Of a DNA stretch of 64,000 bases, positions 1 to 64,000 are shown piece by piece (position 1 is the stretch's first letter; each line of letters starts with the position of its first letter). A program made the position numbers and the translations under genes. The DNA is from Sinohyriopsis cumingii (taxonomy: Eukaryota > Mollusca > Bivalvia > Unionida > Unionidae), in contig JAPYKE020000037.1 of NCBI GenBank assembly GCA_028554795.2, positions 6,880,501 through 6,944,500 of the forward strand, written 5' to 3'. A model generated the notes under the pieces. That model was not told where the DNA came from. It saw only the letters and a list, made by a program, of their open reading frames with translations, and made no database searches.

Positions 1-1170
1 AGTGGTGTACATCTACTCAGTGTAACAAATTTTATGGGGAAAGGGATACCTTATCTTTGTCGAAAAGGTTATCGAAAATGAAATGTCAGATAAATAGAAT
101 CAAAAATTATTTTTCTCATTTAATTCAATAGTTATCGATAGCTTAGGTCAATAGTGTTGCTAAGTAAACATTTTTTTTTTTGGGGGGGGGCACCAGAAAG
201 ATGTCCCCCCTCACTTAGCCAAAGAATTACAAAAGGTTATGTGTATTTGTTACCCCAAAAGGTGTGTTGTTTGTGTTGTTATTTTTTTTTAAATTTTGGA
301 AAGTTGCTTCGTTAGAAATTTGGATTGGGGTATTTCTAAGTTCCTTGTGTATCTACAAGGTTGTTCGTCCGAAAGTGGTTTCTATTACCCTTTCGGAATT
401 CCTTCCCTTTTTATTTGCCGACCTTGCTAGGGTCACCTATGTCCCGTGTTTGCTATATGTATGTGCTTCATGTCTGTGGTTGCTATATTGTGTTTCCGTG
501 TAGGGACAGCAGTTATTCCAAATTAAGTAATCCCAGTTGTCCTGACTTACTTCTTGTTTATATCACATCAGGAAAAAAATATTCAATTTTGAAATTTGGG
601 TGAAAGGTGTTTTTCATAGAAAATATTTGAAACCTTAGTGGTTTGTATGTGTGTGCTTAAACACTTTCGCAGATAGGAAGGGATAGGCCTTGCCCGAGGT
701 GGGATTTATACTTCATTTATTTGTTTTATATCTCCCATCTAGAGCATGTCCACCCATTTTAAATATGCCAAAGGGTCGGATTTTTTTTTTCTTCTTCTCA
801 ATAGTCTTCCTTTTCGGGGTATTGGCGCAGCATTGCAGCTGCATTATGTTAGTATGTGTAAAGGAAGAAGAAATAAGGGGAGGGGTACAGGTAATCTGAT
901 GAAGATATGTCTATAAATTATGTTGTCCCTTTGAGGGTTCTTTTTCCAGACTCTTTTATGGGCCTGTTCACTTCGCGTAGCGCCATGTGCCATAGCCACA
1001 TAACGTCATTATCTGTACTTTCCTCATGGAGGACTCCTATACGAGTTATCTATTATTATTACCTGACCACACGCTTTCACTGTGGTGACTATAACCTCTG
1101 TGATCTTGTATAATGTGTTTTTATTAAAATTTCCATCTAAAAATAATATTTTCTGAGGTTTATATGTGTC
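1..1170. other. Non-coding flank, possibly LINE 3' untranslated sequence
   Basis: No convincing gene. The stretch is T-rich on the plus strand, with short homopolymer runs (T and G near 172-190, T near 780), and lies directly downstream of the last recognisable codons of the minus-strand LINE. Part of it may be that LINE's 3' untranslated region, but I see no poly(A) tail or target duplication that would fix the end. Short open frames here have no recognisable domain. Confidence 0.4.
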
Positions 1171-4100
1171 CTATTTCCTAATTTTTGCTATTACCCTTTC
1201 TCTATGTTCTTTTGTCTGTGTGCACTGTTTTAGTGTCTGTCTTTTGCTAAAGGGTCCTATTTCACACAGCGGACATTTGGGCAGTACTCTAACCATGTGC
1301 CGTCTCGCTGCAGCCTCTCCCTTCAACCATGCATCATGAAAGTATTTGAAGGAGAGGATTTGAATCTTTAGGGAGCCTAGTTTAGACCAGTGCCCCCATG
1401 CTCTCCTCCAATTGACATACATGTGCTCTTTTTAATTTTGCATGGTAATTTCCCTGTTATATCATTTCTAATCCAATCGTAGGTAAGTTTCTCTTCTGTT
1501 TCCCACAATTCCTTCCTATCCCTAAATTTTAATAATAAGTCTTTGATGTTTATAAATTTCCTCGGACATTCTAACAATTTTGTAAGTTTGTTATTTTTGT
1601 ATATATCTACCCTATTTCTCAAAAGAAACCCGAACCAATATATATATATATATATATATATTCCTTTCCACGGTAGTTTGGGGTCCGCATTTAATGTTTT
1701 AAATATAATAATAATATTGGTTATTTTCATAAGTATAGGGCTAGGTAGACCAATTCCCCCCTTTTCTTTAGCTCTGTATAGGGTTTCCTTTTTAATATAA
1801 TGCAATTTAAAATTCCATATGTATTTAATAATATTCTTATCTATATCGTTTAATATAACGTTACTTATATAAGTGGACTTCATGGTATAATTCACATTAG
1901 TATACCTGTATGTTTTGGCCACTTGGGCCCGTTTCATGATGCATAGTGGAGTTAATGCCCAGATGTCAACGTTTCTCTTAATTTCATTTTCCATTTTTTT
2001 CACAGTTTTCTTTTTCCTCATTTGCTCCAAAATATATCCTTAATGCTTTGACTGTCTTTTTGAACAGGTGTGCCGGTAAGTCTGAGTGCTTACCACGCCA
2101 CTTGCCTATCTCTAGGATTTCTGTTTTATCGTGATTGATTTGCGATCTTGATGCATTGCCGTATTTTTCAAATTCCTTAATTAAGTGTTTAAAGGAATTA
2201 GGATCTTCTATAAAGTTTGTGAAATCGTCAGCATGTTGTAGCATTTTCACATCATCTTTTATGTTTGGAACTTTCATACCTTTTATATCTTTGTTGAGTT
2301 TTATGCTGATACTTAGCGTTTCGATTGCTATTACGTATAATAGCATGGATAGTGAGCATCCTTGCCTCACTGATCTTTGGATATCAAATTTCTCTGTCGT
2401 GGCTCCATTTACCTGTATATATTATTTTACAGTATATCAGACCATTTTCGGAACTTTTCTCCGTAGCCAAATTTTTCTAGGACTTTTTGCAAATAGTTGT
2501 GTTCAAGTCTCTCGAATGCTTTTTCTGGGTCAAAAAGTACCATGGCAGCCTTTTTCCATTCTCCTGTAGATAATCTATGATTGTTCTTATTTTTAAAATG
2601 TTATTTTGGATTTCTCTCTTTTGAGGTCCACATTTTTGATGTATGTTTATAATTTGGTCCAAACCTTTTTTTGTTCTATTTGATAAATATTTGCTTAAAA
2701 TCTTGTAATCCTTATTTAGGAGGGAGATAGGCCTCCAGTTTTTTAGGTCATCTTTTTCCCCTTGTCCTTTATATATTAATATTATAATACCCTCCCTCAT
2801 TGTTGCAGGCATTTTGTTATTTTTAAGTATTATATTTTTGTATAACCATTCAATTATGGGCCACAACTCTCCATAGAATTTCATATAGAAATCCGCGGAG
2901 TGTCCATCTCCTCCTGGTGATTTCCTTTGTTTAGTGTTAGGATAGTTTCTTTTATTTCTTCCTGCAGATGAAATCGTCACATACGTCTTTATGTTCTGTC
3001 GATATCACCTCGCAGGGGATTTTTTTTCAAAATATTCATTAATTAAATCTCCTGTGATATTTTGTGATTTATATAAATTAGTGTATTTTTTAAAAATATA
3101 TTCCATGATTTCTCCCTTATCTGTTGCTATTTTATTTTCTGCTACTTTTAATTGGTCTAGTATTTTTTCTCCCCCCTTCCTTCTTTCTTCCCTTTTATAT
3201 AGTCTTTCTGTTTTTTTATAGATTTGTGTAAATTTTCCCGCTCTGATTTCTTTTTCTCTAATTTCTTCCCCTATAAATTCGTCTATACTTTTATTAAGCT
3301 TGGCTTTTAATTCTTTATTGTTTATTTTTTTAAAGTTGAAATGTAATTGCCTGTTTTTCCATTTTCCATTTTTTGCTTTTAATATTTGAAAATTTTATTG
3401 CAATTTCTTTAAATTTCTGTTTTAGTTTGCCATTCTATCATAATCTCTATATTTCCTTTTTGTTTAAAGTTCTTTATTTCCTGTTTAATTTCATTTATGA
3501 AGTTTGTATCTTTTAGTAATGAGTTATTAAGCATCCACCTCCCCTTTCCCCATCTTTTCCTATTTGTAATTTCCATAGTCATATATTTAAGTTTATAGTC
3601 CGAAATTTTAAAGTTTTCTATCTCAGCTTTTTGGTATGTTTTTTCATTGTAATTGGTACAGAGAAATTTGTCTAACCTACTTCCTTTAGTTATTTTATAC
3701 TCATATGTGTATTCTTTTCTTAATAAGTTTAACCCTCTATATATATCTATTAAATTGTGTTTCTTGATGAAAAGTTCCATTTCCGGTTTGATTCTTATGT
3801 CGTTTGGTGCTAGGTCCCCTTCCCTGTCTATATTATCACCTACCCAATTAAAATCCCCATCCCCCCATTTATTACCTTTTCCATGGAAAACTTTTTCCAG
3901 GTATTTTGACAATTTTTCAATAAATATTTTCAAGTAATTTCTATTAGCTGGCATATATATATTTATAAAGTGAGTTTTTTCTATAACTATATGTAGCAGC
4001 CTTCCTTTGAAATTTTTTTCCTTCCTCTACTCTTTCCCAATTTAGCCCCATTTTATTTTTATAAGAGTCGCTACTCCCCCTTTAACATCATTTCCTTCGT

Positions 4101-4287
4101 AGTCGCTCATCAAGAGTATGCTATCTAAATAACTTTCACATACTATTCTGTTTTCATTATTAAAACCATTGTGCGTTTCTTGAATAAAGATTAAATCATA
4201 CTTTAGGTCTTTTGGAAACTTTAGTATTTTATCTTTATTATTCCCATTAACATTAATAGACAGGAGCTTTAAGTTTATTCCTTCCAT
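1171..4287 (-). pseudogene. LINE ORF2 (APE endonuclease, reverse transcriptase, C-terminal domain)
   Basis: Homology is spread over six open pieces: 4287-4042 (endonuclease N-terminus: LLSINVNG, IQETH, GGVATLIK), 3954-3409 (endonuclease C-terminus: GDFNWV, DKFLCTNY), 2980-2477 (fingers: KSPGGDG, NWRPISLLN), 2370-1984 (palm: RQGCSLS, HADD instead of the usual [YF]ADD), 2030-1377 (KKETLYRAKEKGGIGLPS) and 1422-1171 (CPLCEI, probably the start of a C-terminal Cys/His motif). A (TA)n run at about 1639-1661 has expanded inside the thumb region and reads as repeated Tyr-Ile. The intact protein would nick target DNA and copy the element RNA. Several frameshifts and the altered catalytic Tyr show that this copy cannot do so. 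Confidence 0.85.
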
Positions 4288-4319
4288 TCCTGTCTCTTAC
4301 CAAGGTGTCGTATTGATGA

Positions 4320-5694
4320 TTATACCTTAAAGTTTTGTTTGTCTTTACATAATTTTGTTTCATTGGGATTATATTGTAATTTGCGGAATGGGGCACTGGT
4401 TTCCCCACCCCCATCCCCCGATGAAGTGGGTGTAATTTCAATTTCTGATGTTAGTGTGTTTGTTGGAGTTGTTTCTTGTAGTGTACTGTTTGTTCCATCT
4501 GTTGTTTCGGTCCTAATTGTTTCTTTTGTCTCCTCATTTGTGGTGTGTTCTTCTGTATCCATCTCCGTTCCTGTTTCAAATTCTGATTCATCTTCTTGGT
4601 TATTTACATGGTCAGTTTCCTCATCCTCTTCAGAAGCATTTGTTTCCCTCTCACTCTCTTGATCTGTTTCCTCATCTGTTTCTTCTTCTCTTATCTGTTT
4701 TTGTTTGGTTTGGGTCTTTTGACTTGCTTTTTTATGGGTGATGTATCTCTCTCTTGGGGGATATAGAGTCCGCTTTTCTTAATTTCCTATTTCTCCTAGG
4801 TAGAGGTGTGGATGTAAAGGGCGTGACTGCTATGCTTTCATTTTCTTCTTCCTTTTGGGTTGGTTCAATCTCAAGACCCTGGAATCTGTTTTTGGTGTTT
4901 ACATCTGTTTCCATTGCCTGTGTGGGAACCCTTCCTGTTTTGTTGGGCCTTAGAAACTGCTCCCACTCTACCGTCTTATGTCCTTCTATGTGGGTTATGT
5001 CGAGTAGTGTTTGAATCACTTCTTCTGTTTCTTTTCCTTCCCTCACCTGCTTTACAAGTTTGAGTATCTCCGAAATTTGTTCTACGTTCTCAGTTTGTTG
5101 TTGTTGTTGTTGTTGTTGCTGCTGTGGTGGTTTCTGAGTAGCTACTTTGCTGGCATAAGTTCCCACTTGTTGTGCATTTGTCGCCTGGAAGACCCTGGGG
5201 CCATGTCCTATCTGATGACACATGGGACATATCCTATCGTTCTCGCACCCCTTATAGCATGCTTTCAGTCGAAATTCAAGAACGTAGAAAAAGACAGGCA
5301 TTTTCTTCGCATCTTCTTTAGGAGGTGTCTTAGTAACCATAACTTGCATCCCTTTTATCTCGATTGTGTCAGCATCAGCCAGAGGTATGTTGAATTTTGG
5401 ATAAATAACAAATTTGTTTATCCCTCCATTCTGTAAGGCATGTATATTCCCTTTATCGAAGCCAAGAGTGTGTAGGCCCATGAGTACTTCCCCTTGTCTA
5501 GACATGGATGTTGTGTCCCCAAAATCGAGCGTTTGGCATCCCTCTTGGTGGCAGACAATCATCCTCGCGTCTTCGATTATAGTGTGGAAATACTGTTTGA
5601 TTTTCGAACCTCTCGGTATGGCTCTTACAGGCATAGTCTCCGTTTCCATTCTGCAATGTAGGCTTGCTTGTAAAACAAAAACTACAGGTCTCAC
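4320..5694 (-). pseudogene. LINE ORF1 (nucleic-acid-binding protein) with acidic tail
   Basis: The main frame runs 5694-4732 (320 aa). The natural start may be the internal Met at about 5649 (METETMPVRA), because the first 15 residues add nothing recognisable. Around residues 145-165 is CPMCHQIGHGP, which looks like a CCHC zinc knuckle whose last cysteine is replaced by phenylalanine. A glutamine run follows (about residues 190-202), then a Lys/Arg-rich end. Immediately downstream a different frame stays open to about 4320 and reads as a strongly acidic Glu/Thr/Asp-rich segment, which looks like the original C-terminal tail put out of frame. ORF1 proteins of this group bind the element's own RNA. 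Lost zinc ligand and shifted tail both indicate an inactive copy. Confidence 0.7.
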
Positions 5695-5710
5695 ACTACT
5701 ATTTCTATAA

Positions 5711-6720
5711 AAGTAAGTTTTGGAAGAGTTTTCTACTAAATTAAGGTGGTAAATATTCCTGATTTTTGGTCAAAATATCTATCTTAAGGGTCACTCAAAC
5801 AGATTAAGGCTGGGCACTAAATATAGAGAATGTTTAAAGTGATATGTGTCTAAAAAACAAATGTTTTAGACGATGATATGTATATGCTAAGTATATCTCA
5901 CCCCCGTCTACTGTTTGTTAATCCCAGCTGGGATTATTTACATGCAGAAGACCAGATCAAGATAAATAATTATGTATAATAACAAAATAAATGTGAAAGG
6001 TGTTAGTAATGAAATGTCTCACCAATACTCTACTATGTTATTATTCACACAAATAAGACTTTCTCACAACCTTCTTTGCTCCTTTGTTTCCTGCAGCTTG
6101 CTTGGGTGGCATGGTTGATATTGCTAAGTAATAGACAGAAGCAAAACCAACACGATTTGTATAATTAAACAAATAGTTTAATTCCCTAAGTTATGAAATG
6201 AAATTGTGAAAGGAACTTACGGTATTATGAATCGAATTCAAATTAATCCTAAAACGCACAATTGCAAAAGAAACGAATTTTTCGAATGAATTCCATATCT
6301 TCGAATGTTCTGATGTACCAACAGTCTTGATATATCATACAGGCATTGTCCATAACTCCTTTTAATAATTCACAATAATCCTAAACAAATATTGTAATCC
6401 AAAGAGTAATATGATCACTTTGTAAATCCAACGAATAACTAAAACAAGTATTTCGTCTCACATTATGTCTTAACACAACATCAAACATGTCTGAAGACAG
6501 ATATTGAAACAAGAACATAGGAAATAAGAATGAGCAGATTTAACAGCTATCGTTCTTATATACACCCTTACTACTTAACATTGTACTATTGCCTTTGTTG
6601 CATTTTTCAAAATAGCCATCGTCGCACCTCAGTAAACCATCAAATGGGAAATAACAACAAACTTGTACACAGGTTTATCTGTATGATTAATTTAAAAATG
6701 ATCCACACGTATTTACAGTG
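5711..6720. other. Non-coding sequence between LINE and composite repeat A
   Basis: No gene seen. The sequence is AT-rich with no recognised protein domain in any frame. It may include the LINE's 5' untranslated region just above 5700. The right edge is where similarity to the second copy of the composite repeat begins. Confidence 0.4.
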
Positions 6721-7859
6721 CATATGCAATAGACAGCGATATGCAAAAAGTGAAACATAAAAGATAGATATACATCTCTGTCCTAAGAAAGTCTTGCTTT
6801 TCCATATCATATCAAAAGGCAATTTATGAAAGAATTCGGTACTAATGATCTTGCACAGATGACGTGTTACCCTATAGTTGTATCAAACAACCCGAGTAAG
6901 TAGTCCATTAAATCTGACATAAGAATCCTAATCATACACCGCTTTATGAATGAATCAGCAATTAGCATCATTAATGTTTTCATGACATGTTACTTATCAC
7001 CTTCAACCGTACCACATTTTGGGAAAAAGATAATACATTAGTAGCTGAAGTTACATGGTCAAAAAATGTTGCAAAAAATCGGAATTAATTATAGGACAGC
7101 TAATTTCTATCCAGGAGAGAGATAATATGTTTAGAATAATTTGCTCGCATCAATCACACCTCAAATCTAAAAATTTCACAGGTGGGAACATTGCACACAG
7201 TGTTAAACTATCACATTTTAATATTAAAAATGTGCAAAATTATAGAAAATAAATATTAAAAAGAACTTGTTACAGTAATAGTAACTATATTACTCAGCTT
7301 AGGTTGAAGTGGCTGAAATGTGCTTCCGATGATATCAATAACACTTGTGTGCCTCTAGCTCTTACAGAACAAACTAGTTTGCACTTACCACATGACTTTA
7401 ATGATGCACTTCACACCACATGAACTCGGACTCCACGAACAATAAGGATTCTGTAATATTTTAATAAAAGGGCATACAATAAATAGATGTTTGCATTAGA
7501 TATGAAGCCAATTTTTAGCCGTTCGGGTAAAGTATTAAAATCTTTTAACTTTAAAATATAATCGACAGTAGAAGTCCTTAAGTATTTAGCGACTCGTGCT
7601 CACCAGCAGCGCTATCAGTCTAGCATCGCCCAAAAGATACATGCTCTTTAAAGCGTACTACTCCCGCTAACCGATTATTTCGTGATAAAATCAAAATAAT
7701 TAAATTTATTATTTTATCCTGGGAAAGAAAATAACACCTATCTGTTGACCGAGTAAGAGGTAATTTTATCACATCTAGGAACTGTTTAAAAACAAAATAG
7801 ATGAACACCTGAGGATATTGTCAAACAATAATATTTTAGGGAAACTTACTCGACTGACC

Positions 7860-8045
7860 TGTACCTCTCCGGTGACCTAAGAAGTTAGAGCGTCCGCCTC
7901 GGAAGCTAGAGATCGCTGATTGGAACCCCTGCCGACCGAGTCATACCAAAAATGGCACTGGCGGCTGCCACGGTTGGTGCTCGGTATTAAGAGCTTAAGA
8001 CTGGCCAGCCTGGCGTCCTGATCATATCTCTGGGTGAGTTATGCC
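7860..8045 (+). repeat. tRNA-derived SINE piece (in composite repeat A)
   Basis: GGTGACCTAAG...GTTAGAGCGTCC resembles a box-A region of a tRNA-related SINE. It is followed by a degenerate box-B region, CCGAGTCATACC, and the SINE body (AAAATGGCACTGG, GCTCGGTATTAAGAGCTTA, GACTGGCCAGCCTGG). It is of the same type as the better preserved SINE at 47,039 and has its direct counterpart at 44,344-44,520. Confidence 0.65.
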
Positions 8046-8645
8046 ACTAAATTATCCATATAATTTTCCATCAAGATTTTTATTGCAACAATAAGATTCC
8101 TAATACAGGGGTAAATTAGCGTTATGGGAGGAGCTATTTCGCCACACGAGAAGGGAAATATTAAAACATTTCCAGAATAATTGCTATAAAATAATCTTTG
8201 ATCGATGTCACAACTTTAACAGGAGGAAAATTGCATCAGAACATTATTAATACTATCATAGAGGTTACAATTTTTTGTATTAAAATATTAATTCTGCCTA
8301 CTATTATCAAGCATTTCTCTATAGAAATCTAAGGATAGCACTTTCCGTTATGTTTGTTATGTATTTATAATTTTCTAAAATTCATTCTATATACCCTGAT
8401 TTCTTTCGTAGGAGTCCTTAATGACTGTATATACATGAGAGTTAATTATTAGGTTGTCATGTGTGCGTCTGCTACACACGAGTGCATATACCATCGATTG
8501 AGTAACATCATTTGTTGGTGATGCTTACTTAGTCGTGAGAAATATGGGCGCGTGGGTGTCACTTACCTGCGGTCCTCGGTTCGAATCTCCGGAGATCACG
8601 AATCAAAATTCATCTAACCTATATGATAGTATTATTTGCATATTA

Positions 8646-8663
8646 TCTCTCTCTCTCTCTCTC

Positions 8664-8752
<89 letters not shown>
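8646..8752 (+). repeat. (CT)n followed by (TA)n microsatellite
   Basis: About 21 bases of CT repeat run directly into about 84 bases of TA repeat, inside composite repeat A. Copy B has a (TA)n tract at the equivalent place (45,126-45,193). Open frames through it are only repeated Tyr-Ile and are not genes. Confidence 0.95.
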
Positions 8753-8756
<4 letters not shown>

Positions 8757-9069
8757 GTGGGACGATTGGATAAACTTTGTTGACTCGAAGAAGATACTTT
8801 CTTTTGTATAACTGTCTTAAGTTATCGTGTATTAGAGCACTTCTCACGAGCCACTTGTCATATTGTATCGCTTACAGCCCAAAGCAGGTTACATTTACTA
8901 AACGACCTTAGTGATGAACTATTACTCAGCGCCCAATGCAGTTGACAGTTACCAAATGTCCTAAGTGATTAATATGCCAGCACATGTATCGATATAAGAA
9001 ATCGGAGATAAAGTTTGTCCCTTCAGATCCGAATAGCTGTCTCTCTATCTTTCTTTATCATGATTATTA

Positions 9070-9072
<3 letters not shown>

Positions 9073-9155
<83 letters not shown>
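9073..9155 (+). repeat. (TA)n microsatellite
   Basis: Uninterrupted TA repeat of about 83 bases directly upstream of the LINE 3' fragment in composite repeat A. The same junction, with a (CT)n in front, occurs in copy B at 45,449-45,542. Confidence 0.95.
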
Positions 9156-9157
<2 letters not shown>

Positions 9158-9700
9158 AGGAAGCCCTTCGCTTGATTATGGGCGACAGATGGCAAGCCGG
9201 TGTGACGAACCTATAAGTGCTGGATAGAGCAGGCTTACCCAGTGTCGAAGCGGTGGTCATGCGACCGCAACCCCGGCGGAAGGGTCGTGTCATCGGTATG
9301 GAGGAATCTCGAATGCCACGCCAGATTTTGTATGTACATCTATGTAGTGGACACAGAAAAACTGCTCGCCCGAAGAAAAGAGTTAAAGACCCCACCAAGG
9401 ACAGACTGAGATGCTGCTCGATATCTGTTACAGACATCGAGTCCTTCGCCAAGGATAGACCTGATTGTCGTGCAGATGTTAGTAAAGGGTGTAATACTTT
9501 CGAGCACGCCCGTAGAACGAATGTCGCCGACGCCAGGGAACGCAACAAGGTCTCAACGTCAAGACCCACCAATTGTCTCCAGTGTACACACTGATCCAGG
9601 ACATGCGCATCTCGTTCCGGACTCATTAGCCTCATGAGGAACCATAGGAAAGAGCAACGCAGGATTGACTTCCTCGAGCCCGATAGTCAATCAAACTACA
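9158..9700 (+). pseudogene. 5'-truncated LINE: reverse transcriptase C-terminal tail
   Basis: The plus strand reads VLDRAGL, EAMVMKGQLRW-like (better preserved in copy B), VIGMEESRMPRQILY, then RPKKRVKD and a C-terminal CxxC...C...H zinc-finger-like segment (CLQC, then TCASRSGL with an in-frame stop between). This is the usual tail of one group of animal non-LTR reverse transcriptases that end in a C2H2-like finger; I cannot place the clade (RTE or CR1/Jockey type) without a tree. A 125-codon frame (9217-9594) stays open through most of it. Only the last fraction of the element is present, as expected from 5' truncation at insertion, and the counterpart in copy B is at 45,542-46,070. Confidence 0.7.
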
Positions 9701-9732
9701 TATAAAGATATCCCTGCATTTTTCACTAGGAA

Positions 9733-10490
9733 GAATTGTTTTATTAATACAAATAATACTATCTTACAAGTTAGAGAAGTTTAAATTTTTAATTATATTT
9801 TGACGATATTCGAGCCCAGAACAGCAGATATACCGCACTCATCTTATGGCCTGCATACCCCACTCCTAAACTATCACGGCTATGCACACATCACCGAAAT
9901 ATAATGCTTCAAAATCGGTAGTAAAGCACTCGTGCGTGGCAGACACACTCACATATCGACATAGTAATAAATTCTCATCTAAATAGAGAGTTATGTCGGA
10001 TTCCTGTGACAGAAATCTAGGTATATAGAAATAATTATAGGGAATTAAATATAGATAATTAAATATACACCAAAGAAAGCGGAGACAGAACGGAAAGCGC
10101 TATCACTGGATTCTAGGGCAGAATGATGGAAAAAGCAAGGCAGAATCATTATATTAATACAAATAATAATATCATACAGGTTAGATAATTTTTAATTCTT
10201 ATTCTATGGAGATTCTAATCCTGATTTGAGGGTAAATGGCACTCATAACTTTCCTGCTCAGCAGTCCCATACGAACACGACCAAGCACACATCACCAAAA
10301 TTCTTACAGTATTGCACAGTCTTTCAGGATTCCTTTGACATAAATCAGAGTATAAAGAATATATAGAATTGCACATTGTACACCAAACAGATCAGAAATT
10401 GATATCCATGGATGCTACTGAATAATGCTTGATAATACTAGGCAAACTTATTATATTAATACAAATAATATTTGTCACACAGGTAATATA
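9733..10490 (+). repeat. Imperfect tandem repeat, two units plus start of a third
   Basis: A landmark, TATTAATACAAATAATA, recurs at about 9741, 10,153 and 10,452. In the first two units it is followed by a similar AT-rich body, CACACATCACC and GGATTCCT...ACAG/AATC; the third unit stops soon after the landmark. Unit lengths are about 410 and 300 bases. No coding potential is seen. It directly abuts the end of composite repeat A. Confidence 0.65.
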
Positions 10491-11326
10491 ATTAGGGGCT
10501 GATGTTTGTAGGCAAGGCAATGTGTGTTTAAAAGACTGAACTTTTTATTATACGTCAGTCACGGAATTGTATAAAATGATTTATGCTCGCGTAAGCACAT
10601 TTACCGGAGATTTGATTGGGTCTATAATTTCCCGATAGATTTGTCGTGTAACGCACTGTCAAGGTCCAATATATTTAAATATTTTTAATCACGTGTTCTG
10701 CCCTGCAATTGCAATGCTTTTGCACCGGTTGCGAGCGGAGGGATTCTCTCTTCTAGGGTCGATGGCGTCAGTTGAGCCAATTTCCTTCTGAGGTGCGTAC
10801 GTGTTTCTATTTTCTGTGGAAACTTTCCCCCGTTGTTATCGATTCATGTTATTGGACCTTCCTGGTTTCCTGGAAATTTTACCCAGACGAATCGTCCTCA
10901 AAGTTAAATATTTACTCATATTAACTTGTTTCCATTCCACAAATTCAGCTAACGTTTCTTTTGTTACAAATTACGTCACATTCATATTGGGGTTATTCCT
11001 TCTGCAAAAGATTGCAGCGTCATTTCAAACAGAAATAGAAGATCGATTGCGCCCCGATTTTATTATTCGGCGCCATTCTAGAATTTATATGAATGGGGTT
11101 GTGGGCAGAATAGTCGACACAATTATCAGGCTCGGACATTCTGTCGTACGCAAAATTAAACCAGAGAACCATAACATTTTATGTAGATAGACTTCTCGTC
11201 GTCTCTTGCATAAATTAAGTTCACCAACATGTGCCTAAAAGTGCTTTGTCCCTCTCTTGTCCTTGCTACACTGTGAAAGTACTATCGAACATGATCTGGA
11301 AACGTCTCCATGTTTGTTTTCTTTCA
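10491..11326. other. Non-coding sequence with one unrecognised open frame
   Basis: A 129-codon plus-strand frame at 10,801-11,190 has a hydrophobic first half and a basic second half (RIVDTIIRLGHSVVRKIK). I recognise no domain, and there is no TATA box, splice context or poly(A) signal that would argue for a gene. It is best treated as chance or as an unidentified repeat remnant. Confidence 0.3.
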
Positions 11327-11790
11327 ATTGGTTCCATACCATTGCTCGTGTTTTCATCTGGTGCCGTACCACTAGACTGTGTGTTAGAAAATTTGGTTTT
11401 GTACCACTGGATTTTGTGTTAGACTTCTGTTTCCCATTTGGTTCCGTACCACTGGAATTTATGACTACCTATTGATACCCTATCACTGGCCTGTGTGTTT
11501 ACCAGTTGGTTCCCTACCACTGGACTGTGCATTTTCTACTTTGTTCAGTCCTATCTGGACTTTGTTCTTACCAGTTGGTTCCGTACCACTTGATTTTATG
11601 ATTACCAGTTGATTCCGTATCACTGGCCTGTGTGTTTACCAGTTGGTTACGTACCACTGGACTTTATGATTAGGAGTTGATTCCGTATCATTGGCCTGTG
11701 TGTTTACCAGTTGGATCCTTACGCTTGTATTGTATCATTACCAGTTGATTCCGTATCAGTGGCATGTGTGTTTACCAGTTGGCTCCTTAC
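11327..11790 (+). repeat. Minisatellite, unit about 43-47 bases
   Basis: About ten diverged units share the core CAGTTGGTTCCGTACCACTGG followed by a variable spacer containing TGTGTGTTTAC or TTTATGATTAC. Alternating TTGATTCCGTATCACTGGCC and TTGGTTCCGTACCACTGG units suggest a dimeric higher-order pattern in the second half. Short open frames across it are repeat translations. Confidence 0.85.
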
Positions 11791-14100
11791 TTTTTACCTT
11801 TGCTAGGAATTTCATGCTTGGCGTACTAGGGTCCCTTACCTCACTACATGACACTTGATTAGTCATTTATGTTTCCTGATTCCAAGACATTTGATGCCCA
11901 GCTCGTTTAGGCCCACTGACCTGTACATTTTCTGTTACTACTGGTTTTATGTTGCATTCCTCACCTCAAGACAATGACCCTCAATTTTCATAATGATCAA
12001 ATTATGTTCCGTCTTACAATTTATTTCTTACTACTTCCGCGCAATTGTGGCTACCACGGCTTCACTTACATGTACAGCTGTGGAAACGTTGTGGAAACAT
12101 TATCCAAATCGTTTCTGCCGGGGGGGGGGGTGCGTTTCACAATCATAATTTGTAAGCTCATCTGTCACACCATCAATTCTAATCCCTGATAACGTTAAGG
12201 CAAACGTAGGGACCTTCCAACTCGCACTATGACAGTGCATTGTCGCTTGGAGCAAGTTCACTAGTGTCTGCTATCAGATATATCACCTTGATAAACTTGA
12301 GGAGAAACACGCTGATTGGAGGTACTACCAAGCATCCGTTCATACTTTGGCACACTTGCGAAGTGTTTTCAATGCGAAAAACAGATTTATCAAGTGCACC
12401 GACAATGAAGGAATACATTGTCATTGTATACATGCCTCACCGTAGGATGATATCTTTATTGTATGGAACGACTTGTCAGTGAGCATTCTGCGTAAGGACT
12501 TGAACATCTTCAGCTGTAAAGGTATGCGAGTCAGTTATTAATGTATTACGCATATTAAAATTGTTAACTAATGTACTATCACGTTTAGTGTTTCTATATG
12601 TTCTATGTAACTCAGGCTTGCGAAGTACAATGCAAATATTTTGTGTTCTCGTATGTGACCTAACAAGAGATCTACATTAGCAATAAAGTTGCATTTTATT
12701 AAGAAACGTTTTGAACAATATGATTATTATTTGATTTAGTCAGGTTCGCTTCTGAACTTGGTTACTGATTTGTAATTTTGTGCCGATAATGTAATTTGTA
12801 TAGCTTACCGTATATAACGTCATTGTACATGCCACTGTCAATCTTAGTAGACGGTGTTAGATTTATTTTGAATTGATCAGAGTCAACGATGTACCAGCTG
12901 TAGAGTTGACAATATAAGTTGACCATATCATCTGCAAAGCTGACCATAACAGCCGTAGAGCTGAATGAATAGTCTGTTGCTGGTTGAGTATCAGGTGACC
13001 GGGGGTTGCTGACCGATTGGTGGGCGCTTATTGCATGATTGACCAAGGAATTGAATGTTGGTCAGTGACTACCTGTAATGTTGACTGACTGATTGACCAT
13101 TGTGACTGGCAGCCAATGTATGATAGTGATGGGAGCGTTTTGGAACGCCAAAGTAAACGTGCAATTTAAGAGCCCTCCTTTTTAATATTATGAGTGAAAA
13201 AAATTGATACCAAATCTAAAATAATTGAAAGTAATTTTTTGTAAATATGCATGAGATTATTCAGTGACATCGTCATAATCATAATTCAGTCAAGGAGTTG
13301 CTAACTGTGTGGCCAACACATGCACTGGAGATTTATCTCTTGAACGTTTGAATAAGACCACTGTGAGCATTAAGACTGATGATTCAATATACTTTACTTG
13401 CTTGAAATAGACTTATGCAATGTAAATGACACTGACATACAATGCCTTTTTTGTATAAACCAAAGTATGACTTCTTCTTTTAGTTTCAGCTTCTAATTCA
13501 AGATGGCTAGATGTGATTGACTACAGTCAGACATGATCCCATAGTCTGCTCAAGGAATGCCTTCTTAGAAGAAAACAAATATTATTCTATACATTTGATA
13601 CGCGTTTAAAGTTTATTTAGATAAAAACAACACAAACTACAAAATCATGTTTACATTTCAACTACTGAAATACGAATACACATGCTACATGAATAACTTC
13701 GTACATCAATACTTAACATTGCCATAAGCATCAAAACTGAATATCAACAGGCCAGTGTACAATATTCATAATCAAGGTGTGTATATGCAAACTAGGTGCA
13801 CATTATCGTCTTCATCATTTAGTATTAATATAATTTACTGACCGTCAATTCTCACTAACCTCTTTCTTTCTTATTGTTTATTAAATAATTGCAAACATAC
13901 GTGCGGAAAATAATAATATTTCTTCCTCTGTATCGGGTTCTTATACCACTGTTTTTATTCTAAAACTATTCCTTAATGTCATGTTCACTTATAGCAATGG
14001 TTCTATGTGAAATTATTTTCTTGCATTAGTTATAAAATCGTTGGCATAGTCAGCCATTTCTTGTGTCTGATCTTCAACAACAAACCTTTTCCAGTCACAT
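11791..14100. other. Non-coding sequence, no gene recognised
   Basis: AT-rich sequence with a short poly(G) run (12,121-12,130). Around 12,890-13,110 the words TTGACC, TGACTG and related GACC/GACT motifs recur at short intervals, which looks like an eroded short tandem repeat. Open frames up to 94 codons (13,046-12,762, minus) contain nothing I recognise. The low-coordinate end of the Polinton fossil may reach somewhat below 14.1 kb, but I cannot trace it. Confidence 0.4.
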
Positions 14101-14144
14101 ACATTTTCCCAGTCGTGAATCTGTCTGTCGGCGTAAAGCACAAG

Positions 14145-17100
14145 CTATACACCCTTCGTTATAAGCAAGAGGAATCGAAACCTTTCTTCACACTGAGGCA
14201 GTGGTGTCGAAATATTTTCAACATAATGATTGGCTTGTGTACAGATTAAATTTGAGTGTTCCTGATCTCCTTCCACGTACTTTTCATAAATAGTCCCCAT
14301 ATAATCTGCTGCGAAACAAAATCGAGAAAAGTGATATATAACTCGCACACTACACGTCATCCATATATCAATGAAATCTTGGGTGACGGAAACAGTTGTT
14401 GTGAAAGGTTTTGGCAATCTTCAAAGTTCTGAACACTATTCGATTTCTTAACAAAGAATCAGTTTTTGTATACTGTTGAAATACTTACAGTTTAAAATAA
14501 GAGAAATGATTTTGATTTTGCGTCTAACTTGAATTTTGAAATACTCTTTGTAAATATTTTCAACTAGTTCCAAAGACAGAATAGTAATGTACTCTTCTAA
14601 ACTAGTCTTTCACAAGTACTTCTATGTTTTGGGATAAATTTTAACACTTTCCAAAACGGAATTTGATCGCAAAGGATATCACACCTTTCAATTAGTATGT
14701 CACTAAACATTACACGTCGCAAAGGAATTAGGTCTCGATGCGATAAGTCCTTTAATGTGTTTTGTATTACTGGACTTAGTTCCATAGATTTGTTTGCATC
14801 AGTCCCACATTGTAGGCAAAAGTGCAGACTCTCGAAAGGAGACATCTAAGTGTTGATCTGTGTCTGGCCAGTTCATCATTTTCGATAAATTAATCATCTA
14901 ATTCCATTCATATACCAATGGTGTAACCAGCTGTGTTTTAAGGATGGAGTTGTGCTTTGCGTTTTACTTTTATGTTGATAATGTCTACGTAAATGCATTA
15001 TCTTAGCTCAATTGACACGCTACGAACGTAGCATTCACAGTATCCTAGTTGATCATGTTATCTTTTGACCGACCAACGGAAGGTAGATTCACTGCGAAAA
15101 CAATTGGGCTTGTTCCACGGCAGCCGAGCCTTGTATACACATATTCGTGAAATGTCACATCACTACGAAAACATCGTAACTTCTCTCCTTCTCCTACTAG
15201 ACAAATCCGTCTTTGGCTAAAGATTTGGGAGTAGAATCTTCCAGACTCGAGAACATTTTATTTTGTATTTTGAACGTATGGAATTGACTTTCAAAGTCAC
15301 TTTAGTTAGGGAAAGAAATATAAAACATGTATTCTTCTTTGATATGTATATCAATTCCACGGATGGGATTCGTGGATAGGTATACGTACGACATCACTAT
15401 TACAGCTAAACAGAAAAGTAGCTAGTAGAGCGATAAGTTACGCGAACGGCATCTTTTGCGGTGGTATTAGAGGTTCGGCAACGTCGTGACGCAACGCTCA
15501 TGTCGAATAGTACGGCTTTCATCTGGTCGTAAGGCACAGCGTCGCACTCGAGCTCATATTGAGCTTGTGGTCTGAAGTAAACTCCTCAGATGATTCCCTG
15601 AGAATTTATTAATCTTTTTATATTGGCATTTATATTCATATAAAAAATGGTTGTCTTGGCAGTCTTGCCTTTTTATCCTTCCTATATTAGCGTATTGTGA
15701 TAGATAGATAGATAAAAGAAATGTATCAACAGTACGGAGACCATTAAGTATATTGCAGTGTATGTGCATCTTTATAGTCTATACAGAGTGTCATACCACA
15801 ACTGAAAACACTACACTTCGCTTCCTTGCCCCAAGTAGACAAATTCAGCTGTAGCTAAAAAGTAGAGAGTCGGTAGTCAATTCCTATCTTTAGTCCATTT
15901 ATAAAACTGGTATGTCTACTAAAACAATCATATTAGTCAGACAAGAGATAGGAAACCTGTTACGGATTTAGGCTAGCTACATGAGGTTAAAATACGGAAA
16001 ATAAGGTCCTTAAAAATAACATACAAGTGACACATCATATAATGTCTTCTTTAGCATTTGATAAGAAAGGAAAAGTAAATATACTTAAACCTTCACATCC
16101 TGAATGTCCTCAAAATGTATTTTCTTAATTCTGCAAATCCGACTTACATGAGCCATGTCATCGGTGTTCAGTCTGGATTACACATTTCGAAATTCTGCTG
16201 TAATTTCGATGATAAATGGAATTGCATCCTCCTAGCTTGTTCTATCCATTTGCCTTCTCTTTGACAGAAGTATTGCAACAGATGCAAAGCTTTCGAGGGA
16301 AGATAAGGTTGACATGGACGTGCCAAATATTCCGTCTTGGAAACTATCGGACATGAATCGATTTTCCATGCCGACAATGTAACATGACCTTGGCTAACAA
16401 CTGTATTCTTTCATTCTGTCCCACGTGTTTTACCGTTCGATGAATTTATCTTTGTCTTCTGGACTATGACACGAAAGGGGACAACTACTAAAATGGTGTT
16501 TTAGAGAAACATGTTGAGGTAGCTTGAGATTATTTGCGAACATAAGTCAAAGGGAGTTCTTTATTTATGTGACAAGAACTACTTCTGATTTTATTTTTCT
16601 CAAGCGTTACTAGCTTGTTCTATCCATTTGTCTTCACTTTGACAGAAGTATTGCAACAGACGCAAAGCTTTGAAGGGAAGAGAAGGCTGATATAAGGAAA
16701 GTTGGAACGGATCATATGTCAAGTTTGTTCTCGCATACATTTCTTTCATATACTAATCCATAGGCTTTAGCGATGGTAATAGCTTCCTCCAAAAGGTCAA
16801 TACTTCCGTGATCCAGAAATACTTTCCGACATTTTACACAGCAGCGGTCTCAATTGTGCACATCATTTAGGCAATAGTTTTTAAAAAATAAAATTTCTGA
16901 AAGTCAAACGCTTTGAAGAGCGTGTTTTTTAAAAGTGTCGAATTCTTCTTATTGTTTTATTGGCAAACCGTCGGAAGGTAGTAGCAAGCATCGGGCAAAT
17001 GAGAACACAAAGTGTTCATTAACTTCGGTATCGAAAAGGTATGAATTAATAGTATTGGCAATTTATATCAATCCAAACGTTTAAGTGTCCCACTATAATG

Positions 17101-18090
17101 CATAGCCAACAATCCATGGAATCTTTAAACTGTATCCGCCCCACCTTTGAGTAGATTTGTTTGGCACGTGGTAATTTCAGGGAATTCAGTGATTTGTTCT
17201 GAATAATATTTCAGAAACATTGTATGTCGTATGCCGAGAGATCATGAGTCACCATTGTAGCATAGTAATATCAGTAACCGTAACAATGGATGTCCACTTC
17301 ACTCCATGAGTTGTCGGTAGGGTACAAGATCTTTGGGACAAAATCGGGAAGACAAATTTATTTACATCCTACAACTGGAACAGTGAAACATTGTATGTCA
17401 TTGTATGCACTTCTCACAAGTCCGATAAGTTACGCAGCAATCATGGACGTGAGTATCAGATGTTTGTGTATATAAAAGGCATGAAAGAAAACATTTACTT
17501 TTTGGGGATTTGATCTGGTTGTCATTGATGTCATCATCAAATTCATTCTCTCATATTTCTGTAGCATTGACGTTCGAAATCCACCATTAGTTCAACGAAA
17601 CGGCATCTGTGTTTCCTGCACAATCGTGTGGCCTGAAGTTATTGGTTCAAATTGTCCACAAGAGGTTCAGAAGCTCAATATTTCTAAAACATTTTCTGCT
17701 ATTGGTTAACTTGTTTCATGTGATGTTACTCGTAACACTTAGGGCTGGCAAAAGTTCACTTGCAAGTTGAAGGAATACATTCATTCCTGTGCTTCATGAA
17801 TGCGTATGTCGGACGCTCAACAACCTCACCATCTCTATCCGGAGTTAATTTGCTGGTCTCATTCGCAGAATTATTGATCCCATTTCTAAGACACATAAGC
17901 GTATATTATACACCATGTCCTACGTGTAATGGTATCGAAATGTGTATGACACACTAGAATGTATTTTACATCTATGAAATATGGTTCCTGGAAACAGGAT
18001 TGCCCTCGAACCACTTGATGATACACCTTTAAGGTCGAGCGAAGACCCAATATATATTTTATCTTTGCAATTCGGGAAAGCCACACTCCA
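14145..18090 (-). pseudogene. Fossil Polinton protein-primed DNA polymerase B remnant
   Basis: Minus-strand matches to the intact polymerase region occur in order: HFDTIT near 17,950; TFASPKCYE against TFVSPTCYQ near 17,740; SAYDIQCFLKYYSEQ against SGYDGQFLLRYYTEQ near 17,220; HLPDACYY against HLPEAHYY near 16,990; a CCVKCRK...ITIAKA stretch against CCGKFRE...CTIAKA near 16,790; KALHLLQYFCQREGKWIEQAR against KALRWLHYLCDKEDKWIQHAR near 16,270; and ADYM...KYVEGDQE, perhaps against ADYV...KLKQEAS, near 14,310. The enzyme would have replicated the element. The remnant is thoroughly broken. Confidence 0.85.
16232..16692 (-). repeat. Direct repeat inside the fossil polymerase (about 85 bases, twice)
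   Basis: 16,232-16,316 and 16,609-16,692 are near-identical: CTAGCTTGTTCTATCCATTT, then TTTGACAGAAGTATTGCAAC, then GCAAAGCTTT. Both encode the same polymerase stretch (KAL.LLQYFCQ.E.KWIEQA) on the minus strand. Either part of the fossil was duplicated or two fossil copies of one family overlap here. Confidence 0.8.
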
Positions 18091-18299
18091 TCTCGTTAGA
18101 TGCGCACGCCTGCTGAAAATAATAGTTCTAGCTCTCTTCGTTATTTGGCTATGTTCGATTGTCGAATACGGTTCTATGCTCCAACCATTGCAACGCTATT
18201 GCTTTTTGAGACCCAGGACAATGGCACGGGTTAAGCACACCTAGTTTTGGGATTTGTTGCTTAGGACGATATACTGCGGTACCGCGACTGTCATCCAAC

Positions 18300-18640
18300 G
18301 CAAATATTTGTCTGCTGTTCCGCTAACTTGAGTAGGTGCCGCTCGGGCCATGTGTAGTGTGGCTTTTCCATAGATAGTGTTAAATTCGTCATTGGATTCT
18401 TAAATTTGCATGTGTAGTAAACTTGGTACAGACAGTCAACTTCATAATGTTGTGAGTAATGGAGACTCTCAAACGGTAGCCTTCGTTACTTTCTTTTTCG
18501 GAAGTCATTCTTGCATCTCTACAATGTGACAATATGTATCTGCCGCTACTGAATAATTTTATAGAGTCTGTGTATCTTGACTCTCTTAAGCCTTGCTGTA
18601 TAAATTGTGGGTGTTGGTTCAGGCTCCCCCATGTCATCTT
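18300..18640 (-). pseudogene. Fossil Polinton pre-polymerase ORF remnant
   Basis: Minus-strand residues YRLRVSITHN and SNDEFN...GKATLHMA correspond to DRLRLSIQHD and SNDQFD...GKATLDMT in the ORF at 51,626-52,477 of the intact Polinton. Position and orientation, just ahead of the polymerase remnant, agree with the intact layout. Function unknown. Confidence 0.75.
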
Positions 18641-18832
18641 CTAAACCACTATCATGTACCTGGTCTAACATTCATTTCAGTTAGAGTATTGGGCGACCCG
18701 GAAAGTCGTCGTCGTCGCTTTTTTGGATTATTTGTCTTCCTTTGATTTCTCACAGGAATAGTGTGCTAGTCTGATTCCAAACTTGTACTTGACCAAGTTT
18801 TACATACATTTGCTCACTATATAACATTTCTT

Positions 18833-18835
<3 letters not shown>

Positions 18836-18902
<67 letters not shown>
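18836..18902 (+). repeat. (TA)n microsatellite within the Polinton fossil
   Basis: Uninterrupted TA tract of about 67 bases between the pre-polymerase remnant and the convergent zinc-knuckle remnant. The intact Polinton has no such tract, so it arose after insertion. Confidence 0.95.
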
Positions 18903-18905
<3 letters not shown>

Positions 18906-18924
18906 GCGAGTTTCTTGCCCTTAG

Positions 18925-19400
18925 AAAAAATAGCATTCAGAATGCAAACTATGAAGATGGAATCAAAACAGATTAACATTTTGCTCGAAAATTCTCAGAG
19001 CGTCGCTCTTAAGTATACTTAAAAAGACTATGGAATACACCACCGCTCTGGATAAAGTCAAAATTTATGATAACTCTGTCATTATAATGGATAATAGTCT
19101 CCTGAATGCCCACAACCTCAAAACAAAGGAAAGACAGGAGAGAGGAGAGACAAAGTCAAATATACACATCGATGATAATTGTCAGGCAAAAGGACATTAG
19201 TCTTCAGTTTCCAAAGAAAAGAGAGAACGCAGAAGACGTTAGAGAGGAAGAGTAGTCTTCAGAAACAAAAAAGACCCAAATACGACCAGTCAAGAAATCC
19301 AAAGGAAAAAAGTCAAGACAACTCAGTGACACAGCAGAAGAGCAGGATCCCATGCCAGTGAATTCATTCAAAACCAAAAGGAGACACAGAGAATGAAAGA
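18925..19400 (+). pseudogene. Fossil of the convergent Polinton zinc-knuckle gene
   Basis: This A-rich plus-strand stretch lies between the first-ORF and pre-polymerase remnants, exactly where the intact Polinton has its oppositely oriented CCHC gene. The DNA word AAAAGGACATT.GTCT.CAG at about 19,188 matches the second zinc-knuckle coding sequence of that gene, and the Lys/Arg/Glu-rich character is shared. Convergent orientation is preserved between the two copies. Confidence 0.65.
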
Positions 19401-19623
19401 AAGAAAAAAATGAAATTTGACTTGTTATGTGTTTGAAATTTGAATTGTGATTCCAAAAAGAAGAATATGCCAAAGAAGTGTATCTTTGTCTTAAGTGTTT
19501 AGTGCTATTGATAGGTTACCTCAATACAAACTCACATACACTCATTATTCAATCATGGGAAAGGGTATTTAAAGTTTACTTGATTTGACGAATCACTGAG
19601 TACGATTTTGTTTCTAAGATATG

Positions 19624-19646
19624 TGGGTCGCCCCGAAAAGGGGCTT
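19624..19646 (-). terminator. Histone-type 3' stem-loop, fossil copy
   Basis: On the minus strand the sequence is AAGCCCCTTTTCGGGGC, then GACCCA. Compared with the histone mRNA consensus (GGCYCTTTTCARRGCC, ACCCA tail), the TTTTC loop region and ACCCA tail are kept. The stem is GCCCC/GGGGC, one base shifted relative to the canonical six-base stem. It stands at the 3' end of the terminal-ORF remnant, as do the better copies at 49.6 and 50.7 kb. Confidence 0.65.
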
Positions 19647-19985
19647 GTTTTGACAAACTCATTGACTTAACTTTAAGCGTTAACTGTCTCAAGCCCTTTC
19701 CACAACAAATGAAAGTCATCCTCCATCCTGTAGCTGTTGCCGGTTTGGTAGTGGTAGTATCTGCTGCGTCGTCTGCTGGCAGTGAGCATCCACATATTTT
19801 TGTTTGAAGTAAAGGAAACCCTAGCATTTGTAGGTCTCGTTTCCATGAGTTGAGATAAAGACATCTGATACATTTGTCTTATAATACTTAACTCTGCCAA
19901 CATATCTTGCAGAGCACACAGCGTTGTGTTTTCAATTTCTTCCTTTTCACTTCTTTCACAGGTTAAAGTTTTCCTTTTTTCTTCG
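19640..19985 (-). pseudogene. Fossil of the terminal Polinton ORF (coiled-coil-like protein)
   Basis: Minus-strand LAELSIIRQMYQMSL matches LAELRSLKQMYQTSL, and GKGLRQLTL matches GKGLRQLKL, of the ORF at 50,128-50,703. The DNA is clearly similar (GAGTTAAG...ACAAATGTATCAGA). The remnant ends about 27 bases before the stem-loop at 19,624-19,646, the same arrangement as in the intact copy. Confidence 0.85.
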
Positions 19986-19989
19986 TTTT

Positions 19990-21922
19990 TCTCTTCTTAC
20001 TGAAGTTGAATAAAAATGCTTGTCCTGTTTATTTCTGCCGATGAGAAACGGACTCTTATTTTTTCCTTATATCTCTCTACATTCCAAGGACCATAAGAAG
20101 GAATGAAAGTATAGGTTATAAATTTGACAGTAAGTTTAACTGCTATCCAAATTATATCTGTATCTCTTCCTTTTTGCCGTATACTTCTTTAAACATTATG
20201 AGAACTACTCTTAAGTTACCTTCCTTTTGAGGCCGTCATTTTGAGGACTCACTAAATACAATCAAAGACTACCATTAATCTGAGAACCTGACAATTTTGT
20301 TGTTATTGCGCCTGCCCTGCTAAAACATGGAAACATATTTATTTAAAAGAATATGAAATAATCCATCTGCAACTAAAACTATAGACAGACAAGTATATGT
20401 TCACATTTTATAAAGATAAAATTTTAAGTTATTTTGCCGAAAACAACACATTATGCAGTTTTGAAACTGCGTGACCTCTTTTATTGACACAATCAAAAAT
20501 TACCATTCACTTGCGAAATGAGAAATGTCAGTATAAAAACATTATGTATCGAGTCTAGATAACGCAAAATGAAAACATACGAATATCAGACATACTGAAG
20601 TTTTCAGGTCATCTATTAAAATAAATAAAATACATTGATCTGAAACAGGAACTTTTTTTTCTTGAAAGGGTTCATTTGCCTTGTTTTTAAAACGTTTTTA
20701 AATTCACTTTTCTACGCCTAGATGCGCTACCAGGTTCCCAAAGCTAGACTTTATGGAATGATTATTTTTTCTCCTTAAAACTACATTTGAAAACAGAGAC
20801 ATATCGATTTGCTTAACAACAATCATTTAGTCACCTTGAAGTAGGCGACCTGCATTTAAACTATCCATCTCTAACGATCCGAATTTGAGAAAGAATTTAG
20901 GACACTTACATTACATACGTTTATTTCTTTTCCGAACAATAAATAGTTATATTCCTTTTGAAATTTTCATGTAAACAAATAGACAATAGATGATAAACAC
21001 CGACTGGAATGCTAGTGTGTAGGTTAACTGATTAAGCATTTAAATAAATAGAAATGCTACTTTTTATAAACATGCTTGTAAAATAAATCTCACATGTGTT
21101 ATAGTATTAACATATACATGTATTAACTAATTACCTTCAAATCGGCGACATGCATCAAAATGATCTTTGAGAAGCCGATTGTATAGAGTCTGCAAGCACG
21201 GCATATAATGGGGCCCACATAATTTCCATGTCTGTGTTAGGTCTTGAAGTCCGCGAATCCCTTATATATAGATGTATAGTATGTACGCTGTATCTATGAT
21301 ATACCACTAGATGTATACATTTTTTTTAAAAGGAACCGAGGCTTGCCGAGTTTTATTTTAATGAAAAATGTATACGAAAGATATCACATTGTTACATCGT
21401 ATACACTGTACATATATTTTACGTACATCACATGCAAATACATATATTTGCCCTTGAATGGAGTTTCAGATTGACTATAGGCATCTATGTATTGAACTAA
21501 CGAAAAACTGAACTCATTATATACCGTCCAAGTGTATCCGCTACCAAATGCAGTCTGTGCCTTTTGTTGCTATTTACAATCACTTTTGCAGTTTGATAAG
21601 TTGATTGTTTTACTTTCGAGTTTCTATTTTTATTAACATTGATTAAATCAATATAAGACACAGTTATGACTAAAACATGAAAGATGGCTTTAATGAAGAC
21701 AGCAGAACATTACAAACACTTGGTTAGCTCAATCATTGATATGAGTGCTCAGCCCTTCAGGTACCGACGCATGGAAATTGTTTTTAGCGTGGATTGGAAA
21801 CTAATCAAAATTACGAAAAAAAAACCAAGATGTATATTTAATTTGTATTGTGTTAGCCTTTATCCATGATCCATGATCTAAGTCATTATTCTGCTTTAAT
21901 AACAGAACTACCGACCATAAAA

Positions 21923-21970
<48 letters not shown>

Positions 21971-23999
21971 CTTCGGTCTGTTTGAATTAACACTTTTACC
22001 ATCATTGATAGGTCCTGAGACGCCGTTGGATGACATAAGCGGAAATCCTATACGATCGTCTCTATAATGATTTTCACTCGCGTCTTGCTAATATGGTGCA
22101 GAGAGATGGGACTTTGGACATTTTCATACTTAATTAATACAAATAGATTTTATAACGTTATAAAAGGTTGAATAAACAATAACTAAATACTAACTACATC
22201 AATGAGGAACAGCACCATGAAACGTGGCTAAAAGTACCTAATTTGTTTCACACAAAATATTTAAAACAAATTAGATATTTTTAGCTATAGATGACCTGAA
22301 AAGTTAATGTTTTTACATATAGCATAAAATTCGAAATTATATGTGAAATACACTGTAGCATTTTCTAATTTCTGGAATATTAATAGTATGCATCAGATTA
22401 CCGGCAATAGGGAAATTGTATCACTGATGCTAAAATGTCTTTTCCAGAGTTCTGTTCTGATGAGAGGCTTGAACATTCCATGTCATTTCGTGCTATTTTG
22501 TACATTACTGCCCTGTTTATCTGAAGCTTTTGTGAAAGAGAAAACAAAAATAAACTAAGCAGTGAATGTAATCTAATAAAATACATACCATTATCCTTTA
22601 GTTTCATATTTAAATATTTACAATATTTACATCCATACAAATTCGATTTAGGTCAAATCCCTAAAATGACCATTTAATCATATTTTGTAATTTTCTTTGT
22701 ATGCATAATGACCTGTCAATTCCCAACAAATAAGAGTAAGTGAAGGTACCCTTCCTGTATTTAGGTGGCAAATGGTTTCCATATTTTCTCAAGCTAGTTG
22801 TTACTCTGAATGGTATTTCTGTCGACGTGTACAAAATGAGTCACTGGTTGAGAAACTTGCACGTAAAAGCACATGGCATTACATGGTACTGTATTCATAA
22901 TACCACATGATTAGTCTCATTTCCTAATTTGATCTTGTCTGCCGGACATTGACCTCAAACAGGTCTTAACTGTAATGACTTAAATCAATCATTAGTGTAT
23001 TTAATTAGCATGTAAATAACACTGCAATGCTCTATTGTTCTTGAGACTATGGATATCATAATTAAAACTAGCAGGAATTGTTGACACAGTGGTATGAATT
23101 CATAATGGAATGTAGCATTGCCTTTGTTCAGTAATATGATCACTTTTATTAACTATCTTAACAATAAAGATTACAATTGTCCATAAACTCCATTCTCATA
23201 TCATGGCATATTTTATTTGGTCATGAGATGCAAGAAGAAGACTGCGAAAGAATACCTGTCTGTCATGGTTATTTATTTTTTAACGCACATATATGTAATC
23301 AAATGTGAACAACATATATTACTAGTACATACTGTTTTAGGGCCATTACATATGATGCACTTTAATTTAGTACCAAAAATCATGTAGATATTTTATAATC
23401 CTTCTCAATGTCAGATCCTAATTTGTTTATCTCTTGCCAAAATGAAAATTATTTTACACATTTTTCTATATTTTTTGGATGAAAATTCTTTTTTTAATAT
23501 AGTAATAAAATACACGATATACAATAAAATGATTTGAGCGACAAAATACACATACATGTTGATTTGGAATATAAGACGAAGCCCAGACTTTATAATCCAA
23601 ATGTGACAACTTATAGGGCAGCAAATCTGTATCATCTTTTTGAATTTTGAAATTACATATTCTTGTATTTTGGCTTTAACATTTCTTTTGAGTTTAGTTT
23701 TTTTATTTATGATTTTAATCTGGTTTCGTGGACATTTTTTGTAATAGGTTCCTTCCTCTGTGTCTCCTCACGTGTTGCTTTTCCTGGTAGTGATGCAGTT
23801 CTTATAAATTATCCCGGTTGTCTTTCTACAGTTGAATACTCCTCCTTAAACTATGGTACTATAGTCATTTTCTTCCGTTTTGCTTTCATACTTGACTTGT
23901 AGTTTTTACATAAAAAATAATCCCTTTTACTTTCAGATGTTACATTCACCAAACATTGATACCATTTTAAATAGGAATTTTTCAACTGTTTACCATGTA
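19990..23999. other. Non-coding sequence with (CT)n and a dispersed repeat
   Basis: No gene seen. A (CT)n microsatellite lies at 21,928-21,967. The stretch 21,264-21,380 (TGTATAGTATGTACGCTGTAT, ATGTATACATTTTT, GAGGCTT) is related to 46,884-46,990 and more weakly to 46,212-46,300. GACTTTGGACATTTTCATA at 22,109 is related to 46,397. Much of 20.0-23.9 kb is plain AT-rich DNA in which no frame carries a recognised domain. Confidence 0.45.
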
Positions 24000-24187
24000 A
24001 GGGCTGTTCCATTAAAACACACATGGGCCCAGAGAAGATATTTTTAAAATGGGGTTCTCCACAAAAGGGTGCAATTTAAAATATTCTTATCATATTAATA
24101 TGAACTCTGTGAAGTCAAAGTATACTGGCATATAGTTTAAAAAACTGTCTTTCCTGTGTATCGTGTATGTTTAAATGGAACAGTCCT
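24000..24187 (+). mobile_element. MITE-like element with 20-bp terminal inverted repeats
   Basis: The left end AGGGCTGTTCCATTAAAACA (24,000-24,019) is matched at the right end by TGTTTAAATGGAACAGTCCT (24,168-24,187), whose complement agrees at 18 of 20 positions. The 188-base interior has no open frame of note. I see no clear target-site duplication, so the superfamily is undetermined. It is probably a non-autonomous DNA transposon. Confidence 0.7.
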
Positions 24188-24189
24188 AA

Positions 24190-27100
24190 GCAATGTAAAG
24201 AAACCAATACTGACAATAGGAAACATTAAAAGTACCGTCATAAGCTCACACTGACCAATATATTAATGTAACATACTAATACTTTGCTTTAACAGCAACA
24301 GCTACCAGTGAATGTCATCTCCAAACATTGTAAACATCATGTCCAATTTTTAATTTTTATATGGCATTATAGCCATATAATATATAAATTGTATAAAGTA
24401 AACGAAAGTAAACAAGTTCAAGTGTTAACATCTCCAAGAACAAATCAAAGAAAAAAAGGAAAAATACGTTTTGACATAAAAATGAATTCATTGTAATGTT
24501 GTGGGATAACGTTATATTCCATTTTTATATTTTTTAAGTCATGAAAGTTGAGAAGTTATCATTAAAAGTGATTTCTTTTTTTTATGTGAAAAAATTGTGG
24601 TTCTGTAAAAGTATATTTCTGCTGGGAGTCCAATGCCTGAAATATAACTATTTAGATACAGCAAAAGATCATAGCAATTAAGTACGATTCATTTAGATAA
24701 CATGATATAATCATGTAATTTTAACATATCGATATTACTAAGTGGATATCCTTAATATGTGAACTCCTCTCATTTTCCAATACTGTCATCATGGGTAGAA
24801 ACTATCATGTAATTGATATGACAATCTTTGGCATCCTTACACATGACAAGGTATGCCCTCCTTAACGTAACAAGGCATGCCCTCCTTACACACAGAGGCA
24901 GGGTTCTCAATAGTTTTCCATACCAAAGAGACATTTGACAATTGCTGTAATTTCAAAATCTCAAGGGCATTTTATTATGTGTCTAATCTAAATCATCCCT
25001 AATACTATGCTGTATCAGTTTTGATATTGCATCTATAGTATTGTGCTTTATATATGAGAAATATCAAAGTTTAAATGAATAGTAGATATTATAACAGTAT
25101 CATTCTACGCCATTTTGATTATGCACTATTTTGACCCAAAGTCATAAACTTCCATTTCTATAGAAAATGAATCTCTAGAATGACAAAAAAGTTACTAGCC
25201 ATAACAAATCGATTTCACAAAATATCCTATTTTAAATCAGTAACGTTCACATAAAAGTCCTCAATAAGTATTTAACAGACAATGAACACCTACATCAGAT
25301 TAACTGTTTAGAATACTGTAATGAATTATGTTGTAACCGATTTTTTAGGCGGTTCTTTCTTACTGTAATGTGTGCATATTACAAGAAACAAATACTTTGT
25401 ATGATAAATCTCATAGTTGTATCAGCGTCCATTATATTTGTTTGATATGAAAGTTGGATGATCTTAAACCTGACGATAAGTATTTTTACTTTACATATAA
25501 ATTTTCAATAATCTTTTAAACGAATATTGATATTAAACTTAATCTGACCTACAAGATTAAGTTCATTAGAGGATAAAGGTATGAATGATAATAAATTGAA
25601 ATTAAAATCTTCTCCTGTAACTTTATATTTTGTCTCCGATTATCTGCATTTCCAGAGAAATGAGTTGTATATGCACATTATCCATTACTGGCTTTAAATC
25701 CGAGATAAAAGCGAAATCTTAATGGCTATTAATTTACTAACAGGAAAACAATTTATTATAATACCATAAATATTTTCCGCAAATTTTTTTTTTTTTTTTT
25801 TGCTTTCAACACTAAATCTCTTCCCCAATCAAAATTATGATACATATAAGAAAACCTTTAGTGATGCTAAAGTGATTTTGTTGTGTCACCTTGTAAATTC
25901 GAGTTTTCTAAATACCACTTTGTTACTGTAAAACATCGTTTTCTACTGAAGCATATATTACAACGAGATGGCGCGGTGAGTAGTAGAATTGTGTGAAGGT
26001 GTGAAGTGTGACAAATCCTTTCTTGGGTTGTTTGGAAGCCATATATGCATGGATGGTGTAGCCAAGATTTGTTTGTGGGAAAAATATGTTTATGTTCAAA
26101 CGTTACCTAGCTCTGTGTGCTGTTATCATATTTATGGCATAGGACAATGACGTTTTAAGATGCTTAATCTAGGGCAACTGTTCATCGTGTCATGCTAATA
26201 GCAGGGAGATACCATATATAATAGTACATAGCTCTGTATCACTGTAACAGAACACAAACTGAAAGAAATATTACAACAGATATATTTGCAAAAGAAAGCT
26301 GTTGTCAACACTGTAAGTTAATGTAAACAATACTTTGGTCATAAATGATATTTGCAGTCTCACAGCTGACTCATAACCAGTTGCAGCTGATTACCTTATA
26401 TATGTATGGGATAGTCCTATGTAATTTAATGTTTGTTAAAGCTTTGTGTGGAAGTGTAGAGGTATAGATAGCAATATGCAGAGTTTTCCAAATTTGGTAG
26501 TTAATTGTATGCAGTAATATTCGTGCTAATTTAAATGTGCTCTGACATATCACATGTTGACATGGCCATTCCATTGAGTAAAAACATCAAGTTCACTAAC
26601 TCGAGCTTAAACTAGTTTGAATATATCTTACCTTTTGTTTGTAAACCCTCCTCCAATTAACAAAAATTTAAAGCACAAATGAGATTAAAGATGCTATGAA
26701 CTTAATCATTGTATTTCCTGATTTATAATTTCAAACCTAGTTATGCCTAGGGTGGCTTTAAAACAGTTATCTTCTGCTCGTTTCACTCCAAACGAAGTTT
26801 TCAGTGTAAAAGATGACCATGATTGCGAGTCATTTCCAGTTCCTGGACAAGTTCATTTTCAGTGGTCTGTGCATATGAGGAAAATACTATGACATCTGCT
26901 TCCGATATTTACAATGCCGAATCAAGCAACATAAATGAATGACAACTAAACATTTGTCTTTCCAATGGATTTAACAAGCGATACAGTTTCTATTCTCATG
27001 TGTGCAAAATGATTCAAAATAAACTCTCAACATTATGGTGATTTACGGAATTATCAAACAGTTACCAAATAGGAAGATTTACGTCACAATGTTGTGTGAG

Positions 27101-27782
27101 GATAAGAGGCTCACCCATAGTGTACCCATTATGCTGCAGTGATAGTATGGAAAGACCATCACGCATGAAAGTTCCGGAGGATGGTAGTGTTATTGCCCAT
27201 CTGGTCACAGTTAGGTTATAAATTTAATGAAGGAAATGACAATGTTTTGCACAGTATTTATCACATTAAAGATTTCCGTTATTGACATCGGTGGCATAGT
27301 TCAAACAAACGGGGAGATATATTCAGATTATAGTAACCAATTTTGTTAATCAACGAGTCTGTCATGTACAGAGCCTTATCTTATATTGGGGGATATGTTG
27401 TATCATCAGGAGTGAGAACTGTACTAGCTTGAAAGTGACCAACTGAATATTTGTCGGGGGTATCAGGTCTTAAATTTTTTATGTTTTTACTTTCTATAAC
27501 AAATTAACAAGACAAAACACAATAGTCTTCAACTTAACTAAAAAGAAAATTTTGCTCTGTTTCTCTCTCATTCTCTCAAAAAAAAAGTTGAAAAGGAAAC
27601 AGACAGGAGCGAGAGCGAGAGAGATATCTAGATCAACTTCTTCATTAACCCGCTCTTATGAGATTAATGTGAAATGTTTATGACATGATAATCTAATAAT
27701 CAAGACCTTCGCACAGGGGCTCGTGTCGTTGCTCATAATTTAACTGTCAGTCCTACATTATTATAAACTATTAATATTGTAT
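24190..27782. other. Non-coding AT-rich sequence
   Basis: No gene, RNA or mobile element recognised. A poly(T) run is at about 25,785-25,801. GCATGCCCTCCTTAC/GTATGCCCTCCTTAACG words at 24,850-24,890 form a small local duplication. Confidence 0.4.
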
Positions 27783-27983
27783 ACTATGTGCACGGCCGGC
27801 GCCAGACCCGGACAGACTATCTAGCGCCCTTTGAAATGTTAGATTCTGGCGCCCCCCCCCCCCCGGAAAATATCAATTTCCAAATTTATAAACAATAAAA
27901 AAAATCAATATGTGCCCCCTAAAATCAGCGCCATAGGCGGCTGCCTAGTTTGTCTATATGGTACCGCCGGCCCTCACTATGTG
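27783..27983 (-). mobile_element. hAT-type non-autonomous transposon with 8-bp target duplications
   Basis: The element (27,791-27,975, 185 bases) is flanked by perfect 8-bp duplications ACTATGTG at 27,783-27,790 and 27,976-27,983. Its ends are CACGGCCGGCG on the left and, read inward from the right, GAGGGCCGGCG (9 of 11 positions shared). Eight-base duplications with CAGGG/GAGGG-like ends are typical of hAT elements. The interior contains GGCGCC, CGCCTATGGCGC and a poly(C) run and has no coding capacity, so it would need a transposase supplied elsewhere. The perfect duplication suggests a fairly recent insertion. Confidence 0.85.
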
Positions 27984-28709
27984 TATGACTGATAGTTAAA
28001 TATGAGTAATGATACGATGCTCTGTACATCACGCTCTTTGGTGGAACGGGACACAAGCAAGTTGTCACAGATGGTAACGAATGAAAGAACTAACAGCTGT
28101 TGAAGACGAATATAATAAACAACTTTTTAAAACTCTTTTTCTTTCTTAAGGGTTTGATCTAGTTCGTCTTGCCATCTTCCAATAGTTAGGTGTGTTAATT
28201 TTTGAAGGAATACAATCAATGTAAACATCAAGTCACCGCACTATATCAATCGCACCTGGCTTAAAATATAGTATTTTCTGATGGAATTACCTGTTTACAA
28301 ATATTACAAAACCATTTGCTTTGAAAAGTCACTAATAATACTGGTAACTATTTGTATGAGTCGCATTTATCGGTATAAGATATTTATAGTTTTACTGCAC
28401 ATAAATGATGTTCTGAATGGATAACATACAGTCAGAAATGACACGCCTTCTGATTGAATAAGCGTTTACACACAAGTCAAGCGCCAAAAGGAAGAACGGA
28501 AATTGTGTGTACTATAGACACAAAGTGTAAATGTCTGTTGAACCATTACTGACATTATGAGGACTATCATAATAACAAGTTCATCTTTATGATCATCCTC
28601 AACCAGTTTCCGAGTATCATTTCGAGGACTGGTAAGTCCTCAGAATACAGTCATGTCCTCGAAATGTTGGTGTTCATCTCATATCAGGTCTTCGCAAGTA
28701 CACCAATAC

Positions 28710-28759
<50 letters not shown>

Positions 28760-30607
28760 TATTGTCCCATTATTTCATATGTTGTCAACACGGTCAAGGT
28801 GTACACCACACCGGCTAGCATAGAGGCAAAAACACTTATTTATGGATATGCATTTAACCAGGACTTTATCTGATGTCAATCTGATCATCATGTTTGATCA
28901 CGCGCATCACAGAGAAAAACTATATGAAAGAGACCAATCTATGGCGAGAGACAAGTCAGATGAGGTTCTTGTTGTATGGAGTACTTGTGAGACGACGTTT
29001 GGGGAAGAAGATAATAAAAGCGTGATGCCACTTAAGTTAACTCAGTTAACAAACCCCAAAGACCGTTTTGAGGACCACCCACATCTCTAGAAAAGAGAGA
29101 GATTACTCAATCATTTCCATCTGTGTTTGTATGTTTTATATGTGGTTCTTTGTCTTTCTTTGTTAAAAACAAAAACTGGAAGTGAAAACCCCTTAAGCCT
29201 TTACCCCATTACCATTTTAACATTACCATTCTCATTGAGGCTATGAAACCGTTTGAATCCTTGGCTTAAATGCTTGATACTCTATGGCCTCAAACCTACT
29301 ACGTATACGGTCAGAACTAAACGTTGCAAAATAAACACACATATAAATATAATCGTGTATTCGTGTGTTATAGACACTCACACTAATCAGATGTTCAACT
29401 ATAAATACAATTCTTATTGTATGTGATCCATGAGAAAGTGCATATTCCAAGTGATTGATTTTTTTAATATTATTTTTCAACTTTTTATCGAATATATATG
29501 GTTAACATATATTGAAATAATGTCATCTGCCATGATGACAATCGCTTTATTCATTGTAATAAATAGGTAAGGCAAGAGAAGCAAGTTCGAATCCCACTTC
29601 GAACTTTATTTTTTCTATTTTGTTTCACTCATGTATGTGTTTATTTTTTTCATCCGATTAGGTAAAGAATTATGTTATTATTCATAGTTTTTCTGTGCAA
29701 ATGTACAAATGTACAAAAAACAACATACATTACAAGCATCAGACATTAGGGTTAGAGGATTCACGGTAGTATTTCAAGTCCCATAGTAAACATATGGCAA
29801 CACCATAATATTCAAAATTCAATAACTGAAAATTTCTGGGTGGTATTGATCAGACATATTTTTCCATGCACAACTATCACTAGTGCAAGCTTATATATGG
29901 AGAACGCCATATGACCCGCGGCATTTTTATAATCTACATGTGCATGAAACACAAGTTATTGATTCTGCACCAAATGAACCAGGTGCTACTTTCATTAGTG
30001 AGTACTCCTAAGTCAGGCGTGTAAAAATACTAAAATTGAATCAATAGAATTTTGTCTACATTTACCAAACAATTACGGAGATAGTAACATCTTAAAAGAA
30101 ATTTTTAATAAAATTTTCATTTTCATTATTAACAAATTATGGATCACTAAACCATTATATACTCTATTATTTGTACAAACCATTTCTAGACTGGTTCACG
30201 GTTCTTCCGTATAGTTAGTACAGTGTATCCTATAGATCAGTTACTTTATTATGCTATACACTTTAGCACTCCAACACGCTTTTAAGCATAACATAAAAAT
30301 AATTTTCATTGTTTCGAGGAACTAATGGACATAATGTGTAACATAATCTACGAAATACATCCGAATAATGCTAATTTCAAGTACAATATAGTTAAATACT
30401 TTACCGCAAAAGATTATACATATATACATACATGCTTATGTTTGTGTTTAGTGTATTGTGAACATTCTAAAACATGAATGTGCATCATACCTACAGACAA
30501 ATATACATACATACATACGCATGCATGCATCCATACATGCATGCATAGGTGCGTACGTACGTATGCTCGCACGCGTACGCTCCCACGGATACACGCACAC
30601 ACACACA

Positions 30608-30639
<32 letters not shown>

Positions 30640-31295
30640 CACGGATTTTTTTATCATTACAATAATTAAGAACAGCTATAATTGATTGCTTGCAGAAGCA
30701 AGATCTTACGATTTTTGTAAACCACACCTATCAACGTTCGTTAAATAATTTCTTATATTTTTCGATTTTTAATTAAACCTTTCCATTTATTTTATACGGC
30801 ATATAAAAGTCCATAAACTTAATTTTAACTGGCATTCTTTTGTGTTCGAATTTTGCACTTTCGACATTTTCCATGTTATCCTGCATTAGTCATAACAATA
30901 TATTCCACATTCTATCTAGTTGTAATAGAAAATTGAATGTTCGTTTGTTTGGATATCTTTGCTTGACCATACAATACTGGAAATACATACTCGGCGGAGT
31001 TATCTATTTGAAAACTATTTGAAGCGGTCATCACATCTATCAATTCGATTGAATTTTAATATCAGTGAGATGTGTCCATCCCTTGTTAAAAGCCAACTCT
31101 ATATCCTCTTTCATCCGTCCGCTTGTCTAGAAGTAATGTTTTCCAATGTGAATTATTTTAAAGGGTCAGGCAGCATCTTACAGAAATATATGACATTGAA
31201 CACTGCGCATAGATGTTTTCAGAAGAACGTTTACTTTACTTTAGTTTTCATAAACAGACGTACCCATATATTTTTAACTACAATAAGATGTAGAT
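27984..31295. other. Non-coding sequence with microsatellites
   Basis: Contains a (CA)n tract (about 28,711-28,759), a palindromic box-B-like word AGTTCGAATCCCACTTCGAACT split as 8-base arms at 29,584-29,605, and a (TACA)n/(TGCA)n/(CGTA)n purine-pyrimidine block at 30,500-30,640. Open frames through the last are simple Thr-Tyr/Cys-Met repeats. No host gene seen before the GPCR. Confidence 0.5.
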
Positions 31296-32525
31296 CTACA
31301 CAAAGGTAGATTGTTCGTTCACATCATTTCCCTTTGTGCTATTGGATTGACTCTGGCTCGTTTCCGTTGATTCAGTTGTACCAGGGACAGTGGTACGCTT
31401 TGGCAGCATTTTTCTGATACTCTCTAGGAGCATCGATTTAAGTTCGTCTCTGAAACGTCTGTTCATAATTATATAGACCCAAAGGTTTGAATGGAAACTT
31501 ATCAACAAGGCAATTTCGTATACAACATGGAAAAGACGATTGTCTCTTAGCGCCAGTATGTTTTGACCGCTATGCGTTTTCAGTACAGTCACCAGTAGAA
31601 AAATACCGTATGGGATTTCTGGAATCAGAAAGATGGTGACAATGTAGACGACAATAATGGAGGCTCTCTTATTTTGTTGGTCCCTCACTCGACTTTGTTC
31701 AGCACTTATTGACCCTTTTCGAATGTTTCTATGAAACAACTTTTGGATAATTAAGATTGTAAGGACAAGCAATAGGACGCATGGCAATATATTCACAAGA
31801 AGCAAAGTTATCCACAGAAAGATGCAAGATTCCACACATGGATCTTCAATAATCCAGTGACAGTAACCAGCTATTTTGTGTGCTTTCATCGTATTAAGAT
31901 GGTAAGTATGGATGACGAACGCAAATATAGTGATGACGGTGACTGCGATGAAAGTTCGGCGAGTCGTAAAACAAGATTTTGCTTTGAATGGAAACCAGAC
32001 GCAAAAGAATCTCTGAAAGCCAAGCAACAATGTCTGCCATATGGAGACAGTGTGGAAAGCCTTAGAAATGTAAAACTTAGAGATCATAAATGCCTCACAC
32101 CAGCCTTCATTCAGACTGACATGTCCTTGTATTCCACTGGTGAACACATGTATATACGTAGGTAAGGTCACAAGTCCAGTTAGAGAGTCCGATATTGCAA
32201 TGAGAATAAGGATTAGGTTGGTGGTTGTTCTCATGCTTTTCCGGACGAAAACTGCTACGATCAGCACATTTGCAAACGCCGTTAAAATAACCAGGAACGT
32301 CCAGACGTAGACATATACCTTCTCTTCAAAATCATGCAATTGGTAGAAGAATTCAGGATAATAGTCAGAAATGTAATTCTGATTGTCTTGGCTACCATTC
32401 TCCCCAGAATAAACATTTGTCGGGGATATATCATTGTCTGGAAGCGTATTAGACGTCTCGTGTATCTCAAAGCTAATATTTATATGTGCCATCTGCCTAC
32501 GTTGAGCTGTGTGAATCTTTTCCAA
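31296..32525 (-). CDS. Class A GPCR, probably peptide receptor (FMRFamide / sex-peptide / myosuppressin-receptor-like)
   Basis: Single uninterrupted 409-residue frame; this is the one convincing host protein gene. The N-terminus (about 70 residues) is extracellular, with NIS and NGS glycosylation sites. TM1 is around 72-96, TM2 has IAISDSL (the conserved Asp), TM3 ends in GFQRFFCVW in place of DRY, ECL2 has cysteines that could pair with the TM3 Cys (GWCEAF), TM6 has FLIPEIPYG instead of CWxP, and TM7 ends NLWVYIIMNRRF in place of NPxxY. The (V/I)EIP-like TM6 motif and QRF after TM3 are typical of the invertebrate dmsr/sex-peptide-receptor-like group, which is expanded in lophotrochozoans. 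The tail is Ser/Thr-rich. Expected to sit in the plasma membrane and couple neuropeptide binding to G proteins. An alternative start at Met12 (MAHINISF) is possible. No TATA box is obvious; extra 5' exons cannot be excluded. Ligand unknown. Confidence 0.8.
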   Translation of the reverse strand: MEKIHTAQRRQMAHINISFEIHETSNTLPDNDISPTNVYSGENGSQDNQNYISDYYPEFFYQLHDFEEKVYVYVWTFLVILTAFANVLIVAVFVRKSMRTTTNLILILIAISDSLTGLVTLPTYIHVFTSGIQGHVSLNEGWCEAFMISKFYISKAFHTVSIWQTLLLGFQRFFCVWFPFKAKSCFTTRRTFIAVTVITIFAFVIHTYHLNTMKAHKIAGYCHWIIEDPCVESCIFLWITLLLVNILPCVLLLVLTILIIQKLFHRNIRKGSISAEQSRVRDQQNKRASIIVVYIVTIFLIPEIPYGIFLLVTVLKTHSGQNILALRDNRLFHVVYEIALLISFHSNLWVYIIMNRRFRDELKSMLLESIRKMLPKRTTVPGTTESTETSQSQSNSTKGNDVNEQSTFV

Positions 32526-35222
32526 GTCTGAAAATAGTTTAAGTATGTACTATACTGTCAAAGCTAGATTTCGTTTCATTACATACATGACAAATACATA
32601 ACCGTTTTGAAAAAATACGAACAAGGATATTAAGTGCATCGGTTATTCCTTTCTAAAAATATTCCAGTCTCCTGTAAAATTACATATCTAATTCGGTATA
32701 AACCCTACGACGAACAATACAAAATGAATATAAAAAACCGTATTGACTTGAATAATTAAAATCTTGTAGGCAATATATGTTAAATCTCACCAGATGCATG
32801 TCTGGATTATCAACATTCGATATGTCATGTCGTGGATGATTGTTGATTGTAAACCAAAATTTTAATTTGAATAAAGTCGCACTCATTAAAATATTAAATT
32901 AATTAATTATAAGTGTTATGCTTTGACAGCGGTCAAGCTAAAAAGTCTCTCGATAATAGGACCATACCCAAAGCAATCTTCCTGGTATCAATATGCATGG
33001 AATATGTACTAAGGAAAACAGTTTTGTATTCAATAGTAATTATTTTGAACAAAGACCCGATACAGAGTATTACCTAGATGATATATACTGGTACGTGTTA
33101 TTGTCGTACATTGTAAAAGTATTATCGGTGTAGTAAAACGGTTAACCGGTCAACAAAGTGTTGATATTATAGAATATAGAAAAGTCAGGGAAATGGACGT
33201 TTGATGTCGTTAAATAAACATATTCAGCAGAAAATCCACGTTTATTTAGCATCGTATCTTGTATTTTGATATTGTCTAGAGAGACTTCGCCGCCCATGAC
33301 AATATAATGTTTCGACTTATTTATTTTGTTATAGTTCAAAGCACGTATATATCATCTAATTAGCAACGAACATGCACACAGTGGCATAATTCTAACGCAT
33401 GTATAATGAAAGCATTTCATACTTTACCCCGGTTAGAAAATTTCTGCATCTAGTAATGATGTGTCTTCTTTTAAATAATTTTCCAACATTTGCACGTTAA
33501 GCGACGCTCTTTGAATCATCGAAACTGAAGATCTCACAATGTATCCAGCTGACACAGACGTTTGTAAATATGATAAAGTGTCTCATTTCCTGAAGTAATT
33601 GTGTGTAACATGCGCAGTTCCATGGCTAAAATATTAAAGTAGCAATACCCACTCAGCCTTTCTATCAGTAGTTAAAGGGATTAGTATGACCCTGTGTTCT
33701 TGTCTGAAAGGGAAAATTCCCATTCGGGGCGAAAACATACATATGGAGAAATTTAACAATGGTTGCCACTGTTATTACAAAGAAAATATACTAACTGCGT
33801 TACGTTTTTTTTTAATGTAGTTTTGAAAAGAAGAAAACAATCTAACCATATGTGTGTGGATGTAACACAAGGACATTTCGACCTGTTAACAATCTTCGCT
33901 TTTGCATCACAACTGACCCAGAAATCGCGTTGCTGTCTTGTCGTCGGCTGTTGATACCCGTAGAAACTTTAGTCGGAATACGAATAAAGCTGCCACAAAA
34001 TAACACGAGATTCTCTTTCTGTCCAAAGCCAATATCATCCTCGATCACGTGACAAAAGAGCTGTACAACCACGTGATATCCAAGGAATAATTTAAGCTCA
34101 TCCTTGACACGAATGACAAATACGTTGCTGTCAGAAACAAGATAATATCCCTGCAAACCAAGGCGCCTTCGACGAAAATAGAGAAAACGAACTATTTCAC
34201 CACGTAAGGGACGAGACCTCATCAGAGCTCTTAAAATAGGACTGATTGCAGCCGGTAATTCATCATAAGCTGCGTGCAACAGACATGCAGGTTGGAGTCA
34301 TGTGGACAACATGTTTCCCGCACGATGCCCCTCCCCAGCGTGCCCTAATCAAATGATCCCGACTATCAATACAAATGGAATAATATGAATATAAATTACT
34401 ATTGGTTATACTCGTGTGCGCACGGAAATGAAATGATAATGTTCACGCACACCGGCCTACTTTTATTTATTGCAAAATCTAACACTATGGAAAATCAAAG
34501 ACTGTCGATATCATACAAGTTCAATAGGCATAATGATTTTTGAGGATCAGTGGTACGCACTATATTATGTATGACACAAAATTTCCATGTAAAATAGGGT
34601 CAGATTTTCTCCTGGCTGTTGAATCATATGAGTTTAAAACTAGACGAAGAATCTCTCTCCCCGAAGGACGTACGATACCTACATATATTACATTTATAGT
34701 TAATTTGACAAGTATATTTTTAACATCTGACAGCAAGTTAAGCTGTGTTAGCTCTTGTTCAAATTATGTACAGGTATTAATTTGGTTGCTGAACCGACCT
34801 CTCGGAGGTTGGAACAGATAGCAAGAGCTCGGCAATCAATCCACTCCACGAGCAGTCAGCATGCACGAAATCCGCTGGTGGTGACTGCTATATTTTGCTA
34901 TCACCGTAGAGGACGAAGTTGAATGCTGCTACCTATTTGAATACTTATTAGACCAAGAAATATGTTTGTTCTGCACATGCACATATCACTAAAGCGTGCT
35001 TTAAATCAGTTTTATGTATATCAATATGTTTGCATCTTTGGTACATGACATTGCCTATGATGTGTGCGATTTTTGTTCATGATTGTATACTGTAGTAATC
35101 TTATATAAACAAAATAATACGTAGTTAATTGTTATCCATTCGTATAGATTATGTTTTCATAGATATTAAGCTACAAATAGCTGTAAACAATTTAAATTCA
35201 AAATATATATTTTGTGGCAATT
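32526..35222. other. Non-coding sequence; one unrecognised 145-codon frame
   Basis: A minus-strand frame at 34,279-33,842 (145 aa, Arg-rich near its start: YFRRRRLG) overlaps a plus-strand frame at 33,852-34,052. I recognise no domain in either. The segment is somewhat less AT-rich than its surroundings and might be an old repeat or an exon of an unidentified gene, but nothing in the sequence decides it. Confidence 0.3.
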
Positions 35223-36132
35223 TATGATTAGATACTAGATACTGAAAATCGACGAGTAAAGTTGCTTGAGTAAATATTGTGAAACATTTTGATTAAGAAG
35301 GAAGTTCTGTGACATGGTGGATAGTAATATTTGTAATAGAGATTAAAAGATGTATATACATTCCTATTTTGGATTCATGCCTACTTTGGATTCATACTTA
35401 TTTCGGATTCCTATTCTGGAGTCTTCTTTATTATATTCGTATTGTTGTAGTTTTTGTTCTTCAGAAGCAGTTAATGTTGTGTTTGCATATTACTTGAGAG
35501 GAAACATTTGTTAGCAGTAGTCGATGGAATCTCAATGTGCTCATTGGACCAAAATATTATTCTAGGACAATTGGGACTTATACAGAGAAGATATGGACAA
35601 TGTCATATGAATATATCATGACTGCATTGCTTTCGAGGATCTGAAATTCATACCGAACATTCGATTCGTTAGAACTTGAATAGAAATTTGATTAACTTTT
35701 AAGATTTTTTTGAATTCAATTCATGATACTTAAGTTTCTCTTGATCTGGATATTGCTTTTATAAATGTGATTTATTATAAAATACTTTATGAAATATATC
35801 ATTTCAAGGCGGATATTTATGCTCATGACATATATCACAATTGTTTCGTTTGATTTTGTAACACAAAATGGAAAAAATTCACGTTTCTCATCATCATTAT
35901 CATCATATGAAAAAAATGATTGCATACTACCGCATTTTTTTCATGATTAGTTTTGATCACTGCACTCCAAAAGCGACAAGAATTGTTATTTTAGGTACTC
36001 CATTAAACCTCATTTAGCGGCTACTAGTCACGCATAGCCATAAATATGCATGCAGAATATATGATTAGATACTAGAGACTGAGCATCGACGAATTAGGTC
36101 ACTTGAGTAAATATTGTGAAATACTTGATTAT
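35223..36132 (+). repeat. Pair of direct repeats, about 75 bases, 836 bases apart
   Basis: 35,223-35,297 and 36,059-36,132 share TATGATTAGATACTAGA, GACTGA-like and CTTGAGTAAATATTGTGAAA blocks with about ten differences. The DNA between them is AT-rich and has no recognised coding content. They may be two members of a dispersed family or the remains of element ends. Confidence 0.65.
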
Positions 36133-36134
36133 TA

Positions 36135-37536
36135 TCTTGACTCGAATCACACACGTATCAATGAGAGTTTGTTTTCAATTGTTTCAAGTAAATGATGTGT
36201 GAAAAGACCCAATGCTGTCTTATATCGATACTTAGAGATTACTAATCTCGTCAGGGAACTGTAAAACTTTAATCATAAAAATCAATTCTATATAAACATA
36301 ATGATGTTTACCTTTTTAAATGGTGTCTTGTTGATATAGGCAGTGGACATGCGAAAACATAATTCAAATGTAATAACATACCATGATCATGAATATACTA
36401 CACAAAATAATTTGTATGTAGGTATAAAATGTATTAAACCTATAGATAACGATGCATGATGGTATATGTTTGGTCTTTCTTTTATTATTTTCATATCCGA
36501 CCGATATTTAAGTACAGGAAAATAGCATGATTTTACAATGCCACAGCCGTGATGAGGAATAGTTTTTTCTTTTTTAATAATTAAAAGAGATTATATCCAT
36601 TATATCGAAGGGTATTATTTCAATGTTCTACTAGTTATACATTTGATGACATAATACTAAATTTATGTATAATGCATCTGACAAATATCCTCATGGTTGA
36701 TTTAGCATAAATGTCATCCCAATGATACAAACGTTTAGTATAATGCACAGACGAGCGACAGTGACTGTGTGAAGTTCTATGTGACTCCCTGTTATGCGTT
36801 AGGGTGGGGTGCTCCCAATATTTATTTGAATTACTTTGGAATTCCCACCCTGGCTCGTTTTTGTAGGAAGTGAAATTAGTGATAGAGAGAGGTAAAGCTA
36901 CGAGCCCTCAATCAGCAATACCGACAATTAAATTATTAAGAACACAAAGGTGAAATCCAAAAGAATAACAATTTAATGCAAATTAAACGATATTAGTTTC
37001 TCAACCAATCTACTGCCTCTCGACCATGTGACAACCTATTTCATCACGTGATTATAGTGTAAGATGGCTTTCCCCTGTACTTGGTTTCTACTCTTCTGTG
37101 TTTACTACGCCAATTGCTTTCCTCCTTCCGGCGTTCTCCGATTTTTCCTGTCCTCTTCCCCTTCTGTCTTCCTTTCTCCTCCTCCTTTTCTTTCTCTCTT
37201 TCTCCTTCAACGAGGCTTGTTCCCCGCCTACTTCTATTCTCTATTTCTCCTTCAACGAAGCTTGTTCTCCGCCTACTTCTATCCTGTCTCTCTGAGACTC
37301 GGGACTTGACTACTCTGTCCCCAAAAGCTTCCTACGAAAAACACAAGGACGTTAGCATTTGTGTTAGCCATCTCGCCACACTAAATCAACAATCAATCAA
37401 TCATCAGACTAAGGTTATCTACATCTTTGGTCACGCATTCGTGCACATCGAAAAACACACACGTTCTTATAGAAACAACGTTGCGATAAGAGCGGTGTCC
37501 TACTTATCATACAGAAATCACTAAATTGCGTCACAT

Positions 37537-37618
<82 letters not shown>

Positions 37619-40600
37619 TTAATCTCATTATTCTCAACAATATCACAATAATCCGACGCATTTCTGTACTTTACACTCTCACAAGTGTACACAAATATTC
37701 AATATCCATATTATTTAAATTTACACGCTGCAGCCATTTTACAAGCTACCATTTAATTCACAATGGCAAAATCTAGAATATCACATGAATAAATACACTA
37801 GTTTACTACAAAGTAACTAAATAGCGAAATACAATATTAATTCTGACGAGCGAGCAATCTACATAATCATAGCTCATTTCTCAAGCACGCATGTAAATTA
37901 AACAATGCAAGGGTAATTCTACGTGCTAACGATTCTAGTAAGTAAATATACATACTGCACTTAATTAGAATTACAATGCCGTAACATTCTGCAACAATCG
38001 ATCAAATAACTCACTGACCTATACGAAGCTTTCTGTCCTTAGAATGTACTAAGAGTTTTCCCGCCAACTCACGAGTGGCACCCTCGGAGTGAGTATATTC
38101 CGCTTTACCAGTACGACGGCTTACAAATCACTAATTCGTTATCAATCCGACTGACTGTTAAGTTCTGGTTCGAATTGATGGCCCCACCCTTTCTCAGTTC
38201 TGATTGGATATCAATTCTACCCCCAGTCGGTCTAGATTAACAGACGAGCCTCAGGCTATCTGTCAAAGCGGGGAGATTTGCAATAGCATTGAGGGTCCTT
38301 TGTTCTTAGAACAAAGCTTCTGACATCTATATGCTAGTGTTAACACCTAACGGGGGGTTCTTGTACAAACAATAGCCATAACAGTGCAGGGTCGACATAC
38401 TCATTGCGCTAACCCATTCCTTTGTTCCTGAATTACGTAATCGCGGACAGGCAAACGTGACAGACTGATTTACGTCGTGCCGTAATGCTCTTTAGGGTTA
38501 CAACAAACATTTACATCAGAACAGTTTATGAAAGTGTGCCAAGAACAATCAAGGATAATACTTTTGCAATAGCTAAATGATCGCGATAAATTTTACCTCC
38601 GCACACTGGCTGGGTGGCTATTATTATTTCAAATATGGCTACACCTTGAACCCATGCTTAAGTTGGTCATCTGTCTCTCTCTTTTCACTTGCTGATGTGT
38701 TGATACTCGGCGAGATACCAGTTTAAAGGGTTTCTATAACGGCTCTTCCTCGTTTGCTTTACAGCATTTCAGAAGTTTCTACTTACTATATGCATACCTA
38801 CCAGGAGACACGAAACTACAGCGAAAGGTATATTCCAAGATGCCAAAATCCGCACATCAGTGCAAATGATGTTCCTTCTGGCAATACTATCCTAAAAGGA
38901 ATCACGCTTAAACTAACCTTATTAGGCCAGTGTTCTGTTGTTGTATTATATAACTGTAATCGCAACCGTCATAACTAAATATAGAGATATCAAAATATGC
39001 ACTCATTTACAGTTAGGATTGTAGGATTGAATATGGGGGGGGGGGGATGAGTCTGATCGTGATTGCTTTCCGAGTTCCAAATTTACAGGAACGAATAAAA
39101 TTTTCCGAAGTGTGCTCGATGACGAATGAAAGTTAAAAGAAAACCTTAGTATAATTATATATTGAAACATCAACGGTACGTTATTATCAGTTATTTTAGA
39201 AAATGGCTTTTCCTCCTGTTTTTCTAAACAAGAAGAGTTCGTAAATAGAAACGAATTGTCTTGGACGTAAGTAGTAATGACTTTAACCCCGCTCCTTTCA
39301 GTTGGGGCTCAATAGTTTTATTTGAATGTTATTACGTTCACGGGTGAAAAACAACATCACGAATGCGTTAGAAGTTTGGTATATTCGCCTTGATTTGCGA
39401 ACATTGTCGCAATCCCTTAAAGACAGGGTACATAAACGAACACTCGAGACTAAATGCAATCACAGCACAGAAAATGACAACAACAACGGGAAATGGTTAT
39501 TATTAACACTTTGGCATTGTTTTATTTTTTACGCATCTGTTAAAATTTAAAACACAGAAAGCAATCAAAATCACCATCTCTATTGGACAACTAGTATCGA
39601 AACTATCCCGAAACGGCAGAAAAATCTATATTTTAAGCAACAAATTCAAAATGACGTCTTTACCGCTTCAATCCAAGTTCGGGAAGATATAAACTTTTTG
39701 TAACTGAATTGCATTGATATTTCCATTTATTTGAATTTAATATATTCATTGCATTTTTATGTTGTTTAAATGACGTTTTTATCTACAGAAATTCGGATTT
39801 GTCTGTAGTCCTGCAGCTCTTCGAGGAGAGTGATTTAAAATGAAAAACGCGACATTAATCTTAATCGAACTTCAAATCTGACTAAAACATGTCTCGATCT
39901 AAATTGGACATGCTTAGTTTAAAAGTCAGTTTTATATTTTCTCAAGTGATTCCTTTCTTTTTCGAAATATATCGGGATTGTTAAACATGATTACAGGCTT
40001 GTTCTTGGATGAAATAAACATGTACACCTATACATATGTCTCTAACTATCTATCTATCTATCTATCCATCTATAGTTTACCATTATGTATCATTTATCAC
40101 TTACGAATCTATTTTATTTTTAGCATTCCCAGTGTGAAAGTATTGTTCAATGTAGAACAACGTTGCAGAATATATCGATGTTCATCACATGACATTCTAC
40201 TGGGATCAAAGTTCACATAATTATAGTGGCCAATGTTAGTGGAACACAATGTTGTCGAGTATGTCTACTACTAGCGTGAAAAACAGCAGCGCTTGATTCT
40301 GGACATAGATATTTAATGTGAACTCCATGAAGTATATAATGATGGAATGTGAGAGAAGTCGTGGACTTAAGTTTTATATTTGAGACAACTCCAAGATCTC
40401 TAGCTATGATACATTAGCATGCTTTTCAGATGCTCCACGCCATTTAGCCCCCCCCCCCCCCCGCCCCTCGAAAACGGAATTGATAAAGCGTATTAGGAGA
40501 CAATTTGCGAGGGGTGTGTGCAAGATTTCGATTGCTTAAGAACTGCGTAATGGCCTCCACAGGGTTTAATCCGGCACTGTTCAGATGGCCCTCTTTGGGT

Positions 40601-41100
40601 CAAGATCTAAAGGATTTATATCTGTATGAACCCCTAGTAGAAAGGATATTTACATCACCCATCCTCTCAGTGGCTCTTTCTTCCCTCTCCCTTTTAGGCA
40701 GCGAGGATTAGTCGGTTATTGTGTTTCTATTGATCCGAAGTTACTTTTTCTTCTTCCAGCGTTACAATTCCTTGCCGCCTGTGTATCATTTATTCATATA
40801 TCAGGAACGTGTGCATATCTTCTTTTGTTAATTAATTTGTATGCATGACCTTCAGCTGATATTACATAAAGGATGATAAACATGGAAAACCTTGTATAAA
40901 TGATCTTTTTTTTTTACCAAAGTACAGAATTTTTCATGAAAACATGGTTTGCAATATCGGGTCGATGTAATTATATTCCATCGTACCTAAAGCTTTCTAT
41001 TGGCAGCTTTGAATGGTTGCAATGTTTTCTTCTTTGTTTTGTATACAGTGTATGAGTTTTTATTGTATGTGTATTATTTTATATTTCTACCTACTTCTCC
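36135..41100. other. Non-coding sequence with microsatellite and local duplications
   Basis: No gene recognised. A pyrimidine-rich segment at 37,120-37,300 contains a 48-base tandem duplication (TTCTCCTTCAACGA.GCTTGTTC at 37,199 and 37,247). Its 147-codon frame is a low-complexity Ser/Leu/Phe translation. A (TA)n tract lies at 37,541-37,616, poly(G) at 39,036-39,048, (TCTA)n at 40,046-40,070 and poly(C) at 40,449-40,462. Confidence 0.45.
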
Positions 41101-41830
41101 TCAGCTCTTGTTAATATTTATTATTTTCCTATAAATTGTTCAAATGCATTTTCCTGGTAATTAATTATTGTTTGTATAGTCGGTATTTGGTATTGATATT
41201 GGTTTCCAAATTTTAATTTCTTCTCCATCTCCTTTCCCTTTATAAATTAAGGTATTATTACTTCTTTCATTTCTTTTGCCATTTCCCCATACGAGTTCAA
41301 ATATTTTTGTTAGATGCTTTTGAAAAGTTTGCTAGTAGTCCAACTAAGGTTATATTTCATTTGTTTAATTCTGTTAAAGCTTTATGATTTGATTTTGTGT
41401 CATGAAATTGTAGCAATGTTTTTCATCCCTTTATTGTTTTTTTTAAAATTTTAAAAAATTTCGACAAATAGTGTCCTTTTTTATATATTTTTGTTTTGTG
41501 TACACATCCTTATACACGTCAAAATGTTTTCCCATTAATCTTTTCGATTTGCAAGGATGGTATTATTTGTCTTTTAATTTTATAAATTTCTTTCCTTAAC
41601 GCTTTCCATTTCTTTTCGTCTCTTCTCCTCTGTGTATTCCTTACGCGTTTGTATTGCTGAATTTCCCTGCTGTTATCTCCGTTCCTTTGTTGTGCTCGTC
41701 TATTTTTCATATTGTACTCTGACTTCTTATTTTTCTTTAATTATTACTTTAATTGTTTAATAGTCCTGTATAAGCTTTCTCTATCTACTTTCATTATTTT
41801 GTATGCTAAATTATCGCTGGTTGTATGTTT
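41100..41830 (-). pseudogene. LINE fragment, L1/Tx1-like reverse transcriptase remnant
   Basis: The minus strand at about 41,330-41,180 reads MKEVIIP-like, then TLIYKGKGDGEE and IWKPISIPN, resembling IILIYKGQGEKDD and NWRPISLLN of the LINE at 1.2-5.7 kb. A minus-strand frame at 41,710-41,519 (Lys/Arg-rich, KKWKALRKEIYKIKRQI) resembles the basic linker between endonuclease and reverse transcriptase. The remnant is short and frame-broken. It directly precedes composite repeat B. Confidence 0.6.
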
Positions 41831-41983
41831 AACCTCTCTTCCTTTTCTTTCATTATTCTAATATTGTATAACTTACTGTGTATAAATACGCTTGTCGTAT
41901 TTATGCGATTTTATATTATATTCCTCTTTTTCCTGGCCCCATTATATGCAATCGACAGCGATATGCGAAAAGTGAAGAACAAA

Positions 41984-41984
<1 letters not shown>

Positions 41985-42061
<77 letters not shown>
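41985..42061 (+). repeat. (TA)n microsatellite
   Basis: TA tract of about 77 bases near the start of composite repeat B. Copy A has only AGATAGATATACAT here, so the expansion is specific to B. Confidence 0.95.
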
Positions 42062-42067
<6 letters not shown>

Positions 42068-42276
42068 CACTGTCATACGAATGTTTTGCTTTTCGATGCC
42101 ATATCAAAATACAGTTTATGAAAGAATTCGGTACTAGTGATCTTGCACAGATGACGTGTACCCTATTTATCGTATCAAAACAACATGGATGAGTCGTTCA
42201 TTATCTATGATATAACATTAAGTGAATATTCTCACTATACACCGCTTTATCAATGCATTCTGTTTGAATTATTTTA

Positions 42277-42520
42277 TTATGGCCGAGTGGTCTAAAGCGC
42301 TCTCCGTTACGGATCACTGCCATCTCACCCCTGTCTGCGTGGGTTCGAGTCTCGGACTCGGCAAATGTGGATGTGTGAGAAAGCTTGCCAGTAGCTTCTC
42401 GAGGGTCGGTGGTTCTTTCCGGGGATTTCCGGGTTTCTTCCTCCACCATTAATACTGGCCGCCATGTATAGCCTATCGCGTGCTGAAAAATGGCGTTAAA
42501 CCCTACAACAACAACAACAA
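42277..42520 (+). repeat. tRNA-derived SINE, leucine-tRNA-like head, (AAC)n tail
   Basis: ATGGCCGAGTGGTCTAAAGCG is a box-A region like tRNA-Leu, and GTGGGTTCGAGTCTC is a good box B. The body has CTTCCTCCACCATTAATACTGG and AAATGGCGTTAAACCC, and the tail is (ACA)n. It is inserted within composite repeat B and absent from A. It is not a functional tRNA, because the acceptor arms do not pair properly and there is a long non-tRNA body. Confidence 0.85.
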
Positions 42521-43059
42521 TAACATCCTAATTTATATTATAGTTCTATGTTGATGCACTTTGCTCATCTATCAGAGCATTTTACATTAATGTTGAACTC
42601 TATTAGCATCATTAAAGTTTTCATGACACGTGACTGATCACCTTCATCCGTTTCACATTTTGTGCAAACGATAATACATTAGTTGCTGAAGTTACATTAT
42701 CAATAATGAAACAAGGAATGGAAATTATTTATGGGAGAGCTAATTTCTATTCAGGAGAGACAAAATAATTTTAGACTAATTTGCTGGCATCAATCATTGG
42801 TCAAATCTAAAACTTTTACAGGTGGGAAAATTGCACACTGTTATACAGTTAAATCTTTATATTAGAACAGTGCAAAATGTTAGAAAGGACATTGTTAAAA
42901 AGAACTTGTTATAGTACTATTAACTATAATACTCAGCTTAAGCTGAAGTGGTTAAAACCTGCTTCCGATGATATCAATAACACTTGTGTGACCCTAGCTC
43001 TTACAGAACAAACTAGTTTGCACTTACCACATGACTTTAATGATGCACTTCACATAACA

Positions 43060-43925
43060 TATATATATAGAGACAGACAGACAGACAGACATACAGACAG
43101 GCAGACAGACAGACAGAGACAGAGAGAATAGAAAATGACGAAGATGGAAAAAGTCAAAACGCTGAGAGAATAATTAATACTTGAATACGTGAATGCGAAG
43201 CTGTGAATTACTCATTACATGCTAAAATTTAGTAGAAGAAGTTGCATTTTGTATCGTCCATAAACAGATCCGTCAAAGGTGCTAGCTGTGCCAAAACATC
43301 CTAATAATATCTTAGTCATATTCAATTTTGCTTTATTCGGTGGAGTAAGAGGTGTAATCATTGTCGGTGTTAACTGTAGTCGATTCCCATTTTCTGAAAC
43401 TTTGAAACTTAAAATTGGTTATATTTGCTAAATGTAAACATCTGAGTTCCAAAAACATATTGTAACAGAGATCAACAATTTTAGCACAGAAGATGGAGTT
43501 GTTGGAAAATTAATGAAATTTATTTTGGCGTGGATACGAATTATTGAAATGTATGAAGTTCGAATGGAAGATAGTCCATGTAGTAATTCTGCATCCAGCA
43601 TCATCAATGTTTCAACAAAATTTAAACATAACATCAAAATCTAAAACTGTTGAAGATACTCTTCGAACAATATTTTTTGTAGTAATATGACTTACTAATC
43701 GATATTAGCTATCGCCAGGAATTTCTGAAATGTTACATTTATGTATACCCCTCTTTTATGTGTATTAACTGATAGAAGTATTAATTAAGTTTCCGCATTG
43801 CCAGGACGACGTAATAAAGTTTATTGTTTCTACTTACTTTCTTGGGACGTTTCAATTTTCATCAGCTTCTAACCCTGGACATAAACAGTGGTTACTCTCA
43901 CCCATGCATGAGAGTATAATGAACT
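43060..43925 (+). repeat. Segment present only in repeat B, headed by (GACA)n
   Basis: Relative to copy A (junction near 7425-7450) this stretch is extra. It starts with TATATATAGAGACAGACAG and a (GACA)n tract at about 43,070-43,120, followed by AT-rich sequence without a recognised gene. It could be an insertion in B or a deletion in A. Confidence 0.6.
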
Positions 43926-44343
43926 ATAATGATTCTGTAATATTTTAATACAAGGGCATACAATACATAGATGTTTGTATTAGTTCTGCAGCCAATTTCC
44001 AGTCGTTCGGATCAAGTGTTCAAATCGTTTAACAATTAAATCACACCTATGGTAGAAGTCCCTAAGTGTTCAAAGACTCGTATACACTAGCAGCGCTATC
44101 AATCTAACATAGCCGAAAAGATGCGTCCTCTTTAAAGCGTGCTACTCCAGCTAACCGATTACTTCGTGATAGAATCAGAATAATTAAGTTTATTATTTTA
44201 TCCTGGGAAAGAAAATAACACCTGTCTGTGGACAGAGTAAGAGGTAATTTCATCACATTTAGGAACTGCTTCAAAATAAAACAGACGAACACCTCAGGAT
44301 ATTGTCATGCAATAATATTTTAGGGAAACTTACTCGACTGGCC

Positions 44344-44520
44344 TGTACCTCTCCGGTGACCTAAGAGGTTAGAGCGTCCGCCTCGGAAGCGGACGATCGC
44401 TGATTGAAACGCCTGCCTAAAATGGCACTGGCGGCTGCCAAGCTTGGTGCTCGGTATTAAGAGCTTAGGACTGGTCAGCCTGGCTTCCTGATCATCTGTC
44501 TGGGTGAGACATGCCACTAA
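44344..44520 (+). repeat. tRNA-derived SINE piece (in composite repeat B)
   Basis: GGTGACCTAAGAGGTTAGAG and CGTCCGCCTCGGAAGCGG give a clear box A and anticodon-arm region. The body (AAATGGCACTGGCGGCTGCC, GGTGCTCGGTATTAAGAGC) matches the copy at 7860-8045. Confidence 0.7.
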
Positions 44521-45123
44521 ATTATACATATAATTTTCCATCTAGATTTTTATTGCAACAATAAGATTCGTAATACAGGGGTAAATTAGCGGTATGGGAG
44601 GAGCTATTTCGCTGCACGAGAAGGAAAATATTAAAATATTTCCAGAATAATTGCTGTAAAATAATCATTCATCGATGTCGCAACTTTAACAGGAGGAAAA
44701 TTGCATCAGAGCATTATTAATACTATCACAGAGGTTAAAATTTGCATTACAATATTAATTCTGCCTTCTATTATCAAACATTCTTCTATAGGAATCCAGG
44801 GATATCACTTTCCGTTCTAATTGGCATATATTTATAATTCTCTATAATTAATTCTATATACTTTGATTTATTTCGTAGGAATCCTGAATGACTGTGTATG
44901 TACATGAGAGTTAATTGCAAGGTTGCCATGCGAGCGTGTCTGCTACACACGAGTGTATATAACACCGATTGAGTGACATCATTTGTTGGTGATGTGCCGT
45001 GAGGGAATATGGGCTCGTGTGTGCAATCAAGGCGATGAGTTTCGCTTACCCGCGGACCTGGGTTCGAATCTCTGTAGAGTACGAATAAAAAATTATCTAG
45101 CCTATATGATAATATTACTTGCA

Positions 45124-45125
<2 letters not shown>

Positions 45126-45193
<68 letters not shown>
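45126..45193 (+). repeat. (TA)n microsatellite
   Basis: TA tract of about 68 bases within repeat B, at the place of the (CT)n(TA)n tract of copy A. Confidence 0.95.
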
Positions 45194-45197
<4 letters not shown>

Positions 45198-45448
45198 CGT
45201 ATGTGACGATTGGATTGACTTGAACAAGATACTTTTGCATAACTATCTTAAGTTATCGTGCATTATAACACTTCTCACTATCCACTTGTCATATTGTATC
45301 TCTTACAGTCCAAAGCATTTAATAAATGACCTTAGTGATGAACTCTTACTCACGGCCCTAAGCAGTTGACAGTTACCAAATGTCCTAAGTGATTAAGGTC
45401 CAAGCACATATAGAGATACAAGAAATCGGCGATAATTTGTCCCTTCTT

Positions 45449-45452
45449 GTCC

Positions 45453-45542
<90 letters not shown>
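45449..45542 (+). repeat. (CT)n and (TA)n microsatellites
   Basis: About 40 bases of CT repeat, a short TTTATTA spacer, then about 50 bases of TA repeat leading into the LINE 3' fragment. Confidence 0.95.
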
Positions 45543-45544
<2 letters not shown>

Positions 45545-46070
45545 AGGGAGCCCTTCGCTTGGTTATGGGTGTCAGATGGCAATACAGAGTGACGAACCTA
45601 GAAGTGCTGGATAGAGCAGGCTTAACCAGTATCGAAGCGATGGTCATGAAAGGCCAACTCCGGTGGAAACGTCGTGTCATCGGTATAGAGGATTCTCGAA
45701 TGCCACGTCAGATTCTGTATGTAGCTTTATCATGTGAACACAGAACAATTGGTTGCCCGAAGATTCAAAGACTCCATCAAGGACAGCCTGAGATGATGCT
45801 CGATATATGTGACCAACATCTAGTCCTGCGTCCAGGATAGACCTGATTGTCGTGCAGCTGTTAGTAACGGGTGTAACACCTTCGCGAACGCCCGCAGAAC
45901 GAATGTCGCCGACGCCAGGGAACGCAGCAAGATCTAAACGTCAAGAACCAACCCATGATTATAGTGTACACACTGATCTAGGACATACGCATCTCGTTTC
46001 GGACTCATTAGCTACATGAGGATCCATCAGCAAAGAGCAGCGCAGGATTGACTTCATCGAGCCCGATGGT
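45542..46070 (+). pseudogene. 5'-truncated LINE: reverse transcriptase C-terminal tail, second copy
   Basis: The frame at 45,559-45,840 reads NLEVLDRAGLTSIEAMVMK, QLRWKRRVIGIEDSRMPRQ and CEHRTIGCPK, the same tail as at 9158-9700 and slightly closer to the usual family pattern. Further downstream, DCRAAVSNG- and NVADARER-like pieces continue in another frame. It ends at GAGCCCGATGGTCAATCAA, the same end as copy A. Confidence 0.7.
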
Positions 46071-46075
46071 CAATC

Positions 46076-46098
46076 AACACACACACACACACACACAC

Positions 46099-46184
<86 letters not shown>
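46076..46184 (+). repeat. (CA)n then (TA)n microsatellite
   Basis: AC repeat of about 24 bases followed by about 82 bases of TA repeat at the right edge of composite repeat B. Confidence 0.95.
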
Positions 46185-46197
46185 GAATAATTAATAC

Positions 46198-47036
46198 ATG
46201 TATCCATTAATATATATAAAGAATTCACGGTGCATCAATGATCGAACACATATGATGTATACATCTTTTATTAAATGGAAACGAGAGTCGCTTTTCATTG
46301 AATTTCGGCTGGATCTCCCTTACTACGATGCTCGAGTGAGAGAAAGAGAGAGAGAGAAAGAGAGAGAGAGAGGTAGTGGAGAGTGTGGTGGATGGGCTTT
46401 GGACATTTCATATTTAATTAATAATAATCTATTTTCAGAACATTAAAATAGGTTTAGGAAACAAAAAAAAAACAAAATGTTAAATACATCACATTAGATG
46501 TACCACGTAACCGAGACAGGCGACACGTTTTGCAACTTTGTATCATTTATTACATAAACATTGTAAATAGATCCCAAGGCAAGTGTACTCATACCCTTAC
46601 AACGAACCATATTGTTGGAGGTTACTTAATATAAGTTATATTTCAATGTTTTCATCCAGTACAAATTCCTTTTCTCTCACTCCACATTTCTGCGTATTTT
46701 GTCCTTATAACATGAGAGGGGTTTTGGTAACAGAAAAAAAGAAATGATTGCGATAAAATTGAGCACCATATTAAATTCATTTAGAAAACGGGGATTATTA
46801 AAACATGTATCCATTAATATACAATAAAAATAGCCACAGAAGGCATAGAACTAGATTTTATTGCGAACACAATCGGCAGGGATGTGAGGTATGTATGTAT
46901 AGTATTTACGCTGTATCAATGATTTATCACTCATTGTATACATTTTTCATTAAAAAGGAGACGAGGCTTCTTAATGAAATCTTTTTATATCTCGTCGTAT
47001 ATCATTAATATATAATGTAACGTTGCTATTTTATGG
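46198..47036. other. Non-coding sequence holding two members of a dispersed repeat
   Basis: 46,198-46,300 and 46,805-46,990 share ATGTATCCATTAATATA, ATCAATGAT and TGTATACAT.TTT.ATTAAA words. They are also related to 21,264-21,380. A (GA)n tract lies at about 46,338-46,372, followed by GGGCTTTGGACATTTCATAT, which recurs at 22,107. No gene seen. Confidence 0.5.
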
Positions 47037-47038
47037 GC

Positions 47039-47338
47039 CTATCCCGTGGCCTAAGTGATTAGAGCGTCTACGTCGGATGCGGGAGGTTGGGGGTTCGAAA
47101 CCCAGCCGAGTCATGCCATAGACTTATAAAAATGGCATCGCTTGTCGCTCAGCATTATGATGTTAGTGTTTGGACTGGTTGGCCTGGTTTCAGCATCATG
47201 TGACTTAGTGGGACATGATGCTACATGTCTTCGGTATGATGCCCCAGTGCTAGACATCACTATAAACTGCCACATTGCAGGCATCGTAGCGATATGACTG
47301 GAAATATTTAAAGCTACCTTAAAAAGCGAATCACAAAG
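47039..47338 (+). repeat. Full-length tRNA-derived SINE of molluscan type
   Basis: GTGGCCTAAGTGATTAGAGCG is box A and GGGGGTTCGAAACCC is box B. They are followed by the body (CCGAGTCATGCCATAGACTT, AAAATGGCATCG, GCTCAGCATTATGATG, GACTGGTTGGCCTGG, GTCTTCGGTATGATGCC, CACTATAAACTG) and a 3' part (GATATGACTGGAAATATT) leading to (CA)n at 47,339-47,360. Head and body are of the type widespread in molluscan genomes, which is the main clue to the host. Complete but diverged. Confidence 0.85.
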
Positions 47339-47360
47339 ACACACACACACACACACACAT

Positions 47361-49387
<2,027 letters not shown>

Positions 49388-49558
49388 GGGGATACTATAC
49401 GTACAATGGGAATTAGCATTACAGACCCCCCTGGGTCAATATAAGTACAATGGGAATTTAACATGGCGAAAAATCTTGGGTCAATATACGTACAAGGGGA
49501 ATTTAACATGGCGAAAAATCTTGGGTCAATATACGTACAAGGGGAATTTAACATGGGA
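49388..49558 (+). repeat. 45-base tandem repeat at the Polinton left end
   Basis: Units start at about 49,388 (diverged), 49,433, 49,478 and 49,523, each carrying GTCAATATACGTACAAGGGG and AATTTAACATGGCGAAAAA. The last two full units are identical. Terminal or subterminal tandem repeats occur in some Polinton inverted repeats. The minus-strand frame across it is a repeat translation. Confidence 0.85.
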
Positions 49559-49611
49559 TTTTTTTCTTTTAACAAAAAAAATTAAAAAAAGGGGTAGGCA
49601 ATGCAAAGGCT

Positions 49612-49652
49612 ATCTCTTTTCGAGAAATATGGCTGGCCCTGAAAAGGGCCTT
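49612..49652 (-). terminator. Histone-type 3' stem-loop plus purine-rich downstream element
   Basis: The minus strand reads CCCAAAGGCCCTTTTCAG, then GGCCAGCCA: a six-base GGCCCT/AGGGCC stem with the TTTC loop, an upstream CAAA flank and an AGCCA tail (histone consensus ACCCA). Fifteen or so bases downstream is TTTCTCGAAAAGAGATA (49,612-49,628), a purine-rich block like the histone downstream element that pairs with U7 snRNA. In histone genes this pair directs cleavage without polyadenylation. Confidence 0.75.
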
Positions 49653-49674
49653 TGGGTTTATGTTAATGTATTCA

Positions 49675-49908
49675 TTAACATAAATGGCACCGCATTGGTC
49701 TTCTTCTTGTTCTTAGGCTGCGTCTCACTGTTGGTCCGTAAATTAGCACTCTTTTCAGGCATCCTTGTCTTTCGACGTAGATCCTACGTATCCACAGACT
49801 GGTGTTTGTCCTGTGGACAACGGTCCACTTGGATCGGACATACATGAGCATGTCCGTCCTGAACATCATCGTTGACACAAGCGTTGAAGAGTGCACATCG
49901 GTCCACAT
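49675..49908 (-). CDS. Polinton terminal gene, small Arg-rich protein with histone-type mRNA end
   Basis: The 77-residue frame is Arg-rich toward the C-terminus (RRSLRTRRRPMR). I recognise no family, and it is not a histone. It is supported as a gene by its surroundings: TATAAATAAG about 45-50 bases upstream (49,951-49,960, minus strand), CCAAT motifs in a shared divergent promoter, and a textbook histone-type stem-loop starting 23 bases after the stop. A small overlapping frame (PEKSANLRTNSETQPKNKKK) lies in the same transcript, so the coding frame is not certain. Confidence 0.5.
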   Translation of the reverse strand: MWTDVHSSTLVSTMMFRTDMLMYVRSKWTVVHRTNTSLWIRRIYVERQGCLKRVLIYGPTVRRSLRTRRRPMRCHLC

Positions 49909-50127
49909 GTTGAGACGCCGAGAACAGGTGAATCAATGCAGTGAACTGCGCTTATTTATAGGTAGAGGAAGGATTGAAACGGATTGAGTTCATTCACCAA
50001 TCCAAACACGCGTTACAAAATTCAGTCAGCTCGCATCCAATCCGAAGAGAGCAGTCTGTGACGTCAGTTGGTCTATATAGATTCGCTAGCGCTTGTGTGC
50101 AGTCAATCTATACGACAGTGATTCAAC
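49909..50127. promoter_or_regulatory. Divergent promoter shared by the two terminal Polinton genes
   Basis: Between the two start codons lie GGATTG at 49,971 and 49,981 (CCAATCC on the minus strand), CCAATCC at 49,998 and 50,037, a CRE palindrome TGACGTCA at 50,058-50,065, TATATAG at 50,072 for the rightward gene and TATAAATAAG (minus, 49,951-49,960) for the leftward one. Repeated CCAAT boxes with TATA boxes between divergent genes recall paired replication-dependent histone genes. Confidence 0.65.
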
Positions 50128-50703
50128 ATGACGGAAATTCAGAAAACGATCCATTGGGGTGCACCAACAGGGGAGACTGCCCAAGGGAACCCGGACTTAC
50201 TTTCAGAAGAGGTGAATTGGGATTTTGTGGATTTTCTCTCCTCGCAAGAATTTGTTCCAGAACCTTCGTTACCTTCTTCATTACCGCAAGTGGAAAATTT
50301 TAGACAGAGACAGAAAGAAGAATTGGAGAAATTTATACAACGACAAAAGGAAGCGGAACAAGCTTTTCTCCTACAGCAACAGCAGCAAGAAGAAGAGGTA
50401 AGAAAAAAACAACAGCAACAACAGCAAGAAGAAGTAGCAGCAAAGAAACAAGAGGGTGAAAATCAAACGGTCACGGTACTGTTGGACATTTTAGCGGAGT
50501 TAAGAAGTCTGAAACAAATGTATCAGACTTCTTTATTACGACCGAAGAGAATACGACCTTCCCGAGCTAAACACGCCAACCCTGTGACTAAGCCTACCGT
50601 ACCACCCTTAGTGATTTCAACCCAATCATCATCAACATTACGTAGTCCAGAAGTAGGCCTTGGCCGTGGCAAAGGCTTAAGGCAGTTAAAGTTGATTGCT
50701 TAA
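50128..50703 (+). CDS. Polinton terminal ORF, Gln/Glu-rich coiled-coil protein
   Basis: 191 residues. The start fits a TATA box 56 bases upstream. The N-terminal 55 residues are mixed. Residues about 56-115 are Gln/Glu/Lys-rich (RQRQKEELEKFIQRQKEAEQ and poly-Gln) and likely coiled coil. A second helical stretch, LLDILAELRSLKQMYQ, is the best conserved part against the fossil at 19.9 kb. The tail is basic, ending RGKGLRQLKLIA, also conserved. No enzymatic motif; perhaps a structural or DNA/RNA-associated protein. The stop is followed after 25 bases by a histone-type stem-loop. It faces the zinc-knuckle gene in convergent orientation. Confidence 0.75.
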   Translation: MTEIQKTIHWGAPTGETAQGNPDLLSEEVNWDFVDFLSSQEFVPEPSLPSSLPQVENFRQRQKEELEKFIQRQKEAEQAFLLQQQQQEEEVRKKQQQQQQEEVAAKKQEGENQTVTVLLDILAELRSLKQMYQTSLLRPKRIRPSRAKHANPVTKPTVPPLVISTQSSSTLRSPEVGLGRGKGLRQLKLIA

Positions 50704-50727
50704 ACTCACCCCTACACCGAAATAAAA

Positions 50728-50769
50728 AAGGTCCTTTTCAGGGCCACTCACATTTCTCGAAAAGAAATA
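50728..50769 (+). terminator. Histone-type 3' stem-loop plus purine-rich downstream element
   Basis: AAGGTCCTTTTCAGGGCC with tail ACTCA (histone consensus tail ACCCA): six-base stem GGTCCT/AGGGCC including one G-T pair, and loop TTTC. It is followed at 50,752-50,769 by TTTCTCGAAAAGAAATA, almost the same block as after the 49.6-kb stem-loop. A conventional AATAAA occurs later, at 50,801-50,806, so both kinds of 3' end may be possible. Confidence 0.8.
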
Positions 50770-50998
50770 CAATTTCAATTTGCCAATAACTCAAAAAAAT
50801 AATAAACCAACCCATTTTACCCTTATAGTACGTGTCTGTGTATGAGTGCGTGAGTGTAGCTTCTTATTTTAAAATCAAAACTCAAAGACACTTACCTTAT
50901 ATCATTAATTTATTCTTTTATCCATTGTTACAATCCAATTCACAATTCACAACAGAACACTTTAATATAAAGTTCATACACTTCTTCTTTCTCCTTGT

Positions 50999-51491
50999 TT
51001 AGTCTCTCTGTTTTTTGAATTTCTTTACCGTTTTTTCCTCATTTTCTTCCCTTCTTCTTTTCTTCTCCTGTTTCTTCGCCTCTTGTAAATAGAATTGTCT
51101 TCTTTCTTCCTCTTCTTCCTCTGAAGAATCCCTCTCTTCTTCCGAAGAATCCCTCTCTTCTTCTGAAGAATTCCTCTCTTCTTCTGAAGAATTCCTCTTT
51201 TCTTCTGACTCCTCTTGTTTCTTTTTTGGGCAATCTGGAGACCAATGTCCTTTTTCTTTACAATAATAACAGGTATCTTGACTTTTGTCTTTTTTAGCCC
51301 CTGTTTTTTTTTCTTTTTTGACGGTCTGGACACTCTGAAGACCAATGCCCTTTCTTCTGACAGATATAGCAAGTATCTTGACTTTTATCTCGAAAGGAAG
51401 GAGAGTAGTCCGTGGGCTGGTCTGAAGAGAATTTTCTAATGACCCCTCGCAAAGCTCTGACGAAACGTTCGATTTGGTTAGTCTCTTCCAT
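50999..51491 (-). pseudogene. Polinton convergent CCHC zinc-knuckle gene
   Basis: The natural start is probably the ATG at 51,491 (MEETNQIERFVRALRG), about 55 bases from a minus-strand TATAAAAGGG. Two CCHC knuckles are visible, CYICQKKGHWSSEC and CYYCKEKGHWSPDC, each preceded by DKSQDT. They are followed by four or five tandem acidic units (SSEEERDSSEEER type) and a Lys/Arg-rich tail. CCHC knuckles bind single-stranded nucleic acid. The gene appears broken (about one break). A matching remnant in the same convergent place exists in the 14-20 kb fossil, so it is a regular part of this Polinton family. Confidence 0.65.
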
Positions 51492-51540
51492 CGTTGTGCT
51501 CGGCTTGAGAGTGAAATGAATAGTGAAACGACAAGACACA

Positions 51541-51580
51541 CACCCTTTTATATACGCTGGTCTGCTATGACTATAAATTA
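51541..51580. promoter_or_regulatory. Back-to-back TATA boxes
   Basis: CACCCTTTTATA (51,541-51,552) is TATAAAAGGGTG on the minus strand, about 55 bases above the zinc-knuckle gene's ATG. CTATAAATTAG (51,571-51,581) is 54 bases above the plus-strand ATG at 51,626. Confidence 0.65.
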
Positions 51581-51625
51581 GTCTATGGTGTTTAAACTTG
51601 AGTCATTTGACGTTTTGCACTCAAG

Positions 51626-52477
51626 ATGAAACGATCCCATTCATTCGAGAAGAAAGAAGAAGAACGTAAGAGGCAGAAACGTGATCTATCGCCTCGTACC
51701 AGGGCTGAAATTTTGGCACAAATTCATGCCAGTGATTTTGAAGAGGACATGAGTGAACCAGAATCCAAACCATCTAAACCAAGTTCACCACCCTTAGTCA
51801 ACCCTGAAAAATACTATTCCATTCGAGAGACGGAAAAGCGCTCCTCTAGAAAATTTAGAACCACGGCTTACAAATACACAGTGAAGTTTAAAGATTTCAA
51901 GGCTGAAGTGCCGTTAGAGAAAGCAGAAGTGCTTATCACTGGGGTGTGGGATTCTTTGCTCACCGCACTCAAGCGACAATGTCAACCCAAAGAAGACGAT
52001 CGCTTGAGACTTTCCATACAACACGACGGTTTGAAATCCACTGTTTGGATCGAGTTTAGCACCCCTGCAGAATTGACCGCTTCCAAAGTCATGGAAAAGA
52101 TTCAACACGTGCACCAATCTAATGACCAGTTTGACATCACCGATGGAAAAGCCACATTGGACATGACCCACGTCTCTCCTCCTCAAGGGACCGGACGCAA
52201 AAAGATGTTATTGGTGAACGAGCTTCGCAGCATTAAGCGTAGCCTTGTCCAAATTCACAATCCTCATGACCAGATGTGTTTAGCCCGTGCCATCGTGGTG
52301 GGACGAACCTATGCCAACAACAACGACACGGTAGAATGGAAAAGAACCTGGAACACTATTCAACGTTCCTATCGAGCAAACAACGAAACGAAGCAGAACT
52401 CCTGTTGCAACAAGCTGGCCTGTCCAAAGACACACCCTGTGGCATTCCTGAGATGCAAAAATTGCAAGATGCCCTAG
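51626..52477 (+). CDS. Polinton pre-polymerase ORF, function unknown
   Basis: 283 residues. The first 60 are charged and Ser/Pro-rich (KKEEERKRQKRDLSPRTRAE). The middle (YKYTVKFKDFKAEVPLEKAE to GKATLDMTHVSP, about 75-190) looks like a folded domain, and the same segment survives in the fossil at 18.3-18.6 kb. It ends with a cysteine-containing stretch. The frame overlaps the beginning of the polymerase region by about 200 bases, so it may be the N-terminal domain or a partner of the polymerase or terminal protein. I do not recognise the fold. Confidence 0.6.
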   Translation: MKRSHSFEKKEEERKRQKRDLSPRTRAEILAQIHASDFEEDMSEPESKPSKPSSPPLVNPEKYYSIRETEKRSSRKFRTTAYKYTVKFKDFKAEVPLEKAEVLITGVWDSLLTALKRQCQPKEDDRLRLSIQHDGLKSTVWIEFSTPAELTASKVMEKIQHVHQSNDQFDITDGKATLDMTHVSPPQGTGRKKMLLVNELRSIKRSLVQIHNPHDQMCLARAIVVGRTYANNNDTVEWKRTWNTIQRSYRANNETKQNSCCNKLACPKTHPVAFLRCKNCKMP

Positions 52478-55400
52478 CTCCACGATACACCTTGAAAGTG
52501 CACCCTCGAGGGCAAGATTTTAAGGACGGAAAATACATTCATGTTTATTATCACGATGACCATTTCGATACCATTACCAGTATCACCGGATTCCTGGGAT
52601 ACGGTTATTACTGTGAGAAATGTGACCATGGTTATAATAATCGAGAGCAACACAAGCATTCTGGATTGAAATGCTCAGGATGTTTGGCCTCTTCACCCTG
52701 TCTGAGCGAAGAACCAGTGCCTTGTTCCACTTGTCTGCGCACGTTTGTCAGCCCTACCTGTTACCAACAACATCTGAAGACGCAAGGTTCACAGAAGAAA
52801 TGTGCTTGTCAACTGCTGAGATTGTGCCCTACGTGTGGACAAGTCATACGTACCAATAATACCAAGGCACACGTATGTTCAGGAAAGAAAAAATGTCACA
52901 TTTGTCACCACATCGTGGACTTGGAACACGAATGTTACGTGCAAAAATACCAACCCCCACCAGAGAAAGAGGACGGTCACAAGAAGAAAGGCAATTTCAT
53001 CTTTTTCGATTTCGAATGCATGCAAGAGACCGGCATTCACATTCCTAATTTCTGCGTGGCTCATCGAGCGTGCGAGAAGTGCATTCAAGAACCTATCTTC
53101 AGTCATTGCCCTCACTGCAGCAAGATTCCTGGAGGGCGTGAAAAAATCTTTCGGGGACCGAACACGTTAGCCGATTTTGCCCAATGGGTCTTAGACCCCG
53201 TCGACAAGACATGGAGCCAAGAGGATATCGAACGTTACCGAGATTGTCATCGTCATGCCACGGTGATGGCTCACACTTTCTCCGGATACGATGGACAGTT
53301 TCTTTTGAGGTACTATACGGAACAAGGTACCGAACGTCCTAAAGTGACTTTGAACGGAGCCAAAATCATTTTCATGCAAGTGGGACAAGTGCAGTTTAAA
53401 GATTCGATGAGCTATTTGGCCATGCCTTTGAGTCGAATGCCTAAAACGTTTGGAATGACAGAAATGGCTAAAGGGTACTTTCCACACTTTTTCAATACGG
53501 AAGCCAATCAACACGCCGTTCTACCCCATTTACCTGAGGCTCACTATTACGACCCCGACAACATGCGTACCGAACAACGAGAAGCTTTCTACGCTTGCTA
53601 CCAGGCGCACGCCTCGGACCCTTTCGACTTTCAGGAAGAAATGCTAAAGTATTGTCGTTCCGACGTGGACATTTTACGGCGTTGCTGTGGAAAATTTCGA
53701 GAACTGTTCATGGAACACGGAGGGGTCGATCCTTTGAAAGAAGCTTGCACCATTGCCAAAGCGTGTTCCTTAGTGTATCGACAACGATTCATGCCTGAAA
53801 ACACCGTGGCTGTCATCAGTCCTCAAACGACCCACTATGTCAAACGTCAATACTCGGTCAAAGCCCTACGTTGGTTACATTACTTGTGCGACAAGGAAGA
53901 CAAGTGGATTCAGCATGCCCGCAACCGAGGGGGCGAAAAGACCATCGGAACGTATTCGGTGGATGGCTGGGACTTAGAAAACCCCAAGATCGTGTACGAG
54001 TTTAACGGTTGCTTATTTCACGGATGTCCCGTCTGTTACCCTGACCGTGGCACTAAAAATCAGTTTTTGCAACGAACCATGGAAGACTTGTACCAGGACA
54101 CTTGTCAGCGACGCCTAAAGTTAGAACAGCAAGGATACCAAGTGGTGGAAATGTGGGAACACGAGTACGATCACCGTATGAAAACCGATCCCGAGTTTAA
54201 ACGCCTCGTGGAAAGTTACCAGTTCATGGACCCGTTGAACCCGAGGGATAGTTTGTACGGAGGAAGGACCAATGCCACCTGTTTGCTGTACCAAGCCGAC
54301 GAAGAGAAAGGAGAAGAAATCAAATACTTGGACGTGTGTTCGCTGTATCCCTACGTGTGCAAATAGTGTCGCTTTCCTGTAGGGCACCCGCAATTGCTGA
54401 CGGAACACATCGACCTGAAAAACATTCGACAATACGAAGGCTTGATCAAGTGTAAAGTTTTGCCTCCCACGAACCTATACCATCCCGTCTTACCTCACCA
54501 TTGTCAAGGCAAACTGATGTTTCCCTTGTGCCGTACTTGTGCCGAAACGTGCAAACAAGACCAACCTTGTCAGCATACCCAGGAAGAACGTGCCTTGACG
54601 GGAACCTGGGTCAGCGTAGAATTGTTCAAAGCTCTGGACATGGGATACCAACTGTTAGATGTGTACGAAATTTGCCACTTTCCCAAGACACAACAATACC
54701 ACAAGGGTGATCCCAGTCAGAAAGGCATTTTCGCCGACTACGTGGATGCCTTTTTGAAACTGAAACAAGAAGCCAGCGGCTATCCTTCCTGGTGTCACAC
54801 TCCCGAAGACCAAATACAATTCAAAGAGAAATACTACGAACAAGAAGGCATCTCTTTAGACCACATCTAGAAAAACGAAGGCAGGCGATCGTTTGCCAAA
54901 GTGATGTTAAATTGCTTGTGGGGTAAAATGGCACAACGCCCGTGTTTACCCAAGACGGAATATTTGACAGAACCTTCCCGCTACTTCCAGATGATTCACG
55001 ACAAAACCAGTTTGATCTTGGTCAATTACGAAGAAGATCTGGACTTTGTACAAGACGACCCTTTTGGAAATGTCATCATTGCGGCTTACGTGACAGCCCA
55101 TGCTTGCTTAAAATTGTACGAAGCTTTAGAACTGTTAGAAGAACGCGTCCTGTACTTTGACACGGACAGTTGCATTTACATCCATCACCCGATTCAACAT
55201 CACCCTAATATCGAAGGAGACCGTTTAGGAGCCTGGACAGACGAGCATCCCGACGACAAGATTCAAAGTTTCGTCAGTGGCGGTCCCAAAAATTACGGCT
55301 ACGAATACCGGGACAAACAAGGAGAAGTGCACACGACGTGCAAAGTGAAAGGACTGACTCTGAATTATCGTACCAGTTGAGTGGTCAACTTTGGGGTATT

Positions 55401-55626
55401 GAAAGAAGCATTACAATCGGGAGAGGATGGACACTTTAAAGTGACCACTCACCAACCGAACAAGATTGTACGTTTACCCACTCACCACATCGTCAGTCGG
55501 CCCTTGAAAAAAGTCTATCAAATCGTGTACCAGAAGCGAGTGCGACTTCCCAATCATTTCACCTTACCGTATGGACACGTCGGTATTGGACTGTATATAA
55601 AAAGGAACCCTAGGCAAGATCGATAG
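52276..55626 (+). pseudogene. Polinton protein-primed family B DNA polymerase
   Basis: The region begins with a Cys-rich part holding several C-x2-C pairs (CEKCDHGY, CSTCLRTF, CPTCGQVI, CHICHHIV). The 3'-5' exonuclease follows: FFDFECMQ (Exo I), FSGYDGQFLLRY (Exo II) and YCRSDVDIL (Exo III). The palm has LDVCSLYPYV (motif A), NCLWGK (motif B) and YFDTDSCIY (motif C). This is the replicative enzyme of Polintons, primed by a terminal protein at the inverted repeats. The region is broken, with about three breaks. The intact family length is around 1,100 residues, which the region matches. Confidence 0.9.
55594..55601 (+). promoter_or_regulatory. TATA box for the BIR gene
   Basis: GTATATAAAAAGGAACCC, 65 bases above the ATG at 55,659 and inside the last polymerase codons. 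It suggests independent transcription of the BIR gene. Confidence 0.55.
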
Positions 55627-55658
55627 TTCATTGGGACTACCAAGACCGAACGAACAAG

Positions 55659-56297
55659 ATGAATACTTTCAGAGAAACACAGAACAAGTTGTTTAGAAAG
55701 GCACAATTCAAGTGTGAGGCTTCGGAAGTGGAATGCGATTGTGAGCCTTGCGATGGGTACGATGCTGTACGCTGTGACCTTAGCGATGCCGTAAAGCATC
55801 ATGGGAACTTTAGTGTCCCTACCCCTATCATGGAAAGGGATGCTGTGGGTGTCAAACCTGAGGGATGCGAAAGTGATGCCGCTCGTCCTCTTGGACATTT
55901 TACTGAGTTTGGTTTTAAAGGGGAATGTTCACCTTCACGTCTACCCCGCTACGGATGTCATCCAGCCCTGAGCAAACTCCTGCCCATGTCACTCAACCCT
56001 CATCGAAACGAACCTGTGAAAGACGAATATTCGTTCCCTGTGCGTTTGTCGGAATACTGCGACTTTGAAAATCGTCTTCAATCGTTCAAAGGAAAATGGC
56101 CTAAGTATCTGGGAGGACCGACCCCCGAAGAATTAGCCAGAGCCGAATTTTTCTACTTGGGCGAAGGAGATAAAGTCAAGTGCTTCAGTTGCGGTGTGTC
56201 ACTTCACCACTGGGAACCGCAAGATTCGGCCTACGTTGAACATGCTCGATGGTCACCGAATTGTCATTACTTACCCTTAGTGGGACCGAGACATTGA
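55659..56297 (+). CDS. BIR-domain protein (inhibitor-of-apoptosis-like) carried by the Polinton
   Basis: 212 residues. The C-terminal 70 form a single BIR domain: RLQSFKGKWP, then ARAEFFYLGEGDKVKCFSCG, HHWEPQDSAYVEHARWSPNC. The zinc ligands C-x2-C-x16-H-x6-C are all present. The N-terminal 130 residues are Cys-rich at first (CDCEPCDGYD) and then unrecognised; no RING finger follows the BIR. Known BIR proteins bind caspases or IAP antagonists, and BIR genes are known from large DNA viruses, adintoviruses and some Polintons. A role in blocking host cell death is inferred. TATA box 65 bases upstream. Confidence 0.85.
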   Translation: MNTFRETQNKLFRKAQFKCEASEVECDCEPCDGYDAVRCDLSDAVKHHGNFSVPTPIMERDAVGVKPEGCESDAARPLGHFTEFGFKGECSPSRLPRYGCHPALSKLLPMSLNPHRNEPVKDEYSFPVRLSEYCDFENRLQSFKGKWPKYLGGPTPEELARAEFFYLGEGDKVKCFSCGVSLHHWEPQDSAYVEHARWSPNCHYLPLVGPRH

Positions 56298-56322
56298 AGT
56301 AACTTCTTACCATAATCTGTTC

Positions 56323-56778
56323 ATGGATACTTTACAAGAGAACATTTTTGCTTTGCCTGTGGAGTTGAGAGAACGCATTTACCGAGAGCTGGTCAAAATA
56401 CAAGTGAAACGTAAAGAACAATTGCATCCCTTACGTCACCGGTGTTTGAACCACTGGTACCTGAAGGCTATACAAGGATTGATTCAATTGAAAGTGTTCC
56501 ATCGGACAGACATTGATGAACGATCCTCTAGTTTTAAAAAGGATTGGTTTGGTATGGACGATTCTACCTACATCATTGTAAACCTACTGCATCGAATTCC
56601 AGAGGAAGAGTTAACGAATTACCAACATCTTGAACACAATGTCAACTTAGTGAAAGAGGAAACTTCTGAACGAATTGTAATGTGCAAATTAGTAACTAAA
56701 GGATTTAAATTCGACACTGAAGTAAAACCATGTTTGTGCAAACAGTACATTTCTTGTGTCACACCAAAGAGGATTTAG
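56323..56778 (+). CDS. Polinton F-box-like ORF, copy 1 of 3
   Basis: 151 residues starting MDTLQENIFALPVELRERIYRE. The LPVELRERIYRELVKIQ stretch fits the core pattern of F-box motifs (LP.ELR..IY..L). The remainder (RHRCLNHWYLKAIQGLI, HRIPEEELTNYQHLEH) is shared with copy 3. Only 25 bases separate it from the BIR stop, and no TATA box is evident, so it may be translated from the BIR mRNA or by reinitiation. If it is an F-box, it would connect host targets to SCF ubiquitin ligase; that is inference from a short motif. Confidence 0.6.
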   Translation: MDTLQENIFALPVELRERIYRELVKIQVKRKEQLHPLRHRCLNHWYLKAIQGLIQLKVFHRTDIDERSSSFKKDWFGMDDSTYIIVNLLHRIPEEELTNYQHLEHNVNLVKEETSERIVMCKLVTKGFKFDTEVKPCLCKQYISCVTPKRI

Positions 56779-56790
56779 TATGACCTATTC

Positions 56791-57063
56791 ATGGATACTT
56801 TGCTAGAGAACATTCGTGCTTTGCCTGTGGAGTTGAGAGAACGCATTTACCGAGAACTGATCAAAATACAAGTGAAACGCAAACTCAAAGTGATTCATCC
56901 GTTTTTAAATTATGCTATGTTCCAAAGTACAAGAAGACTGATTATGAGTGGATATTACATCAGGCACAAAGTTAAACGAGGCTATTGGCCACCACCCAAC
57001 GATTCCAAAAACAGTGTATATACTTATGGATACTTTACAAGAGAACATTTTGGGCTTGCCTGA
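56791..57063 (+). CDS. Polinton F-box-like ORF, copy 2 of 3
   Basis: 90 residues with the same start, ENIRALPVELRERIYREL and KIQVKRK, followed by a segment (VIHPFLNYAMFQSTRRLI) related in place but not closely in sequence to the neighbours. Its end overlaps the start of copy 3 in another frame. Part of a tandem family. Confidence 0.5.
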   Translation: MDTLLENIRALPVELRERIYRELIKIQVKRKLKVIHPFLNYAMFQSTRRLIMSGYYIRHKVKRGYWPPPNDSKNSVYTYGYFTREHFGLA

Positions 57064-57523
57064 GGAGTTGAGAGAAAGGATTTACCGAGAGCTGGTGAAA
57101 ATACAAGTGAAACGTAAAGAACAATTGCATCAGTTACGTCACCAGATCTTTAACCACTGGTACCTGAATGGTATAAGAGGACTGATTCGTCAGAAATTTT
57201 TTCAGTGGTCAGACCTTGTTGAACACTTTCAGTTTGGGGATGATGATGGACCAGACGTTCGTAATTTTGGTTACTTAGAGATTCACTTACTACAACGTAT
57301 TGAGGAAGACGAGTTAAAGGATTACCAACATTTGTTACATGGAATCTGCTTAGAGAAAGACGAAACATCTAGACAAACTCTGACGTTTCAGTTACAGTAT
57401 GTAACATTTAAATTCCCTACTGGAGAACGAACATGTTTGGTTAGAAATTACCTTTATTGCTTCCGAAACAAAGACACTATAAAATCAAGTTGCCATGCCA
57501 CGGATTATGTCACATATCATTGA
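57026..57523 (+). CDS. Polinton F-box-like ORF, copy 3 of 3
   Basis: 165 residues from the ATG at 57,026 (MDTLQENILGLPEELRERI), chosen because it aligns with the starts of copies 1 and 2; the open frame upstream of it is a shadow. QLRHQIFNHWYLNGIRGLI and LLQRIEEDELKDYQHLLH match copy 1, showing a tandem duplication with divergence. Confidence 0.6.
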   Translation: MDTLQENILGLPEELRERIYRELVKIQVKRKEQLHQLRHQIFNHWYLNGIRGLIRQKFFQWSDLVEHFQFGDDDGPDVRNFGYLEIHLLQRIEEDELKDYQHLLHGICLEKDETSRQTLTFQLQYVTFKFPTGERTCLVRNYLYCFRNKDTIKSSCHATDYVTYH

Positions 57524-57719
57524 ACAGATTCCGTGGAAGGTACTCAATGACCATATTCAAACCGTGGATCATTACCATCAGTTATTACAAGAACTGTATC
57601 CATTCAATTTGGGACGACAAGTGGTGTGTGTCTTAGTGACTTGTTTTCTGGGATTTCGTTTACCAGCCGATTCTTTGTGGACTCTTTACGATCAGTACTT
57701 ACCACCTCAATGGCCTTAA
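57495..57719 (+). CDS. Polinton small ORF, function unknown
   Basis: 74 residues (IIEQIPWKVLNDHIQTVDHY, VLVTCFLGFRLPADSLWTLY). It overlaps the end of F-box-like copy 3 and the start of the next ORF in different frames. No family recognised. The dense overlap suggests compressed coding of a virus-like kind. Confidence 0.4.
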   Translation: MPRIMSHIIEQIPWKVLNDHIQTVDHYHQLLQELYPFNLGRQVVCVLVTCFLGFRLPADSLWTLYDQYLPPQWP

Positions 57720-58033
57720 ATGGTCACGAAAAACTCCTTTTGCTCAAAGCCTTGCGTTTTCATCTGGATACTTCTCGACCTCAACCGGAAAAAAAGATTC
57801 GTCAACTTTTAGCTACCCAAGATGTGTATGACGATGTGTGTGTAGCTTGTGACTTACATCCCCATTGGACAGATGTCCGTGCCTGGAAAGAATGGGGTTT
57901 TGAGGCTTGGACCCAAGAAGTGGCCCAGTATGTACGAGAGTTGTTCAAGGAAAAAAGTTACTTTTCAACCCGTGTTAGTGACGGTGCCAAAAGAACCCGT
58001 CACCCAGGACAGGACTGTCGTGGACAGACCTGA
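57710..58033 (+). CDS. Polinton small ORF, function unknown
   Basis: 107 residues from the ATG at 57,710 (MALNGHEKLLLLKALRFHLD), which sits inside the stop region of the previous ORF. It contains VCVACDLHPHWTDVRAWKEW and ends in a basic, polar tail. No domain recognised. Another frame (57,849-58,217) overlaps its second half. Confidence 0.4.
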   Translation: MALNGHEKLLLLKALRFHLDTSRPQPEKKIRQLLATQDVYDDVCVACDLHPHWTDVRAWKEWGFEAWTQEVAQYVRELFKEKSYFSTRVSDGAKRTRHPGQDCRGQT

Positions 58034-58217
58034 AAGACCCTTTCGGGAGGACACTTGTGTGACCTTACCCCCTACTAAAGAACTGGTTAGAACATTACCC
58101 AAAACATATTGTACAGACACTTGTTTTTATTCCACGTTAATGGTTATCATGTGCCTTTTATCCTTGTACTTAAGCCTTTGGCTTTTATGTATTTTTGTCT
58201 TTCGTATTCATGTTTGA
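57849..58217 (+). CDS. Polinton ORF with C-terminal membrane segment
   Basis: Open frame of 122 codons whose last 30 residues are strongly hydrophobic (STLMVIMCLLSLYLSLWLLC), compatible with a tail-anchored membrane protein. The true start is unclear because the first half overlaps another frame. AATAAA follows at 58,230-58,235. Confidence 0.4.
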   Translation: MTYIPIGQMSVPGKNGVLRLGPKKWPSMYESCSRKKVTFQPVLVTVPKEPVTQDRTVVDRPERPFREDTCVTLPPTKELVRTLPKTYCTDTCFYSTLMVIMCLLSLYLSLWLLCIFVFRIHV

Positions 58218-58229
58218 AAAAAAACATTC

Positions 58230-58260
58230 AATAAACGTGTTCTGAAAAAGTATATAAACT
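58230..58260 (+). promoter_or_regulatory. Poly(A) signal and TATA box between Polinton genes
   Basis: AATAAA at 58,230-58,235 can end the upstream transcripts. GTATATAAACTC at 58,250-58,261 is 54 bases above the ATPase ATG. The short handover supports separate transcription units. Confidence 0.6.
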
Positions 58261-58304
58261 CTTGTCTTGTTTGTTTTCGTGTCACAAGTGACATTTCTCA
58301 CACA

Positions 58305-59033
58305 ATGGCTACCTCTGCTGTCTCTGCTCCCTCTTCCTCTACTGTCAAAGTCATCGACGAACACTTAGATCGTGCCAGTTGGGAGGCTTTGTATCTTCGC
58401 CATCCCTTTAACATGCTCATTGCTGGACCTAGCGGTTCTGGCAAAACCGAATTCGTCAAACGTTTGATCGAACATAAACATCATTTGATCGATCGGCCAC
58501 CTCAACGGATCGTGTGGTGTTACAAAGAGTGGCAATCGGCGTACAGCCTCTTGCGAGAAAGTCAAGGCGATTCCATCGTGTTTGTGGAAGGCATTCCTAA
58601 AGAAGACGACAGCATCGTCTCTGACTCCCGTCAAACCCATTTGGTCATTTTCGACGACATGTTAGGAGAAGACGAAGAAGAAATTAAACTGTGGTTCACG
58701 CGCAAAGGGCATCACCGTAATGTCAGTGTCGTTTACATCACCCAAAATTTGTTTCAACAAAGTAAAGCCCATCGCACCATCAGTCTCAATGCGCATTACG
58801 TGGTCTTGTTTAAAAGCCCACGAGATAAATCGCAAGTGCAAGTCTTAGCCAAACAGTTAGGAACGCCTTGGCTGACTCAGGCGTACGACGATGCCACTCA
58901 AACGCCACACGCCTATTTACTCGTCGATTTGAAACCTACGACTCCCGAGGATTTGCGATTTCGTACCCACTTGTTTCACCACTGGTGCCAAGACGGAGGG
59001 CCTGTCCTGTACACGTCTCCGATCTCGACTTAA
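58305..59033 (+). CDS. Polinton genome-packaging ATPase (FtsK/HerA type)
   Basis: 242 residues. Walker A is IAGPSGSGKTEF at about residue 44, and Walker B is HLVIFDDMLGE near 110. VSVVYITQNLFQ downstream is the usual sensor/arginine-region strand of the adenovirus-IVa2/poxvirus-A32-like packaging ATPases. Length and motif spacing fit Polinton ATPases, which pump DNA into the capsid. The start is chosen by the TATA box 54 bases upstream. Open throughout. Confidence 0.9.
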   Translation: MATSAVSAPSSSTVKVIDEHLDRASWEALYLRHPFNMLIAGPSGSGKTEFVKRLIEHKHHLIDRPPQRIVWCYKEWQSAYSLLRESQGDSIVFVEGIPKEDDSIVSDSRQTHLVIFDDMLGEDEEEIKLWFTRKGHHRNVSVVYITQNLFQQSKAHRTISLNAHYVVLFKSPRDKSQVQVLAKQLGTPWLTQAYDDATQTPHAYLLVDLKPTTPEDLRFRTHLFHHWCQDGGPVLYTSPIST

Positions 59034-59055
59034 TTTCACTCCACATAAAAAAATC

Positions 59056-59062
59056 TATAAAA
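59056..59062 (+). promoter_or_regulatory. TATA box
   Basis: TATAAAAACCTCAG, 46 bases above the ATG at 59,102. Confidence 0.55.
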
Positions 59063-59101
59063 ACCTCAGACCCTTTTTCGTCTGTCTCACACAGTGTGAA
59101 C

Positions 59102-60019
59102 ATGACGTCCCTTCAGTCGCATCTTCCCGTCAAATTGATTCGTGCCTTGTATGGCATCAGTCGAGAAAAAAATCCACAAACACGAGCTCGTGTCTTAGAA
59201 GCTAGTCTCAAACAAGTCTTACGATGGTTCACGGTGACGGAACGTCAAATACTCCAAGGAATCATTCAGATTCCTCATCAAACCAAACGCTTTTTCGATC
59301 GAAACAAAGTCGCTTTGGTCCAACTGGCCGATCCCCGCATCGACACTCAAACCAAAAAACAAATCATTTTGAAACCTGGAGGGAGCGGTACTCTAGGAGG
59401 GGTCATCATTCGCTCTCTCTTAAGATGGGATCCTAATGCCCCCAAAGTTATACCCAAGAAAAAAGTCCAACGAAGCTCCAAGAAGAAGAAGAAAAAGACC
59501 AGGTCCCCAAGGAGAACTTCTCCAGTGGCAGGACCCTCCTCTGACCAGACACCACCACCCCGGAAAAAGAAAAGAAGCCCCCAGAAAAAGAAACAGAAAA
59601 AAAGTCCCCAGAAAAAGAAAAGTCCACAGAAGAAAACTAGTCGCAAGAGAGGCACTTCGGCCAGGACGCAACCTTACACTCGCCAACCACGACCTGCCAC
59701 AGCGGTGACTGCGTCTCCGACAGCCTCACGTTTATCCACTTCTCCGTTAATGACACCAAGAACTGAAGAGTACTTGGAGACGTTGATCACACCAAGAACT
59801 TCTCCGTTGATGACCCCCAAAAGAACTTCCCCAGTGGCAGGACCCTCCAATTTAGCGGCAGTGGCTGCTGCTCACAAAGTACCTTCTCCCAAAATCAAAG
59901 TCCATGAAAGATCGGGCATGTTACAAAGTTTACTGGATTTGTCCAAGCAAGAACTGGCTCGATTTAGTCCGTTACGTACCCCTGCACGACGTGTCATGCC
60001 TGTCCTCAAACTGATATGA
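59102..60019 (+). CDS. Polinton basic protein, probably virion/core DNA-binding
   Basis: 305 residues from the ATG at 59,102 (MTSLQSHLPVKLIRALYGIS), chosen for its TATA box; the longer open frame upstream is the shadow of the ATPase gene. Residues 1-115 look folded (LKQVLRWFTVTERQILQGII). About 120-190 is extremely Lys/Arg/Ser/Pro-rich (KKKKKKTRSPRRTSPVAGPS, with KKKSPQKK repeats). The C-terminal half contains repeated TPRTSPLMTP/TSPVAGPS units and a short helix, LQSLLDLSKQELARFSP. It resembles adenovirus-like core proteins in composition only. Inferred to condense or package DNA. Confidence 0.6.
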   Translation: MTSLQSHLPVKLIRALYGISREKNPQTRARVLEASLKQVLRWFTVTERQILQGIIQIPHQTKRFFDRNKVALVQLADPRIDTQTKKQIILKPGGSGTLGGVIIRSLLRWDPNAPKVIPKKKVQRSSKKKKKKTRSPRRTSPVAGPSSDQTPPPRKKKRSPQKKKQKKSPQKKKSPQKKTSRKRGTSARTQPYTRQPRPATAVTASPTASRLSTSPLMTPRTEEYLETLITPRTSPLMTPKRTSPVAGPSNLAAVAAAHKVPSPKIKVHERSGMLQSLLDLSKQELARFSPLRTPARRVMPVLKLI

Positions 60020-60050
60020 CGTAAAGACAATCAGTGGCGACGCGTTCCAG

Positions 60051-60058
60051 TATAAAAA
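60051..60058 (+). promoter_or_regulatory. TATA box
   Basis: GTATAAAAAAGGCCTG, 64 bases above the ATG at 60,115. Confidence 0.55.
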
Positions 60059-60114
60059 AGGCCTGTGACCAAGTAGGGTATCAGTGTTTTTTTGGTGCTC
60101 CTGAAGACTCAAAG

Positions 60115-60501
60115 ATGTCACCCTCCAGAAAACCCCAAGGAAAGAAAAGGAAAGGACTGCCACCACGTTTAGCCAAACATGGGGACATGTTATCTGTCCT
60201 GTCCAAAGCTTCTCCACCCCTACGAAAAAAACTCATTCAATCGGCCTCCAAAGAGGTCATCGATACCGTGTGCGAATGTTGTTTGAACGTTTCGAAAGGC
60301 ACGATCCCTTTGTCCAAACATCAGAAACAATGCTTAGGCAAACATAGTCACGTTCTTCGGAAAATGTTTCAAAAGAAAATTCCCATTCGTCAAAAAAAGA
60401 AGATGTTAGTGCAACGTGGAGGCATTTTACCTCTCTTGTTAGGCCCCATACTGAAAGGAGTCTTGGGAACCATGTTGGGAGGACTGGTGGGAGCAAGATA
60501 A
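60115..60501 (+). CDS. Polinton conserved basic protein with hydrophobic RGG-ILP tail
   Basis: 128 residues from the ATG at 60,115, chosen over an upstream in-frame Met because of the TATA box at 60,051. The start is basic (SPSRKPQGKKRKGLPPRLAK). The middle has VIDTVCECCLNVSKGTIPLS. The end, KKKMLVQRGGILPLLLGPIL followed by a Gly/Leu-rich helix, is a pattern I know from many Polinton and adintovirus proteins, reminiscent of adenovirus minor core peptides. Function unproven. Confidence 0.65.
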   Translation: MSPSRKPQGKKRKGLPPRLAKHGDMLSVLSKASPPLRKKLIQSASKEVIDTVCECCLNVSKGTIPLSKHQKQCLGKHSHVLRKMFQKKIPIRQKKKMLVQRGGILPLLLGPILKGVLGTMLGGLVGAR

Positions 60502-60506
60502 AAAGG
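60498..60506 (+). promoter_or_regulatory. TATA-like box
   Basis: GATAAAAAGGCCTTC, 52 bases above the ATG at 60,550 and overlapping the stop codon of the preceding gene. Similar to the TATAAAAAAGGCC at 60,051. Confidence 0.45.
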
Positions 60507-60549
60507 CCTTCGGAAGTCCCAAGATCTCAGAATCGACCGCTGACAACCC

Positions 60550-61227
60550 ATGGAAGGACGAAAACTAGCTTTAGTGCCTTACAAACGCAGCCCGCATTTA
60601 CCTCCCAATCCCAATTTGAGCGAGATGTCCCAGTTACAACACGAATTGCAGTCCTTGATGGATCGCCAAGATTTGTCCGAAACAGAAAAATCGCAAAAGT
60701 ACGGTCAACTCTTGCAACGACTGCAACTCTTTCACCAGAAAGCTTTAGACGAAACAGCTTTACCCACTCTGAAAGATTTTAAGACCTTGATGAAAAGTCC
60801 AGCACCATCATCATTACCACCACCACTACTACCATCCCCTGGGGTCACCAGAGATGCTACCCCACGAAGGCCTGAGGAAGAAGAGATGCGAGAAGTGTTT
60901 CAAACACCGTCAGCAGCTCCCATTTCGAGTAAGATTTCAGCATCCTTGTTGACCCCGTCCCCCACACCCCAACGAGAAGAAATGAAAGCTTGGGTTAAAA
61001 AGATGATGTCCACTCCTCCTTCGACAGAAGTGAATAAGAAAGAAGGGAAACCAGAAGTGAAAAAAGAAAAGAAAACCAAAGCCATTCCATTGCCACCTCC
61101 ACCACCACCACCACCACCACTACCTTCGACTTCTACTCCCGTAGCCCATCGGACACGTAAATCCGTTTCCAAACCACCCTTTCGACCCACCCAAAGTAGC
61201 ATCACCGAAGAGTGGGTGACTTATTAA
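60550..61227 (+). CDS. Polinton Pro-rich protein, function unknown
   Basis: 225 residues. The N-terminal half is helical and polar (LQHELQSLMDRQDLSETEKS, QLLQRLQLFHQKALDE). The second half is rich in Pro/Ser/Thr with a run of about nine prolines near residue 187 and basic patches (KKEKKTKAIPLP). No domain recognised. The poly-proline may bind SH3 or WW proteins, or be a virion-tegument-like linker; both are guesses. The integrase starts only 30 bases downstream. Confidence 0.55.
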   Translation: MEGRKLALVPYKRSPHLPPNPNLSEMSQLQHELQSLMDRQDLSETEKSQKYGQLLQRLQLFHQKALDETALPTLKDFKTLMKSPAPSSLPPPLLPSPGVTRDATPRRPEEEEMREVFQTPSAAPISSKISASLLTPSPTPQREEMKAWVKKMMSTPPSTEVNKKEGKPEVKKEKKTKAIPLPPPPPPPPPLPSTSTPVAHRTRKSVSKPPFRPTQSSITEEWVTY

Positions 61228-61242
61228 CACACCAACCAACAC

Positions 61243-61258
61243 AAAAAAAAAAAAAAAA
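61243..61258 (+). promoter_or_regulatory. Poly(A) leader abutting the integrase start codon
   Basis: Sixteen A residues, the last being the A of the ATG at 61,258. No TATA box lies between the preceding stop and this start. An A-rich leader could help ribosome loading or reinitiation, or could simply be a homopolymer. Confidence 0.4.
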
Positions 61259-62367
61259 TGGAAAAAGTCTTAGCCAGCATTTACTACGATCCTTCGCATC
61301 CTGCAGGTTCCGCAGGAGTTCAAAAATTGTATCGTGCTGCCAAAACTCGACTGAAAAGTCTCCGTTTACCTCAAGTGCAACGATGGTTACAAGAACAAGC
61401 TACCTACACTTTACACAAACCCATTCGACGCAAGTTTGCTAGAAGTCGCACCCGAGTGGAAGGCATCGATCATCAATGGCAAGCCGATTTAGCCGATGTC
61501 TCTCATTTGGCCAGCTACAATCGTGGCTACAAATATTTGTTTTGTGTCATCGACGTCTTTTCCAAATTTGCCTGGGTCGTGCCCTTGACTTCCAAATCGA
61601 GCAGCGAGTTAGTGCGAGCCCTGCAACGGGTGTTGAAACAAAGCGGTCGTCACCCTCTTCGATGGCAAACGGACAAAGGCACCGAATTTCTGAACCAAGC
61701 TTTCCAAAAAGAATTAAAGAAACGTGACATTCATTTTTTTACCACCGAGAATCCCGAAACCAAAGCCAGCATCGTGGAACGTTTTCAACGCACTTTGAAA
61801 GAACGCATGTGGAAATATTTTACGCATCACCACACTCTGAAGTACATCGACATCTTACCGCACCTGGTGCAAGCGTACAACCAATCTTACCATCGAAGCA
61901 TCGGACGTGCCTCGCAAGACGTGACTCCCGAGAACGAAGTGCTGGTGTTTGAGCGTCTGTTCGGTATGTCCCCGACGAGGGCTGTCCCCAAGAAAAGTGG
62001 AATGTTGGCCGTAGGAGATTGGGTGCGCATTGGCAAAACCAAACGCACTTTTGACAAAGGTTACTTACCTAACTGGACGACCGAACTGTTTCGCGTCACT
62101 GGACGAGTGCATGGCCGTCATCCTGCCGTCTATAAATTGGAAGACATGAACGGAGAAGTGCTCAAAGGAACGTTTTATTTGCCCGAGTTACAACGTGTCA
62201 CCAAAAAAGAAGACGACGTGTACGACATCGAAAGCATTCTCGAACGCAGAACCCGTAAAGTGGGCAAACGATGTGTCAAAGAAGTCAAAGTACGTTGGAA
62301 AGGATATCCACCCAGTTTTGATTCTTGGATCGACGCTTCGCAAGTCATCGACTATAAAAAGAAGTGA
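61258..62367 (+). CDS. Polinton integrase (DDE, retroviral type) with C-terminal chromodomain
   Basis: 369 residues. The N-terminal region is helical (QKLYRAAKTRLKSLRLPQVQ), lacking an obvious HHCC zinc finger in the usual spacing. The catalytic core has QWQADLADVSHLA (first Asp), RWQTDKGTEFLNQAF (second Asp) and KASIVERFQRTLKERMW (Glu), spaced as D,D-35-E. The C-terminal 50 residues form a chromodomain: DVYDIESILERRTRKVGK, VKVRWKGYPPSFDSWID. The enzyme joins the element's ends to host DNA and makes 6-bp duplications in this family; the chromodomain may steer insertion to methylated-histone chromatin. Open throughout. Confidence 0.93.
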   Translation: MEKVLASIYYDPSHPAGSAGVQKLYRAAKTRLKSLRLPQVQRWLQEQATYTLHKPIRRKFARSRTRVEGIDHQWQADLADVSHLASYNRGYKYLFCVIDVFSKFAWVVPLTSKSSSELVRALQRVLKQSGRHPLRWQTDKGTEFLNQAFQKELKKRDIHFFTTENPETKASIVERFQRTLKERMWKYFTHHHTLKYIDILPHLVQAYNQSYHRSIGRASQDVTPENEVLVFERLFGMSPTRAVPKKSGMLAVGDWVRIGKTKRTFDKGYLPNWTTELFRVTGRVHGRHPAVYKLEDMNGEVLKGTFYLPELQRVTKKEDDVYDIESILERRTRKVGKRCVKEVKVRWKGYPPSFDSWIDASQVIDYKKK

Positions 62368-62372
62368 CCATC

Positions 62373-62780
62373 ATGCCCTTTCACACATCAGACGCAGCTA
62401 CGTCGACCACTCCTTCTTCACCTAGTTCTTCTGTGCAAGATTTACAAAAACAACCCTTGTGGGTGTGGTGTGGAAAACGTGTGCCTAAAACGCAAATCGT
62501 CTTTTTCTGCCAAATCTTCGTGGTGTATTGTGTCATCGGGGCAGCCATCGCCAATTTGAGTTTGCAACAAGGAGACAAACAATTGTGGACCATTTTATTG
62601 AGCAGTTGCATCGGTTACCTGCTTCCCAATCCCTCCCTGAAATTCTCCTCGAACGGGAACCTTGTGTCCAGTGCCAGTGCCAGTCACCACTCCAACCACA
62701 ATCAGAACCCCATTTTGGGCGGAGACACGCCTCTGACGTCCAGTAACCCCTCGGACAGCCACAGAACTCTAGAATTATGA
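62373..62780 (+). CDS. Polinton two-TM membrane protein
   Basis: 135 residues from the ATG at 62,373 (MPFHTSDAAT); the few codons open upstream use GTG and overlap the integrase stop. The middle carries IVFFCQIFVVYCVIGAAIAN and LWTILLSSCIGYLLPNPSL, two membrane helices in a pattern that recurs in Polintons and adintoviruses. The tail is polar, Ser/Asn-rich. TATAAAAAG lies at 62,352 inside the integrase end. Its stop codon overlaps the next start (ATGA), so the two may be translated together. Confidence 0.65.
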   Translation: MPFHTSDAATSTTPSSPSSSVQDLQKQPLWVWCGKRVPKTQIVFFCQIFVVYCVIGAAIANLSLQQGDKQLWTILLSSCIGYLLPNPSLKFSSNGNLVSSASASHHSNHNQNPILGGDTPLTSSNPSDSHRTLEL

Positions 62781-63700
62781 GAAACCAAAACCAATTTTAC
62801 TTAACTTTACCCAGTGACAGTTCCATGCAGGTGTTTCCCAACAACACGTTGTGCTGTTACACGGCCAAATTACCTCAGGCTATCCCCTTAGATCACGAAG
62901 CCCATTGGGAAGTGGCTTTAGTAGAAATGATTCACCCGACCCAAGTCCTCAATGTCCTTCCCAATCAAAATTTTTTTCATGTGGAAGTTCATGACGAGCA
63001 ATTGCAACAGGAGTTGGATAGGAGAGTCAACTATGACAATAAAACTCGTACACAAAATTCCACCACCTATCACTTGTTCATTCCCCCAGGCTATTATTTT
63101 AGTGGTCAACATTTGGTCAACACCATAGCTGCCAGGTTTAATGGCGTGTTTGGGAAAGCTTTGGAGCATGTCAACAAAAGTGTCACCATGGAGTACCACA
63201 AAGTAGCTCGTCGCTTCTCGATGAAATTTGAGCGGAGTAAAATCATGTCCATTTTATTTTGTCCTGAATTGTTTGACATGTTGGGCGGAGACATGAACAT
63301 GAGAATGACCATAATGAACAACAGCGAATTACCCATCGTTTACGACAACGAGTCTTTTAGCAAGTTATTTCGTACCCCGGTAGAACTGAACCAAGGACTG
63401 AATTTGATGTTCGTGTATTCCGATGTGGTAGAGTACAACGTAGTGGGACACACATCCGTGCCGTTACTGCGTGTCATTCCTTTCAAAGTGGATTCTGCCG
63501 CGAACGCTGACGAGGAAGGTGGAAACACTTACCACGTCCACCGCGAATTTGTCCATCCTCACTATTTGCCGGTCAGCAAGTCGTATTTGGACACGGTCAA
63601 CATTACTATAAAAGGAGATTTGGGACAAAATATTCCATTCACCAAAGGAAAAGTCACGGTGAAACTCCATTTTCGAAAACGGTTCTCTCACGACTCGTAA
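62777..63700 (+). CDS. Polinton penton-like minor capsid protein
   Basis: 307 residues. The opening, NQFYLTLPSDSSMQVFPNN, followed by AHWEVALVEMIHPTQVLNVL, is the signature of a protein found in very many invertebrate Polinton/adintovirus relatives and regarded as the single-jelly-roll vertex (penton) protein. Length fits. The C-terminal part (ITIKGDLGQNIPFTKGKVTV) is beta-rich. The start overlaps the preceding stop by ATGA. The assignment rests on remembered similarity, not on a structure comparison. Confidence 0.7.
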   Translation: MRNQNQFYLTLPSDSSMQVFPNNTLCCYTAKLPQAIPLDHEAHWEVALVEMIHPTQVLNVLPNQNFFHVEVHDEQLQQELDRRVNYDNKTRTQNSTTYHLFIPPGYYFSGQHLVNTIAARFNGVFGKALEHVNKSVTMEYHKVARRFSMKFERSKIMSILFCPELFDMLGGDMNMRMTIMNNSELPIVYDNESFSKLFRTPVELNQGLNLMFVYSDVVEYNVVGHTSVPLLRVIPFKVDSAANADEEGGNTYHVHREFVHPHYLPVSKSYLDTVNITIKGDLGQNIPFTKGKVTVKLHFRKRFSHDS

Positions 63701-63703
63701 GTC

Positions 63704-64000
63704 ATGTATCCAGTGTACCGAGGGGTTGCTCGACAGCGAGGACACGGTTTAGGAGACATGTTAAAATCGGCCTTTCGTTCGGTGGCCCCGGTGTTGAAAC
63801 CGATGGTGACACGCGGATTGCACGCCTTGAAAGATGCGGCACTGACGCAAGGCAAAGAATTTCTCCAAAATGTCATCATCGACAAACAAAACCCTAAAGA
63901 AGCCTTCATGAGGGCTGGCAAAAATGTCTTGCTGCAAACGGGTAAAGACATTTTAGGCCGACGAGACACACCTATAAATGCCCTGCACGCTACCGAATCA
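63704..64000 (+). CDS. Polinton virion-like protein, cut by the window edge
   Basis: Ninety-nine codons are visible from the ATG at 63,704. The start MYPVYRGVARQRGHGLGDML, then FRSVAPVLKPMVTRGLHALK, is basic and amphipathic, like the small Gly/Arg-rich pVI- or pX-type proteins of adenoviruses and Polintons. It follows the penton-like gene by three bases. The end is outside the window. Confidence 0.6.
   Translation, partial: MYPVYRGVARQRGHGLGDMLKSAFRSVAPVLKPMVTRGLHALKDAALTQGKEFLQNVIIDKQNPKEAFMRAGKNVLLQTGKDILGRRDTPINALHATES

Follow-up and report, generated by a model that had tools for sequence, protein, structure and literature searches.

The window, the whole stretch of 64,000 nucleotides analysed here, contains most of an element that starts at position 49378 and that is, as judged from its termini and gene content, a Polinton (an endogenous adintovirus-like element). 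The Polinton is 19,806 bp long, lies on contig C37 of a 2.9-Gb genome and ends 5,183 bases past the window, in the adjoining stretch L064. Its terminal inverted repeats (TIRs) start with AG, which is a feature of the Polinton family, and the 6-bp target-site duplication TATATT stands on both sides. The left TIR between 49382 and 49655 is 93% identical to L064:5179-4908 over 275 columns, and the outermost 23 nt are identical at the two ends. The left TIR holds 45-bp tandem repeats, and at its inner edge lie the histone-type 3' signals of an outward-transcribed gene for a 77-aa protein (Table 1).

Table 1 Features of the Polinton within the window, in window numbering
Feature	Position	Strand	Remarks
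Target-site duplication TATATT (6 bp), left copy	49372..49377	.	Right copy at L064:5184-5189 (69184-69189 if the window numbering is continued)
Left TIR, first letters AGTAGTGAAGG	49378..49655	.	
Purine block (candidate histone downstream element) of the 77-aa gene, TCTCGAAAAGAGATA	49611..49625	-	9 nt past the hairpin
Histone-type 3' stem-loop of the 77-aa gene, GGCCCTTTTCAGGGCC (GGCCCT-TTTC-AGGGCC)	49635..49650	-	RF00032, 35.6 bits
77-aa accessory gene, outward transcription, arginine-rich C terminus	49675..49908	-	No Pfam match
Divergent promoter region	49909..50127	.	Motif matches only: a TATA-like site per direction, two CCAAT, one TGACGTCA
191-aa accessory gene	50128..50703	+	No Pfam match
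Histone-type 3' stem-loop of the 191-aa gene, GGTCCTTTTCAGGGCC (GGTCCT-TTTC-AGGGCC)	50730..50745	+	RF00032, 32.3 bits; this copy has one G-U pair
Purine block of the 191-aa gene, TCTCGAAAAGAAATA	50755..50769	+	9 nt past the hairpin
Family B DNA polymerase ORF	52336..54366	+	PF03175, 72.6 bits; no RF00032 match near
Packaging-type ATPase, Pox_A32-like	58305..59033	+	PF04665, 35.3 bits; no RF00032 match near
Retroviral-type integrase with chromodomain	61258..62367	+	PF00665 and PF00385; no RF00032 match near

Pfam identifies three genes by which a Polinton is recognised, namely those for the family B DNA polymerase, the retroviral-type integrase and the packaging ATPase, and a BIR domain is also encoded in the element. 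In this copy, two more ORFs come after the polymerase ORF (52336-54366). A 186-aa ORF matches PF00770, the adenovirus-type protease, with 17.6 bits, which is below the cut-off of 21.3 bits, and a 425-aa ORF without a Pfam match occupies the expected place of the major capsid protein. Histone-type 3' signals are absent from the core replication and capsid genes.

The left end of the Polinton carries two divergent accessory genes. The original prediction held that each of them ends in a six-base stem with a TTTC loop, and both hairpins are present as RF00032 matches. The hairpin of the 77-aa gene (the minus hairpin) is matched at 49655-49610 with 35.6 bits (E 3.1e-8 for 1.7 kb searched), and that of the 191-aa gene (the plus hairpin) at 50725-50769 with 32.3 bits (E 5.5e-7, likewise for 1.7 kb), each over all 46 positions. 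The gathering score of RF00032 is 34 bits; the plus hairpin lies 1.7 bits under it, and the minus hairpin is the sole Rfam match at gathering score in the whole 64-kb window. Copies in which the plus hairpin lacks the C-to-T change score up to 42.9 bits. The hairpins stand 24 nt (77-aa gene) and 26 nt (191-aa gene) from the stop codons, so that the 23 and 25 bases given at first were off by one. The nearly identical purine block said to follow each hairpin is found 9 nt downstream of both.

Neither protein had been thought to be a histone, and neither the 77-aa nor the 191-aa product has a Pfam match. An alignment of 46 copies, comprising the window and 45 other loci of the same genome, indicates that both genes encode proteins; 16 of the 46 copies were chosen via RF00032 and 30 were not, namely the window and 29 copies found by DNA similarity. 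The median pairwise dN/dS ratio over the 46 aligned copies is 0.14 for the 77-aa ORF (704 pairs; 2.0 in a shifted-frame control) and 0.50 for the 191-aa ORF (539 pairs; 0.8 in the control). The 77-aa ORF is interrupted by an in-frame stop in 2 of 46 copies and the 191-aa ORF in 4 of 46, compared with 46 of 46 in each control frame. Thus, both left-end genes are under purifying selection, which is only moderate (dN/dS 0.5) for the 191-aa gene. A 34-aa ORF that overlaps the 77-aa ORF in another frame and ends 7 nt ahead of the hairpin was rejected because the constraint lies on the 77-aa frame. The public protein collection contains two relatives of the 77-aa product (P0141 and P0142, 75-77% identity) and 20 of the 191-aa product, of which one is 97% identical, 15 are 59-68% identical with 96-100% coverage and four are shorter pieces. 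The predicted model of the 191-aa protein consists of one long helix (residues 53-136), the remainder being without predicted structure, and is of low confidence (pLDDT 68.1, pTM 0.25); that of the 77-aa protein is poor (pLDDT 54.6).

The observation is larger than first noted, because the element has five such hairpins and not two. At the right end, just outside the window, three genes in tandem encode 92, 80 and 144 aa, and each has a same-strand RF00032 match behind it, with scores of 29.3, 31.6 and 28.8 bits, respectively, all under the gathering score, and with stop-to-hairpin distances of 28, 96 and 66 nt. Hence, histone-type hairpins follow all five terminal accessory genes of the element (28.8-35.6 bits, one of the five above the gathering score of 34), and element copies elsewhere in the genome reach 45.6 bits. 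No Pfam histone match is found for any of the five products, indicating that these are not histone genes but are only built like them. No further RF00032 match occurs in 50780-64000 up to E 1, and L064 contains only the three up to E 0.1. In the right-end hairpins, the outer pair is A-T in place of G-C, so that both sides have changed. Loci with two same-strand hairpins were considered as a second subfamily, which was rejected as the right-end sequence shows them to be right termini.

The hairpins could in principle act as DNA, as inverted-repeat sites near the termini for replication, packaging or integration, and two of the five do lie at the inner edge of a TIR. However, the TIR does not include the other three, which are found on the coding strand 26-96 nt past a stop. 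Furthermore, the block 9-10 nt downstream matches that of host histone genes, which a function at the DNA level would not require, and this explanation is very improbable.

The decisive test of the histone-type reading is the comparison with the host's own histone genes. A search for the histone family, in which 150 of 662 candidates were scored, places these genes in tandem arrays whose repeat unit often measures about 8.3 kb. The 3' ends of an H3 gene and an H2B gene from contig C561 were read, the two genes being identified by their C-terminal codons. The H3 hairpin is GGCCCTTTTTAGGGCC (RF00032, 35.9 bits) and the H2B hairpin is GGCCCTTTTCAGGGCC (38.2 bits); in both genes, 9 nt follow the hairpin and then comes the block TCTAGAAAAGA. 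The block of the element is thus placed as in histone genes, as had been claimed, and the histone-type reading is supported because host H3 and H2B share the kind of hairpin, the block and the 9-nt spacing. A set of 135 distinct hairpins at element loci, defined by at most three mismatches to GGCCCTTTTCAGGGCC with the downstream sequence left free, was compared with TCTAGAAAAGA. The block is exact in 24, and it has one mismatch in 86, two in 20, three in 3 and four in 2. It stands within two mismatches in 130 of the 135, at an offset of 9 nt in 124, 10 nt in 5 and 8 nt in 1, and shuffled downstream stretches come within two mismatches in 0.5%. Part of these loci were chosen by RF00032, whose 46 positions reach into the block, and the DNA-similarity copies were not so chosen.

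The signals are highly conserved among the copies in the genome. The minus hairpin has no variable column among its 16, either in the 46 aligned copies or in the 30 that were not chosen by RF00032. Beside it, 123 of 234 columns of the adjacent ORF and 28 of 30 columns of the TIR spacer are variable in the 46 copies, and 14 of 30 spacer columns in the set of 30. Such invariance within variable surroundings is not due to chance. The plus hairpin has 6 of 16 variable columns in the 46 copies and 3 of 16 in the 30 copies, and some copies break a pair. Among the 29 DNA-similarity copies (L032-L060), the minus hairpin is letter-perfect in all 29, and the plus hairpin reads GGCCCTTTTCAGGGCC in 26, with one mismatch in two copies and two mismatches in one. 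A scan with Rfam of 16 of those 29 copies finds both left-end hairpins in all 16, giving 33 matches, the extra one being a third site in L033. Nine of 21 hairpin types keep all six pairs, and types with one or two broken pairs make up 16 of 129 contexts. The expectation that related elements carry the stem-loop is therefore borne out within this genome (29 of 29 copies). Three remote contigs (L061-L063) that were found by their ATPase in a collection of genome contigs have no RF00032 match, although none of them matches the terminal genes.

These patterns bear on whether the signals are a relic of histone-gene 3' ends that the element once captured and that persist without function. In favour of a relic, the likeness to host H2B spans 36 nt from the hairpin through the block at 88.9% identity. 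A functionless relic is nevertheless most improbable, because none of the 46 copies has a change in the minus hairpin although 28 of 30 columns of the spacer beside it are variable, because the outer pair of the right-end hairpins is altered on both sides, and because hairpin, spacing and block are all kept at five separate genes. The signals may have been captured from a host histone gene.

The same signals are abundant throughout the genome. RF00032 gave 589,472 first candidates, and the capped list of scored matches comprises 75; the host histone hairpins, although they score 35.9 and 38.2 bits, are not among these. All 56 of the 75 matches whose surroundings were fetched are Polinton termini, and none of the 56 loci has a tblastn match to H2A, H2B, H3 or H4. 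In practical terms, the best RF00032 matches in this genome are Polinton ends (56 of 56 fetched), so that such a match is no proof of a histone gene. A pattern made of the hairpin core, 10 free places and TCTNGAAAAG has 44,630 exact sites genome-wide (22,090 + 22,540) and none in the reversed control. Most of the 100 sites listed show linkers of the element, and many form opposite-strand pairs with a spacing of about 1.1 kb, which is the arrangement of the left end. Host histone genes can add to the 44,630 sites but do not explain the count, and we infer that the element is present in about ten thousand copies. With 44,630 exact sites in the genome, the element RNAs might mainly serve as decoys that titrate host SLBP or U7 rather than as mRNAs. 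This is hardly probable, since purifying selection on both left-end ORFs implies that both are translated, at least where a copy is active.

The likeness to host histone genes includes a promoter element. The stretch upstream of host H2B (L101) contains GATGTTTTCCATCACGTCCGCGCT, and blastn finds this 24-nt element ahead of each of the three right-end genes, at L064:2797 (24 nt, 96%, E 1.3e-6), L064:3680 (24 nt, 92%, E 3.2e-4) and L064:4355 (23 nt, 96%, E 5.3e-6). The third gene has a second, closer copy at L064:4424 with four mismatches. The copies nearest to the genes have TATAA 5 nt further on, except that the first right-end gene has TTTAAG there; in host H2B, TATAAATA comes 28 nt past the promoter element. 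Several other Polinton copies equal the H2B version letter for letter, and the pattern GATGTTTTCNNTCACGTCCGCGC occurs 31,228 times genome-wide, with no occurrence of the control. Other stretches of L101 give no match to the element ends at E 0.05; because only the promoter element matches, the host stretch cannot be explained simply as Polinton sequence inserted there. The left divergent promoter does not contain the 24-nt H2B element. Its two CCAAT boxes recur in the host H3 promoter, which is weak evidence of likeness.

The distribution of poly(A) signals bears on how exclusively the hairpins are used. In the 191-aa gene, AATAAA occurs 17 nt past the stop, just ahead of the hairpin, and again at 97 nt, so that its transcript could end in a poly(A) tail; this speaks against the hairpin as the sole end signal of this gene. 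The right-end 92-aa gene has ATTAAA at 210 and 328 nt past its stop. Such sites would allow dual-mode ends, in which the hairpin sets the transcript end in S phase and a nearby AATAAA sets it otherwise, and expression would then not be strictly limited to S phase. However, neither AATAAA nor ATTAAA occurs within 400 nt of the stops of the 77-aa, 80-aa and 144-aa genes, and we regard dual-mode ends as possible but doubtful. They would be compatible with histone-type processing of the terminal genes, yet they would weaken its gating step. AATAAA is found within 400 nt in three of 17 core ORF ends (at 112 nt in the protease gene), and a minus-strand ORF at 51.5-51.0 kb has one at 84 nt. Fourteen of the 17 core ends have neither AATAAA nor ATTAAA, and hence a contrast between terminal and core genes in poly(A) signals is not general.

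Searches for the host U7 snRNA, by RF00066 and by a pattern, did not find it. RF00066 has no match in the host, and none in control sequences either. The pattern CTCTTTT...AATTTNTCTAG occurs at 26 places against 36 in the reversed control, and eight of the 26 that were read contain no convincing U7 3' stem-loop. Pairing of the purine block with the 5' end of human U7 is no better than that of shuffles, 15-25% of which pair equally well.

At the sequence level, histone-type 3' ends are strongly supported, as all five terminal genes of the element and nearly all copies examined carry the same hairpin and spacing and nearly the same block as two host histone genes. The original reading of these sites is thereby supported at this level, with the same signals at three further genes. 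We therefore consider it likely, with a probability of roughly 85%, that the terminal genes of the Polinton give rise to histone-type mRNAs that are processed by way of SLBP and U7 and have no poly(A) tail. By analogy with the known histone pathway, we infer the processing itself, the use of SLBP and U7, the absence of a poly(A) tail and the S-phase gating. The terminal accessory genes, two divergent ones on the left and three tandem ones on the right, would be built like host replication-dependent histone genes, each ending in a histone 3' stem-loop that a linker of 9-10 nt separates from a near-copy of the host histone downstream element. Host RNA polymerase II would transcribe them, SLBP would bind the hairpin of the transcript, and the U7 snRNP would pair with the purine block. 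The U7-dependent cleavage complex would then cut just past the hairpin to yield poly(A)-less mRNAs, which would be stable and translated mainly when SLBP is abundant, i.e. in S phase. With the H2B promoter element on the right-end genes, both the start and the end of transcription may track the histone programme.

A broader interpretation, to which we lean with less assurance, is that a DNA element has taken over the host histone programme for genes that are not histone genes, with 3' ends on five genes and the H2B promoter element on three. This would produce an S-phase-gated, poly(A)-independent early or regulatory set of genes apart from the core genes, and an element with about ten thousand copies may draw heavily on SLBP and U7, whether as a client or as a sponge. 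If histone-type processing of the terminal genes holds true, the Polinton would sense host DNA replication through RNA processing, and its genes would split into two classes by the type of 3' end. The tens of thousands of natural variants of the hairpin and the downstream element would also serve studies of SLBP and U7 recognition.

Traces of the signals may extend beyond this genome. The related proteins P0132 and P0142 overrun their usual stop and seem to translate the signals, with WPISGPPTSLEKRYY in P0132 and KPFSGPLTLLENIYY in P0142. By hand back-translation from the protein, these extensions seem to fit the hairpin and the block in frame, with small differences. The packaging ATPase has 670 protein relatives (120 listed), and an ATPase with 64% identity is labelled as belonging to a Candidatus Thiodiazotropha taylori MAG. 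We take this bacterium to be a symbiont of lucinid clams, so that the contig may be animal DNA. Scans of a collection of viral contigs found no relatives of the element. We know of no natural non-histone gene family, viral or mobile, with histone 3'-end processing. The open-licence literature, which leaves most subscription journals outside, yielded no case of a Polinton or other viral genome with a histone stem-loop or downstream element. The main text of a paper on vertebrate Mavericks (PMC8097293) makes no mention of histone, stem-loop, polyadenyl- or transcri-, and that of PMC11071308 makes no mention of histone.

The element shares with Polintons/Mavericks and adintoviruses the family B polymerase, the A32-type ATPase, the rve integrase with chromodomain, the TIR and the 6-bp duplication. 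It further has a match to the adenovirus-type protease below the cut-off and, at the expected place of the capsid gene, an ORF of 425 aa without a Pfam match. It differs from them in that its terminal genes carry histone-type 3' ends. A viral link to histone biology is also seen in adomaviruses, which carry a histone-like gene named Histoid (PMC11071296). There, it is the protein that resembles a histone, whereas in the Polinton only the transcription and mRNA-end signals do so. Among molluscs, a report on Lucina pectinata (PMC6210712) describes histone mRNAs with the stem-loop and, in part, purine-rich elements. Compared with metazoan replication-dependent histone genes in general, the hairpin, linker length and downstream block of the element are those of host H3 and H2B. 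In contrast, the encoded proteins are not histones, the genes are part of a mobile element, and the hairpins of the 80-aa and 144-aa genes stand as far as 96 and 66 nt past the stop.

A second common stretch lies 3' of the purine block in all five terminal genes of the Polinton (TTTCAATTTGCCAA / TTTCAATTGCC / GCATTGCC / CCATTTGCCAA), and host H2B carries TTTCAACTTTG at the corresponding place after its own purine block. The H2B promoter element is a 24-nt stretch common to the host H2B upstream region and the right-end genes of the Polinton. Four copies of it lie in the right end, two of them ahead of the last gene. The pattern of this element has 31,228 occurrences genome-wide.

Both ends of the Polinton have 45-bp tandem repeats, which lie within its TIR. 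At each of three other loci of the same genome (L013, L016 and L033), the termini of more than one copy are located near each other, and this suggests nested or neighbouring insertions. To the left of the insertion lies a GPCR-like gene, and an ORF to its right is similar, by eye only, to the end of this gene.

Within the Polinton there are a BIR-domain gene of the inhibitor-of-apoptosis type and a tandem pair of related genes encoding 151 and 165 aa, the first 199 nt of which show 84% identity. A partial third copy of this gene sequence is also present.

L063, a remote contig found by its ATPase, belongs to a Bathymodiolus-symbiont MAG and contains a weak twister-P1 ribozyme match (28.9 bits against a gathering threshold of 67.2), with Polinton-like genes on the same contig.

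Positions of the features in window numbering, in the sequence directly right of the window (L064) or in L063
Feature	Position	Remark
GPCR-like gene	31296-32492	7tm_1, Srw (Pfam)
TIR repeats	49388-49566	
Second common stretch	50770-50790 and downstream of other purine blocks	beyond purine block
BIR-domain gene	55659-56297	PF00653, 78.5 bits (Pfam)
Tandem gene pair	56323-57224	
Partial third copy	56775-56883	109 nt
H2B promoter element	L064:2797, 3680, 4355, 4424	
ORF	L064:9160-9441	
Twister-P1 match	L063:15841-15905
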